DNA from: Arion vulgaris
Taxonomy: Eukaryota; Mollusca; Gastropoda; Stylommatophora; Arionidae
Length of the DNA: 64,000 bases
Direction of reading: 5' to 3'
Assembly: GCA_020796225.1 (NCBI GenBank)
Contig: CM036758.1
Span: forward strand, 71,522,366-71,586,365
Part shown: piece after piece, positions 1 to 64,000 of the stretch
Numbering within the stretch: the first letter of the stretch is position 1
How the letters are laid out: every line of letters starts with the position of its first letter
Notes under the pieces: generated by a model
Told to the model about the DNA's origin: nothing
Databases searched by the model: none
Seen by the model: only the letters and a program-made list of their open reading frames with translations
Program-made: the position numbers and the translations under genes

Positions 1-305
1 AACTGCCTAAATCGCTTGATCGATTCAACATAGATTTTAGTGTCCTCATCCAATAGACAGTCGCGAAGAGACCGAAGAATATCCCCTTATCCATCTTCAA
101 CTCCCCAACAATCGATGCTGTTGATGCAAGCCTATCCGCTCTCTCATTACCGTAAACACCCGCATGCCCAGGACAGTATATCAACGTAAACCGCTGGAGG
201 TTAGAAACTTCTATAGACGACATCCACTCATACCGAAACCTGCCCTTCTGGATCTTGTGAAGCATCGACTGAGAGTCAGATACAACAATTGCCCCAGTAA
301 ATAAA
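1..305 (-). pseudogene. LINE RNase H fragment
   Basis: The minus strand reads AIVVSDSQSMLHKIQKGRF, then LIYCPGHAGVYGNERADRLA, the catalytic C-terminal part of a LINE-encoded RNase H. Truncated at the window edge. Confidence 0.85.
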
Positions 306-660
306 GTCCTAGAAGAATAAAGAGAAAAGAGAACTAACGAGAGAAAGATATAAGGATCGACAAATATCGAAGGTACACTGACTCTCAGATACAATGGAAA
401 CAGACACAGAGGACAACGACGCAAACGATGGAGCGACAGAATATCCGAGGCACTAAATTCCACCTTGTACAAAGCACATAAGAAGGCTCGCTCCAAGTGC
501 CTTTTTTTCAACCGGACACCGAAAGGCATCATCATTATTAGAAAATATAGTAATGTCTGAAAGAGAGGGGGCAATAGATGGGAAAATTGAAGGGGATTAG
601 CAAGATAATGGGGAACGGAAAAAAGAGGAGAGAATGATGAGACAGTAGAGAGTGACACTA
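306..660. other. No gene seen
   Basis: Purine-rich single-copy sequence between a LINE fragment and SINE B. Confidence 0.6.
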
Positions 661-661
661 G

Positions 662-900
662 TTAGTTAATTGCATATCCTTTACAGGACTTTGCGAATCA
701 ACCCCAGCTTTTTAACGCTGTTTGTGATTTTTCTAGGCATTATTACGCTCAGTAGTTTGCCATTGCTTTTTGAACGGGTAGTGCCATCTTCATTTTGTTA
801 AAATCCATGCAAACAATTTGCAACCAAACTGTCCGCAGCGTGATTCGAACTCAGAACGTCGGGGTTAATAGACCGAGTCACTAACCCTAAGCCACAGATG
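662..900 (-). mobile_element. tRNA-derived SINE family B, copy 1
   Basis: Minus-strand head with B box GAGTTCGAATC. The body contains TTCAGAAAGCAATGGCAAAC-like sequence and ends AAAGGATATGCAATTAAC. Same family at 46761 and 53840. Confidence 0.82.
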
Positions 901-1139
901 AGAATGACACTAGGAGTGAAAAATACAAGAGGGAGGGGAGAGAGAAAAGATATAAAAATAGAGGACGAGATACAAGTTGATTTGTTTACCTTTGTCTCCA
1001 TTTTAGAAAAGTGTTTAATAAATGAGAAGTTTTCGTGTCAGAAACATACTACGACATCAGAATTTAATGTTTTCATTTTTAATATCACAATGATCGCATT
1101 ACGGATCTCAGCCAGACCACGGAGTAACAAAGTTACACT

Positions 1140-1600
1140 GCTATTTGAATCTAATAAATATACGCTTAGAAAATGCCTTAGAAGAGCTGCAGGTGTGACA
1201 ATAAGAAACAAAATTAGAAATGAAGAAATCAGAAGAAGACTGGATCTGAAACCAACAGTGGCGGCTCGTCATTAAGGGCCAGTGGGGCCTGGCCCCACCA
1301 AAATTAAGCTGTAACGTGTATTTATTATTTTGTACATTAAAATATATTCTAACCGAAACCATGATTTTTCCGAAAATTTCTGTCTGGCCCCACCAATAAA
1401 AATGACCACGAGCCGCCACTGGAAACCAATAATGTAATTCATAAAAGAACAACAGATTAAATGATTTGGACACATGATAAGAATGCCCTGATATCGCCTA
1501 CCATAGAGAGCCACACTGTAAATGTATAACGAGTACAGAGCAAGAGGAAGGCCACGGAAAAGATGGAGTGACGGCATCAAGAACATCCTTAACAAATCGT
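1140..1600 (+). pseudogene. LINE ORF2 C-terminal fragment, split by a MITE
   Basis: CLRRAAGVTIRNKIRNEEIR, then (after the MITE) VIHKRTTD-like frame-broken sequence matching 54542-55138. Nearly all LINE pieces here are 3' ends. Confidence 0.85.
1256..1421. mobile_element. hAT-type MITE 'CAGTGGCGGCTCGT', copy 1
   Basis: 166 bp with TIRs CAGTGGCGGCTCGT / the reverse complement, and an exact 8-bp TSD GAAACCAA (1248-1255 and 1422-1429). It sits inside a LINE coding fragment. The interior holds one copy of the AT-rich segment that is amplified in the 25792 copy. Confidence 0.95.
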
Positions 1601-1870
1601 ATTTTTCTTCTTCGAACGCTCCATATCGATCACTTATTAACCACTCTTTGTGATTTCTAGTGATCCGAGCCTAAGAACGATTGTACGTTGTGCCAGTTAT
1701 TCGCCTATAAGTAGGCCAGTACATCCGATTTCTGCGACGTTTTTATTTACTAGGGTAGCTTCCCTAGACCCCTACCTAAGTGGCCTCTTACGACATGTCT
1801 TGAAGGTCGCAGTGTTGCTATTGTTTACGTGCCTTGCGGGCCCCTGCACCTCACGGGCGGCTTTAAGAAA
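1600..1870 (-). mobile_element. Retroposon family F, copy
   Basis: The CTCTTACGACATG block, the CATCCGATTTCTGCGA segment and a GC-rich GCGGGCCC end match family F in reverse. Confidence 0.75.
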
Positions 1871-2104
1871 ATGAATAACGGCTGCGATACAAACTGCATC
1901 AGAACAAGCACACACAACATGACTACAACCCTCCCCCTCCCCCCTCCCGCACACAACACCTCCGGAACACTTCTATAAAGAAGTAAATGGCGAAAGAGAA
2001 AAGGCAGGATTATACGCGGAATTATAATTGTATAATTAGCACGCTAGAAGAAGATCTGAAACCCTTGAATTGAGAAACTGAAACATATGAAGGATAGTAC
2101 TTAC

Positions 2105-2196
2105 ATGGAATCCATCTTCAAGTTTAGCACACGACGGATGTTTCATAGGACAAGGTTGACAGTATCCATCAGTGCAGTGAGCTTTAGCATAGTCAC
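2105..2196 (-). CDS. Chitin-binding protein exon 3 (start of third Cys-rich segment)
   Basis: 92 nt between acceptor ATCTTCAG and donor GTAAGT, too short to stand out as an ORF. It completes Cys168 and encodes residues 169-198 with four more cysteines (HCTDGYCQPCP, SCAK). It reads in the phase left by exon 2 without a stop, which is the main support. It ends on a codon boundary; the next exon is outside the window. Confidence 0.75.
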
Positions 2197-2431
2197 CTGA
2201 AGATGAATACAAACATTACAAGTTTATATTGATATTATTCTCCGTATCTTCCAGCTACTACTACAACAACTACTACTAATATTACTACTGCTACTACTAT
2301 TGCTACTACTAGTACAACTACTACTACTACTACTACTACTGCTACTACTATTACTACTGCTACTACTATTGCTACTACTAGTACACCTACTACTACTGCT
2401 ACTACTACTACTACTATTACTACTACTACAC

Positions 2432-2462
<31 letters not shown>

Positions 2463-4573
2463 AACTACTACTACTACTACTACAGGGTGTTCAACTTAAA
2501 AGCAGCCCCAGTGATAAATAGAAATATGCCAGGTACGCATTGCATCTCGTCTATTTACTATTTAAACCGGTTCTGACTAGCTTGTCCTACGTCACATTTG
2601 TTCATCGCCCCTTCCCGCACTACAATTACACACCATCACACAACCTTGACCTATACTACGTCATAACTGAACCTTCTCATTTCCATACATATATGCCAAA
2701 TTAGCTCCATTCACAGGCTGCTTTTAAGTTGAACACCATGTACTACTGCTACTACTACTACTACTACTACTACCACTAATACTACTACTACTACTACTAT
2801 ACTACTACAACAACTACTACAACAATTAATATGAAATTTGATTTAATAAAAACATCAATTGCAAGAACTGACAATGACAACTTCCCTGATATATTCAACA
2901 ACTTTAGAACCAGAAACTTCTCTGTTGGTTCTTGTGTAGCAAGTAATTTATTTCAACAGCTGGGTCATTGGAGACTCGATGATACTTTCTTTTCTTCAAT
3001 CCTTTTTTGCCTCAGGATAAGAAGAGATTTATAGAACGAGTTCTAGTGTGCGCTTCATAAATAGTGATTTTCGTTGCCTCTGTTATCTATAAGGTCCACC
3101 TTTTGCGTGGCTGGTCTTTTGCTTTGTATCCATTGTATCGGAGTAATATTGCTCTTTGAGGTGCACTGTCTATTAGTAATCTACTTATGTGACCGAACCA
3201 TTTAATTTGTTGTTTCTTGATGAAGTCTAGTACTGATGTTGCCCCCACATTTTACCTGATGTCTTCATTTCTGAAATGGTCTCTTTTTTACCCCAGCATT
3301 TACATTTGCATATATGTATATATATATATATTGTTATATTGTCATTTTGTTTTATATATTAAAAAAACCGGCCAATAACAGCAGCTAATGAGCGGAAAAT
3401 CATAACGACAGAGATGAGGTGTCTTAGAAAAGCTGCAGGTGTGACAATAAGAGACAAAATTAGAAATGAAGAAATCAGAAGGAGAGTGGATGTGAAACCA
3501 GTCATGCAATTCATAAAAGAACAACAGATTAAATAGTTTGGACAACTGACAAGAATGCCCTTGTATCGCCTATCACAGAGGACCGCAGGGAAAAAAGTAT
3601 AACTAGGACAGAGTAAGGGAAGACCACGCAAAAAATAGAGTGACGACATCAAGATCACTATTACGAGAATTAATAACAGCTTACAAAGGGCCATAAAACA
3701 AGCACACACAAGATCACTACATCCTCCCAAACACTTCTATAATGAAGTAAATGGGGAAAGAGAAGAAGAAGATATATATATATGTGTGTGTGTTTGCAAC
3801 ATTGGTAATAGGGGAGACTCCAATGGCTTAGTTGATAACTCGCTGCGCTAGTTGAAACTTGCTGTAGAAATTCCGTGGCTCGGCGAAAGCTTGTGACAAA
3901 ATTGTCGGTGTATACACGTTACGTTTTTGACCATAACTGCTCTCAGGTCGGCACAGCCTCAATTGGGTACCAGGAAAAGTTGTTGAAAGTAAAGGCAACC
4001 AGGTGATGTTGACCACATTACCCATCGCGTCCCGATGTTCAATTAAAAATACGGACCTAACACCGTACTACCAAATATACCTTCTGGTATGAAAAATTGG
4101 CCCCCTCCTCTCCTGTACACGGTGCTGGTTCGAGTACAGGAAACCTTGATCCTTTACTTGGGATCTAAATTACAAGTACCTCTAATGACGGAGTAAAGCT
4201 TGCCTTAACCATTTAGCTGCTAAAGACGTATATATACGTTTTGCCCATTCACTTTTAAAGACGCATTAACACGTCTGTTATTATCTCTCCTCTGTGGGCT
4301 AAAGACGAGTTAACACGTTATACATTGCTACTGTCACTGCTATTGGAGTACATTCACGTTTGTGACCTAGAAACAAAGAGTAGCTATTTTTAGCTCAGTC
4401 TTCAGAAAGTATGTAGCAGCGAAAGGGTTAATGACGAGTGAGACTGGTGATAAGGAAAGCAGCCTTCATGAAAAAATTAGCCAGAGCCGTCGTATTAGAC
4501 GTCACGACTACTCATAAATTCATAACTGGCAAAAGGGGGAAACATTTGCTAAAAGTATACGTTTAGTAGTCCT

Positions 4574-4607
<34 letters not shown>

Positions 4608-5222
4608 TCTACAGCGCTTACTCTGGAAACATTAGTAACAGATTCATGATGTCATTTTGTCTGTACTGTAGTTATTATCTTTGACGTGATAAAGTCCTTT
4701 TGGAAGAAACGTCGAACTTTTGTTTGGTTGCTAGTACGTACTTGATAAACTAACTTATTTCGCTTTCTAATATTTCGTTTGACAGGATTAACATATTTTC
4801 GCAGCACGACTTTGTACATACTGAAAATAGTTCATGCACTGTGGGGTGTCCGTGAAAATGCGAGTTTCATAGAAAGGTTAAACCTAAATCTTATTGGTGT
4901 CATTCGAGCCTTAACTCCATCCAATCCAGGAAGAATGATTCACGCCACTTGCTAATCAACCGTACAGTATAATTCTCCACACACGGATTTCATCCACCCA
5001 ATATTTATTTTCACATCTAACAAATCTTCAGCTTTGAGAAGCTTAATTCTTGCAATTCTCACTTTCAAATTAAATAATGCGGCCACATAAGCAGATTACC
5101 AACAAAAAGTGCACATTAAAGAACAATGTAACTCCGATATAGTTGATACAAAACAAAAGGCCGGCCACGCAAAAGTTGGACGAGAATTGGGTTGGAAGAC
5201 CCAATTATTTAACCTCCATTCT

Positions 5223-5268
<46 letters not shown>

Positions 5269-8200
5269 AGAGGGAGGGGGCGGGAAAGAGAAAATGAACT
5301 TATGGTGTTTGAAAGTCATTCTAGAAACATTGATTTTATAAAGTATTAAACTCTCGGATTATAGCTCACCTTGTATCAGGAACAAGGATACGCCACTGGT
5401 AGAAATACACCTACATGACAGCACGATAGAGGGAGAAAGAGAAAGAAAGTGAAAGGGAGAAAAAGTAATCGACGATTTTCCAAAGATCTGAACCAGGGAA
5501 CTGCCGCACCTGAAAACATCTAAAACGTTTATTTATGTCAGTTAATCGTGACCTCACCCTCTGACAAATATTATATAATTCAACGAATTTCTTACGTAAT
5601 CATTTTAACAATAATCCTTTCAGATCATTTTAAAGTTCCTGTTCTCAACAAACATACGTCAGTTCTGTATGTTCTGGATATATCTTTATATTTCTTCCTT
5701 GTTACCGTAACGTGCTTCCAGCTCTCTTCTTCGTGTTAATTTGTATCCTAGTGTATATGTACGTATCGTCTCTGTGTACTGTGTATGCAGGGCCGTACGG
5801 TAGATTTTCTCAGTATGATGCAAGTCTTCGAAATGCCGCATTTTTTTTCTTTAAAATAACCTTCGATTAGTATGTTTTTTGTGTGTTTTTGTTGTTGTTT
5901 TTTTCGATCCAGAAGCACTTGAGCTTTTCAGCTCTTCGGCTCGGTGCCATGGACATCGTAACCCTTCGGTTCGGTGCCACGAACACCGTAAATCTGGGGA
6001 ATCTGTGGCTTTTTCTGCCATCCCGCGGAATTGAACCCGCACACACAGAGGGATAGTCACCCGTAGTCCAACGCGCTACAAACACGCTGGGCAGACGGGC
6101 TGGTATGTTTTTTAAAAACTACCCAAAATTGTATTTTGATTTCGCTTTTTATGTCGCCCCTTTACGGTTCTGCCTGATGCGGCCGCCTCTCTACATCATA
6201 GCACGGTCTGTATGTGTGTATATAAGAAAGGCTTATTGTTCATTATTCATTTCTTCTTCAGCGATCTCTGGTCACGCGCTTAATTTACTGTGGACCACAA
6301 ACTGGGTGGTCAGCTTCAGGTCTGTCAGGTTTCCCCAAAGCTTAGTTTTCAGGTCAACTGGGTGTGGCCACATGTTGCTTCTCAGCTCACACAGGAGAGG
6401 ACAGTCTTGCAAGATATGCTCTGGTGTCTGTTCCAGGCCATTATTCATTTGAGAATCATCTTCATCGCATATCGGACATGTGCATAAATTCTCAGACTCT
6501 CCCCCTCCTCCCCCAGCATGATTTTCAGTGTGTTTAGACTAGAGAAATTCCCGCTATATAACAATACTTTGGATTCTCCGAAAGGAGTTAATTCTTATTC
6601 TTCATGTTTGTTGGCCTACATGCTCTGATATAACTAATAAAAGGTTCGCCTTAGGTTGAAAGGGCGGGTCTCGGCTCAAAGAGGCTTTAATCCCCTACTT
6701 AACAAATAAAACAATTCCCGTTCTGTGTTGGTTGATGTATCTACTGGAGTTTCTCTCATGGTTTTCCCGTCTCGCCGCACCTATCGGCATGCATAACTTG
6801 CGCAACCGAAATATACAGGGTGTTCAAGATAAAAGTAGCCCGATTGGCTAGTTTTCATTTGTCAATCGGGCTACTTTTATCTTGAACACCCTATAGAATA
6901 AACTGTATCTTGTTCATTGAAATCTTCAGAGCATATGTTTTCTCTTAGAGCATTGATGATGTCACTTCTCGCCATAGAAGACCCATTCTCGATAGCAGCA
7001 TTGCTCGAAAGTGCAGCCGCTCTATCATTGTCCTTCACCCCAGAATGACCTGGAACAAAGATGAAGGTAAGTGTCTGGATTGTCACATATTGTATTAATT
7101 GCATCTACCGCCTTCGTACATAGCCGGTCTCACTCTTCTGTATCATGCTCATAGAGTCGCTGAGCATGCACGCGTGGATGAATGTTTGCGTAGAACTAAA
7201 GGAAAAAGTCATCAAAGAGACTGTGGAGGTCATGGCGGTGACAAAATTCCTGGATTGGCTAAAGACGCAAACATTCACCCATGCATGCATGCTCAGCGAC
7301 TCTCTCCCAGCGTACTCACAGAAATGATAACAAAGCGTTGTAATGATAGTCTGCAATATAAAAAGACGTTTTCAAAGATCCTTGTCATCTACACCAGACA
7401 GTATACCCCATCATGCTGATGATGACATAGACATGTGGCCGATTAATGAACAACATATTCAACTTACATATATCTTTAGGTAGCGCTCTGTGAGGACCAC
7501 AACTAGCATCCTTAGAAGATGTACAGCTTCTGGTCTCAATATCGAAGAGTTGTGGGTGTGGGCATTCATCCTCATAAACTCCAAAGTTAGCATATCTTTT
7601 TTCCAGAGCCTGTGAGCAGTTGAAGTACCTATGACATAAAGTAGGATGTCCTATGAGCCCAGGAAGACCCCGCTTACATTCTCGTTGAGCATTCGATCCT
7701 GAAAAGAATAAAATCGAGTTTAGAAACCGATATCTGAGGTACCATCTATTTATCAAGTACAAAATAAACCCTTTTGACATATGCACATGTGGCACCAGCA
7801 AGTTTTTTTTTTTTTTTTTTTTTCGTCCGCTTTCAACTCAGACGAAGTTTCATCTCTGAAACTGATTTTTGCGTGAAAATCTGTTTTCCAATTTCTTACA
7901 ATGGCAGCAGCGTGCACATTGTAAATTACTTTACACTGGCAGCCGTGTGCTCAATGTACTCGTAATTAGTATTCCCTCGCCATAAAGGCAGATTTTCTCC
8001 GACTTCAGAGTACTCACGTTATCGTCCTGAGTAAGACCAGGGACTCGAACAAATGCCGGACAGTAGGTTCGAACCCGAGCTATGAGGCGTCTCACAGCTA
8101 GCAGGCCGAGCTACTATCAACTACTCTAGGCAGTCCCCCACCAGCAAGTTGACAGACACACATCCTGCAAGAGTGTTCAACATATAATGAACAGATAGAA

Positions 8201-8500
8201 AATACATATCCAATCTCCATGTGTCCAATACAAGCTATATGGAGATGTACATGGATAATTCGTTGATTATTTCTCCTCAAAGTGAGTCCAACATATCTCC
8301 ATCCTCTTTTTCTTATAACAGTTGTCACTAGTGGTTGACTAGACATTTCTCTGATATCATCATTTCTCTAAAATTCGTTTCATTTTATATTCATTATTTT
8401 TCGCTGACATGTGAGAAGATGCGATAGACAATAAAAAATGGAAAGTCTGGACATGAGTTGGTTGAGGGCATATGTCCCGATTTGGGTTAAATAGACACAG

Positions 8501-8534
<34 letters not shown>

Positions 8535-8833
8535 AAGAGAGCGTAATGCAATATGTACTCACTCGTGCATGTGTCAAATACTGTGTTGAGTCCTACACAT
8601 GTGTGATAAAATTCGCTGTATCTGGCACGATCGCTGGGCTTACACGTCCTGAGCTTAGGTTTATCTTGAGCACAGGTGAAGTAATATCGACAATCATCAG
8701 GATGGGCGTAGACAAAGGATGGTGGGTCAGGATTTGTTTCTGTGGGCTGTGGGCACTGGTTGATGATGTTTTGTGACAGGCTGCTTTGACTGAGAGTCAA
8801 GTAGGTGGTCAAGAGCACGTATAGAAGGTTCAT
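2105..8833 (-). CDS. Secreted chitin-binding (CBM14/peritrophin-A-like) protein, first three coding exons, partial
   Basis: Three minus-strand exons (8563-8833, 7468-7698, 2105-2196) join with matching phases (1, 1, 0) and GT-AG sites to give 198 residues. Residues 1-20 look like a signal peptide (start MNLLYVLL). Two six-cysteine units follow: Cys 27, 48, 54, 64, 79, 89 and Cys 98, 112, 118, 136, 149, 157. Both have the C-x5-C core with aromatic residues (CRYYFTC, CHRYFNC) typical of the chitin-binding type-2 fold, which binds chitin outside the cell. Exon 3 (start CDYAKAHC) begins a further Cys-rich segment and ends at a clean donor, so the gene continues past the left edge. No partner exon was found in 1-2100, which is LINE debris. 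Intron 2 (about 5.3 kb) is full of repeats. Family call is firm; the specific protein (peritrophic matrix, shell matrix or mucus) is not known. Confidence 0.85.
2257..2482. repeat. CTA trinucleotide array (left part)
   Basis: Imperfect (CTA)n with GCTACT and ATT interruptions; gives a spurious poly-Leu ORF. Next to exon 3 of the chitin-binding gene. Confidence 0.95.
2483..2740. mobile_element. Mariner-like MITE in a CTA microsatellite
   Basis: 258 bp with long TIRs (CAGGGTGTTCAACTTAAAAG at the left; the right end is its complement but starts CATGG) and TA target duplications at 2481-2482 and 2741-2742. TIR start CAGGGTGTTC plus TA TSD fits Tc1/mariner-derived elements. It splits one CTA array. 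Confidence 0.85.
2741..2830. repeat. CTA trinucleotide array (right part)
   Basis: Continuation of the CTA array after the mariner-like MITE at 2483-2740. Confidence 0.93.
2992..3295 (-). pseudogene. LINE 3' fragment (family 'SRLPTDSAPQRAMLLRY')
   Basis: Same segment recurs at 5075-5230, 11085-11367, 16815-17115, 48175-48330, 49195-49500 and 62130-62320. Minus-strand reading is frame-broken. Confidence 0.8.
3360..3765 (+). pseudogene. LINE ORF2 C-terminal fragment
   Basis: Plus strand reads ERKIITTEMRCLRKAAGVTI, VKPVMQFIKEQQIK, broken by stops; same family as 1140 and 54455. Confidence 0.85.
4209..4427. mobile_element. TTAA-flanked piggyBac-like MITE, second copy
   Basis: 219 bp flanked by TTAA (4205-4208 and 4428-4431), ends CCATTTAGCTGCTAAAG and GTAGCAGCGAAAGGG. 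It is the reverse-complement relative of the MITE at 41217-41434, with the same internal palindromic ACGTATATATACGT and (T)AACACGT motifs. Lies in intron 2 of the chitin-binding gene. Confidence 0.93.
4435..5070. other. No gene seen (intronic)
   Basis: AT-rich sequence with the ATCA microsatellite; within intron 2 of the chitin-binding gene. Confidence 0.6.
4574..4605. repeat. ATCA microsatellite
   Basis: (ATCA)n preceded by GTCCT. The same GTCCTATCAATCAATC start ends a LINE copy at 58983, so this may be the tail of a lost LINE. Confidence 0.85.
5075..5230 (+). pseudogene. LINE 3' fragment
   Basis: AATGCGGCCACATAAGCAGA and AAAGAACAATGTAACTCCGA match 49330-49385; worn copy. Confidence 0.7.
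5225..5272. repeat. GA microsatellite
   Basis: (GA)n run with an AGGGAG end. Similar GA or CT runs at 8501-8541, 9667-9702 and 12868-12889. Confidence 0.95.
5880..6100 (-). mobile_element. tRNA-derived SINE family A, copy 1
   Basis: The head reads GCCCGTCTGCCCAGCG on the minus strand with a pol III A box (TAGCGCGTTGGACTACGG) and B box (GGTTCAATTCC). The body has the paired GTGCCACGAACACC/GTGCCATGGACATC motifs and ends GAAGTGCTTCTGGATC plus poly-A. Flanks share TATGTTTTTT. Confidence 0.92.
6225..7112 (-). pseudogene. LINE RNase H and C-terminal fragment, interrupted by a foldback
   Basis: 6900-7112 encodes FIFVPGHSGVKDNDRAAALS (RNase H C-terminus). 6225-6500 encodes the downstream Cys-rich end (CPICDEDDSQMNNGLEQTPE, HILQDCPLLCELRS). 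The mariner-like foldback 6816-6893 sits in between. Confidence 0.82.
6816..6893. mobile_element. Very short mariner-like foldback (78 bp)
   Basis: Two arms of about 31 bp (CAGGGTGTTCAAGATAAAAG and on) pair almost perfectly around a 16-bp loop, with TA on each side (6814-6815, 6894-6895). It shares the CAGGGTGTTCAA start with 2483-2740 and is nearly all inverted repeat. Confidence 0.85.
7150..7305. repeat. Foldback element, inverted arms of about 38 bp
   Basis: GAGTCGCTGAGCATGCACGC at the left returns in reverse complement near 7300, together with an adjoining ATGAATGTTTGCGT arm. The spacer is about 80 bp. No clear target duplication was found, so superfamily is open. In intron 2 of the chitin-binding gene. 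Confidence 0.7.
7468..7698 (-). CDS. Chitin-binding protein exon 2 (second domain)
   Basis: Acceptor TTCTTTTCAG, donor GTAAGT. The exon is 231 nt: it completes residue 91, encodes 92-167 and donates one base to Cys168. It encodes the second six-cysteine chitin-binding unit and a short linker (GPHRALPKD). One domain per exon in the same phase is what is expected if domains multiplied by exon duplication. Confidence 0.85.
8045..8140 (-). mobile_element. tRNA-like SINE head
   Basis: Minus strand has A box TAGCTCGGCCTGCTAG and B box GGGTTCGAACC at tRNA spacing, but no cloverleaf was confirmed. In intron 1 of the chitin-binding gene. Confidence 0.5.
8160..8400 (-). pseudogene. LINE C-terminal fragment (family 'VTTVIRKRRWRYVGHTLRR')
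   Basis: SSQPLVTTVIRKRGWRYVGL matches 60399-60749. In intron 1 of the chitin-binding gene, sense. Confidence 0.85.
8563..8833 (-). CDS. Chitin-binding protein exon 1 (signal peptide and first domain)
   Basis: Residues 1-90 plus one base. The start at 8833 is chosen because it opens directly into a hydrophobic signal peptide. The exon ends at a GTGAGT donor (GT at 8561-8562), leaving phase 1. One whole six-cysteine domain is encoded by this single exon. A possible acceptor (AATCACAG) lies just upstream of the ATG, so an extra noncoding 5' exon is possible. Confidence 0.82.
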
Positions 8834-8940
8834 CGTGACATTGTATAGCTGTGATTAAATTAGATATAAAAAATAGATTAGATGATGAATGTAATAACAA
8901 GCAACTGTAATATTAGTTAAATAAAGGAATAGATATATAT

Positions 8941-9148
8941 TTTTTTTTTTTTGGATCCAGAAGCACTTGAGCTTTTCAGCTCTTCGGCTAGGTGTCATGG
9001 ACATCGTAACCCTTCGGTTCGGTGCCACAAACACCGTCAATCTGGGAAATCTGTGGCTTTTTCTGCCATCCCGCTGAATTGAACCCGCACACACAGGGGG
9101 ATAGTCACCCGTAGTCCAACGCGCTACGAACACGCTGGGCAGACGGGC
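8941..9148 (-). mobile_element. SINE family A, copy 2
   Basis: Full-length copy with tRNA-like head at 9148 and A-tail at 8941-8952. Lies just upstream of the chitin-binding gene start. Confidence 0.92.
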
Positions 9149-9161
9149 GAATAGATAGATT

Positions 9162-9391
9162 AAAGCCGAGGATTGATTTCATTGCACCGGATTTCATTAA
9201 CCCTATATGGCTCAGTGGCTCTCCGCAGAAATGGCACACCACCTGCCGAGAGTATTGCACAAAGCACGAGATCCGTAGCTCCAGCAACAATCCTAGGGGT
9301 CTCTGGCCAACAAAAAAAAACTGAACTCGTGAACAGAACGTTGCAGTCCGGATTCGAACCCACGACCATCACCACTTAGCCACAGAAACCC
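9162..9391 (-). mobile_element. tRNA-derived SINE family C, copy 1
   Basis: Minus-strand head is tRNA-like with A box TGGCTAAGTGGT and B box GGGTTCGAATCC. The tail reads TGCAATGAAATCAATCC. Matches 24054-24290 and 61205-61443. Confidence 0.85.
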
Positions 9392-9663
9392 TCATTAGAT
9401 AGATTAACAAGTAATCAAGAGGTTAGGTTTGCCTTGCGTTCTAAAGGACGGGGGTTCAAATTCGGATAACTTTTCCCTGCTCACCTGTTTATTTTCCCAC
9501 ACAATTCCTATGACTATTTCTGTAGCTAGTCTTTATATTGTATTTTACGCAATACTGCCTCTACGATCACCGGGTTTTCTTGTTTTCTACACGCTGGTGA
9601 CAAATCCACTCAATACAATGGGTACACATTGGCGCACACACTATATACCACAGGCAAAGATAT

Positions 9664-9703
<40 letters not shown>

Positions 9704-9744
9704 AAAGCAATAGAAAAGGGAGAAAAAAGCAAAGGAACAATAAT

Positions 9745-10275
9745 TGAAGAAAATAGGACATCCTACAAAAATAAGTCATAAGAAATTTTTAAAAACTTCA
9801 ATAGAGATAAATAAAGCAATGCCTACAAAATCTTTGTGCAAAGTTAGAAGAACGTCTGATAATTGGAAAAGAGCAGGTAATGTTCAAAGACATGTAAACA
9901 GTGGCAATACATTTAACAAAGCCCTGGAAAAGTATATATACTCTTTTGAATATGTGCTACAGAAGAGTCCTCTGTATACCATGGACAGAGAACAAATAGT
10001 TATATTCAAAAAGAACTCAAAATGAAATAAAACTAAAATTCTACGAATAAGAATCAGAACATTGAAGTATTTTGGACATATAAAAAGACGATTATGAAAG
10101 GAGACATTCCGGCAAATAGAAAAAAGAGAAGGACCATGGAGAAGATGGATTCGATGTAACTGGTGATTTGAGTATGACGACTGCAGAGGCGGAACATATG
10201 GCCTATGAGAGAGAGAAATTCCGAAAGACTGTTAGGATGACACAGTTCTGCTCAGGACAAGCTATTTGATGATGA
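9745..10275 (+). pseudogene. LINE C-terminal fragment (family 'FGHIKR')
   Basis: Broken frames including LRIRTLKYFGHIKR; same family and order as 11930-12575 and 48505-49085. Confidence 0.82.
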
Positions 10276-10329
10276 CGCTTGTCCAATACTCCTTGTCACT
10301 TAAACATGAACACTGAACAAATAGCAAGA

Positions 10330-10470
10330 AGATAACTTTTAAACACTTGAAATGTAAATTTACATAATTTAAAACACATGAAATGTAAATTTATATAATT
10401 CATTTTAAACGCTTGAAATATAAATTTACATAATTAATTTAAAACACTTGAACTGTAAATTACATATAAT
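10330..10470. repeat. AT-rich repeat of about 36 bp, four diverged units
   Basis: ACTTGAAATGTAAATTTACA recurs with changes. Confidence 0.75.
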
Positions 10471-10734
10471 AACTTTCCGTTTTTCCTGGACAGAGAAACA
10501 AAAAAAGAAATAATTTCTAGGAAAACGTGGACTGGAAAGTGAATTATTGAAGCAGATCTATAATAGAACAATTAATTATTTTGAACACGAAAACACAAGT
10601 TTTATTCTATTGAAATCGAAACTGGAGGGAAATGTTGTAGACAAGAGTTGAATGTGAAATACAACGATAAAAGTTGGATTAAGAAAGTAGAAGATTGAAA
10701 AAGAAAAATGATGGGAGAATCTTCTTATTTTTAT

Positions 10735-11075
10735 TTTGTCGTCACACTGTTAGCGGGTTGTTGTCCAGTGTCGTGGTTTTCTGTTTTTATCTTGCTCTGC
10801 TCTAATGGCTTGGGTGATAGTTAATTTGGCTTTATGTTTTTGTCATGCTTTTGCTGTGTCATCTAACCATCTTTTTGTGGTCTTCCTCTCGCCTTCTTTC
10901 ATGATGTTCTGTTGTAGAAGACTCTACAAAGAGTGGAGTTTGGTTGCATTCCTATTAAGTGGTCAAACCACTTCATTCTGTTTCTCAATGTAATTCAAGC
11001 AAAGTTCTGTGCCAACTTTCTTTCTTATGTTGATGTTGGTGACTGTCTTTTCTGGTGTTGTTGGTAACTTGCTAA
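10735..11075 (-). pseudogene. LINE 3' fragment
   Basis: Minus-strand match to the plus-strand fragment 50800-51170 (IEKQRRKWFDDLIRMNP). Confidence 0.8.
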
Positions 11076-11084
11076 TCCTGTTTG

Positions 11085-11367
11085 ACTCGCACCTTCAGGA
11101 TACGAAGAGATTTATAGAACGGGCTCTTGTGCGCGCGTCCTACATGATCGTCTTTAACTGGCACTAATATTTCTCTTGCATACCTTTTGCATAGACGATC
11201 GTTTACTGTATATCTACTGTATCTGAATAGAAGTGCCTGTTCACTATCTGTTGATAATCTGTTTTTGTGACAGAACCATGTAATTGGTTGTTTCTTGATG
11301 AAGTTCACTATTGATGTTGTACCCACTTTTTTCCTGATGACTTCATTTCTAAACCGGTCTCTTCTTG
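11085..11367 (-). pseudogene. LINE 3' fragment
   Basis: FIKKQPITWFCHKNRLSTDS and LLFRYSRYTVNDRLCKRYAR; same family as 2992 and 16815. Confidence 0.82.
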
Positions 11368-11377
11368 ATCAATCAAT

Positions 11378-11765
11378 CAAGTGTCGTGCCTGCCGGCGTA
11401 GGCGATCATGTCTCTCCATAATTCTCTTTGCTTAGTGCATGTAATCAGTTCTGACGTCGATATTTTGTCGAACCATGATGTCAGGCCATCCAACATCTTC
11501 TCCCTCTGTCTTCCATGATCTCTCCTTCCATGAATTTTACCTGCAGTCACCAAATGTTCTAAACTTTCTCTTCGCATTATATGCCCGAAGAACCTTGATT
11601 GTCGGATTCTTATTCTTTTGATAAAATTTCTTTGTGTGCAGGCCTGTTTAAAACCTCCACATTTGTTTTCTTTACTGTTCATGAAATTTTCAGCATTCTT
11701 ATGTAAAACAACATCTCTGTGGCTTTCAATGATCGTATTGATTGTTTGTTCATTGTCCACGATTC
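11378..11765 (-). pseudogene. LINE C-terminal fragment (family 'DGLTSWFD')
   Basis: An open stretch: RIRQSRFFGHIMRRESLEHL, GRRDHGRQREKMLDGLTSWF, ELITCTKQRELWRDMIAYAG. Relatives at 30940-31470, 38580-38800 and 57800-57945. Confidence 0.87.
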
Positions 11766-11929
11766 GCTACCTTAAACATAAGTATTGATTCAATATAGCA
11801 CTGGAGTACTCGTTATCGCAATGTCATTGATAGTGAGCTCTCGCATAGTGTACTCTGGGGCACTCTTCTTGATACTCTGCGTAAACACTTCTGCAAAACG
11901 AATAATCTGCGTAGACACTTCATGACAAC

Positions 11930-12575
11930 AGATAAAACGAACATGACAAATGATATTTTTATCAATGGAGAGAAAGTAGAAAATGTGAACAGTTTTGAAT
12001 ATCTTGGTTCATTACTAACAACAGATGGAAATGGGATGAAGGAAATTAAAAGAAGAACAAACATGGCTTTACAAAAATTAAACAACTGAAAACAGTATGG
12101 AACGGAACTGATAAGAAAACAAAGATCAGAATACTAAGAGCATGCATATTCCCAGTAGCAACTTATGGGTGTGAAGCATGGACATTTAATAAGGCAGTGG
12201 AAAAACATAGATGTGCTTTTGAATATAAGTGTTACAGAAGAGTCCTTCGTATATCTTGGACAGAGAAGAGAACAAATAGATCTATCCAGAAAGAACTCAA
12301 AATCAAAGAAAACTGGCTAATGCTACAAATAAGAAAGAGAAAATTGAGTACTTTGGATATATAAAAAGACATGAAGGGCTGGAGAAGACCATCATGGAAG
12401 GAGGCATACTGGCAAAGAGAAGAAGAGGAAGACCACGGAGAAGATGGATTCAGGATGTAACTGATGGTTTGAACATGACGGCTGCAGAGACAGGACATCT
12501 GGCCTATGAGAGAGAGAAATTCCGGAGGACTGTTGGGGTGGCAAAGGTCTGCTCAGGACAAGCTATTTGATGACT
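11930..12575 (+). pseudogene. LINE C-terminal fragment (family 'FGHIKR')
   Basis: Frame-broken; VNSFEYLGSLLTTDGN, ATYGCEAWTF-like and RRRGRPRRRWIQDVTDGLNM blocks in order. Confidence 0.85.
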
Positions 12576-13160
12576 GATGAAATACTTCATAATTTTCTCT
12601 TATTCTTTGATGTCAACTTCCGGGTTTGGCACTTATAGCATAATGTCAGGAGAAAGATCGGTTTGTATAATGTTCTTTTAGTATTCACGGTACGATACTT
12701 GCATTTCAAAATTGGTGCCATTTTTTCTATGATTTAATTTGCCATATTGCATCTATATTGTTTTTCGCTGGTTATTCTTTATTTTGCTGAAAAGGCGGAT
12801 CAATTCCTTTCCTCACTTGTAGAACATCAGTTGCTTGAATTGAACACACACCTTATTATTTTCTCTATTCTCTCTCTCTCTCTCTCTCTCGCGATCGTTC
12901 TTAAGCCGTTTGTATCATTATATTGTGATATATAAACAGCCAAACATCAGAACGACATGTACGTGCACAGACTTCAGTACCAATTGGAGGTTTTCTTTAT
13001 TTGAAAAGCTATCGTTCTACATGTTGCAGTAATCTATCTCGCTTCAACGTATGATGATAATGATCTTCCGTCACGGGTGATGATGACCACACAATTTTCA
13101 TCCAAGGAAATGTAGTTGCGTTATGTTTGTCTGTGTGTGCGTAGATGACTAGTGAGCCCG
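12576..13160. other. No gene seen
   Basis: AT-rich, one CT microsatellite. Confidence 0.6.
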
Positions 13161-13164
13161 ATAC

Positions 13165-13675
13165 GGGCTTAAAATGTTCTTGTACAGTATGGGCAAGGTA
13201 TACTTGCACTTGTGGGGAGTTTTACTGCCTTTCTATTTTGACGTTTGTGTTCCATCCGTGCTGTTCTACATGCCCCGCAGGCTAAAGAGCTGTGTCGAAG
13301 AAGTGTGTGCCAGGCTGATCTGTCTTGAGCAACATTCTCCCAGTTGTCGACATCTATGCCAAAGGATTTCATCAAGTTCTTGAGTGTGTCTCTGAATCGC
13401 TTTTTTGACCACCTGGGAGCATTTACCAATATGCAGCTCACCATTAAAGAGTCGTTTGGGTATTCTGCAATCCGGAATTCGAGCCACATATCTTGCCCAT
13501 CGTGTCTGGAACTGCATCAAGATTGTATATACGCTGGGGAGAGCGGCTCTTTTTAGGACCTCTGTGTCTGGGATAATATCCTGCTATTTGATGTTCATTA
13601 TTTTTCTGAGGCAGATATATACAACGTATAAAACTTGAGAACATTACCAAATCACACTTTGCAATTTTCAAATTG
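13165..13675 (-). pseudogene. LINE C-terminal fragment with zinc-finger-like end
   Basis: RWARYVARIPDCRIPKRLFN, RDTLKNLMKSFGIDVDNWEN, then CPYCTRTF. Two frames overlap at a frameshift near 13500. Confidence 0.82.
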
Positions 13676-13827
13676 CTTGTTAAAATCAGCGCACAGGGAG
13701 ATCAACTAGAGTATCCATGCATTTGCGATCCAAATAATATACAGGGAACGATAGCAACAGATAGAGATAGATAGAGAAGATATTGAACAGTTCAAATTTC
13801 TTACACGGAACAAATTACAACGACGGA

Positions 13828-13997
13828 ATTGATAGAAAAAACTATTGTCAGATGTTCATATATGTGCATGATTGCTTACACCAGCTGACATAACACATGA
13901 CGTGATTTATTGATTGATAGAAAAAACTATTGTCAGATGTTCATATATGTGCATGATTGCTTACACCAGCTGACATAACACATGACGTGATTTATTG
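13828..13997. repeat. 85-bp exact tandem duplication
   Basis: ATTGATAGAAAAAACTATTG begins each copy (13828 and 13913); no differences were seen by eye, so it is recent or an assembly artefact. Confidence 0.92.
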
Positions 13998-14130
13998 ATT
14001 GATAGAACCATCATTATTGCACTTCAGTGGATAACCATGTGGGCTTCGATCTGTTTCTTGTACACGAAGATCTCAGTGACAGTGCACGAATTCCGTAGCA
14101 CCGGCGAGGTTCCCCGATGTAATTTTGAAA
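13998..14130 (-). pseudogene. LINE extreme 3' end
   Basis: Minus-strand ACGGAATTCGTGCACTGTCA and a short CAAT tail; matches 19140-19275 and 58868-59010. Confidence 0.65.
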
Positions 14131-14179
14131 ATGGTGCAAATATTTTGTTGGAATTAAACAACAAAATCCTTCTAATGAA

Positions 14180-14400
14180 CTGTACCCTGGCAGCTGCTTT
14201 CCAAGATGCTCTTCTCGATTTTAAACTGCCAAAGGTTTTTTATGCAGGACCTGGGTTTTATCGTCCGTCTCCGATAGGACTAGGAACTCGATCTCACACT
14301 GAGATCAGTGATCTCTGGAAAAATATCCCGATGACTCCACAAGGGAGCGAACCGATTACCTTTGGAACGAGAGATGAGTGTCTAATCTCTACACCACAGA
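14180..14400. repeat. Dispersed repeat H, copy 1
   Basis: Shares ATAGGACTAGGAAC, GATCTCACACTGAGATCAG and ATCCCGATGA with 18905-19060 in reverse. The 14330-14400 end is tRNA-head-like. Confidence 0.6.
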
Positions 14401-14450
14401 TGTAACCACCACAGATGTAACCACCACAGATGTAACCACCACAGATGTAA
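14391..14450. repeat. 15-bp tandem repeat, four units
   Basis: CACCACAGATGTAAC repeated. Confidence 0.93.
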
Positions 14451-14482
14451 GAGAAGTAATGACAAATGAAAAAAATGAAAAT

Positions 14483-14719
14483 CGTGGTATATCCTAAAGG
14501 ACGTAGCCATCAACCACAGTAAACGAGTCGTTGATTTTCTAGTCACCACTTAAACGTTCAGTAGTTTGTCATTGCTTTCTGAACGATGAGGTCTATTTTT
14601 ACCTTTTGTAAAAATCCCGCGGAAACAATTTGATCCTAACTTGCCCACCGTGGGGTTTGATCAGCGTACGCTTGGGTTCGAGAGCGAGCTCACTACCGCT
14701 TGAGCTACAGATGCTCACA
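14483..14719 (-). mobile_element. tRNA-derived SINE family B2, copy 1
   Basis: The CACAGTAAACGAGTCGTTGA palindrome-like segment, the TTCAGTAGTTT block shared with family B, and a tRNA-like head with TGAGCTACAG. Related to but distinct from family B. Confidence 0.82.
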
Positions 14720-15288
14720 AGAGAAGCAATTCAATGCAAAAACCCTAACATCAACAGCTGGTACAACAAACAGCAATAACATTGTAAATATAAGGACGTA
14801 ATAGTAAAAACATAATCATGAAACAAAATATCAACAAAATAATCCTACAGAAAATAGTTTTCGCAAAAGAAAATAATCTGGATTCAGATATTTACCTGCA
14901 AATGTATCAAACTTCTGTTAACACAAATCTCGCACAAACATCATTGTCCATCGCTGAGAACTAGTATGATACAAAATATGTATCCTTGAATAAGTTATTT
15001 ACTTGAAGAGAAGGCAACCAATGGCAAACCGAACTGCTAAATAGGTACGTTTAGATGACATCTGATACGCTTGGTTGAAGTTCAGTGCGTGCATTCTTCT
15101 TTTCTAACACTGCTGTACACACAATCTGACAGGTATGTTAAATATAGACAGCAGGATTATTTTATCCTTTCTTTGAAACTTGACAAACTTATTATTATTA
15201 GGTTATTATTTGTTCTTAATTTTTGGCATTTTTGTTTTGAGCATGTTTATTTGTCACAGTAAAAACATGGCAAGAAATAGTAAATAAT
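14720..15288. other. No gene seen
   Basis: AT-rich single-copy sequence with no coding signal. Confidence 0.6.
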
Positions 15289-15342
15289 TCGCAATCGGGA
15301 AAATTCGCTATCGGGAAAATTCGCTATCGGGAAAATTCGTAA
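15289..15342. repeat. 18-bp tandem repeat, three units
   Basis: ATCGGGAAAATTCGCT repeated. Confidence 0.9.
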
Positions 15343-16060
15343 TGAACTATCACACAATTTCTGATCTAATAATATTAATTCTCGTCTTGTTTTTTCTTTT
15401 GTTCTTCTCTGCTTTTTTTGCTTTTCGGTATCGCATGTTTAACCGATGATCGGTTTCCGAAATAGTGCACGATCTGTCGCTTGAAACGATGTGATGTGTT
15501 GGCGTTTTAAGTAACTCCATCAACCCATCTTTTTTTTGGTCTGCCATTCCTTTTGACGATTGTATTTTCAGGTTGTACGCTCTTGCAACTGGTTTATTCG
15601 GTCGGGTTCATTCTCACCAAGTGGCCAAACTCTCAGCTTTTCAATGAATCTTATAGCAGGTGTTGTTCCGACTGTTCTTCTAATTTTCTAATTCCTTATA
15701 TGGTCTCTTGTTTTATTTACTGCTTTCCTCAAACATCTCATTTCACAGGTGATCATTTTCCCTTCTTGTTCTTTTGACAGTGCTCATGTTTGCCACTGAT
15801 AGCTTAGTGTTAGTATGAAGATTGCATTTCTAATCTGTCTTTTAGTCTCAACTGGAATTGTTGGGTGTTTTAAGATCGGGGTAAGTTAGTAAGTAATGTT
15901 GTTGGCTTGCTAGGTTCTAGTTTCAATATCTCTGTCCAGTCTACTATCAGATGGGAAGATACTTCTGAAGTATTTGAATTCTCGCACCTGCTTTAGCGTT
16001 TGGTTGTTTATTGGTATGTTGATATCTTTATGTTAATTCTCGTCACATTAATAATAAAAT
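15340..16060 (-). pseudogene. LINE C-terminal fragment
   Basis: Frame-broken minus-strand reading with MADQKKDGLMELLKTPTHHI and upstream WFGHLVRMNP-like sequence; no close second copy seen. Confidence 0.65.
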
Positions 16061-16239
16061 TTCAATTTTCATGTGGTGTGCACGTGATGTGTAGTAGAGT
16101 GCACAGATTGGCACGGGTGTTATTTCGGTGTGATTAGCACTTCGGGTGTCACAAAAATTAGCACCTAAATTAACAAATCGATTAAAACCTGAACTAATCA
16201 ATAAAAAAGTCATGAAACATATAATTTATTTAATTCTCT

Positions 16240-16525
16240 CAACTCCTCGTGGAGTATAGGACTTCAACAGTTGTCCTCCACTCTTCCATGTCCCTGGTCA
16301 TTTTCTTTATCGGCGTCACAGGATAATCCAGCACCCTTCACGTTCCCTCAAAACGACTCCGTCTCCTAGGTTTGTTTCTTCTTCTTCAGCGATCTCTGGT
16401 CACGCGCTTAGTTTACTGTGGACCACAAACTGGGTAGTCAGTTTCAGGTCTGTCAGGTTTCCCCAAAGTTTAGTTTTTATGTCGACTGGGTGTGGCCACA
16501 GCCAGGCTATAGCCAACTACATGTT
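16240..16525 (-). pseudogene. Two short LINE 3' fragments
   Basis: 16240-16370 resembles 25440-25560. 16385-16525 matches 6240-6390 (GTGGACCACAAACTGGGT). The boundary is a (TTC)n run. Confidence 0.75.
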
Positions 16526-16814
16526 TCTTCTCAACTGGCACAACTGGCTTAGATATGTTTAAATAAACACAGGTTTGTTTAGATATGGGAAATTCCCTTT
16601 TCAGTTTTCCTTGTTGGTTCCACTCAAGAGCTTGTTTAGTGAAACTCAACTGCGTCTTACTTTGGGTATTCCAGATCCAGCATCATTTTTTCCACTTGAG
16701 ATGGGTCACCATGTGTTCATATCTTGTTCTCATCCACAGTTCTGTTTGCCTCTCTGTCATAAATTTTCACTCTGAGAATATGCTGAAAACATTTGTTGAT
16801 TTCTTTCTTTCTTT

Positions 16815-17115
16815 TCTCGAATCCTGTTGGCCTCACAGAGTCAGGTCGAGAAGAGATTTCTAAAACGGGCCTTGTATGCGCTTCGTAAATAGTCTCTTTT
16901 GTCGCCTCTGTTATCTCTGAGGGTCATCTTTTGCGTGGCCGGCCTTTTGCTTTGTACCCATTGTATCGGAGCAGCATTGCTCTTTGAGGTGCACTGTCTG
17001 TTGGTAATCTGCTTACGTGGCCGAACCATTTAATTTGTTGTTTCTTGATGAAGTCTAGTACTGATGTTGTACCCACTTTTTCCTGATGTCTTCATTTCTC
17101 AACCGATCTCTTATT
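16815..17115 (-). pseudogene. LINE 3' fragment
   Basis: Same family as 2992; contains GCGTGGCCGGCCTTTTGCTT and TGATGAAGTCTAGTACTGA. Confidence 0.82.
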
Positions 17116-17157
17116 GGTCGACCTGAAAAAAATTTGCAGTCTAAAAACCTCACACCA

Positions 17158-17225
17158 TCAGTGGATTAAACCAAAACCATATGTCTAGAAAGCAGTTGCC
17201 CTAACCACTGCGCTACCACTACTTT
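17158..17225 (-). mobile_element. tRNA-like SINE head fragment
   Basis: Minus strand AGTGGTAGCGCAGTGGTTAG is a typical A-box region; the B-box region is degraded. Confidence 0.4.
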
Positions 17226-17631
17226 AAAAAAAACCATCCCTAACTTTGAGCTCCAAGACAAAATATCCGTCGCCGCAGCTTGAGGTCGTATCACTTTCTT
17301 GTTATTTTTACCTTTATGGAATTTTACGGACATAGTTTGCGGTAACGTTCGTTTACCTGTGGTTCTAGAGGATTGTTTACACAACTCAGGGGTTATCAAC
17401 AATAATTCAATCTTGTTTTCTATTGCATCTGTTTAAATTCATTGTATTAAATAGCATATGTCTAGCCATATTGTTATCACACAGTGCATCTGCTTTTTGT
17501 ATGTGTTCATTTACGTAGCGATATGTCTACATATAGTTACAAACATATTCTTATCTCTGGATATCTGATAATGCTATTATCTAACGAAAAAGATCACCAA
17601 GTTCAAAGAATGATATCACTATGTAAGCATA

Positions 17632-17660
17632 AGAAGAAGAAGAAGAAGAAGAAGAAGAAA
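17632..17660. repeat. AAG microsatellite
   Basis: (GAA)n run of about 28 bp in AT-rich intergenic sequence. Confidence 0.93.
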
Positions 17661-17829
17661 ACAAGGATCTCTGTTAAAATGTCATGATGGTTCCACGGGG
17701 ATGGAACCAAGTACATATAGAGCGAGAAGCGAGCCCTTTACCTCCACGCCATAGTAATCCTTAGATAGTACATAACTTAATGCGCTCTTGACAAAACCGT
17801 ACAAATAATGACAATTTTTAAAAGCGAGC

Positions 17830-18080
17830 ATAAGCTTCTACTTTTTCTACTAACGCTCCCTATCGACTACTTTTTAACTACTCTGTATGCGATCTGAACC
17901 TAAGAGCGATTATACATTGTGCCAGTTATGCGCTTACATCCGATTTCTGCGAGGTTTTTTATTTGCTAGGGCAGCGTCCGTAGGACCTTATCTAAGTCGC
18001 CTCTTACGACATACCTTGTAGGTAACAAGTGGTACTATTCTTTGCTTCCCTTGCGGGCCCTGGCACCACACGGGAGGATC
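17830..18080 (-). mobile_element. Retroposon family F, copy
   Basis: Closest to the 1600 copy: CTTACATCCGATTTCTGCGA, CGCCTCTTACGACATACC and CTTGCGGGCCCT in order. Confidence 0.75.
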
Positions 18081-18104
18081 ATAAACTAACATGCTGATTT
18101 TCTT

Positions 18105-18400
18105 GCAAACAATTCCCCAATTCAAGCGGGCAGACGTATGGACAGAACCGATGTCACCAATGCTGTATGCTCTCAGTTATGTGATATGGGCGAGTCTCAG
18201 ACACTGGAAGGAGTTCGAGAATTAGGCGTTAAGTTTGAACATGCCAGACAGTGTCGTCTTCGCCGTAGAGGGAGAAGGTATACTAATCAACTTCTCATGG
18301 GTACGGTGAGCAAATGAACTTTAAGATGGCTGCTGCAACGGAGAACAGAGCACGCATAGGAATGCCCAATGTCGTCGATCGCATATCATAACATAACATT
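18105..18400 (+). pseudogene. Dispersed coding-like fragment (family also at 57240-57790)
   Basis: Open for about 59 codons (MDRTDVTNAVCSQLCDMGES, FEHARQCRLRRRGRRYTNQL). Inverted relatives lie at 57240-57345, 57370-57580 and 57605-57790. Probably retrotransposon; protein family not recognised. Confidence 0.55.
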
Positions 18401-18904
18401 ATGCCTTGTCACCCTGCAGTTACATATTCTCCTTCTTCAATTGTCAAAGACTGAAATATAATAACAAATATTAGCTGTATTTTTAATTATACATTTGCTC
18501 TCGCATATTTATTTCTAGATAATCCAGATGCCGGTAAAACAGCAGGCAGTCTCTAAATGTTGAAACCAGCAAACTAGCGACTCGTGACAATATGTCGCCA
18601 TCTCGGCTTTAAAAAAGAGTACAAAGAAAGATCGCACCCTACATGCTCTAAGCGATAAGAGGGTTAATACGGAAATAATGATCATCGTTTCGGTACATGT
18701 ATTTTATTCATAGGCTTTGAAGCTTGAATCTATAAGTGTTTTTGAGTTCAGTATTCCTTGTAGGATTATGAAAATTATGAGAAAGTTTCGGTGGTAAATT
18801 CTTTAGAAAATTTCAAAAAGGGGATGCACTAGGATGTACTGGAGTTTTTTTCACCAATTATTTGGCAATTCCTCAACCCAACTGTTACTAAACTTTGACG
18901 ATAA
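18400..18904. other. No gene seen
   Basis: AT-rich intergenic sequence. Confidence 0.6.
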
Positions 18905-19060
18905 ATTTTATTCTTTTAGAGATCATCGGGGTATTTGTCCAGAGATATCTGATCTCAGTGTAGGTGAGATCGTGTTCCTAGTCCAATAGGAGACGGACTA
19001 TGAAACCTAGGTCCCATGTTCAAGCTGAGAACGTAAAAGAACCCTTGACAATTCAAAACT
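18905..19060. repeat. Dispersed repeat H, copy 2
   Basis: Inverted relative of 14180-14400, followed by AATTCAAAACTGAGAAG. Confidence 0.6.
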
Positions 19061-19139
19061 GAGAAGAGCAGGATAGAAAGCCTCTATGAAAAATTCATTA
19101 GAAAAATAAAAAAAATTAAATTCCTACAAAATATTTTCA

Positions 19140-19275
19140 CTATCTTCTAAATTATATTGAGGACCCTCGCCGGTGCTACGGAATTCGTGCACTGCTACTG
19201 AGACCTTTCTGTGTAAGAAAGAGATTGGAACACACATGGCTACTCACCAAAGTACAATGAAGATGGTCTCCAAAA
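19140..19275 (+). pseudogene. LINE extreme 3' end next to the 22-bp array
   Basis: CTCGCCGGTGCTACGGAATT and GAAAGAGATTGGAACACACA match 58870-58960. Confidence 0.65.
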
Positions 19276-19340
19276 TTGCTACCCAAAGAGGGTGAAAGCT
19301 CAGTTATTTTTATCCTTTTTGATTCCAGGGTGGTATCTTC

Positions 19341-20770
19341 ATTACTTGTCACAGGTGTCTTTATTATTTGTCACATGTGTCTTTATTACTTGTCACATGT
19401 GTCTTTATTATTTGTCACAGGTGTCTTTATTACTTGTCACAGGTGTCTTTATTACTTGTCACAGGTGTCTTTATTATTTGTCACAGGTGTCTTTATTACT
19501 TGTCACATGTGTCTTTATTACTTGTAACAGGTGTCTTTATTATTTGTCACAGGTGTCTTTATTACTTGTCACATGTGTCTTCATTACTTGTCACATGTGT
19601 CTTCATTATTTGTCACATGTGTCTTCATTACTTGTCACAGGTGTCTTTATTACTTGTCACAGGTATCTTCATTACTTGTCACAGGTGTCTTTATTACTTG
19701 TCACAGGTGTCTTTATTACTTGTCACATGTGTCTTTATTACTTGTCACATGTGTCTTTATTACTTGTCACATGTATCTTCATTACTTGTCACATGTGTCT
19801 TTATTACTTGTCACATGTATCTTCATTACTTGTCACATGTGTCTATTACTTGTCACATGTGTCTTTATTACTTGTCACAGGTGTCTTTATTACTTGTCAC
19901 AGGTGTCTTTATTACTTGTCACAGGTGTCTTTATTACTTGTCACATGTGTCTTTATTACTTGTCACATGTATCTTCATTACTTGTCACATGTGTCTTTAT
20001 TATTTGTCACAGGTGTCTTTATTACTTGTCACATGTGTCTTTATTACTTGTCACATGTATCTTCATTACTTGTCACATGTGTCTTTATTACTTGTCACAT
20101 GTGTCTTTATTACTTGTCACATGTGTCTTCATTACTTGTCACATGTGTCTTTATTACTTGTCACATGTGTCTTTATTACTTGTCACATGTGTCTTCATTA
20201 TTTGTCACATGTGTCTTCATTACTTGTCACATGTGTCTTTATTACTTGTCACATGTATCTTCATTACTTGTCACATGTGTCTTTATTACTTGTCACATGT
20301 ATCTTCATTACTTGTCACAGGTGTCTTTATTACTTGTCACGTGTGTCTTTATTACTTGTCACATGTATCTTCATTACTTGTCACATGTGTCTTTATTATT
20401 TGTCACATGTGTCTTTATTACTTGTCACATGTGTCTTTATTACTTGTCACATGTGTCTTTATTACATGTCACAGGTGTCTTCATTACTTGTCACATGTGT
20501 CTTTATTATTTGTCACATCTGTCTTCATTACTTGTCACATGTGTCTTTATTACTTGTCACATGTGTCTTCATTACTTGTCACATGTGTCTTCATTACTTG
20601 TCACAGGTGTCTTTATTACTTATCACATGTATCTTCATTACTTGTCACATGTGTCTTTATTACTTGTCACATGTGTCTTCATTACTTGTCACATGTGTCT
20701 TTATTATTTGTCACAGGTGTCTTTATTACTTGTCACAGGTATCTTCATTACTTGTCACATGTGTCTTCTT
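19341..20770. repeat. 22-bp minisatellite, about 65 units
   Basis: Unit TGTCTTTATTACTTGTCACA plus GG or TG. Few variable sites (CTTT/CTTC, ACAGG/ACATG, ATTAC/ATTAT, GTGTC/GTATC). No stop in any plus-strand frame, so three 440-504-residue ORFs appear; these are artefacts. Intergenic. Confidence 0.97.
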
Positions 20771-21639
20771 TATCTTCTCATAGTTTACCTGCAGACCAAC
20801 TTTTGATGCTATGTATGATAAGTGTCTTTTTTACTTTGCATATTTTGGTTGTTTTTACTTAAGAAGGCAATATCATCCAAATCTTCTAGTTGACCATCAG
20901 TTATCAGTTATCAGTTATATGAGGACTATCATCATGGCACTCCGGACATGTCCATAGGTGCTCCGATCACCACCTCAACAAATCCAGCAGCGTCCAGCGG
21001 CCCAACACGCCAATTCGATGTTGATTAATCAATATTTTTTCGTTTTTGGTATGTCGTTCTTTACTGGCTGTTCCATTATCGACACAAATCTCTCTCAGTC
21101 TGGTCAGCGAGTGGGACTCACAACCCTGAAACTCTTTGTTGACTATTTTATACCCAATCAATGTCAGTTTCACCCTTGCAAGATTTTCTCATCCTCGAAT
21201 CAATGACCAGTCTAAACAACAGGGGAGATTAAATACAACCTTGCTTTATTTTAGTTTCGACCATAAACCAGTCGCTTTGACAATCGTCAGTACGTACTCC
21301 CCACTGCCATCATACAAAATTTTCATAATGAATTACACTTTACGGTTGCTAAAAAACACAAAGCAAGTCTCAAGTCTTTAAGAAACGGATTTAATACACA
21401 TTAAAGCTGATAACAAGGGGGACAAAATCAATAAGAAATCAATACAAGAAATGGAATGGCATCTGCAACATTCAAATCATTAGACAACATATGGTGATCA
21501 TCAGCTTACAGGACACAGACTAAAATCAATATATACAAATCGAATGTGCGCTCAGTCCTACTGTATAGATCAGAGACACGGAGACCAAGTACCAAGACAG
21601 ACAGAGTCGCATAAGAGGCTCTGAGGAAAAAATGTATAG

Positions 21640-21930
21640 ACAATACCAAATACCGAGATCACCCGTTATCAACAATATCAATGAGAAAATAAAATATAGG
21701 GGATAGAAGTGGTTGAGACATACATTAAGAATGCAGAACACCTACATGTGACTTTGAAATGGAATCCTGGAGGTAAAAGAGGTAAGATGCAACCTAGAGA
21801 GACATTGAGACAAATTGTACATAGAGAAGTAGAAGAGGTGGAAAAGACCTGGAATGAACTAACTAGCTTGCTCAAGACAGATCTGTTTGGAGGAAATTTG
21901 TTCATGCCTTGTCTTTGTCCTTAAACGTCA
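21640..21930 (+). pseudogene. LINE C-terminal fragment, copy 1
   Basis: Matches 22790-23100. WKWNPGGKRG-like, VHREVEEVEKTWNELTSLLK. Both copies lie beside 54-bp-array-related sequence. Confidence 0.82.
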
Positions 21931-22035
21931 ATTTATTACGTATCACCGCAGCCTCCCTCGGTTTCTTCTCGATCTGATCCGCTCTGACCAGACTAGATTT
22001 GTGAGTTTCCGAACATCGTAACAAACACATAACAC

Positions 22036-22231
22036 TTTTTTTCCCCCGATCCAGAAGCACTTCAGCTCTTCGGCTCGGTGCTATGGACATCGTAACCCTT
22101 CGGTCGGTGACACGAACACCGTAAATATGAGGAACCTGTGGCTTTTTGCCAGCCCACAGAATTGAACCCGCACTCACAGAGGGCTTGTCACCTGCAGTCC
22201 AACGCGCTACAAACACGCTGGGCAGACGGCC
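22036..22231 (-). mobile_element. SINE family A, copy 3
   Basis: Near full-length; inserted in sequence related to the 54-bp array. TAACACTT occurs on both sides and may be the target duplication. Confidence 0.88.
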
Positions 22232-22255
22232 TAGGGCTAACACTTCTTTTTAAAA

Positions 22256-22788
22256 CACGCTACGGCTGCTCCAAATACACAGAACACGCTTTAAGGGAAA
22301 GAATTAATACACACTACGGCTGCTCCAAATACACAGAACACGCTTTAAGGATTAGAATTAATACACACTACGGCTGCTCCAAATACACAGACCACGCTTT
22401 AAGGATTAGAATTAATACACAGAACACGCTTTAAGGATTAGAATTAATACACACTACGGCTGCTCCAAATACACAGAGCACGCTTTAAGGATTAGAATTA
22501 ATACACACTACGGCTGCTCCAAATACACAGAACACGCTTTAAGGATTAGAATTAATACACACTACGGCTGCTCCAAATACACAGAACACGCTTTAAGGAT
22601 TAGAATTAATACACACTACGGCTGCTCCAAATACACAGAACACGCTTTAAGGATTAGAATTAATACACACTACGGCTGCTCCAAATACACAGAACACGCT
22701 TTAAGGATTAGAATTAATACACACTACGGCTGCTCCAAATACACAGAACACGCTTTAAGGATTAGAATTAATACACACTACAACTGCC
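22256..22788. repeat. 54-bp tandem array downstream of the FMO stop codon
   Basis: About ten units with TACGGCTGCTCCAAATACAC and TTTAAGGATTAGAATTAATA; one unit is shortened near 22400. The unit is clearly similar to the FMO coding end (23250-23310). Diverged units also lie at 23110-23250, next to the stop codon. Confidence 0.95.
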
Positions 22789-22789
22789 T

Positions 22790-23100
22790 AGAAAAATGTC
22801 TAGAGAATGCCAAATACCAAGATCACCCGTCATCAACAATATTAACGAGAAAATAAAACGTAGGGGATGGAAGTGCTTGGGACGTACATTAAAAATGCAG
22901 AAGACCAGATACCAACATGTGACTTTGAAATGGAATCCTGGAGGTAAAAGAAGTAAGGGACGACTTAGAAAGACATGGAGACAAATTGTAGGCAGAGAAG
23001 TAGAAGAGGCTGGAAAGACATGTAATGAACTAAGCTCGCTTGCTCAAGACATATCTCGTTGGAGGAAATTTGTTCATGTCTTATCCTTCAATGGGAGTTA
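22790..23100 (+). pseudogene. LINE C-terminal fragment, copy 2
   Basis: INEKIKRRGWKCLGRTLKMQ, LKWNPGGKRSKGRLRKTWRQ, REVEEAGKTCNELSSLAQDI. It lies between the 54-bp array and the FMO stop. Confidence 0.87.
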
Positions 23101-23255
23101 AGAGAAGAAAGAATGAAAAGACGAAAGTTGCTAACAAACACATAACACGTTTTTTTAAGCACTTAATACACGCTACGGCTGCTACCAAACACAGAACACA
23201 TTTTAAAAAAAGGAATGATTGCGCATTACAGCTGTTAAAGAACACAGAACACACT

Positions 23256-23527
23256 TTAAGGAGAAGAATTAATACACAACACGGCTGCTAAAAAACACAG
23301 AGCAAAACATAGAAAGTCCATGGTGGTGTAGCCGCTGTGCAGAAATGATCTAGTCCTGCTTTCATTCGATCTGGTAGACAAAGGAAATCTGACCCTGTCC
23401 ATCTGTGTCATAATAGCGTCTTTCGCCCCTGACCAGGCACCATGTCCCATTAATCTATATTGGTAGGCGGTGCACGGTCCCACTATGCACGTGAATGCCA
23501 GTTTTGGATCTTTAAAGAACAGTCTAC
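23256..23527 (-). CDS. FMO: FMO exon 8 (C-terminus, tail anchor, stop)
   Basis: 272 nt, residues 539-628 and TAA. Acceptor CAATGCAG is followed by RLFFKDPKLAFTCIVGPCTAYQYRL, matching the end of the FMO fold. The end is hydrophobic (MDFLCFALCFLAAVLCINSSP). The stop-codon region is nearly the same sequence as the unit of the downstream 54-bp array. Confidence 0.92.
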
Positions 23528-26500
23528 CTGCATTGATTACAATATAACGGATTTACAAAGAGGTAAACGATCACATGTTAAACTAGAATTTCATCAACTT
23601 ATTGCAGGTCATGGGCGTCGATATACGTTTTTTTCAGGAAGGGACACAATAAACAAAAATTATAGTAGTAAGCATATTACGCTGAAATTGAGAAGACCTC
23701 TTCTTCTTCTTTACGTTCGTTCTTTACGACCAATTTTAATCACTCTTTGTGATATGGTTGATCTTTGCCAAGAACGTGTATACGTTGCACATTGGTTTGG
23801 TAGGCCCCTAAACGCATAGGTTTCTACACGTTTAGGACATGCGCGTCCGATTTCAGCCAAAACTCTTTAGTCGTCTCTTACGACATGCGTGGCAGGTAAC
23901 AGTGGTTCCATTCTTTACACCCCAACTATGGGTCCCGGTAACCACTCGGGAGCGAGAAGACCTAATTCGTGTAAAACTGTTTTATACAAAATTTAACTGT
24001 CCCGGGGTGGCCGTTGCTCACCGCTTCCTTAATGTATGGACGTCCATGTTGCTGGTCTCTGTGGCTAAGTGGTTAAGCTCTTTGCCTTGTGAGTTGAAGA
24101 TCGTGGGTTCGAGTCTGGACCGCACCATTCTGTTCACGAGTGCAGTTTTGTTTTTCAGAGACCCTAGGATTGTTGTTTCGTGCTTTGTGCAATACTCTCG
24201 GCAGGTGACGTGTCAGTTCTGTGGAGAGGGACGGAGCCGTATGGGGTAAAACCCGGTGCAATAAAGTCAATCCTTCGGCTTTTAAACCCTTTTATGTTGC
24301 TGGTAGTTGCTTGTATACATGTTCTATGACAGTAGCCGCGTTGGCTACTAGAGCTCTCTGATTGACCAGCGGATGAGAAACTAAAGCACTGACGTCCAAA
24401 AGGAAATGAAGCAGAGCGGTGGAAAGTGAGTTGAAAGAATGTGGCCTGACACAGGAAACAATTAATAGAAAGGCGTCAGAATGGACAAAAATGAAGGTTT
24501 TTTTGTGAAAGTTGTATGTGTGAAATGGTATACGAATAGGATATAGATAGATTGCTGATGATAATCAGATTTTCAATGACTGAAAGCAATCAGTGGAAAG
24601 TCATCCTAGATGTAAGGACGCTGTAAAACAGAACAAACAGATGATACATTCAGAACAAGCAGAAAATAGCTTTATTATATATATATTCAACTCGTAGAGT
24701 TCTTCTTTTTTCGTTCGTTCTTTCCGACCAATTTTAATCACTCTTTGTGATATGTTTGATCTTTGCCAAGAACGTGTATACGTTGCGCATTGGTTTGGTA
24801 GGCCCCTAAACGTATAGACTTTTACATGCTTAGGACACGTGCATCCGATTTCAGTCAAAGATTTTTTGATGATGATGTTGTATATACCAATGGGTCGGTT
24901 CAACGTGGTGAAAAGTCCGGCTGGGGTTTCTAGGCTAATGTGCATGGTAGGATTGCTGCAGAGCGAAGTGGGGCGTACAGGACAACTACTTCTAGTATGA
25001 GGATGGAGGTTGAGACTGTTACTGCTGCATACGTTAGTATGCATACTCTTCGATATCTGTTGGGGAGACTGAGCACTTATGGGTCTGCCCGGAGTGCAAT
25101 GACGTCAGCTTAGTAACCAATAACCAATAACTTTTAGTCGCTTCTATGACATGCGTGGCAGGTAACAGTGGTTCTATTCTTTACACCTCAAATTTGGGCC
25201 CCGGTAACCACTCGGTGTCTCGTACTCTTATATGTTACGTAGGGTATGCAAGTAATTTCTCCTCCATACCGCTTTGTCCTTCATGACCGCAACTCGTTAA
25301 ATCTCTTCCATGGAATTGAGTCCAACATTTCTTGTCTCTCTCAGCAAAGTTTGTTTCATGTTTCCCTAAGGTGTCCTCTCTTTCTTAAACCCTGTGCTTT
25401 CCACTTCAATGCCTGTTTTGGTATTTAAAAAATATTTGCTTCCTACTTATTTCCCTCCACCCCTCGTGGAACATAGGGCCTCAGTAGTTGTCATGTGCTT
25501 TTCCCAGTCTCTGGCTGTTTTCTTTACAGTTTAGTTGTCAGCGTTGGAAAAGGAGCAGCTCAACGTTTTAGCTTTCTTTGAGAGTTTGGCTGTTACACGT
25601 CATCTGTCTCTGACAACCCCAAATGCAAACAGTTCTTGGTTAGAGATAGTATTTGGTTCGAACACGCGTAAGTATTTTCAAAGACAAGTTGTATGGAAGG
25701 TGGAGAGATTGGACATATCTTGTTCTGTCATTCTCCAGCATTCTGATACGTATAGTAAAGTTGATAGCACACATCTGCGGTATATATTAGTCAGTGGCGG
25801 CTCGTCAGTAAGGGCCAGTGGGGCCGGCCCCACCAAAAATAATGTATAACGTGTATTTATTATTCTATAAATTAAAATATAGTAACCCAAAACCATGAAA
25901 AATAATGTATAACGTGTATTTATTATTCTATAAATTAAAATATAGTAACCCAAAACCATGAAAAATAATGTATAACGTGTATTTATTATTCTATAAATTA
26001 AAATATAGTAACCCAAAACCATGAAAAATAATGTATAACGTGTATTTATTATTCTATAAATTAAAATATAGTAACCCAAAACCATGAAAAATAATGTATA
26101 ACGTGTATTTATTATTCTATAAATTAAAATATAGTAACCCAAAACCATGAAAAATAATGTATAACGTGTATTTATTATTCTATAAATTAAAATATAGTAA
26201 CCCAAAACCATGAAAAATAATGTATAACGTGTATTTATTATTCTATAAATTAAAATATAGTAACCCAAAACCATGAAAAATAATGTATAACGTGTATTTA
26301 TTATTCTATAAATTAAAATATAGTAACCCAAAACCATGAAAAATAATGTATAACGTGTATTTATTATTCTATAAATTAAAATATAGTAACCCAAAACCAT
26401 GAAAAATAATGTATAACGTGTATTTATTACTCTATAAATTAAAATATAGTAACCCAAAACCATGAAAAATAATGTATAACGTGTATTTATTATTTTATAA

Positions 26501-29500
26501 ATTAAAATATAGTAACCCAAAACCATGAAAAATAATGTATAACGTGTATTTATTATTCTATAAATTAAAATATAGTAACCCAAAACCATGAAAAATAATG
26601 TATAACGTGTATTTATTATTCTATAAATTAAAATATAGTAACCCAAAACCATGAAAAATAATGTATAACGTGTATTTATTATTCTATAAATTAAAATATA
26701 GTAACCCAAAACCATGAAAAATAATGTATAACGTGTATTTATTACTCTATAAATTAAAATATAGTAACCCAAAACCATGAAAAATAATGTATAACGTGTA
26801 TTTATTATTCTATAAATTAAAATATAGTAACCCAAAACCATGAAAAATAATGTATAACGTGTATTTATTATTCTATAAATTAAAATATAGTAACCCAAAA
26901 CCATGAAAAATAATGTATAACGTGTATTTATTACTCTATAAATTAAAATATAGTAACCCAAAACCATGATTTATCCGGAAAAAATGTCTGGCCCCACCAA
27001 CAAAAATGATTACGAGCCGCCACTGATATTAGTCTTGGTTCTGATGCTGTATTGGGTTGATTTCCAGACCGTCTGAAGGGTCATGAACGCACTTCATACC
27101 TTAGTCAGTTTGCTTTAAATGTCAGAACCTGCTCCGTCACCAAATGACATTACCCATGATGCTTGCAGACTAACCGCAGCAGAAGATAAATAGACGTTAA
27201 ATCTGCTCATTATCATCTTTCTCCCGTTCTTTATCTTTAAAAAAAAAAGTTCTTTCTTCTGCTGTTTCAGAAGTTATATTTAAATAAGCATCTTTCCTCT
27301 CAAAACGCGTGCTGAAATATTTGCAAACAAATTCACCCTTTTAAACATACCCTCCTCTCTTACTACAATTATGTCCCCTATTATTAAATAATTCGTTTGC
27401 TGTTCAGTTAAATATATATTCTGAAGAAAAAAATGTTGGATTATTCTATTGAATATTATACCTAGTTTCGGCTTACATCCAATTATAGCAGCTAGCTCAT
27501 CCAAGTATGGAAGAAAGTCCACCTGAATAGTATGCCGCTGTGTTTGTATGTAGCGCTTCTCCACGGCTCGTTTCTTTATGGCAATGTCTTGCAACATCAC
27601 ATGCTGGGAGGGTAGTATTACCTCATTCTAGAGAAAATAATTGTTTGGATAATTTTTTGCTTGAGAGGAAATCGACATCAACAACATATTTATTACGCAC
27701 CAACAAACAAGTAAATAAGAAAAAGCCACAGATTCCCCAGATTTACGGTGTTCGTGGCACCGAACCGAAGGGTTACGATGTCCATGGCACCGAGCCGAAG
27801 AGCTGAAAAAGCTCGTGCTTCTGGATCGGAAAAAAAAAAATTTACTCGTATATATAGTTATTTTGAAAATACGTGAACAACCATTGTCTGGAAAACGAAT
27901 CTTGAGTCGCTAAAAACTGCAATATTTACAGTGATGATGATGTTGATGATGAGTATGATGATGATGTTGATGATGAGTATGATGATGATGTTGATGATGA
28001 GTATGATGATGATGTTGATGATGAGTATGATGATGATGTTGATGATGAGTATGATGATGATGTTGATGATGAGTATGATGATGATGTTGATGATGAGTAT
28101 GATGATGATGTTGATGATGAGTATGATGATGATGTTGATGATGAGTATGATGATGATGTTGATGATGAGTATGATGATGATGTTGATGATGAGTATGATG
28201 ATGATGTTGATGATGAGTATGATGATGATGTTGATGATGAGTATGATGATGATGTTGATGATGATTATGATGATGATGTTGATGATGAGTATGATGATGA
28301 TGTTGATGATGAGTATGATGATGATGTTGATGATGAGTATGATGATGATGTTGATGATGAGTATGATGATGATGTTGATGATGAGTATGATGATGATGTT
28401 GATGATGAGTATGATGATGATGTTGATGATGAGTATGATGATGATGTTGATGATGAGTATGATGATGCTCATCATACTCATCATACTCATCATACTCATC
28501 ATCACTATCATACTCATCATCAACATCTCGTTGATGAAAGAAATGACAGATTACAGGTAGAAACTGGAAATTAAATTCATAACTTGAAGATTAATTAGCG
28601 GAATCTGAGATTCAAGAATATCTTGAGACTAAAAAGGAGACACAATAGAAATTGAAGAGTATTTCGAGATCTCGAACAAATCAACTCTTTGGAGGGAAAA
28701 AAGCCACACTATGTAGCATTGGGTTGGAAGCCTTTTTTTACCAGGAGCCACACGAAATGGCATTTTTTATTGTAGAAACAAATGGCTTGTAAAAACATGG
28801 TGTTTGCCCTGGTCCACAAAGAGTTAAAGACTACGAAAAGAAAATGTTGGCTAAATAGAGAAATGTGAGATAATGCAGACTAATATAAAGCTAATAAGAG
28901 AAACTAGACATTAGAGACAAGCTGAAGATTAATGAGAAAACTTAACCATTTCGCACATCAGAGCTGATATATATTGACTCTCGTTAATTTTTAATACGAC
29001 GCAAAATAAGTAGACTAGTTAGTTCAGTATATACTGCAATATAAATTAATCATCATCAAGGTGCGTATCCTTTATAGGACGTTGCTCTCTTTGCAGCACA
29101 TCTGAAATTCACTCTGTCTCTAGCTAGTTCACCCACTTCGTCGATGGTCATATTCATGGTTTCTTTAATATCTTGTAACCATTTTCTTCTTGGTCTGCCT
29201 CTGCGTCCTGGGACCCTGCCCTCTAGTATTGTTCTTTCCAGGCCATCGTGACGCTTGATGTGACCAAAGTATGTAATTTTTCTGTATAGTATGTTGTTTA
29301 TCAGCCAATTCTCTTTAACATTTAGTGCTTTCAGGACATCAGTGTTCTTTCTTTTTCTGTCCATGGTATTCGTAGGATTTTTCTGTAGTATAAATTAATA
29401 CCGAGGTAAAAAAATTATGGAGTTGAAGAGTTTAAAAACAACCCAACGAAATTAAAAATTATTGGGAAAAATGGAAGATTTATGGAGATACAATTGTTGC

Positions 29501-32500
29501 TAAAAGATATTTGAAAATTATTCTGTGAAAATGGAGGTTAATGAAAGAGATTGTACATTGAAAAAAGTGAGAGTGTAGATTAACCCTTTCAGTACGACAA
29601 GCCACATGGCAAACCTTTACATGGAAAACATATTTAAAAAAGTGACACACAAAAACAAATTCTGGATAGCCTAACTTCATGACATTGACAAATTGTTCAC
29701 ATGTGAACTTTAAGTATGTACTTATGATAGATGTTTGTGAATATTCATGATCATCTACGTCAGCCGACATGGAACATGTTGAAGATGAATAATTATTGTT
29801 TTATTGTACCTTGAAAACTCTCGTGGCCAAGCGACTTTGCATTTCGGACACAGGAACAACAGCTCCGCCTGCTTGAACACAACCAATCACAGCAAGAGTG
29901 GGCGGGGTTATAGTAGGAGGAAACATGTAGAGGTACAATGGACATTGGTTATTTTGAACCATCAACTCTGATTGGTCAAGGAAAGGGAAGCCAAATTTGT
30001 AACCTGTAGCCATGACAACTGTGTTGATATCTGTAGGTAAACAAAGAGTTAACAAATGATTAAAGTTGTAAAAGAATATAATTATAAATTTTATTTGCAA
30101 CAGGATCAACTTATTCTTCTTCGTCACCATTCAACTCCCAGCGGAGCACAGGTCTTTAACAAGCTTCTTCCAGCTCTTCCTCTCTTCTGCCATCCCTTCC
30201 AATTCTTTCCATGTTTTACTTATCCTTTTAATATCAGCCACCAGCTCTCTTACCCAGGTATGTCTAGGCCTTCCACTAAACCTCTTTCCCTACGGGTTCC
30301 AAAACATTGCCTCTCTTGCAATGCTTCCGGTCGATCTGACAGGATCAACTAAATTTACACAAACTCACACACATATACACATACGCAAACACACCCACCC
30401 TTACCGATCCACACACTCGCAATATAAGCAAACAAACAGACGTAAGAAAACAATGCAGACAAATAAACAGATACAAGAAAACAATGCAGACAAATAAACA
30501 GATACAAGAAAACAATGCAGACAAATAAACAGACATAAGAAAACAATGCAGACAAATAAACAGACATAAGAAAACAATGCAGACAAATAAACAGACATAA
30601 GAAAACAATGCAGACAAATAAACATATATATGAAAACAATGCAGACAAATAAACAGATATGAGAAAACAATGCAGACAAATAAACAGACATAAGAAAACA
30701 ATGCAGACAAATAAACAGACATAAGAAAACACTGCAGACAAATAAACAGACATAAGAAAACAATGCAGACAAATAAACAGACATAAGAAAACAATGCAGA
30801 CAAATAAACAGACATAAGAAAACAATGCAGACAAATAAACAGACATAAGAAAACAATGCAGACAAATAAACAGACATAAGAAAACAATGCAGACAAATAA
30901 ACAGATGCATAGACTAAGTTTAAAGAGAATTTAATCAAATACCATGCCTACTGGCATAGGCCATCATTTCTGTTCACAACTATCTCTCCTTGGTGCTGCT
31001 AATCAGCTCTGACGTTGGTCTTTTGTCGAGCCACGATATCAGACCATGCAACATCTTCTACCTCTGTCGTCCACGATCTCTCCTTCCCTGATTGTTATTT
31101 TTTGTCACAAAATGTTACAAAATTCCTCTTCGCATTATATGTCCAATTATCTCTTATTCACAGTGGCGGCTCGTCATCATTTTTGTTGGTGGGGCCAGAC
31201 ATTTTTTTTCCGGATAAATCATGATTTTTGTTGCTATATTTTAATTTCTAAAATAATAAATACACGTTATACATTATTTTTGGTGGGCCCGCCCAGTGGC
31301 TCTTAATGACGAGCCGCCACTGCTTATTTATTTGATCAGGTTGTTTTATAACACCATCATTTGGGTTTTTTTTCGGTGCAAATTGAATTTTTAGCATTTT
31401 TCTGTAAAACCACATTTCTATTGCTTCAGCGATCTTATTGATTGCTTGTCTATTGTCCATGATTTGCTGTCATATAGTAAACACCCAGACAAAAATGTCA
31501 CTACGATGCACTTGATGATAGACTGTTAATATGTAGAAGACCTGCAAGGATGGTCCACATAAGACATGCACTTATAAGCTACAGAAGAGGCAGAGATGTA
31601 CAATATGCGTTATATTAACCCCTTCGCACTTCTAAGCCGATCCCCCGGCTCGTAGAATTTTTGAAGATGACACAAAGCAAGTATACTGGATAAATGAGTA
31701 CACATTGCAGAAAAAATACGTCCGGAAAAAACAATTTACGGAATAAAAGGGTTAAGAACAGTGGCGGCTCGTAGTTCTTTTTCTTGGAGGGGCCAGACAC
31801 ACATTTTCGGGAAAAGCATGGTCTTTGGAGTATTTACTATTATTTATATATTCCGGAAGTTCCCCCTTTCGATTATTGGTGCAGCCAGGTCCCACTGGCC
31901 CTTAATGACGAGCCGCCCCTGGTTAAGAATATTTATAACATAAAAATGACGGTAAGATATTTACCATCAGCCGTTGTTCCGTCAACAAATCTAACCCCAT
32001 TCTCTGTGAAGCAATCTATGTTGGGTTTGATAATCACTTGACCTGAAGCAATTCGGTTTGGTAGTTCATCATTCACTGTGGGATGGGCAGAGAATGGTCC
32101 GTGTTCTGGACTGTGAAGATAATACAATAGTTGATATAATGAGCATATGATCAACAGAGTAGAATGGTAAAGGCACAGTTTACATATAAATATATGTCAA
32201 TCCTTGTTTCTATAGAGTTTATATATAAATATATGTCAATCCTTGTTTCTATAGAGTTTACATATAGCCAGATGTCAACGTGCCACATCGAGTGGACCCA
32301 GATACCGTTGAAAGTGCTAAAACGCAGTGCTTTGTCATCCTTTCGAATGAGAGCTGCTCGGAGTTTACTTAAATGTATTTAGTTGCTTGTTGGCTCTATG
32401 AAGACTCCCAAACTTTGGCAGCGATCAAATGGGCACTACACTGTGATATTAGCCATAAGGTATGAAAACGTTTAATGTATAACTTTTAGCCAAGTCGAGT

Positions 32501-35500
32501 AAATACAACTGTATAAAACAGTGACGGACTGGATGACAAGTTAGTCCCTCATGAAGTGGACCCCTTGGTCTTAGATAATATATTAAAAATAAAAATATAA
32601 TACACACTTGAATAGCATTACTGTAGGCAACATAAATTTACGTAGTACTAATATTTTCATGAAGATTTAACAAATAATTTTTCAAAGATACTAATGGAAC
32701 AATAATTTAAATTGGAAAGCAAAATTAGCGTTACAGACATCTTAAAACTCCACAATATCACAGCATATCAAGCGATTGAGCGTGCATTATCTGATCATCA
32801 GTTAAACCTGCTACGCCTAGCGGCAAAAAAGCAGAGAAGGACAAAGAAATATGCTCTTTAAATGATAGGATTACAATAAATAGTGGGTGATCTTCCTTGG
32901 GTGTGTCATGATTAGTCTTGTCTCCTGACAACCAACGTTTTTTTAGACACAATTTAGACGCCATTGTGTATAATATAAATTGATAGTCCATTAGACTAAT
33001 TGTAAATAATTATTAATATTAAAGTATTTACACATAGATTCCCAAACTTTTTTGGCCCACCACCCACTTTGCACAACACAAACTTTGCAACGCCCCCCTC
33101 CCCATTGTACCAGTTTGCCAACGTCCCTCCCCAATATATACATGCTCTATTTTCTTTGACATAGAAAATATATATGTATGGCCCTTTCGTCTTTACAGAC
33201 GGTCAATGCCCGTCTACCCAGCGTGTTCGTAGCGCTTTGGGACTACGGATGACTATCCCTCTGTGTGTGTGGGTTCAATTCCGCGGGATGGCAGAAAAAG
33301 CCACAGATTCCCCAGATTTACGGTGTTCGTGGCACCGAACCGAAGGGTTACGATGTCCATGGCACCGAGCCGAAGAGCTAATAAGCTCAAGTGCTTCTGG
33401 ATCTGAAAAAACAAAAAACAAAAACAAAACAGACGGTCAATAGGCAAGTGTTTTACTGTGACAACTTCTGAGTTTTCGCTTTTCTCTCTTGTTGTTCAGC
33501 TCGTATATAAGTCTCTTCTCAAAGACTCTGCGCCCTTCCGTAATTTGGCTTTCCACACAACTCTGTCATCAGCTAGTCCCTCCCATGTGCTGGGATCTAT
33601 AGAACAGTTTTTCCTTGAGGTTTTGCAGGCATCTTTATATCTGAGCAGTGGTCTGCCCTGGTGCCTCTTCCCTCCGAAAGTTCACAGAACAACATTTGTT
33701 TTGGTATGCGATAAGTTTCATTCTTCTCACATGTCCCAACCATCTTAGTCGTCTACTGCTGAGCATGCCCATGATAGAAGGCAGATTTGCACGTTGTAGT
33801 ACTTCAGAGTTGGTTATCTTGTCGTACCACCTGATGTTCATAATCTTGCGGAGACATCGAAGGTGAAAGATGTTAAGTCTCCTCTCGTGTCTTGAGTAGG
33901 CTGTCCATGTTTCTGAGCCATATAGTAAAGAACTAATTACACATGCTCGATATATTTGAGTCTTCGTCTGCAATGTCAATTTTTTGTTGTCCCACGCTCG
34001 CTTTGATAGTTTGCCGAATGTAGTAGCCGCACTCCCTACACGAGCGCTGATTTCTTCATCAAGAGAAAGGCTGGCAGTGACCGTGGACCCAAGATAGCAG
34101 AATTTTTGCACTGGTGTTAGATGGTCGCCATTTAAAGTGATACATGGTCAATTTTCAAATGATTATATACGTGGAATAGAAAATAGATGAAAAAATGGAT
34201 CGTGTAAGACGGGCATAAGATGAATTAAAGTGCAGAATTCAAATTTTAAATGATTATTCAATCGCAAAATCACGAAAATAATTTATTTAAAAATATTTAT
34301 TATTAATTTCTTCTTTAAGGAACCACCGACCCCTAATCGCCTGAACATCCCCAAATTCTTCTGAACCCACTATCGCCCCCCTAGAACGCTTCAGCGCCCA
34401 CTGGGGTGGGGGGGGGGCGGTACCGCCCGTTTTGGGAAACGCTGGTCTACACGCACTGATATAATCAAAACAAGGTTTGTCACTAGGTTGAAGAAGCCGT
34501 GCCTCGGCTTAAAGAGGCTTTAATCCACTACATGACAAACAAACAAATAATTATAAATAAACTGCTCAGAAATTGTCATCATCATCATCAACATCATCAA
34601 GTAGCTTGTCCCTTCCAGAACTTGGCTCCCATGACAGCAGTCCTGAAAAACTCTCTGTTCTGTGCAAGTTGACCGATGTCAGCAGCAGTCATTCTCAGAT
34701 TGTCAATGACATGATGCACCCATCGTCTTCTAGGTCTTCTTCCTCTCATTCTTCTTCCAGGCATCATTCCCTCCAAAATTCGTTTGATGTTTTCTAAAAT
34801 ATTTAATTCTCATTGCTATTTGTTCTTTTTTTTCAATCCAGAAGCACTTGAGCTTTCAGCTCTTTGGCTCGGTACCATAGACATCGTAACCTTTCGGTTC
34901 GGTGCCACGAAACCGTAAATCTGGAGAACCTGTGGCTTTTCTGTCAACCCGTGAAATTGAACCCGCACTCATAGAGGGCTTATCACCCGTCGTCCAACGC
35001 GCTACGAACACGCTGGGCAGGTGGGCTTTCTCGTTCTTTAATGACCAACTCTATTTAACTGTTGCAGAACAGAATAATTGGTTCAGTAATTGTAGAAGTT
35101 GGAAACAAATGGGCTTACCGTAAACCGTAAAGTGTATGGTCCACAAAACGATTGAGATAAAACTCTGCAAATGTATTCAATATCCAAGTTGGTATCGCTA
35201 AGGCTGTAGCAAAGATTAAACGATTCATGTAGGAAACATCTGTCGGTAAACCATATTTATTAAGTCTGCGCATTATCCAAGATCCCCTTCGAGTACTAAG
35301 GTACACCTGTCGATATGAAAAAAAATAAAATTATATAGTGATGGAAAATAATGTTCTTTTTCAAGTCAAAAAATGAACCTGGTCATTCGAAGCAAGCGCG
35401 CTACCCACTACGCTATCGCAGCTCTCTAATCAGCATCTAGTAGCTTGTCCTGAGCAGAACTTTGCCACAATAAGAGTCCTACATAATTTCTTTCTCTCAT

Positions 35501-38500
35501 ATATCAGATGTCCCGCCGCCGGAGTGGTTACCCGGGACCAAATTGGGGTGTAAAGAATAGAACCACTGTTACCTGCCATGCATATCGTAAGAGGCGTCTA
35601 AGGAGGTTGGGCATGGAGCTAGCTACCCTACACCGTAAAAACACTAGATGGCTACAGAACAGAGAGCGAACCAAGTAAACGCTGGCTGAAACCGGACACA
35701 TCGCCGAAGGATAAGCACCAGAGCTCCAAATGGTGCTGAAAATATGACGTAAAACACACCAATGCTAAGACTGCATGAATCAGATTTCCACATGAATAGA
35801 ATTTATGGGGAGATCTGGTACATCGGTCTGGGCGTGATATCGACAGAGAGAGAGAAGAGAGATGTCCCGCCTCAGTTGCCACCATCCTCAAGGCATTAGA
35901 CACATCCTGTATCCATCTTCTTCGTTGTCTTCCCTACTTCTATTTGCCAAGATGTCTCCTTCTATAATGGTTGTACCCAATCCTTTGTACCTAGCATACG
36001 TCCAACATATCTTAGTCTTCTCATTCTTGTTTGTAACAGCAGTCACTTTTCTGTGATTTTGAAATCCTTCGGATCTATTTGTTCACTTTACAACTCTCTA
36101 AACTTGAAACAAAAATTTTAAAATAAATTCTCAATTTGTTCCCCAGTATCTGATGTTTTTTTGGAAAATAACTTTTTTAATGAACTGCTCTAAATTGTTG
36201 AGTAACTGATTCAGTACGTCTTACTTGATGAAGTACGAGAATATAGATAGATAGACATATTAGATAGATAGACAGACAGACTAGACAGACAGACTAGACA
36301 GACAGACTAGACAGACAGACTAGACAGACAGACTAGACAGATTAGACAGACAGACAGACAGACTAGACAGACAGACAGACTAGACAGACAGACTAGACAG
36401 ACAGACTAGACAGACAGACAGACAGACTAGACAGACAGACTAGACAGACAGACTAGACAGACAGACTGACAGATTAGACAGATTAGACAGACAGACAGAT
36501 TAGACAGATTAGACAGACAGACTAGACAGACAGACTGACAGATTAGACATACAGATTAGACAGATTAGACAGATTAGACAGACAGATTAGACAGATTAGA
36601 CAAGACTAGACTAGACTAGACTAGACTAGACAGACAGACAGATATAGACAGACAGATACAGACAGACAGACAGATTAGACAAGACTAGACTAGACTAGAC
36701 TAGACTAGACTAGACTAGACTAGACAGACAGACAGATATAGACAGACTGATACAGACAGATACAGATACAGAGACAGACAGACAAGACGGACAAGACAGA
36801 CAGACAGACAGACAGACAGATAGATAGCAGTAAGTTTCATGACATAATAAAATGTTGTGAATTGTGTGTGAAGTTTAAAGTCTGAATGTTAATCGTGACA
36901 GACATACAGATAGACTCATGTACACTAAATAAAAGATCGTCACTAGCCTTCAAGTGTGCACAGATTTCATATAACTTCCATTTTCTATTGTTCTATCCGG
37001 CACATGACACTTTTGATATAGTTTGTGTAAACATACCTGACCAAAACGGCTGAGTTCAACAGCAACATCACAGCCAGAGTTACCGATGCCTACAACCACG
37101 TGACGAGATTCTGTAGGCACATTTACTCTTCGCAGATCACGGGAGTGTAATATCTGACCTTTGAACTTAGACTGACCTTGAAATGGAAAGTGCAATCATT
37201 TAACATCAATTAATGTTATAGTTTGTTCCAAAATTCGTGATCAAACTAAGGTTTAATTTTTACTAAATCTACTGGACGGATACAAGTAATTTTTGCATGC
37301 AGTCTTATATACCTCACGACGTTACGAATTCATGTTTAACTAATTGGTAGGTAGCTTAGTTGATGCAAAAAACGTTTTTTGTTATATAATTTTGCATAAA
37401 CACAACAAAATGATAATCAAAGTTTAGAACTTACAGTAATACACAAAATGGTGGCGAATGATTGCAAAGGTGTATTCCTATTACATATTATAAAAAGAAA
37501 GGTGACATTGTGAACAAATGATATCTTCCACTTCTATAAATGAAAGTAAATGTTGCGTACATACGCCAATGACAGTCGGTATGAAACATTGTGAAGTAAT
37601 TAATTCCACGGGAATCCCGATTTTGACTTGCACTGAATGTATGTGGAACTCGGAAATGCTTAGTTATAGACAAACTTGACAATCGTACTGTAAAATTTCG
37701 ACAAGTATACCAGATCAACATCGCGGTAAATTTAGTAATAACATATAATAAAATTCTTACAGAACTAAAGGTTTGGGTGGGCAAAAATACTTTTGGAACG
37801 TCGTCACTGTTACCTATATAAAAATGCAAAAATCAAGAATTTCTGTCAAAGTGGATGATTTTATATCGGTCGGTAAAGATGATCACGAATTCTGGAACGA
37901 ACTATAGCTACTATTTTTTTTTTTATTGTACAAAGTGTTGATTTTTTTCGTTCCAGAAACACTTGATCTTTCAGCTCTTCGGCTCGGTGCCATGGACATC
38001 GTAACCCTTCGGTTCGGTGCCACGAACACCGTAAATCTGCAGAACCTGTGGCTTTTCTGCCAGCCCACGGAATTGAACCGCACTCACAGGGGTTTGTCAC
38101 CAGTCGTCCAACGCGCTACAAACACGCTGGGCAGGCGGGCGCAAAGTGTTGATAGAGACCACAGCCAACTCTAGATAACTAGGCCAGACAATTGACTGGT
38201 GAGTCCCTGACCTAGATCAGAGAAGGGGCTGGAAAATATAGATGTTTGATAGAACACTGCAAGCTATTTTTGCAATTTTACTCAATTCTGTGAGTCTATG
38301 GTTATTTATTGGTGACAAATATTCATAATATTGATATCTCTTCCTTAAACTTAACTTGTTGCATAATATAACTTCGATTTATCATTTTGTGTGATTTTAA
38401 AATGAATTCGTCGTCTATATAAACCAATACTGGAATGCGAGGTTACGTGGTGTAGTTGTGGTCTGATTTCCCATAATTCTTACTTGAGTCCGAAGGCCCA

Positions 38501-41500
38501 TAAGTTTATAGATGGCTCTGATAAAGACCCACAATAATACGAAACCTAGAAGCGAGGAATTATCAACAATTGTCATCATCATCATCAGGTGCCGTGCTGG
38601 CTGGCGTAGGCGACCAAGGATCTCTACAAATCTCTGTCCCTGTTGTTCGCTATCCTCTCAGATGTTGACGCTCTTCCGAGCCATGAAGTCAGGATATCCA
38701 AAATTTTCTCTCTCTGCATTTCTCTGTTTCGTCTACCCTCGATTTTACCGGCTGTAACAATGTGTTCTAAACCTCAATTCCTCAACACGTTTGAAAAAAT
38801 ATGAGTGCCTCTTTTGTAAGTCAACAATTGTAGATAAAAATAAATTTAAAAAATAACCATAATAATATTGAAACGTTTAAACACTTGGTCAACCAACCTT
38901 GAAAGTAGGGCATGTTGATATCAGCATGGTGACCCGTACAGATAAGAACAAAATCAAAATAATGGACAATGACGTCATTGGTTATTTTATCCTTGACCTT
39001 AATTTCCCATCTGCCAGATAATGGCGGATATTCTGTTTCTTGACTCTCAGTCTTATCTTGAACACACGCCTTTGATTTATCCAGATCGTTTGCCATGTGT
39101 TTGTTTTTCTGTTGATCGTCTTTTTTAGATTGATAGTTGCATTGTGTATCAGTCTTACTGTTGCTAGTTGTGTTGTTAATATCGCTACTAGATTGTGTGC
39201 AACTTTCTCGAGCAGACAGATTCGAAGTGTTTCCAGTGCCAAAATCGGTTTGATCTGTAACATTCTCATTACTAAACCCTTTCGTGTCTTGATGTGCAAC
39301 GTTGCTTTCTGTTATAGCTAGAACTTCAGTGTTGTACTGTATGAATTGCCGAAGTCTGAACCTGGTGACACAATAAAATACATAAATTAAACACAGACAT
39401 GATATTTCACTTCTAGCTTTTCTTCCATAATGACTACATCTCTATTAGCTATATTTGTTCTGTCTCTAACACTGTCGTGTCTTAGCAGCGCCGGATTAGC
39501 CTAGTAGCAGAAGTCGAAAATGCTACGGGCCCCGCGCTTCTGGGGGCCCCGCGCCTATGTGACAGAGATGAAAAATAAAAAAAATAACCAAGATGTTATA
39601 TAAAAAACACGCAAGCTGTCTGAGTTTTTAAGTGTCGTGGGTGATGGTGCTGAATCCAAAGAAATCGAAGCAGGAAATACAGAAGTCTCGTCTCACTGTG
39701 TAGTAGATGAGGGCAGTGCTATAGAAGAATCATCATTACAAATATTTCCATTAAGATCAGCAACTCTTCACGATTTAGCCACATCTTCCAGAAGACAAAC
39801 TGAAGTCGAATGTACAGCAAGTTCTCCCAATTTAGCAAAAAACATACGATAAAGAAAACAATCCACGATTTTGTCGAAAATCGTTTTTCACATATACACA
39901 TAAACCAACTAACAAAACTCATGTGAGAGATTGGTTGCGTTATTCAGAAACTAAAGGACAACTTTTCTGTTTTGTTTGCAAAGTTACTAATTCAGGCTGT
40001 TCGTCACGGTTTACGAAAGAAGGATTTGACGATTGGAAAAACGCAAATAATTTGTTGAAAAGACATGAAGAAAGCACCTCCCATAGAAAAGCGATAATTT
40101 CACTGTTAGTTTGCACAAAGAAGGATGCGCGTTCCGATTCTCAACTTGTAAGTCAAATTGAGACCGAACAAAAATATTGGCTGACACTTTTAGAGCGAAT
40201 TACTTCAGTTATCCAATTTTTAGCAGAACGAGGTTTTGCACTTCGGGGTAGTGATGAAACTATTGGTTCACCTAATAATGGAAATTATTTAGGTTTGTTG
40301 GAATTAATAGCCAAATGTGACATTTTTCTGGCTCAGCATATAATTACTTATGCAAATAAAGGAAAGGGACATACATCGTACTTATCAAAAACAACAGATG
40401 AGGAATTTATCCATCTAATTGCATCAAGCTTACTGGATCATATTATTTGCGAAATTAAGAAATGCAAGTACTATTCCGTATCACTGGACTCTACTCCAGA
40501 CATTTCGCATGTGGGCCAACTCACTCTAATAGTGCGCTATGTGTTACCATCTGGACCAGTGGAAAGGTAAGTCAAGTTCTTGGATATGGAAGGTCATACT
40601 GCTGAACATCTCGTCCAAAGTTTACTTGATTTTTTAACGAAAAATGGCATTGATATCAAAGACTGTCGCGGTCAAAGCTATGACAATGCCAGCAACATGA
40701 GTGGGAAATACAACGGCTTACAAGCACGCATTAAGGAGATAAATAAGTACGCAGAATACATTCCCTGCTTTGCACATTCACTGAATTTGGTTGGTAAGTG
40801 TGCTGCAGAATGTTGTATTATGCATCCCAGTCATTATGCATCCATTTTTTCGATTTTGTTGAAAACCTCTATACATTCTTTTTCTCTTCCACCTAGTGAC
40901 GGGGAATTCTCACAAAGCACTGGAAGATACAGGTTAAAAACTCTTGACTTTGTCTCTTCAGACTGTCGGACACCAGGTGGTCTTCCCGAGCTGATGCGAC
41001 AAAAGCACTTTTATGTGGTTTTACCATTATCAAACAAGTTTTGGATGACATCTCAAATAACATGGATCAAAAGGTAGAGTGTCGTAATCAAGCGTATGGT
41101 CTAGTTTTGGAGATGAGTAAGTTGGAAACGGGAATAGTTAGCATTTTATGGAACGGAATTTTAGAACGCTTGCAAGCGTATAGCGCTTCATTACAGTCAC
41201 CTGATCAAGACCTTAACCCTTTCGCTGCTACATACTTTCTGAAGGCTGGGCTAAAAATAGCTACTCTTTGTTTCTAGGTCACAAACGTGTATGTATGCCT
41301 ATAGCAGTGACAGTAGCAATGTATAACGTGTTAACACGTCTTTATCCGAAAGAGGAGAGATAATAACACACGTGTTAATGCGTCTTTAGAAGTGAATGGG
41401 AAAACGTATATATACGTCCTTAGCAGCTAAAGGGTTAACACGGGATATGCTCTTTATGAATCGTTACACGGGTACGTTCAAGCAATGCAGCCTACATTTT

Positions 41501-44500
41501 CAGATATTGAGGCCAAAGCCAAAATCCTGACTGACTGTCAAGAATATCAACAACAAACTTTAAGATGACGCAAGCGAAATACTTAGTACGACGATTTCCG
41601 TACTACTACGCTCGATGAAGTTGTAGAAAATCAAACACCCAAACAAAAATTTGAAAGTCAGGAGTTTATTGACATAATTGATAATGTACTCTCTGCCTTA
41701 GCTAAATGCATGGAGTAAATAGAGCGTACCATAGAGTGAATGGTGTATTTGGAATACTTTGGCAGTTAAAATCTCTTACAGCAGAAGAGATCTTGAAAAG
41801 AACTCCAAATATTGTCAGCTCTTACCAAGAGGATTTGGAAGAAAGCCTAGGCGACGAACTTGTGCAGTTCGTTGAACTTCTTAAAACTAATGTAGCTGCT
41901 GCTATTAGCAACGAAAAGAATGAGGCCCTTGAACTGCAATTTTATAAACTTATAATGGAAAATTCACTAGAGTCGTGTTTCCCAAATGTAGAAGTAGTCT
42001 TACGAATTTACTTGTCTTTAATAATAACTAACTGCAGCGGAGAACGTTCTTTTTCAACATTAAAGCGTATAAAAAGTGAGTTAAGAAACATGATGGGACA
42101 AGATCGTCTAAATAACCTCACCTTAATGAACATTGAATGTAATTTACTTAGAGAAATTGATTTGTCTAGTATTATCTCTAAATTTGCTCACATTAAATCG
42201 AGACAAGTTTGTTTGTAAAATTTATGTTTTATTTTATTATCATACAAAACTTAGGCCCCCTTGCTGGCCTAATCCGGCACTGTGTCTTAGTTAAACCGTC
42301 GTATGACTGACTCTAGGTACAACAGTAAATATTGTCCTAGTTAAACCGTCGTATGACTGACTCTAGGTACAACAGTAAATATTGTCCTAGTTAAACCGTC
42401 GTATGACTGACTCTAGGTACAACAGTAAATATTGTCCTAGTTAAACCGTCGTATGACTGACTCTAGGTACAATAGTAAATATTGTCCCAGTTAAACCGTC
42501 GTATGACTGACTCTAGGTAAAACAGTAAATATTGTCCTAGTTAAACCGTCGTATGACTGACTCTAGGTAAAACAGTAAATATTGTCCTAGTTAAACCGTC
42601 GTATGACTGACTCTAGGTAAAACAGTAAATATTGTCCTAGTTAAACCGTCGTATGACTGACTCTAGGTAAAACAGTAAATATTGTCCTAGTTAAACCGTC
42701 GTATGACTGACTCTAGGTACAATAGTAAATATTGTCCTAGTTAAACCGTTGTATGACTGACTCTAGGTAAAACAGTAAATATTGTCCTAGTTAAACCGTC
42801 GTATGACTGACTCTAGGTACAATAGTAAATATTGTCCCAGTTAAACCGTCGTATGACTGACTCTAGGTAAAACAGTAAATATTGTCCTAGTTAAACCGTC
42901 GTATGACTGACTCTAGGTACAATAGTAAATATTGTCCCAGTTAAACCGTCGTATGACTGACTCTAGGTAAAACAGTAAATATTGTCCTAGTTAAACCGTC
43001 GTATGACTGACTCTAGGTAAAACAGTAAATATTGTCCTAGTTAAACCGTCGTATGACTGACTCTAGGTACAATAGTAAATATTGTCCTAGTTAAACCGTT
43101 GTATGACTGACTCTAGGTAAAACAGTAAATATTGTCCTAGTTAAACCGTCGTATGACTGACTCTAGGTACAATAGTAAATATTGTCCCAGTTAAACCGTC
43201 GTATGACTGACTCTAGGTAAAACAGTAAATATTGTCCTAGTTAAACCGTCGTATGACTGACTCTAGGTAAAACAGTAAATATTGTCCTAGTTAAACCGTC
43301 GTATGACTGACTCTAGGTACAACAGTAAATATTGTCCTAGTTAAACCGTTGTATGACTGACTCTAGGTAAAACAGTAAATATTGTCCTAGTTAAACCGTC
43401 GTATGACTGACTCTAGGTAAAACAGTAAATATTGTCCTAGTTAAACCGTCGTATGACTGACTCTAGGTAAAACAGTAAATATTGTCCTAGTTAAACCGTC
43501 GTATGACTGACTCTAGGTAAAACAGTAAATATTGTCCTAGTTAAACCGTCGTATGACTGACTCTAGGTGAAATGAAAATCGTGACATATCCTAAAGGACG
43601 TAGCCATCAACCACAGTAAACGAGTCGTTGATTTTCTAGGCACCACTTATACGTTCAGTAGTTTACAATTGCTTTCTGAACGGTGAGATCTATTGTTACC
43701 TTTTTATAAAAATCCCACGGAAACGAATTTGCTTCCAAATTTGCCCACCGTGGGATTTGAACCAAGTACGCTTGGGTTCGTGATCGAGCTCACTACCGCT
43801 TGAGCTACAGACGCTCACAACAGTAGGTACTACAGACTCTAGGTACAACAGTAAATATTGTCCTAGTTAAACCGCCGTAGAGCTGACTGTAGGCATCAAG
43901 TGTTTGTTGTTGTTAACCCCTTCGTCATTCAAGCCGATATACCGGCTCGCAATATTGTTCAAGATGACGCAAAGCTAGTTTACTGGCTAATTTAGTAAAC
44001 ATTCCAATATAAATGCATCCGAAGAAGATACAAATATGGATTGAAAAGGTTAAATTTATCACTAGTTCCTGAAACTTTTAACTTTTTATTTTTTTTTTAG
44101 TTTTCGAGAGTGGTGGATCGGACGGGTATGTACTCTTTTTTTCATGAAGATATGTGTTTCTTGCACTATCAAACTCCTGAACAATTAATATCACATTTAT
44201 CAATGTAATTTAGAACAACATTTGGAACTTGCCTAGCGCAGGAAAGGAATGATGCATCTTACATCCCCAATACAAGTTGGATATAAATATTCACTTTGTG
44301 GCGTATATTCAAAAGAAAGCTGGATGGAAACACTCACTTTGTGGCGTATATTCAAAATAAAGTTAGATTGAAACACTCTCTTTGTGGCGTATATTCAAAA
44401 TAAAGTTAGATTGAAACACTCTCTTTGTGGCGTATATTCAAAAGAAAGTTAGATTGAAACACTCTCTTTGTGGCGTATATTCAAAAGAAAGCTGGTTGGA

Positions 44501-45012
44501 AACACTCACTTTGTGGCGTATATTCAAAAGAAAGCTGGGCGGAAACACTCACTTTGTGGCGTATATTCAAAAGTTGGATAGAAATACCCACTTTGTGGCG
44601 TATATTTGAAAAAAAGTTGGATGAAGATACCCACTTTGTGGCGTATATTCAACAAGACAGTTGGATAGAAATACTCACTTTGTGGCGTATATTCAACAAG
44701 AAAGTTGGATGAAGATACTCACTTTGTGGCGTACAAATTAAAATATTCCAGAACTTTACTGTGATGCATTAGATTGGGAAATTCTTTAGGCGCTGGGAAG
44801 TCGCTGAATGACATCATTTCCTTGCTCGTGTTGATGACCGTAAAGTTCATGACACTGCCACGTTTATCTGTTAGGTCATCTGTAAATCGCCAAAGTCCAC
44901 CTAGGTCAGATGATGACTCGAAGCACGTCGGTACCAGGTTCTCATCCAAGCAGCATTTGATAGCGCCTAGACCAGTGCATCCTGCCCCAACTATGGCAAC
45001 ACGTTTTGACAT
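23256..45012 (-). CDS. FMO: Flavin-containing monooxygenase (FMO), complete 8-exon gene, 628 aa
   Basis: The exons 44723-45012, 38898-39361, 37037-37176, 35119-35306, 31965-32110, 29810-30030, 27462-27627 and 23256-23527 join to 1887 nt with every phase matching. FMOs are FAD- and NADPH-dependent enzymes that oxygenate N, S or Se atoms of small nucleophiles, usually at the ER membrane. Visible hallmarks: FAD motif GAGCTG (residues 9-14), GGLWRF (38-43), FMO signature FKGQILHSRD (256-265), NADPH motif GIGNSG (281-286), ATGY (417-420), the RHTIQVDF block and GPCTAYQYRL (555-564). A C-terminal hydrophobic segment (about 608-625, FLCFALCFLAAVLC) fits the usual tail anchor. The protein is about 90 residues longer than usual because of a polar insertion at about 118-205 in exon 2. 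No stop, frameshift or missing key residue was seen, so it looks functional. Introns total about 19.9 kb and are largely repeats. Confidence 0.93.
23690..23957 (-). mobile_element. Retroposon family F, copy in FMO intron 7
   Basis: Contains CTCTTTGTGATATGG, GGTTTGGTAGGCCCCTAAAC and CTCTTACGACATGCGTGGCA. A close relative lies at 24705-25215. Confidence 0.78.
24054..24290 (+). mobile_element. SINE family C, copy 2
   Basis: Head GGTCTCTGTGGCTAAGTGG, B box GGGTTCGAGTC, tail GCAATAAAGTCAATCC. ATGTTGCTGG occurs on both sides (target duplication). In FMO intron 7. Confidence 0.9.
24705..25215 (-). mobile_element. Retroposon family F, copy split by a LINE fragment
   Basis: Matches the 23690 copy on both sides of 24868-25110, where LINE RNase H sequence is inserted. 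Confidence 0.75.
24868..25110 (+). pseudogene. LINE RNase H fragment
   Basis: DDVVYTNGSVQRGEKSGWGF, then a stop, NVHGRIAAERSGAYRTTTSS and MRMEVETVTAAYVSMHTLRY: RNase H catalytic start (DGS to NGS). Inserted in retroposon F, FMO intron 7. Confidence 0.85.
25235..25435 (-). pseudogene. LINE 3' fragment
   Basis: Matches 60350-60545 (GCAAGTAATTTCTCCTCCAT, CTCAGCAAAGTTTGTTTCA). Confidence 0.8.
25792..27025. mobile_element. hAT-type MITE copy 2 with an 18-unit internal satellite
   Basis: Intact TIRs and exact TSD ATATTAGT (25784-25791 and 27026-27033). About 1.1 kb of its 1234 bp is the 63-bp tandem array; without it the element would be about 160 bp, the size of its siblings. It is inserted in a minus-strand LINE fragment in FMO intron 7. 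Confidence 0.96.
25835..26968. repeat. 63-bp tandem array (18 units) inside a MITE
   Basis: Near-identical units containing AATGTATAACGTGTATTTAT and TAACCCAAAACCATGA. Copies differ at a handful of sites, for example TTATTACTCT replacing TTATTATTCT near 26428, 26743 and 26932 (spacings of 5 and 3 units). Because 63 is a multiple of three, the minus strand reads as a 429-residue repetitive ORF; this is not a gene. Confidence 0.97.
27462..27627 (-). CDS. FMO: FMO exon 7
   Basis: 166 nt, residues 484-538 plus one base. It starts NEVILPSQHVML after acceptor TTCTCTAG and includes RYIQTQRHTIQVDFLPYLDE. Donor is GTATAA. Confidence 0.9.
27718..27841 (+). mobile_element. SINE family A, copy 4 (5'-truncated)
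   Basis: Begins at GAAAAAGCCACAG in the body; the tRNA head is missing. Ends GCTTCTGGATCGG plus A-tail. In FMO intron 6, antisense to the gene. Confidence 0.88.
27933..28530. repeat. 24-bp GAT-rich array ending in an inverted block
   Basis: About 22 units of ATGATGTTGATGATGAGTAT plus GATG (27933-28466), then 28467-28530 switches to the complementary CATCATACTCAT sequence. In FMO intron 6. Long ORFs on both strands are artefacts. Confidence 0.95.
28531..29049. other. No gene seen (FMO intron 6)
   Basis: AT-rich. 28946-29045 has weak TTAA MITE-like features (CCATTTCGCACATCAGAGC) but no clear right end. Confidence 0.55.
29050..29370 (-). pseudogene. LINE C-terminal fragment
   Basis: A clean 102-codon stretch: NVKENWLINNILYRKITYFG, HIKRHDGLERTILEGRVPGR, RGRPRRKWLQDIKETMNMTI. 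FMO intron 6, sense. Confidence 0.88.
29584..29640. mobile_element. Left end of a TTAA/CCC MITE
   Basis: TTAA at 29580-29583 followed by CCCTTTCAGTACGACAAGCC. I found no matching right end; a truncated relative of the TTAA-flanked family. Confidence 0.4.
29810..30030 (-). CDS. FMO: FMO exon 6 (ATGY motif)
   Basis: 221 nt, residues 410-483: DINTVVMATGYKFGFPFLDQ, then TLAVIGCVQAGGAVVPVSEMQSR. Acceptor TTTACCTACAG, donor GTACAA. It ends on a codon boundary. Confidence 0.93.
30110..30350 (-). pseudogene. LINE 3' fragment
   Basis: Minus-strand block resembling 52500-52795 (GCTTCTTCCAGCTCTTCC-type Arg/Lys-rich coding complement). FMO intron 5. Confidence 0.6.
30437..30908. repeat. 31-bp tandem array, about 15 units, FMO intron 5
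   Basis: Unit AACAATGCAGACAAATAAAC plus AGACATAAGAA. Three overlapping minus-strand ORFs arise because 31 is not a multiple of three; none is a gene. Confidence 0.96.
30940..31470 (-). pseudogene. LINE C-terminal fragment split by MITE copy 3
   Basis: 30940-31160 and 31323-31470 together match 11378-11765 (family 'DGLTSWFD'). Confidence 0.8.
31161..31322. mobile_element. hAT-type MITE copy 3
   Basis: 162 bp, same TIR family, TSD CTTATTCA / CTTATTTA (one mismatch). Opposite orientation to copy 1. It splits a LINE fragment at 30940-31470 in FMO intron 5. Confidence 0.92.
31619..31751. mobile_element. Short TTAA-flanked MITE (133 bp), FMO intron 5
   Basis: Flanked by TTAA (31615-31618, 31752-31755), ends CCCCTTCGCAC and AATAAAAGGG, with the internal palindrome CCGATCCCCCGG. 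It is related to 43917-44049 and to the ends of the longer element at 45575-46756. A hAT-type MITE inserted directly at its right TTAA. Confidence 0.85.
31759..31921. mobile_element. hAT-type MITE copy 4, next to FMO exon 5
   Basis: 163 bp, exact TSD GTTAAGAA (31751-31758 and 31922-31929). The right TIR has one change (GCCGCCCCTG). It inserted at the right end of the 133-bp TTAA MITE, and ends 43 bp from the end of FMO exon 5. Confidence 0.94.
31965..32110 (-). CDS. FMO: FMO exon 5
   Basis: 146 nt, residues 361-409 plus one base. It encodes RPEHGPFSAHPTVNDELPNR and the strand IKPNIDCFTENGVRFVDGT. Acceptor ATCTTCACAG, donor GTAAAT. A complete hAT-type MITE ends only about 43 bp downstream of the donor junction. 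Confidence 0.92.
32172..32276. repeat. 51-bp tandem repeat, about two units, FMO intron 4
   Basis: ATATATGTCAATCCTTGTTT and TCTATAGAGTTTA recur; lies about 60 bp upstream of exon 5's acceptor. Confidence 0.85.
32290..33190. other. No exon seen (FMO intron 4)
   Basis: AT-rich. A 77-codon minus-strand ORF at 32758-32991 has no recognisable domain and is not needed by the FMO reading frame. Confidence 0.55.
33208..33428 (+). mobile_element. SINE family A, copy 5, with 13-bp target duplication
   Basis: Full-length, flanked by ACAGACGGTCAAT at 33195-33207 and 33429-33441, proof of retroposition. In FMO intron 4. Confidence 0.96.
33450..34150 (-). pseudogene. LINE ORF2 C-terminal fragment
   Basis: 158 open codons: FCYLGSTVTASLSLDEEISA, YRACVISSLLYGSETWTAYS, LRKIMNIRWYDKITNSEVLQ, RLRWLGHVRRM. 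The frame breaks near 33635. FMO intron 4. Confidence 0.88.
34570..34800 (-). pseudogene. LINE 3' fragment
   Basis: Minus strand has RGRRPRRWVHHVIDNLRMTA-like coding and AAVRQLA-type sequence, related to 35435-36060. The plus-strand Ser-rich ORF is a shadow. Confidence 0.65.
34825..35026 (-). mobile_element. SINE family A, copy 6
   Basis: Full-length but more diverged; same head, A/B boxes and tail. In FMO intron 4, about 90 bp from exon 4. Confidence 0.9.
35119..35306 (-). CDS. FMO: FMO exon 4
   Basis: 188 nt, residues 299-360 plus two bases of Arg361. It starts VYLSTRRGSWI, the strand following the NADPH motif, and ends FVDHTLYGLR at donor GTAAGC. Acceptor is TATCGACAG. Confidence 0.92.
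35370..35428 (-). mobile_element. tRNA-like SINE head fragment
   Basis: Minus strand GATAGCGTAGTGGGTAGCGC followed by TGACCAGGTTCAT; looks like an isolated tRNA-related head in FMO intron 3. Confidence 0.4.
35435..36060 (-). pseudogene. LINE 3' fragment split by retroposon F
   Basis: Left (35435-35517) and right (35860-36060) parts join across the 12-bp TSD; similar to 48830-49085 in style. Confidence 0.75.
35518..35859 (+). mobile_element. Retroposon family F, full-length with 12-bp target duplication
   Basis: 342 bp starting GCCGGAGTGGTTACC and ending in a GA-rich tail, flanked by AGATGTCCCGCC (35506-35517 and 35860-35871). It contains GTTACCTGCCATG and CGTAAGAGGCG, shared with five other loci. 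Inserted in a LINE fragment in FMO intron 3. Confidence 0.85.
36246..36826. repeat. CAGA/TAGAC simple-sequence array, FMO intron 3
   Basis: About 580 bp of mixed (CAGA)n, (TAGACAGACAGAC)n and (CTAGA)n blocks with no fixed higher-order unit. Likely very length-variable. Confidence 0.95.
37037..37176 (-). CDS. FMO: FMO exon 3 (FMO signature and NADPH-binding motif)
   Basis: 140 nt, residues 252-298. It contains FKGQILHSRD, the family-defining motif, and VVVGIGNSGCDVAVEL, the second Rossmann GxGxxG. It is flanked by acceptor TTTCAAG and donor GTATGT. Confidence 0.93.
37190..37930. other. No exon seen (FMO intron 2)
   Basis: AT-rich single-copy intron sequence; a 113-codon minus-strand ORF (37488-37829) has no recognisable features. 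Confidence 0.55.
37943..38141 (-). mobile_element. SINE family A, copy 7, with 12-bp target duplication
   Basis: Flanked by CAAAGTGTTGAT at 37931-37942 and 38142-38153. In FMO intron 2, sense orientation. Confidence 0.95.
38158..38495. repeat. Dispersed repeat G, copy 1 (about 335 bp)
   Basis: Matches 56216-56570 along its whole length, starting CCACAGCCAACTCTAG and ending TTTCCCATAATTCTTAC. Type unknown. In FMO intron 2. Confidence 0.8.
38580..38800 (-). pseudogene. LINE C-terminal fragment (family 'DGLTSWFD')
   Basis: Minus-strand ILDILTSWLG-like reading; matches 11390-11610. FMO intron 2, about 100 bp before exon 2's donor side. Confidence 0.75.
38898..39361 (-). CDS. FMO: FMO exon 2 (with long polar insertion)
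   Basis: 464 nt from acceptor TGTCACCAG to donor GTTGGT. Residues 98-251: FRLRQFIQYNTEVLAI joins the exon 1 fold, then roughly 90 Ser/Asn/Thr/Asp/Lys/Gln-rich residues, then GRWEIKVKD and the conserved CTGHHADINMPYFQG strand. The exon lies only about 125 bp downstream (in gene orientation) of the hAT transposon in intron 1. Confidence 0.9.
39637..42218 (+). pseudogene. hAT transposase (TTF-type zinc finger/ZMYM1-like), broken
   Basis: Recognisable order: acidic N-terminus; TTF-type zinc-finger region at 39923-40090 (RDWLRYSETKGQLFCFVCK, then GFDDWKNANNLLKRHEES, SHRKA); catalytic-core segments SVSLDSTPDISHVGQLTLIV and GQSYDNASNMSGKYNGLQAR; PCFAHSLNLV; and C-terminal hAT dimerisation block NCSGERSFSTLKRIKSELRN near 42030-42090. 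Breaks: an in-frame stop at 40568-40570, frameshifts at about 40830-40975, a 218-bp MITE at 41217-41434, and further shifts at about 41570-41710. It cannot make an active transposase as read. Confidence 0.92.
41217..41434. mobile_element. TTAA-flanked piggyBac-like MITE nested in the hAT transposase
   Basis: 218 bp with ends CCCTTTCGCTGCTA and TAGCAGCTAAAGGG, flanked by TTAA on both sides (41213-41216, 41435-41438). TTAA target and 5'-CCC ends are piggyBac hallmarks. It is an inverted near-copy of 4209-4427. Its insertion cuts the transposase frame after residues SPDQDLN. Confidence 0.93.
42290..43570. repeat. 50-bp tandem array (about 25 units) in FMO intron 1
   Basis: Unit includes TTAAACCGTCGTATGACTGA and AACAGTAAATATTGTCCTAG. 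Variants (GGTAC/GGTAA, ACAG/ATAG, CCTAG/CCCAG, CGTC/CGTT) occur in repeated order about seven units apart, suggesting block duplication. It begins right at the hAT target duplication; a remnant lies at 43834-43900 beyond a SINE. Confidence 0.97.
43575..43818 (-). mobile_element. SINE family B2, copy 2, inside the 50-bp array
   Basis: Full-length copy that separates the main 50-bp array from a remnant unit at 43834-43900, so it inserted after the array formed. Confidence 0.88.
43917..44049. mobile_element. Short TTAA-flanked MITE (133 bp), FMO intron 1
   Basis: TTAA at 43913-43916 and 44050-44053. It starts CCCCTTCGTCATTCAAGCC and shares the GCCGATATACCGGC palindrome and AAGATGACGCAAAG core with the 31619 copy. 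Same length as that copy, suggesting one source. Confidence 0.83.
44292..44735. repeat. 43-bp tandem array repeating the FMO exon 1 donor site
   Basis: About ten intronic units plus the real boundary. On the minus strand each unit includes TACGCCACAAAGTGAGT, i.e. the last roughly 11 bases of exon 1 and its donor. Units at about 44335, 44510, 44553 and 44677 keep GTGAGT exactly; two have GTGGGT; three read GAGAGT and one GTGAAT. Confidence 0.92.
44723..45012 (-). CDS. FMO: FMO exon 1 (FAD-binding motif)
   Basis: Residues 1-96 and two bases of Lys97. It starts MSKRVAIVGAG, with the FAD dinucleotide-binding loop at residues 9-14, and ends EYFNLYATK at a GTGAGT donor (GT at 44721-44722). The last roughly 11 exon bases and the donor are copied about ten times in the adjacent intron (see the 43-bp array). 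Confidence 0.93.
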
Positions 45013-45074
45013 TTGTGCGAAATATTGGACTAGTTAGTAATAGTTGTTCCTGTCTGTGAAAGTGAAAGAATAAA

Positions 45075-45084
45075 TATTTATATA
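45075..45084 (-). promoter_or_regulatory. Candidate TATA box of the FMO gene
   Basis: TATATAAATA on the minus strand, about 62 nt before the FMO start codon, which would place initiation roughly 30 nt before the ATG. The same stretch also contains a possible acceptor (CTTTCACTTTCACAG), so the alternative is an upstream noncoding exon. Confidence 0.3.
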
Positions 45085-45189
45085 TCACATTTATGTCATG
45101 AGGATGAATATCGTTTATTATCTTCTTTTTAGTTGTTTATCTTGCTGAAGAATGAAATCAATTAATAGACAATGAATAAGTACTATCTG

Positions 45190-45506
45190 TCAACTCTCTC
45201 CCGTGGGTGCTTTTCACTGATGGTCGGCGTGTTGACTTTGAAGGAGTATTCAGAGCAGGCCTCAGCTGCCTGAATAATGGTACACTCAGCTGCCTGAATA
45301 ATGGTGCACTAAGATGCTTGAATAATGGTGCATGGAATAATGGAATAGTATCTCGGTTCTATTTTGTTGATGTTCGGAACTGGAGGTAATGATTAACAGG
45401 GACAAAGGGAGACATTTGTATTGCGGTGTTAAAGGTGAAATTCTTGGATCGCCGCAAGACAATCTACTGCGAAAGCATTTGTCAAGAATGTTTTCATTAA
45501 TCAAGG
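45190..45506 (+). pseudogene. 18S rRNA-derived fragment
   Basis: From 45340 on it follows the eukaryotic small-subunit rRNA core: ATGGAATAATGGAATAG, GGTTCTATTTTGTTG, GGAACTGGAGGTAATGATTA, GGTGAAATTCTTGGATCGCC, GCAAGACAATCTACTGCGAA, AGCATTTGTCAAGAATG, TTTTCATTAATCAAG. The left half corresponds to the preceding 18S part but is more diverged. It carries an internal duplication (CAGCTGCCTGAATAATGGT about three times). At about 310 bp with substitutions it is a pseudogene, 180 bp upstream of the FMO start codon. Confidence 0.93.
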
Positions 45507-45574
45507 ATATATATATACAGCAGGGATCACAGGAGAGCTACTCTGGTATAAGTAGAAATATAGGTGCATGTTAA

Positions 45575-46756
45575 CCCAACGGGACTGCAGAGCCGATATA
45601 TCGTTCAGAGTAATGTTCATGATGTCGCAAAACCGATATATCGGCTTTTGGATGTCTGTTCATGGAAACAAATGTATCTTCACAACCCCTTTACTGAAGT
45701 TTAAAAAATCTTCAGAAATGGAAAGTACATATATGTAGGTACATTACTATCTCCATTTAACAAAAATTTGAAAGAGGGAAAGCAGTGTATTATTGTGTTC
45801 AAGTCGAGACTTCTTTTTTAAACGTTAATGATTCCGACGATGTTTACAGTGTAATCTTGAGTACTGTTAGATCAAATTGTAACTTGTGATAGTAATGAAG
45901 AAGATTTAATTGATGGTAATAATGACATTTGATTGTTTATGAAATGCAGTATCGATAGTTGTAAGTCTAATGTAATAATTGCATCTAAAGAATGGGCGTT
46001 CCACATTTCATTTATTGCTGCGTCCGCACTAAAAATTGAATATTATAAAAACTACTGCACCTAGTCAGATAAAACTTATAGAATATGCTCACACATGAAT
46101 TATCTTCATTTAAATACTACTTCTGGAAACATATATGAATATTAAGATGTAATACAAAAACGAGAGTGAAAATATTTTTATGATTTTTGTTGTTTTCAAA
46201 ATAGTCATGCTACAATAATCTAATTTTCTCAAATGTATATCACCTGATGTAAGATATTATTATATTAATAATGTAACCAACTACTCCAAGACACAAGACA
46301 AGAGGCAATGAATGACATACTCAAAAGAGAAGATGGAAATGGCTCGGACATGTTATGAGAATGAGACAAGAAATGCCTGCATGGATAGCCCTCACTTGGA
46401 CACCAGAGGGAAAGAGAAAGAAAGGCAGACCACGGACAACATGGAGGCGCATGATGGAAGAGGAACTGGACACCGCATCTCTGACGTGGGGTTCTGCGCT
46501 GAAGGTTGCACGGGACAGGAGAGCATGGAAAGTCCTTTCTGAAGCCCCATGTGTCACTAGGCATGACGGGATTAAGTAAGTAAGTAATATTAATAATGTA
46601 TTCCACATCCAATTAGCAGCAATTTAATATATAACATGTCATACTTTAGAGAAACAGTACTAGAGTTATAAAGGTTTAAATTAATTGACATTGAATGTTA
46701 AATTTAAATCGCAAAATAAATGCGTCCAGAGGTCAAAATAATACAGAGCGAAAGGG
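45575..46756. mobile_element. Longer TTAA-flanked element sharing ends with the 133-bp MITEs
   Basis: The left end (TTAA CCCAACGGGACTGCAGAGCC, then GCCGATATATCG and ATGTCGCAAA) and the right end (AAATGCGTCC ... GCGAAAGGG TTAA) match the two halves of the 133-bp MITEs. Between them lie about 1.1 kb, including an inserted LINE fragment (46285-46592). It could be a longer parent from which the MITEs arose by internal deletion. An Asp/Ser-rich stretch near 45820-45920 is the only coding hint; no transposase is recognisable. Confidence 0.55.
46285..46595 (+). pseudogene. LINE 3' end with (TAAG)n tail
   Basis: RMRQEMPAWIALTWTPEGKR, KKGRPRTTWRRMMEEELDTA, AWKVLSEAPC, then AAGTAAGTAAGTAA. Inserted in the longer TTAA-flanked element. 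Confidence 0.87.
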
Positions 46757-46760
46757 TTAA

Positions 46761-46985
46761 GTTAATTGCTTATCCTTTACAGGACTTTGCGAATCAACCC
46801 CAGCGTTTTAACGCTTTTTGTGATTTTTCTAGGCATTATTACGTTCAGTAGTTTGCCATTGCTTTCTGAACGGGTGGTGTCATCGTCCTTTGTGAAAATG
46901 CACGCGAAACAATTTGTAACCAAACTGTCCGCAGCGTGATTTGAACTCAGAACGTCGGGGTTAATAGACCGAGCCACAGACGCTA
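46761..46985 (-). mobile_element. SINE family B, copy 2
   Basis: Same body and head as copy 1; directly abuts the right end of the TTAA-flanked element at 45575-46756. Confidence 0.82.
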
Positions 46986-47127
46986 CTCCTAGGCCATAGA
47001 CGCCACTATGTGCCTACATTTCTGAAATAAGATATAATAGCAATATAGAGAATGAGAATCTCAGTGAATGAGCCTATACGTCTCTCCTGCTCGGTAAAGA
47101 GCAAAAGAGGATGGACAAAACAAAACT

Positions 47128-47272
47128 GACGCTCGTGTTGTTACCAAGGCTGAACTCGGGGTAAAGAATAAAATCACTATTACCTACCACATGCCGTATA
47201 CGGTGAAAACAAAGGTTTGACCTGGGATTAGCTACCCCACCCTGTAAAAACACTCAGCCATAAAAATCATAA
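47128..47272 (+). mobile_element. Retroposon family F, fragment
   Basis: GGGGTAAAGAATAAAATCAC, CATGCCGTA and CTGTAAAAACACTCAG match the 35518 copy. Confidence 0.65.
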
Positions 47273-47319
47273 CCAAGCGTATGAGAGCTTACAAGGTCTT
47301 GATTGAGGACCTATGCCTC

Positions 47320-47470
47320 CTTAGAGGCGAAGGGTATGGAAGGAACAAGTATTAGAGGCTTCCGAAAATTTTTTTTTTTACCAAACACAGAATTTGAACC
47401 GCAAACCCTTATTTCTCACGGCACCCATTACCTAGCACTACAAACTAGCGATTTTAAGAACACTACCAAC
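47320..47470 (-). mobile_element. SINE-like fragment with B box
   Basis: T-run at 47371-47379 and minus-strand GGTTTGCGGTTCAAATTC; resembles a tRNA-derived element but has no second copy here. Confidence 0.4.
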
Positions 47471-47589
47471 TAATTCTTGGCTGTGGTGCCTCCCCTGGGT
47501 TTCTTAAAACTTTTTATTCTCTTGCTGAAGATACTAGTAGTAGGACAGGCACATCAAAATTGTCGAACAAAGTGTACACATATTATACA

Positions 47590-47815
47590 ACCCGGGTACG
47601 CATTTGTAACAGTTTCAGTTTGGAATATCGTCATTGTACTTCGGGCATGTCTACAGGTGCTCCGATCTCCTTCGCAATATCTCCAACAGCGTCTAGCAAC
47701 TAACCGTTCCAGTTTGATGTTGGTTGACGAGTCTACTCATATACCTATTGTGCTGTTATTTTCTAGACACTCCAATCTTCATTCTCTGCACTTGCAATGT
47801 AGCAGTTGACGTGGA
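47590..47815. repeat. Dispersed repeat shared with 20930-21200
   Basis: CATGTC-ACAGGTGCTCCGATC, CAGCGTC-AGC and TTGATGTTG-TTGA match in the same order. Probably LINE-derived, not resolved. Confidence 0.5.
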
Positions 47816-47945
47816 TTAGTTTAAATGAAAATCTCATTTGTGGTCACGCTTAATGACTGCACATATTTGTACAGAGTGGTAACTGTAAGATTTCACAAGC
47901 AGAAAACCCCCACTCAAATCTGGAGTTATCCTGTAGTGGTGTATC

Positions 47946-48113
47946 CAGTGGCGGCTCGTGATCGTTTTTGTTGGTGGGACCAGACACACATTTTCGGGAA
48001 AATCATGGCTTTTGGGTTAGGTTCTAACTTAATTTATTAAATAATAAATACACATTACACATTTATTTTGGTGGGGCCCGGCCCCACTGGCCCTTAATGA
48101 CGAGCCGCCACTG
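47946..48113. mobile_element. hAT-type MITE copy 5
   Basis: 168 bp, exact TSD GGTGTATC (47938-47945 and 48114-48121), intact TIRs. Upstream of the FMO gene. Confidence 0.95.
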
Positions 48114-48174
48114 GGTGTATCTGACTGCTCACATAGAGGCCGCCAGAAAACCTAATTTGTTTGCTTTTCTCTAA

Positions 48175-48330
48175 TCATGTTTTGCTTCACAGAGTCACGA
48201 CATGTAGATATTTCCAAAACGAGCTTTTGTGTGCGCTTCGGAAATAGTGTTTTTCACCGCCTCTATTATTTCTGATGTCCACATTATGAGTGGACGGTCT
48301 TTTACTTTCCATCCACTGTATCGGAGTATT
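48175..48330 (-). pseudogene. LINE 3' fragment
   Basis: Same family as 2992 and 16815 (CGCTTCGGAAATAGTG, TCGGAGTATTAC). Confidence 0.75.
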
Positions 48331-48504
48331 ACAAAACTGCATGGTTTACATCAGATCATGTATAGAGCATCTCACATTCGGAAACAGTACTGTCTCATTA
48401 GACAATAATTTCCCATTTCCCTATTGAGTCGGCACACTAGAATGATGTTTCTGCAGTTGTTAGATATAATAAACAAGGGAACACAATTATGTCTCCCAAT
48501 TTCA

Positions 48505-49085
48505 TGCTGAACAGTTTTGAATATCTTGGTTCACTACTAACAAGAGATTGAAATGGGATGAAGGAAATTAAAAGAACAAGCACTGTTTAAAAAAAACAAT
48601 TAAACAACTAAAACAGTATAGAACGGAACTGACAGGAAAACAAAGTTCAGAATACAAAGAGCATGCATATTCCCAGTGACAACGTATGGGTGTGAAACTT
48701 ATAGCAAGGCAGTGGAAAACAAATAAGTGCTTTTGAATATAAGTGTTATAGAAGATTCCTCCGTATATCACAGACAGAGAAGTAAACAAATAGATATATC
48801 CAGAAAGAACTCAAAATCAAAGAAAACTGCCTGATGCTACAAATAAGAAAGAGAAAATTGAGATATTTTGGACATATAAAAAGACAGGAAGGGCTGGAGA
48901 AGAACATCATGGAAGGAGGCATACCGACAAAGAGAAGAAGAGGAAGACCACGGAGAAGATGGATTCAGGATGTAACTGATGGTTTGAACATGATGGCTGC
49001 AGAGGCAAGACATCTGACCTATGAGAGAGAGAAATTCAGAAGGACTGTTGGGGTGGCAAAGTTCTGCTCAGGACAAGCTATTTAA
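48505..49085 (+). pseudogene. LINE C-terminal fragment (family 'FGHIKR')
   Basis: Best copy of this family: QIRKRKLRYFGHIKRQEGLE, TKRRRGRPRRRWIQDVTDGL, HLTYEREKFRRTVGVAKFCS, then stop. Confidence 0.9.
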
Positions 49086-49194
49086 TGATGCTGAATTTCA
49101 TGCTTTCTGTTTAACGTTTGATGTTTTATTGTGTTTTACTAGTTAAAACTGTCTCACATATTTCTGTGATGTATTTCTTCCACTAGTCACGACA

Positions 49195-49505
49195 GAGATG
49201 AAGTCTCTACGCAGAAATGCTGGGAGTATCAAGCAGAGATCAGTTTAGAAATGAAAACATCAGGAAACAAAAGTGTGTACAACATCAGTACTAAACTTCA
49301 TCAAGAAACAACAAATGAAATGCTTCGGCCACATAAGCAGATTAATAACAGACAGTACTCATTAAAGAACAATGTTACTCGGATAGAGTGGATATCAAGG
49401 AAAAGACTGGCTACGCAAAAGGTAGACCTCAGAAATAACAGAGGCAGTGAAAAACACTATGAAGCGCACACAAAAGTCCGTTCTGGAAATCTCTTATTTT
49501 CCTGA
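49195..49505 (+). pseudogene. LINE C-terminal fragment
   Basis: TKLHQETTNEMLRPHKQINN reading, matching the minus-strand fragments at 11085 and 16815. It abuts the 16-bp array. Confidence 0.8.
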
Positions 49506-49587
49506 CGCTGTTAGGCAAAACAAGATTAGAGAAAATAAAAGAAGAAATACAGAAACAAGATACATGGACATTTCGATCAATAATAGA

Positions 49588-50578
49588 GACACAGAACAAT
49601 AGAGACATAGAACAATAGAGACATAGAACAATAGAGACATAGAACAATAGAGACATAGAACAATAGAGACATAGAACAATAGAGACACAGAACAATAGAG
49701 ACATAGAACAATAGAGACATAGAACAATAGAGACATAGAACAATAGAGACACAGAACAATAGAGACATAGAACAATAGAGACACAGAACAATAGAGACAC
49801 AGAACAATAGAGACACAGAACAATAGAGACACAGAACAATAGAGACATAGAACAATAGAGACACAGAACAATAGAGACATAGAACAATAGAGACACAGAA
49901 CAATAGAGACATAGAACAATAGAGACACAGAACAATAGAGACACAGAACAATAGAGACATAGAACAATAGAGACACAGAACAATAGAGACATAGAACAAT
50001 AGAGACACAGAACAATAGAGACACGGAACAATAGAGACATAGAACAATAGAGACATAGAACAATATAGACATAGAACAATAGAGACACAGAACAATAGAG
50101 ACACAGAACAATAGAGACATAGAACAATAGAGACATAGAACAATAGAGACATAGAACAATAGAGACACAGAACAATAGAGACACAGAACAATAGAGACAC
50201 AGAACAATAGCGACACAGAACAATAGAGACACAGAACAATAGAGACATAGAACAATAGAGACACAGAACAATAGAGACACATAACAATAGAGACATAGAA
50301 CAATAGAGACACAGAACAATAGAGACACAGAACAATAGAGACACAGAACAATAGAGACACAGAACAATAGAGACATAGAACACTAGAGACATAGAACAAT
50401 AGAGACACAGAACAATAGAGACACAGAACAATAGAGACACAGAACAATAGAGACACAGAACAATAGAGACACAGAACAATAGAGACACAGAACAATAGAG
50501 ACACAGAACAATAGAGACACAGAACAATAGAGACACAGAACAATAGAGACACAGAACAATAGAGATACAGAACAATAG
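49588..50578. repeat. 16-bp tandem array, about 62 units
   Basis: Unit AATAGAGACACAGAAC or AATAGAGACATAGAAC, mostly differing by one C/T site. Three 315-373-residue minus-strand ORFs are artefacts. Upstream of the FMO gene. Confidence 0.97.
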
Positions 50579-50799
50579 AATTATGGCCATATATACCGGC
50601 ATCACAGTCAGACACAGACTATTATAGTTAGGGATTTATCGTCTGATTGTGTCTGTATTGTTTGATGTATAGGATCATAGCCTCGTTTGTTATAAATTAT
50701 GTATCCTTTGCTTGATGAAGACCTCTTGGCTGAAACATCGATATATCTTGTTTTTGTACTTTGTAAAAATCATTTTAACTCGTTCTTACGTGTTTTGCA

Positions 50800-51170
50800 A
50801 GGGCAGAAAACACATTCACAAAAAATAACATTTGAAATGCGGTGCCTGCGTGAAGTTCCTAACAACACCAGAAAAGACAGTCATCAACATCAGCATAAAA
50901 AGAAAGTGGCACAGAACCTCGATTGAATTACATTGAGAAACAAAGGAGGAAGTGGTTTGACGACTTAATAAGAATGAATCCAAACTCCACAGTATATAGA
51001 GTCTTCTACAACAGAACATCGGGAAAGAAGGCGAGAAGACGACCACGAAAGAGATGGTTAGATGGCCTAGCAGAATCATGTCAAAGAGCAAAAATAACAA
51101 TCAACCAAGCCACTACAGCAGCACAAGACAAAAACAGAAAACAACGACACTGGGCAACAACCCTGTAGCT
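50800..51170 (+). pseudogene. LINE C-terminal fragment
   Basis: IEKQRRKWFDDLIRMNPNST, KKARRRPRKRWLDGLAESCQ, KNRKQRHWATTL then stop; inverted relative of 10735-11075. Confidence 0.87.
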
Positions 51171-51204
51171 GTGTAACGATAACAGAAGAAAATATATCTT
51201 TAAT

Positions 51205-52265
51205 GCGTTCTTCCATTGTTAGTTAGTTAGTTAGTTTGTTCCTTTCGTGCCAAAGGCGGCACATAGGGCAGAGGTTTTAGATTTCCATGTGGTACGGTTC
51301 TTTGCTAGCAGTTGGAGATCTTGTATGGTTTTACATCCCAATAGTTTACTTTCTTGTTGGATGGTTCTTCGAAGAGTGGTCTTTGGTCTTCCACGTTTTC
51401 TTTTCCCAACTGGTGACCACATAAGGACTTGTCGATTTAGTCTCTTTTCGTCTGATCTAAGCACATGATCTAAATATTTCCACCTTCGTTTCCTTATAAT
51501 ATTTGATACGGGTTGTTGGTGTGTTCTATCTCTCACTGTGTTGTTAGAAACGAAATCACTCCATTTTACTTTTAATAATTTTCGGAGACATTCTCAAAGC
51601 TGTCCGGTTTCTTATCAATTTTCTTTGTTGATTTCCAACTTTCACAACCGTAGGTCAGTACAGGAATCACACATGACCTAAATAATTTAACTTTTGTGCA
51701 TATACTAAGGTTTTGAGATTGCCAGATATTCGTTAATTTAGTGAAGGCACTAGCTGCTATAGCAATACGAGAGTTTATTTCTTTCATCGTGTCTCCGTTG
51801 TTTGTCACTTTACTACCCAAATATGTAAAATGTTCAACTTTCTCCAGTGTTTGGCCATTTATTACGATGTTGTCTGTCGAGTTTGTGAGGTCCATAATTT
51901 TGGTCTTGGCAGAATTAATCTGGAGACCAACCTATTCTGCAAGTGTGCAAAGATTGCTCGTTAGTTTGTGGGTTGCTTGTGTGGTTGAATTCAATATGGC
52001 CACGTCATCGGCAAAGTCATCAAATAGTCTGCTGTTATTAAGCCATTTGATGCCTAGTTGATCATCTTGGTGCATTTGCGCATGATCCAGTCTATAGCTA
52101 TCCCAAAAGCATAGGTGACATAACGCAGCCCTGCTTTACACCCGAATTGACTGTGAACCAGTCCGAGTTTCCTGCATTTGTTCTTACACAGCAGGATGCT
52201 TCAGAATAGAACCCTTTTATAATATTGATGTATTTGTCCTGGAAGACGTATTCTTCCATTGTACC
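51205..52265 (-). pseudogene. LINE reverse transcriptase to 3' end
   Basis: Most informative LINE piece: NSGVKQGCVMSPMLLG (RT motif), LFDDFADDVAILNSTTQAT (FADD, variant of the catalytic YADD), FTYLGSKVTNNGDTMKEINS, CVIPVLTYGCESWKS, RKRRWKYLDHVLRSDEKRLN, and a (TAAC)n 3' tail at 51217-51236. Stops near 51925 and 51570. The truncated 5' end and microsatellite tail are usual for non-LTR elements. Confidence 0.92.
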
Positions 52266-52309
52266 GATAAAATACTAAAACTCGTTACTTCCTGTAATAC
52301 CCATTTTTA

Positions 52310-52495
52310 GGGCGGTGTAAGACAGGACGGACATCAGCCTGAAGAATTTAATGCCCTCTTGACTAGTCCAATCGCCACGAAACTGTTCCGGCTGAGATTT
52401 TTTCTTTATGCACCCGACAGAAAAAAGCCCTTCTTGAATTGAACTCAGGTCTCCCGAGTGGAAGCCACGGCCCTAATCTATTCGGCCAGACTCTG
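52310..52495 (-). mobile_element. SINE family D, copy 2
   Basis: Minus-strand relative of 63826: head with CTGGCCGAATAGATTAGGGC, then TTTTTTCTGTCGGGTGCATA. Confidence 0.78.
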
Positions 52496-52499
52496 TTTT

Positions 52500-52795
52500 T
52501 TTAACCCAGATTGGCGCATAGGCCCTCAACCAACTTATGCCAAGTCCTTCTATCTCTAGCTATCTCCTGCAGCTCCCTCCAACTCTTCTTTATATTCTTG
52601 ATCTCAACCTCAAAATCCCATCTCCATGCATTTCAAGGCCTCTCTTTCTCTCGCTCTCCCTGTGTGTTCCAGTAAAGGACTCTTCTTGTTATATTCCTCT
52701 TTGGTTTTCTCAAAGTATGTCCTCTATCCAGCGCCTTATTTTAACCTCTTGGTTTACTGGAATCTGTCTTGTTCTCTCCATAAGCTCCACATAAA
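52500..52795 (-). pseudogene. LINE 3' fragment
   Basis: Minus-strand RDRRTWHKLVEGL-like and WRELQEIARD-like sequence, related to 30110-30350. Confidence 0.65.
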
Positions 52796-52799
52796 ATAA

Positions 52800-53610
52800 A
52801 CACTTACCTACTTAATAACTAGCAGAGATCATCATCACAGCACACTGGACATTTTCTATAGTAGTTTGATTAATATATTCCCAATGTAAACGATGTCCTT
52901 CTTAGACTGGTCAGACGATGAGTGTTGGCAAATTTAAAGAAACTGCTTATATTTATAATAGCAGAGAACGTAGTATATTTAGAATAAGAGAAAGTTCGAT
53001 TATATAAAAACATGAATAAAAGTGGATAACCGACTTTATAACGACCATTGTGTGCTATTTATAGTTACAAATGCCATCGTATCAGGTCTGTGATGAGAAC
53101 ACTAAGAGTTCCAGAAATAAGTGGTTATCTTTCAAGTTGATATATTTCAGCTATTTTTAATATCTCTTTCTGCTCCTAGCTCCCACTCTTTATATTTCAC
53201 TTTATCACTCTCTATACTTCTCTAAATCGTACTGTCTCTATCTCTTTACTCATCTAAATCGTACCGTCTCTGTCTATCATACTCTCTTGATCTATCTCTT
53301 TACTCATCTAAATCATACCGTGTCTGTCTATCATACTCTCTTGATCTATCTCTTTACTTTTCTAATTCGTACTGTCTCTGTAGCCCTCTCTCTCTCTTTC
53401 TCTGTATAAGTAAAAAAAAAGTCTGCTTTCATACGTGTTAGATTCTTCTTCTTCGTTCTTCTGGTTAGTGATAAGTTAGATTAGTAGATCTGAGACTAGA
53501 TCTGAGGCTATGACTGAGATGAGGTTGTGTGCGGCGTATGTCCACCACCACACAGAAGTTTAGCTTCTTATGAAATCCGGTATGATCATATTTGGTTCCT
53601 CAAGACTGTA
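52800..53610. other. No gene seen
   Basis: Pyrimidine-rich 53160-53400 contains a diverged repeat of about 60 bp (CTCATCTAAATC, CTGTCTATCATACTCTCTTG). Confidence 0.6.
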
Positions 53611-53614
53611 TAAG

Positions 53615-53830
53615 TGTTATAGAATAATTTTTAACAAATTTTAACATACAATTTTCCGTAGCATTTTCAGACCTTGAGGTATGAAGTGACTGTAAATTAA
53701 CATTTCTAGACCCCAGTGTGCAGAAGGTAGGAGGACAAATTTCTTTCCTCAAATGTGGAACGCCTAGTGTTGAACTGAACCCACAACGATCTTGTGTTCA
53801 AGACGATAGGCAAACGCTTATGCATTATGC
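53615..53830 (-). mobile_element. SINE family E, copy 1
   Basis: Shares CATTTTCAGACCTTGAGGTA, TTTCTTTCCTCA and TTATGCATTA with 63185-63360; minus-strand B-box-like GGGTTCAGTTC. Confidence 0.65.
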
Positions 53831-53841
53831 TACATTCTTTA

Positions 53842-54035
53842 AGTTAATTGCATATCCTTTACAGGACTTTGCGAATCAACCCCAGCTTTTTTAAAGCTGT
53901 TTGTGATTTTTCTAGACATTATTACGTTCAGTAGTTTGTTATTGCTTTCTGAACGGGTGGTGCCATCGTCCTTTGTTAAAATCCACACAAACAATTTGCA
54001 ACCACTGTCCGCAGCGAGATTCGAACTCAGAACGT
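53842..54035 (-). mobile_element. SINE family B, copy 3, with target duplication
   Basis: TACATTCTTTA flanks both sides. Body and B box as in the other copies. Confidence 0.87.
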
Positions 54036-54119
54036 ACATTCTTTAGGAACACAAATATTTTTCGTATCAGATGGAAAAAAGTTAGACACACTAACAAGAT
54101 ATGATGGTATCATCTACAC

Positions 54120-54435
54120 TGGCAATTCATTCAATTTTTAAAAGTGGGAAAGTTAAGAATGATTCACATAGCTACAGACCTATAAGTCTGCTAAATTATG
54201 CTGCAAAACTGATGGACAGAATGATATACACTAGACTTAAGTGGTCTTTAGAATCCATCATAAACTAGGTCCGACCCAGACAGGCTACAGGTAGCACAGC
54301 TGACCAAGTGACGTACATCACACAGGATATAGAAAATAGCTTCCAAGAAAAGAAACATTTAGTTTTGTTCGACATGTCCAAGGCCTTCGACAAAGTATGG
54401 AAAGTTGATCTATTACTCAAACTATTTAACAATTG
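54120..54435 (+). pseudogene. LINE reverse transcriptase fragment
   Basis: Frame-broken SYRPISLLNYAAKLMDRMIY, RQATGSTADQVTYI, FDMSKAFDKVWK: RT domain motifs of a Jockey-like element. Confidence 0.85.
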
Positions 54436-54439
54436 AATC

Positions 54440-55560
54440 TTCTCCTTCTTATTCTCATCCACCATTTACTTCTTTATAGAAGTGTTGGGGGGCGTTGTGA
54501 TCGTGTGTGTGCTTGTTTTAAGGCACTTTGTAAGCTGATATTCATTTTCGTAAGGCTGTTCTTGATGCCGTCGCTCCATCTTTGCATGGTCTTCCTCTTG
54601 CTTTGTACTCATTATACTTTTTCTGTACGGCTCTCTGTGGTAGGCGATACCAGGGTATTCTGGTCAGGTGTCCAAACCATTTAATATGTTGCTCTTTTAT
54701 GAATTGCATGACTGGTTTCACATCCAGTCTTCTTCTGATTTCTTCATTTCTAATTGTGTCTCTTATTGTCACACCTGCAGCTCTTCTAAGACACCTCATC
54801 TCTGTCGTTATGATTTTCCGCTCATTAGCTGCTGTTATTGGCCATGTTTGACACTGGTAACATAGTGTTGGCCAGAAAATCATTCTTATGAGATTTGCTT
54901 TAGTTGTTAGCGGTATCTCTTTATGTGACAACAGTAGTGTTAACTGTCCCAGTACTTGGTTAGCTTTTGTGCAACGATTGTTGATTTCGCTATGGATACT
55001 TTCATCTGCTGTGAAAATTTCTCCTAAGTATTTGACCCCACTTGTTTGTTTTATGTCTACGTTCTGGAGTTTTATTGTAAGGTTTTCTTGTTCTCTACTT
55101 TTTGCCAATGCCTCTGTCTTTATTATATTTATTTTCATGTTGTACTCCTTCCACTTTGATGTTAACTAAGTTCAAATGGTTCTGAAGAGATTCTTCGTTT
55201 TCTGCAATCAGTACATGTTCATCTACAAGTTCTGAAATATTATTTTCTTCCTCTATTCCTGCTTCTCTACTTATGTTGTTCATGTATGTTATTTTTTTTT
55301 TTTTTCGATCCAGAAGCACTTGAACTGAAAGCTCTTCGACTCGGTGTCATGGACATCGTAACCCTTGGCTCGGTGCCACGAACACCGTAAATCTGGGAAC
55401 CTGTAGCTTTTCTGCCAGTCCACGGAGTTGAACCCGCACTTACAGAGGACTAGTCACTCGTAGTCCAACGCGCTACGAACACGTTGGGCACATGTATATT
55501 ATAAACAAATTGAATACAGGGCAGAATGTACCATTAAATAAAACACTTTCTTACCAATTG
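54440..55560 (-). pseudogene. LINE ORF2 C-terminal half, split by SINE A
   Basis: 55138-54542 is open: SGVKYLGEIFTADESIHSEI, RRAAGVTIRDTIRNEEIRRR, KEQHIKWFGHLTRIPWYRLP. Upstream (55140-55280) ELVDEHVLIAENEESLQNHL is a degraded catalytic region. 3' end near 54440. Confidence 0.9.
55292..55490 (-). mobile_element. SINE family A, copy 8
   Basis: Full-length; target duplication CATGTATGTTA / CATGTATATTA. Inserted in the reverse-transcriptase region of a minus-strand LINE. Confidence 0.92.
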
Positions 55561-55689
55561 ACAAGACTGTATAAATTTAGACGAAGTGCACAGTCCCAGA
55601 TTCGGAAAATGAGAGGCGGGTATGTCTCAGCCTTACGTTCCGAAGGTCTATTGTCTTTCCCCAGGTGGATGATGCAATTAGTTGTCCAC

Positions 55690-55860
55690 TCTTACAGTTA
55701 AGCATATGGGTGGGAGCATTCATTTGTGTTCCAAGGCCAGATGAGTCGCCCTTGTGTTATATTCATGAGGTCATGGGTTCGAATTCAGACCATGTCGTTC
55801 TGTTCACAAATTGCATTTTCCCCAGAGGTCCGTCTCAAAGATTGGTGCCAGAAGTGCTAT
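55690..55860 (+). mobile_element. SINE family C-like fragment
   Basis: B box GGGTTCGAATTC and CGTTCTGTTCACAAATTGCA resemble family C, with heavy divergence. Confidence 0.5.
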
Positions 55861-55889
55861 TAACAATTTGCAACATTTACAAATTATTA

Positions 55890-56190
55890 TCTTATTGATG
55901 GTAAGTTTTTGTAAACAAATTTTTTAAAGAGAGTACATAATCTGATGAGGCATATGATGAGGAGGGGAGGTTTAGAACACAATGTGGCAACCACTAAAAT
56001 CGAGGGTAGATGAGACAGACAGAAAATTTTGGTTAGCCGGACTTTGTGGCACGGTAGAGCGTCAACATCTGAGTTGATAGTAAACACCAAAAACAGAGAT
56101 TTGTGGAGATCCATGATCGCCTACGCCAGCTGGCACGGCCCCTGATGATGACATAATCTTAAATTTGTGTTTAGTTTTGTTCCATTTTCT
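55890..56190. other. Probable worn LINE tail, no gene
   Basis: Ends GATCGCCTACGCCAGCTGGC, similar to the end of the 'DGLTSWFD' LINE family. Confidence 0.45.
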
Positions 56191-56215
56191 CTAATCCTGT
56201 TTTGCCTCACAGTTT

Positions 56216-56570
56216 CAGGATAAGAAGAGATTTCTAGAACAAACCACAGCCAACTCTAGGTAACTAGGCCAGATAACTGCCCAGGTATTCCCTGACCTAG
56301 ATCAGAGAAGGGGCTGGAAATTACAGATGTTTGATAGAACACTGCAAGCTTTTTGCAATTTTACTCAATTCTGTGAGTCTATGGTTATTTATTGGTGAAA
56401 AAATTCATAATATTGATATTCCTTATTGTTAAACTTAACTTGTTGCAAAATATTACTTCGATTTAGCATTTTGTGTTGATTTTAAAATGAATTCGTCTAT
56501 ATACAACAATACTGGAATGCGAGGTCATGTGGTGTAGTTGTGGTCTGATTTCCCATAATTCTTACCTGAA
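56216..56570. repeat. Dispersed repeat G, copy 2
   Basis: About 90 percent similar by eye to 38158-38495, same orientation, small indels. No terminal inverted repeats or A-tail seen. Confidence 0.8.
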
Positions 56571-56814
56571 TATTCAGTATTCATAAAATAAAAAAGAAAG
56601 GTTACGGGTGAAGATACTGAAACAAAATCTTGCATTTATCAAATATAAAACATATGAAACACATAGAATATCCCCACAAAAATATTTAATATCATATACA
56701 GTACACACAACTAGCCATATTTGAATAACTGTGTAGATTTTTATTATACAAATCACAAAAAAAAAAAACCAAAATAAAATGACAATACATAATCCAGACA
56801 TTACTAGTGGTTAT

Positions 56815-56887
56815 TGTTTGTTCAAAGCAGAACCAAATTGTTTGTTCAAAGCAGAACCAAATTGTTTGTTCAAAGCAGAACCAAATA
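56815..56887. repeat. 24-bp tandem repeat, three units
   Basis: TTGTTTGTTCAAAGCAGAAC repeated three times. Confidence 0.9.
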
Positions 56888-57239
56888 ACAAATTTTAAAA
56901 TAAAAACCCAAAATTGATCATATATATATTTTAAAACAAAGTTAGAAATAGAAAAGCCAGAGACCAGTATACATAGAAAAATTAACATAAAGAATATGAG
57001 CACACACACACACATATATATTATTATAATTATTATTTAGTTGATGTAATGTATGTTGATGATAACATATGTACAGAAGTTAGAGAACTTGAATATTTCA
57101 AATAGAATGATTATTTGTTTAGTGAAGGGAATAAACACAGTGGAAGTGTAGACTATATCAAATGTTATTTGATACTCACAAGCGGATACAACAGTCACAG
57201 ACAAGAATATTAGTACAATTATAAATTTATAAAGTTATG

Positions 57240-57790
57240 TTATGCGATCGACGTCATGGCACATTGGGTATTCCCATGCGTGCTCTGTCCTTTGCTGCAG
57301 CATGCCATCCTAAAGTCTACCTGTTCACCGTACCCATGAGAGGTTGAGTAGTACAATTATAAATTTATAAAGTTATGTTATTGGATCAACGTCATGGCAC
57401 ATTGGGCATTCCCATACATGCTCCATACTTTGCTGTAGCAGTCATCCCAAAGTCCACTCGCTCAACGTACCCATGAGAAGTTGATTAGTATATCCTCTCT
57501 ACACCACGAAGTCGACACTGTCTGGCATGTCTAAACTTAACTTCTAATTCTCACACATATTCCAGTGTCTGAAATTCTCTCATATACCAACATTTTTAAT
57601 AGTTATGTTATGCGATCAACGTCATGGCACATTGGGTATTCCCATGCATGCTCTGTCCTCCACTGAAACAGCCATCCCAAAGTCTAGCTGCTCATCGTAC
57701 CCATGAAAAGTTCATTAGTATATCTTCTCTCAATACCACGAAGATGATACTGTCTGGCACGTCCAAGTGTCTAAAACTCATCCATATAGC
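57240..57790 (-). repeat. Three tandem relatives of the 18105 dispersed fragment
   Basis: GTTATG-GATC-ACGTCATGGCACATTGGG starts recur near 57240, 57373 and 57605, with ATAAATTTATAAAGTTATGT between the first two. Confidence 0.75.
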
Positions 57791-57799
57791 TAAATTTAT

Positions 57800-57950
57800 A
57801 AAGTGATAGATAAGAGGGAGAAGATGTTGGATGGCCTGACATCATGGTTCGACACAAGATCGACGTCGGAACTGATTACATGCACCAAGCAGAGAGTTGT
57901 GGAGAGACATGATCGCTTACGCCAGCAGGCATGGCACTTGATTGATTGGC
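57800..57950 (+). pseudogene. LINE C-terminal fragment (family 'DGLTSWFD')
   Basis: REKMLDGLTSWFDTRSTSEL and ITCTKQR match 11378-11480. Confidence 0.85.
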
Positions 57951-58194
57951 TAATAGATAGCAGCAAAAATATGTTGCTGTTTCTTAGGTTTTTTCCCTAA
58001 CTACATGTGGACATTTTATTGTAAAGTAGGAGGGAAGGAATAACTCATTAACTCAATCCTTATCATGAACCACTATAAAGGCTTATAAATGTGCACTAAA
58101 CACACCATCGGCCACTATAATGACTTATCACATAGAGCACCTTATTTCTTTGTCTAGTAAACCTTTCGAGTGTTTATGGTAACTATAAGTGAAA

Positions 58195-58436
58195 ATTAAA
58201 ATCTGGCATATCCTTTACAGGACCTTGCCATCAATCACAGTAAACGAGCTGGTGATTTTCCAAACACCACTTATACGTTCAGTAGTTCACCATTGCTTTC
58301 TGAACACTGAGGTCTAATTATACCGTTTGAAAAAATCCACAGGAACAAATTTACTTCCAAACTGTCCACCATGGAATTTGAATCAGGAATTCTTGGTTTT
58401 TTTTACCGAGTTCACTATCACGTAAACCAGACGTCC
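58195..58436 (-). mobile_element. SINE family B2, copy 3
   Basis: Same body, more diverged, with head near 58436. Confidence 0.8.
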
Positions 58437-58867
58437 ACTATAAGTAGTAAAATAAATATCAATATATCAGAAGATATATATATACATGAATATGATACCT
58501 ACTTCAAACAACGTAAGCACAAAATATTTATGTGATACACGTTCTGATGTCACAAAACATCATCGTGGTTAGAACTTGGAAAAATCATGGTATGCAAAGG
58601 GTTAACATGGGAGGAAAGGGGAACGTTCTAGTAATGAACACATGTAATGTAAACAAACTTGACCTTGGTAGGTCAAGATGATTGAATCAATAAATGCAGT
58701 TAACAACAACAACACTAGCAGCAATGAAGGCAACACTGGGAAGTTCATCTCTTATAAAACTTGTACAACATTGAGGTGGCATAGGGGAGTGTCACACAGA
58801 CAAATATTCAGAATGCCATGAACAGGTACAATAAAAAACATAAGAAAATGCTGAGTGAGGCCAATGC

Positions 58868-59012
58868 ACTACATCGGGGTCCTCGCTGTTGCTACGATGT
58901 TCATGCACTGCTGCTAAGATCTTCCTGTGTAAAAAAGAGATCGGAGCACATATGGTAACTCACCGAAGTGCAAATGATGATGGTCCTATCAATCAATCAA
59001 TCAAACCAAACA
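58868..59012 (+). pseudogene. LINE extreme 3' end with (CAAT)n tail
   Basis: A CKKEIGAHMVTHRSANDDGP zinc-finger-like end followed by GGTCCTATCAATCAATC, supporting LINE origin for the 4574 and 13998 sequences. Confidence 0.7.
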
Positions 59013-59169
59013 ATCAATCAATCAATCTACAAATCATGCAATCATCATCATCATTTCTGGGCACATATTGAGAATAGAAGAATAGTTAGAACACTGTGAA
59101 AACAAGCAAAATTTGAATGAAGGAAAAGACAAGAGATAACAGTGACATCCGATGTGACAACTAATGGCT

Positions 59170-59302
59170 GCATTTGATGTGACAGTCAATAACTACATTT
59201 GATATGACAGCTAATGGTTACATTTGATATGACAGCCAATGGCTACATTTGATATGACAGCGAGTAGCTACATTTGATATGACAGCGAGTAGCTACATTT
59301 GA
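59170..59302. repeat. 25-bp tandem repeat, five to six units
   Basis: CATTTGATATGACAGC recurs every 25 bp with small changes. Confidence 0.88.
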
Positions 59303-59470
59303 CATTCCGCCACTTTAGGCAGAAATGGCACACCATCTGTGAAGAGCGTTGGACAAAGCACAAACTCTGTAGCTTTAGCAACAAACCTAGGGATCTCATG
59401 CAAAAATTGACTCAGTCCAGATTCAAACCCAAAACCTTCAGAACTACATGTAAATATCTTAACCACTTCA
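59297..59470 (-). mobile_element. SINE family C, diverged copy
   Basis: Shares GCAGAAATGGCACACC, the AAAGCACAAACTCTGTAGC block and the head with family C, but is worn. Its head part was then duplicated as the 139-bp direct repeat. Confidence 0.65.
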
Positions 59471-60025
59471 ACATTAAGACCCCCTTCCTCTTCTCCTATC
59501 AGCCTCATCTGTTCCCAAATCATACATAAATATCTCATGCCAAGATTGACTCAGTCCAGATTCAAATCCAAAACCTTCAGAACAACATGTAAATATCTTA
59601 ACCACTTCACCATTAAGACCCCCTTCCTCTTCTCCTATCAGCCTCATCTGTTCCCAAATCATACATAAATATCTCATGCCAAGATTGACTCAGTCCAGAT
59701 TCAAATCCAAAACCTTCAGAACAACATGTAAATATCTTAACCACTTCACCATTTTTTGTTTTCTCCGATCCAGAAGCACTTGAGCTGAAAGCTCTTCGGC
59801 TCGGTGTCATATACATCGTAACCCTTCGGCTTGGTGCCACGTACACCGTAAATCTGGGGAACCTGTAGCTTTTCTGCCAGTCCGCGGAGTTGAACCCGCA
59901 CTTACAGAGGACTAGTCACCCATAGTCCAACGCACTACGAACACGCTGGCTACCACTTCACCATTAAGACCCCTTTCCTCTTCTCCTATCAGCCTCATCT
60001 GTTCCCAAATCATACATAAATATCA
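59391..60025. repeat. 139-bp direct repeat, three units
   Basis: Units begin near 59391, 59530 and 59669; ATTGACTCAGTCCAGATTCA recurs every 139 bp. The third unit is split by SINE A copy 9. The unit derives partly from a SINE C head. Confidence 0.9.
59754..59949 (-). mobile_element. SINE family A, copy 9, inside a 139-bp direct repeat
   Basis: Flanked by ACCACTTCACCATT (59740-59753 and 59952-59965). It interrupts the third unit of the direct repeat, so it is younger than that duplication. Confidence 0.93.
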
Positions 60026-60234
60026 ATAAAATATTAGTAAACATTCATGAAATCTGATAGAAGACAAATAGAAACATAAGAGTGAGAGAGTGAGCAAGTA
60101 AGAGTATGTGACAGACAGAAAGTGTGATCAAGTTTCTAGAGAGAATATGTACGCAATAAATGTCATCTGAAAGCATGAAACAATGAACATCATTACAGAC
60201 ATGTCTCAGTTTAACTATATTCAAACTATGACAT

Positions 60235-60330
60235 GAAAATCGTGACATATCCTTTACAAGATGTCGTCATCAACCACAGTAAACAAGTTGTTGATTTTCT
60301 AGATGACGTCAGTAGTTTGCCATTGCTTTC
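60235..60330 (-). mobile_element. SINE family B2, fragment
   Basis: Only the tail and first third of the body are present; the head is missing. Confidence 0.65.
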
Positions 60331-60344
60331 AAACTATATTAATA

Positions 60345-60775
60345 ATAATAAAACCTCTCGTACTGTTATGCGTCACATAGGGCCTGCAAGTAACTTCTTC
60401 ATACTGCTCTATCCTGGGCAACTCGCTCAATCTCCTCCATGGAACTGAGACCGATATTTCTTGCCTTTCTCAGCAAAGTTTGTTTCAGGATCACTTTAGG
60501 TCGACCTCTCTTTCTTGAACCCTTTGCATCCCACTTCAATGCCTGCTTTGATATTCGTTGATCATTTCTCCTCAAGGTGTGCCCAACATATCTCCATCTT
60601 CTCTTTCTTATAACAGTTGTCACTAGTGGTTGACCAGACATGTCTCTGATTTCATCACTTCTCCTGAATTCGTTCCATTTTATATTCATTATTTTTCGCA
60701 GACATCTATTTTCAAATGCATTCAACTTGCTTTCTATATCTTTAGTCATTTTCCAACTCTCGCTGGCATATGTTA
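60345..60775 (-). pseudogene. LINE ORF2 C-terminal fragment
   Basis: 116 open codons: LNAFENRCLRKIMNIKWNEF, VTTVIRKRRWRYVGHTLRRN, KRGRPKVILKQTLLRKARNI. Confidence 0.9.
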
Positions 60776-60779
60776 GGAT

Positions 60780-61204
60780 TGATACAACATTTGAATTGAA
60801 AATTCGTAATTTAGTTTTAATACTATATAACTTGCAGTTTCATATTTATTTAGACTTTTAAAAGCTGATGTATAAGAATATAAGAATAGCAATGTATCAA
60901 TGTATAAAAATGTATTGCAATACTATAAACCCATGTTACTTAAAAATTATCTGTCATCTCCTTCGGTGTCTTTGTGCCTTGATCTTTCTCTGCGGCAAAG
61001 TGCCGTATCTTACGTAGAAGTAGAATCTGTGTTACATTTGTCTCCTCTTGCATTTCAAACCAGTTGATGTACTTTGATAACATTATTTCTGTATCTGAGT
61101 GGCTAGTTGTTGGTTTTTGGTTAAGAACAGCAAATTACGCACTTTGGGTAACTCAAGGCTTCAAAGGCTAAAATTAGCTACAGACACAGAGTTGGTAAGT
61201 CTTA
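60780..61204. other. No gene seen
   Basis: AT-rich intergenic sequence. Confidence 0.6.
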
Positions 61205-61443
61205 AAAGCCGAAGGATTGACTTCATTGCACCGGAGTTTACCCCATATGGCTCGGTCCCTCTCCACAGAAATGGCACGCCACCTGCACAGAGTATTGCAC
61301 AAAGCACAAACTCTGTAGCTCCAGCAACAATCCTAGGAGTCTCTTAAAAAAACTGCACTCGTGAACAGAACGACGCGGTCCGGATTCGAACAGACAGCCC
61401 TTGACTCGCAAGGCAAAGGGTTTAACCACTTAGCCACAGAGAC
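61205..61443 (-). mobile_element. SINE family C, copy 3
   Basis: Full-length minus-strand copy; tail at 61205, tRNA-like head near 61443. Confidence 0.88.
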
Positions 61444-61449
61444 CCCTCC

Positions 61450-62120
61450 CTGGTAAGACTTGTTTACGCAAGTTTAAACAAATATGCTGCATGGCCGGCA
61501 CATACTGTACTTGACAATCCTTGTTATTGCGTCTCTCACTGGGTAAATACGTCATTTTTATTCCGAGTCCTGAAAACGTTTCTCGATGATTTTGTGTTGA
61601 CGATGGCGGATAAATGAGTTACGGTTAATCGAGGTTTTACTGTGCACAGAAATCATAGACCAGGTGTGCCATAACTCAAGGTAGTTTCACAACTACTATT
61701 TTAACAAGACCATAGCAAAAAAATATATTTCATTTGTTTCCACAATAACAGTGAATATAAACCACATAATAACTGATCAAACTGCTTTTTGTACATCATA
61801 TGTCTGTCCACACAACTATTGTATTTATAAGATTCTTTGAGGAAAAATCTCAGCAACACAAATTAAAACTGGGACTATTCACAGAATAAAAATGCAACAT
61901 AACATGACTACAGAAAAATGCAGTGTCTGACATATATACTAGAGTCAGAAATTCAAATTTCCATGAATCTCAACAACAGATATCATCATTAACATGTATA
62001 TATATATAAAACAAAGATTTTTACATTTAACATCGGCCAACATCTGGGTTTAGACTAACAGCCAAAACAAGCCATCTCAATATACTATATTCACTTTCAA
62101 TAATTCTGCGAAGAAGTGGT
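61450..62120. other. No gene seen
   Basis: AT-rich intergenic sequence without coding signal. Confidence 0.6.
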
Positions 62121-62124
62121 CTTT

Positions 62125-62340
62125 CTTTTCTTCAATACTCTTTTGCCTCACAGCGTCAGGATAAGAAGAGATTTCTAGAACAAGTCCTTGTGTTTGCTAA
62201 ATAAATAGTGTCTTTCATCGCCTCTGTTATCTCTGAGGCCCATATTTTGCCTGCCTTTTGCTTTATATCCATTGTATAGGAGCAGCATTGCTCTTTGAGG
62301 TGCACTGTCTGTTTTCAGTGCACTGTCTGTTTTCAGTGCA
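62125..62340 (-). pseudogene. LINE 3' fragment
   Basis: Same family as 2992; the GTGCACTGTCTGTTTTCA unit at 62298-62335 is duplicated. Confidence 0.75.
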
Positions 62341-62341
62341 T

Positions 62342-63180
62342 CTCAGAAGTGGTTTCAATCTATTATCTGCTGCACTCAGTGCACACCTCGAGGTGTTCAG
62401 TGTCTTTCTGTTAGCTCTGACGACTTCCTTAAGACCAAACAGATCTGATGCAATGCTACAGTGTAGCTACAGTGTAGCTCTAGATGTGGTACTTAAAAGT
62501 GGGGTATTCCTAGTTGGAAATCTTAGTTACCCATCAGTACAAATGTGTGTTGTGTTGGATAATATGCATACACTTTGACTGAAATCAGAATGTGTCTGTT
62601 GTACATGCCGTAGATATCTAACGGGGGTGCAACTTAGTCATGTTCTAGGTGCAAACCACACAGATCACAAAGAGTGGTTAACTTGGTTGAAAAGAACAAA
62701 CAAGTACGAAGCACATAAACTTTCTGCAAGCTTAAGTGTCAACAACAGAACACTTACACAACAGTTTAAGTGATGATTCAGAATGTTGTCCACCCAACTC
62801 AGGGCATCTATTGTCAGCTGGGTAGAGCAGAGAATCAAGTGTAATTGGAATTGAACACAGTATGCCCATATGCAAATTTAACTCCTTGTCAATATGTTTT
62901 GTACCATTTCTACAAATTTACACTGGCCAGAGTATGGTCCATTTTGAGTTTAAACATGATATGTCAGACATAGTGACTGATAGTTCAACATTTAACAGCA
63001 GTGCGGCTCAAAGCTTATAAAGATTACATAGCTCATGATGATGATGTTTCAAACAACAAATTATATCATCCTCAAATAGCTTGTCCTGCGCAGAACCTTG
63101 CTCCCATGGCTTCATGCTATTATACCACAGGAGCGCTATTATACAGCAAGAGCTAAACGGGTGCTCTAATTTATTGTATA
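62342..63180. other. No gene seen
   Basis: Single-copy-looking sequence. If the exon at 63675 is real, part of this could be its 3' UTR (AATAAA on the minus strand near 63362-63367). Confidence 0.5.
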
Positions 63181-63184
63181 ATAA

Positions 63185-63360
63185 TTATAAAATTTCCAGA
63201 ATCCCTTTCAGACCTTAGATTATGAAGTTCACTTCACATTTCTATGCCCTAATGTGCAAGAGGGTCAATTCCTTTCCTCATGTGTGGATCGTCAGTGCGG
63301 AATTAACCCACAGCTCTCCTGTGTCCGAGTCGACAGGTGAACACTTATGCATTACGATAA
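63185..63360 (-). mobile_element. SINE family E, copy 2
   Basis: Diverged relative of 53615-53830 with the same block order. Could form part of the 3' UTR if the candidate exon at 63675 is real. Confidence 0.6.
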
Positions 63361-63674
63361 TTTTATTGTAGACACCGTGTAAATTCATGACAATCGATTT
63401 CCGAAAATCGACCAGAATTTCAAGCAATCAGAATGAACTCCTGAAGAAACAATTCCTCATAATTCTGCAACTTAAAATGTTTGTTCTCATTCAAAGAACA
63501 TGAAGAAATGAAACGATGTACGTCTATGTTGAATTTCATCTTCCTAGAGAATATCTTTGAGAAAACATATTTTGAAGATATGAGCCACCAAACGTTGCTC
63601 TAACATACTGCCAGACATATGTAGTCGAGGTTTCATATACTTGAGTATACATCATACATGAAGAGGTTGAAGTG

Positions 63675-63767
63675 TTAGTGAGGAAGATGTCCAGATGATC
63701 CATATCTCTCTCTTTCCATTGCCATGTGTCTCTGCAGGGCTTCATGTGCAGCTGCTTGGGCAGACAG
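63675..63767 (-). CDS. Candidate terminal exon of a third, unidentified gene
   Basis: After acceptor ATCTATTTCAG a 31-codon reading frame runs LSAQAAAHEALQRHMAMERE and on to GSSGHLPH and TAA. The composition (Ala, Gln, His, Arg, Met) looks like a real protein C-terminus and not translated repeat. It loosely recalls the ends of atrophin/RERE-type nuclear coregulators, but 30 residues cannot settle this. Upstream exons would be beyond the right edge. No other copy was noticed in the window. Confidence 0.35.
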   Translation of the reverse strand: MSAQAAAHEALQRHMAMERERYGSSGHLPH

Positions 63768-63825
63768 CTGAAATAGATAAGATAACAATTGTCATATATT
63801 ATTTGTTATGTCTTAACACTTTGAA

Positions 63826-63996
63826 GTGTGTCTGGCTGAATGGATTAGAGCGCTGGCTCCCATGCGGGAGACCCAGGCTCTATCCCTAGTAAGGCCAAGG
63901 AGTTTTTTCTGTCGGGGCATAAAGAAAATCATAACCTGAACAGTTTTATGGCCATTAAATTCCACGGGCACATGTCCCCCAAACCTGAGCCACAAT
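63826..63996 (+). mobile_element. tRNA-derived SINE family D, runs to near the edge
   Basis: tRNA-like head GTCTGGCTGAATGGATTAGA (A box region) and AGGCTCTATCC (B box), then TTTTTTCTGTCGGGGCATAA. Matches 52310-52495 in reverse. The 3' end may be cut by the window edge. Confidence 0.8.
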
Positions 63997-64000
63997 GTTA

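Follow-up and report, generated by a model that had tools for sequence, protein, structure and literature searches.

A 43-bp minisatellite with splice donor copies straddles the end of exon 1 in an FMO gene of the slug Arion vulgaris

The first coding exon of an FMO gene in the genome of the slug Arion vulgaris ends within a 43-bp minisatellite, in which the real exon end and its splice donor are followed by ten copies of the same junction. The array lies on the minus strand of the window, as we call the whole stretch of 64,000 nucleotides of contig CM036758.1 (assembly GCA_020796225.1) that was analyzed here. We consider it about 75% probable that it is an ordinary minisatellite that was born across an exon-intron junction and is tolerated because the exon-proximal donor normally wins. 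A 43-bp tandem duplication would by chance have spanned the end of exon 1 and would then have been amplified to 11 units, with the donor sequence carried along as a passenger. The exon-proximal donor, being the first to be transcribed and the one with the real exon upstream of it, would normally be chosen, and all copies would then lie within the intron and be removed by splicing. Occasional use of a downstream donor would lead to a stop after codon 97 and probably to NMD, with slightly lower output and no change of the protein. Straddling arrays would have arisen several times in this minisatellite-rich genome.

Exon 1 matches the Pfam family PF00743 with an E value of 1.6e-40 (139.6 bits against a cut-off of 22; genome match at C6:71567087-71567371). 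The gene model on the minus strand comprises eight exons, all with GT-AG borders, and encodes 628 aa in a frame that is open throughout. Coding exon 1 (44723..45012, 290 nt) ends in phase 2 with ...LYAT plus AA; here and below, a slash marks an exon-intron or exon-exon junction. Exon 2 (38898..39361) follows the acceptor TGTCACCAG/GTTCAG and is spliced to give ..ATK/FRLRQF.., with intron 1 (44722-39362, 5.4 kb) in between. Exons 3 to 8 occupy the stretch 23256..37176 (37176-37037, 35306-35119, 32110-31965, 30030-29810, 27627-27462, and 23527-23256), as placed by the gene model and Pfam matches. The product spliced at the first donor is gapless at the exon 1-exon 2 junction against the FMOs of Biomphalaria (P0017), Physella (P0018), and Candidula (P0020). 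The exon 1 junction is older than the array, because the exon 1 frames of three relatives (P0001-P0003) also all stop at 97 residues; an intron made by the duplication was rejected on account of this shared exon end. At another FMO locus, L019 (C2:62.705 Mb), the frame passes the intron 1 position (profile 1-173 in a single frame), so this intron is lacking there. Exon 2 of the window gene harbors a polar low-complexity insert of about 95 residues (39020-39315, minus strand) that is absent from aligned Aplysia and Arion FMOs, shorter in Biomphalaria, and longer in Candidula.

According to TRF, the minisatellite (44274..44733, minus strand) has a period of 43, 10.7 copies, 88% matches, and a score of 615; it was also delineated by a repeat search and an alignment of 11 units. 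On the minus strand, CGCCACAAA occurs 11 times, as the real exon end and ten copies behind it. The last base of exon 1 is 44723 and the donor GT lies at 44722-44721, so that exon end and donor read ...TACGCCACAAA/GTGAGTATC (CACAAA/GTGAGTATC at 44714..44728, placed by the collinear protein at the junction with the Biomphalaria, Physella, and Candidula FMOs). The array starts 11 nt inside exon 1, and the 43-bp unit consists of 11 nt of exon (TACGCCACAAA, the exon-derived part common to all units) and 32 nt of intron. TRF and the 11 occurrences bear out the preliminary description of a 43-bp unit with about 11 exon bases and a GTGAGT donor.

The ten copy donors sit 44, 88, 131, 170, 213, 256, 299, 342, 385, and 428 nt past the real donor, in steps of 39 to 44 nt and not at the constant 43 nt that had been assumed. 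All lie on the minus strand. Donors 1 (44673..44681), 4 (44547..44555), 5 (44504..44512), and 9 (44332..44340) read AAA/GTGAGT, donors 2 (44629..44637) and 3 (44586..44594) read AAA/GTGGGT, and donor 10 (44289..44297) reads AAA/GTGAAT, while the donor is destroyed (GAGAGT) in units 6 to 8 (44375..44469). Seven of the ten copies thus retain GT at +1/+2, and donors other than GTGAGT, or lost donors, are found in six. The earlier counts of ten copies and four exact donors, the others being GTGGGT or GAGAGT, agree with ours except that the GTGAAT of unit 10 had gone unmentioned. It was also correct that an array of decoy donors lies directly behind the real one, four of the ten being identical to it over 9 nt. 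Donor scoring, as had been suggested, placed these four exact copies level with the real donor, both in U1 duplex energy (-7.6 kcal/mol) and with a human donor matrix (8.41). Across the array, a U1 duplex of -6.8 or -7.6 kcal/mol was predicted for six of the ten copies.

A 22-nt piece of the unit, searched with up to two mismatches in the 1.52-Gb genome of the species, had 11 matches within this array and 2 isolated ones, 13 in total, compared with 1 + 1 matches for the reversed control in the same search. This is far above chance, as with any tandem array. This points to a local birth of the array; a mobile repeat carrying a donor was rejected as a candidate because the unit is found only here apart from the two isolated near-matches. 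Arrays with a period of at least 10 and at least 2.5 copies make up 13.5% of the window, and a motif test found no donor-like motif in the consensus of any other such array in the window. Ordinary intronic minisatellites are likewise abundant in the slug, and those of the window differ from the exon 1 array in lacking this motif. One of them is a second, larger minisatellite in intron 1 (42283-43572; 50 bp, 25.8 copies), with a further partial unit near 43830-43890; the same intron holds remnants of a hAT-type transposase (DUF4371, Dimer_Tnp_hAT) at 39836-42218 on the plus strand. For Deroceras laeve, another slug, the share of the genome added by TRF is 28.39% (PMC12506671).

Exon 1 ends after the AA of a lysine codon, and the intron opens with G TGA, which gives K and then a stop. 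Since the G completes the last codon of the phase 2 exon and TGA follows, use of any of the ten downstream donors would produce the same 97-residue fragment, whatever the length of the extension. The expectation that 43 nt per unit would shift the frame except at multiples of three therefore does not hold, as the stop comes at once in every case. Frame-preserving copies (units 5 and 8, whose distances of +213 and +342 are multiples of three) were rejected as a candidate for the same reason. Transcripts containing such a stop are probable NMD targets. Whereas the frame of the window gene closes with TGA directly after codon 97, it stays open after downstream donor use at two other exons described below, the sister exon L031 (24-bp unit) and an EFL1-like exon (48-bp unit, frame of 754 aa).

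PF00743 has 56 exon matches in the genome of the species. We surveyed 30 FMO exon matches with cut loci, defining a clear donor as one with a score of 5 or more and dropping L033, a last exon. Nineteen of the 30 matches had a clear donor, and an array straddles it in four of these 19, namely, in the window exon, in exon 1 of two sister genes, and in a later exon of the second sister; these four cases have three origins. On the acceptor side, the same script found two match starts (of 30) overlapped by arrays, which thus reach both kinds of exon edge. The sister exon 1 arrays at C6:33.715 and 33.786 Mb consist of related 31-bp units with CAG/GTGAGA. In the first sister, the real donor is followed by two copies, an inserted stretch, and then a block with 14 CAG/GTG starts that comprises 13 full units, each CAGGTGAGA. 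Intron 1 of the sisters lies 32 nt upstream of that of the window gene (sister exon 2 starts with V(H/Y)EYF), a position that makes separate origins of the 31-bp and 43-bp arrays most likely. A 24-bp array of 11.5 copies is found in the later exon of the second sister (L031:1686-1975, C6:33.798 Mb). Its unit combines 17 nt of exon with 7 nt of donor and keeps the frame open, repeating FLDKQ/VGA. The exon end FLDKQ/GTAGGT recurs there about 12 times in frame, and VGAFLDKQ repeats would result from read-through.

Searching with the predicted FMO, we identified the UniRef record A0A0B7AE17 (here P0118), named Arion vulgaris, which agrees at 100% with the sister gene located at C6:33.785-33.807 Mb. 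We take its accession series to be transcriptome derived. Residues 15 to 87 correspond to exon 1 (73/73) and residues 88 to 170 to exon 2 (83/83), with no residue in between. Across the 24-bp array, the protein reads ..ATGYSFGFSFLDKQ/VVDVQDNKVELY.. (..FSFLDKQ/VVDVQDN..) without any added VGAFLDKQ, at a locus whose genome sequence offers 24-bp units with equally good donors. As exons 1 and 2 are joined without an insert and the 24-bp array is passed without a repeat, P0118 joins both array-bearing junctions at the first donor, in a single record with no contig listed. It is the only entry named as Arion among the matches listed (120 of 1,542), many of which carry no species name. P0118, a match to L021, shares 92% identity with exon 1 of the sister gene L020 but only 60% with exon 2 of that gene; gene conversion of exon 1 may have taken place.

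The array had been put forward as a possible length-polymorphic splicing switch. In a regulated form of this idea, downstream donors would be used depending on tissue or condition and would lower FMO output, with array length setting the level. As to array length, the analysis covered one assembly, in which the array has one match. We regard such a switch as unlikely, even though four downstream donors equal the real one over 9 nt and the same stop behind every downstream donor would make its output clean. The predicted exposure of the donors as single strands is also similar, with unpaired fractions of 0.36 for the real donor and 0.24 to 0.45 for the four intact copies. Folding gives no consistent difference between real donor and copies, and RNA structure hiding the decoys was rejected as a candidate. 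Against a switch, the donor is not clearly conserved, and three consecutive units have lost it. When diversity was compared over 11 aligned units and all 44 circular windows, it was 0.105 for the donor 9-mer versus 0.211 elsewhere in the unit, with 14 of the 44 windows as low; for GTGAGT alone, it was 0.158 versus 0.195, with 19 of the 44 circular windows as low. There is no clear sign in the window array that decoy donors have been either retained or purged, and selection preserving them, tested as a candidate, found no clear excess conservation. In addition, the protein record of the sister gene shows first-donor joining at two array junctions, and the window gene has no matching transcript record among the proteins searched (exons 1 and 2 matched 24 proteins, the top one, P0004, at 65% identity over 36% of the query). 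The proposed switch is therefore not supported, given donor columns that are not clearly better kept and a sister protein that joins at its first donor.

The exon-derived part of the unit behaves differently. None of its 11 columns varies, compared with 13 of the 24 gap-free intron-derived columns (Fisher P = 0.002), and among gap-free columns of the window array, the longest invariant run is 14, a length reached in 64 of 20,000 shuffles. Plain neutrality does not predict these invariant columns, which stand out as an oddity of the window array. The 31-bp array of L020 lacks this contrast (4 of 14 exon-derived versus 3 of 17 intron-derived columns vary); its donor 9-mer is invariant across 13 units, with a diversity of 0 versus 0.145 for the rest, and 4 of 31 windows are as low.

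A further alternative concerns the origin of the arrays. Exon-intron junctions could be preferred birthplaces of minisatellites in this genome, with the origin tied to the donor itself. The recurrence of four or five separate straddling arrays in a small survey is in its favor. The 30 FMO loci span 97,083 bases and contain 98 TRF rows (overlapping ones counted), and from a rough estimate of one array start per kilobase and units near 35 bp, about 0.7 straddled donors would be expected among the 19, against 3 independent ones observed (Poisson P of about 0.03). This excess is weak, and since the survey was prompted by the window case, it is partly post hoc. The cytochrome P450 family, considered as a base-rate sample, showed many long single-frame matches. 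Genome-wide, triples of CAGGTRAGT (gaps of 6 to 36) number 1,359 + 1,350 = 2,709 versus 1,173 + 363 = 1,536 for the reversed motif, a ratio of 1.76, and triples of AGGTRAG number 17,736 + 18,382 = 36,118 versus 12,332 + 11,858 = 24,190, a ratio of 1.49. Both ratios exceed that of single CAGGTRAGT sites (10,877 + 10,139 = 21,016 versus 9,965 + 8,875 = 18,840; 1.12), but the triples are not independent, as 100 listed CAGGTRAGT triples lie in 16 arrays, and the reversed control differs threefold between strands (1,173 versus 363). The direction favors donors; the enrichment is unproven because the triples are clumped in few arrays and the control is uneven. All in all, seeding by the donor seems improbable to us as the general origin. 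The over-representation of donor motifs in tandem triples may nevertheless speak against plain passive straddling, though the counts are clumped, and the window case itself is probably neutral. Least plausible, and in our estimate very unlikely, is that the copies form a landing strip on which U1 snRNP, bound without splicing, shields intron 1 from premature cleavage and polyadenylation, as known from U1 telescripting, or boosts transcription near the promoter: the retained GTs, the six predicted U1 duplexes, and the position at the upstream end of a long intron would suit this idea, but the loss of a good donor in four of the ten units argues against strong selection.

Donor arrays also occur outside the FMO family. 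When three spaced AGGTRAG motifs were searched for, the places listed fell into six arrays within the first 2.7 Mb of C1, of which four (468k, 729k, 981k, and 992k) were inspected and two (2599k and 2709k) were left out. An exon-like upstream edge was seen at 468k and 992k; the array at 981 kb has no exon at its edge, and the sequence viewed at 729 kb stopped short of the edge. At C1:992.5-996.0 kb (992505-996014, L070-L085), an exon-like frame ends with ..VRSDLQ/GTGAGTAGT and is followed by in-frame 48-bp units. The amplified donor is CAG/GTGAGT, and the open frame extends over 754 aa. This array holds 72 of the first 100 CAGGTRAGT places on C1, mostly spaced by 48 or 51 bp.

The exon at 992 kb matches the Pfam family EFL1 (PF25118) with an E value of 7.9e-4, which is below the curated cut-off. 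In the genome, PF25118 has seven matches, none over the cut-off. Two of them flank the array on the same strand, one at C1:992406-992549 (profile 1-48, E = 0.39) and the other 3 kb behind the array, at C1:999180-999299 (profile 40-80, E = 0.073), which is suggestive of an exon-array-exon order. The name EFL1 is tentative, because the matches are below the cut-off and profile 40-88 finds its best match (E = 9.9e-4) elsewhere, at C1:103.07 Mb. The second candidate, at C1:468 kb, is a 41-bp array behind ..TKDWQ/GTAAGACTAAT, whose frame has no Pfam match and a PDB match only at chance level (E = 1.1). Taken further, these loci could belong to a whole class of donor-seeded minisatellites, in perhaps hundreds of genes and with up to at least 70 perfect copies, in which splicing is locked on the first copy; we hold this to be a tentative possibility.

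The layout is already known from the human gene IFI6 (6-16, G1P3), where the repeat units of a minisatellite located at an exon-intron junction likewise provide splice donors. Turri, Cuin, and Porter are said to have described it in 1995 (NAR 23:1854). In the slug window, too, the array straddles the junction, with 11 units and GTGAGT in the real unit and four of the ten copies. The human gene makes use of downstream units and encodes isoforms (PMC4526556). The window gene differs in that its reading frame would close immediately on use of any downstream donor; the human case is more nearly matched by the two arrays with in-frame units, the 24-bp one at the sister FMO exon and the 48-bp one at the EFL1-like exon. 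For human segmental-duplication genes, internal tandem repeats that lie across exon-intron boundaries and vary between paralogues have been described; new introns or altered exons reportedly result from them in recent paralogues (PMC2812944). In the slug, by comparison, the array came after the exon end and seems to remain within the intron. Tandem duplication across an intron-exon boundary is also a described route of intron gain (PMC4974935). In contrast to that process, the slug FMO has no new intron, and its junction predates the array. Among titles and abstract openings, we found no donor-bearing minisatellite reported for a slug or another mollusc. The interest of the slug is the set of such arrays in one genome.

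Minigenes are the usual tool for studying the choice among identical 5' splice sites. In the slug, a single genome places 10 (window FMO), at least 16 (sister FMO), and about 70 (EFL1-like exon) donor copies behind exons. This set is a natural test of 5' splice site choice, of the decay of usage with distance, and of the leakage of in-frame repeats into protein. If the class of donor-seeded arrays is real, it would be a genome-wide natural experiment in which the 5' splice site is determined by position and exon context rather than by donor sequence alone. It would also be a reservoir for the sudden appearance of protein repeats where the unit is in frame, as in the EFL1-like 48-bp and the FMO 24-bp arrays.
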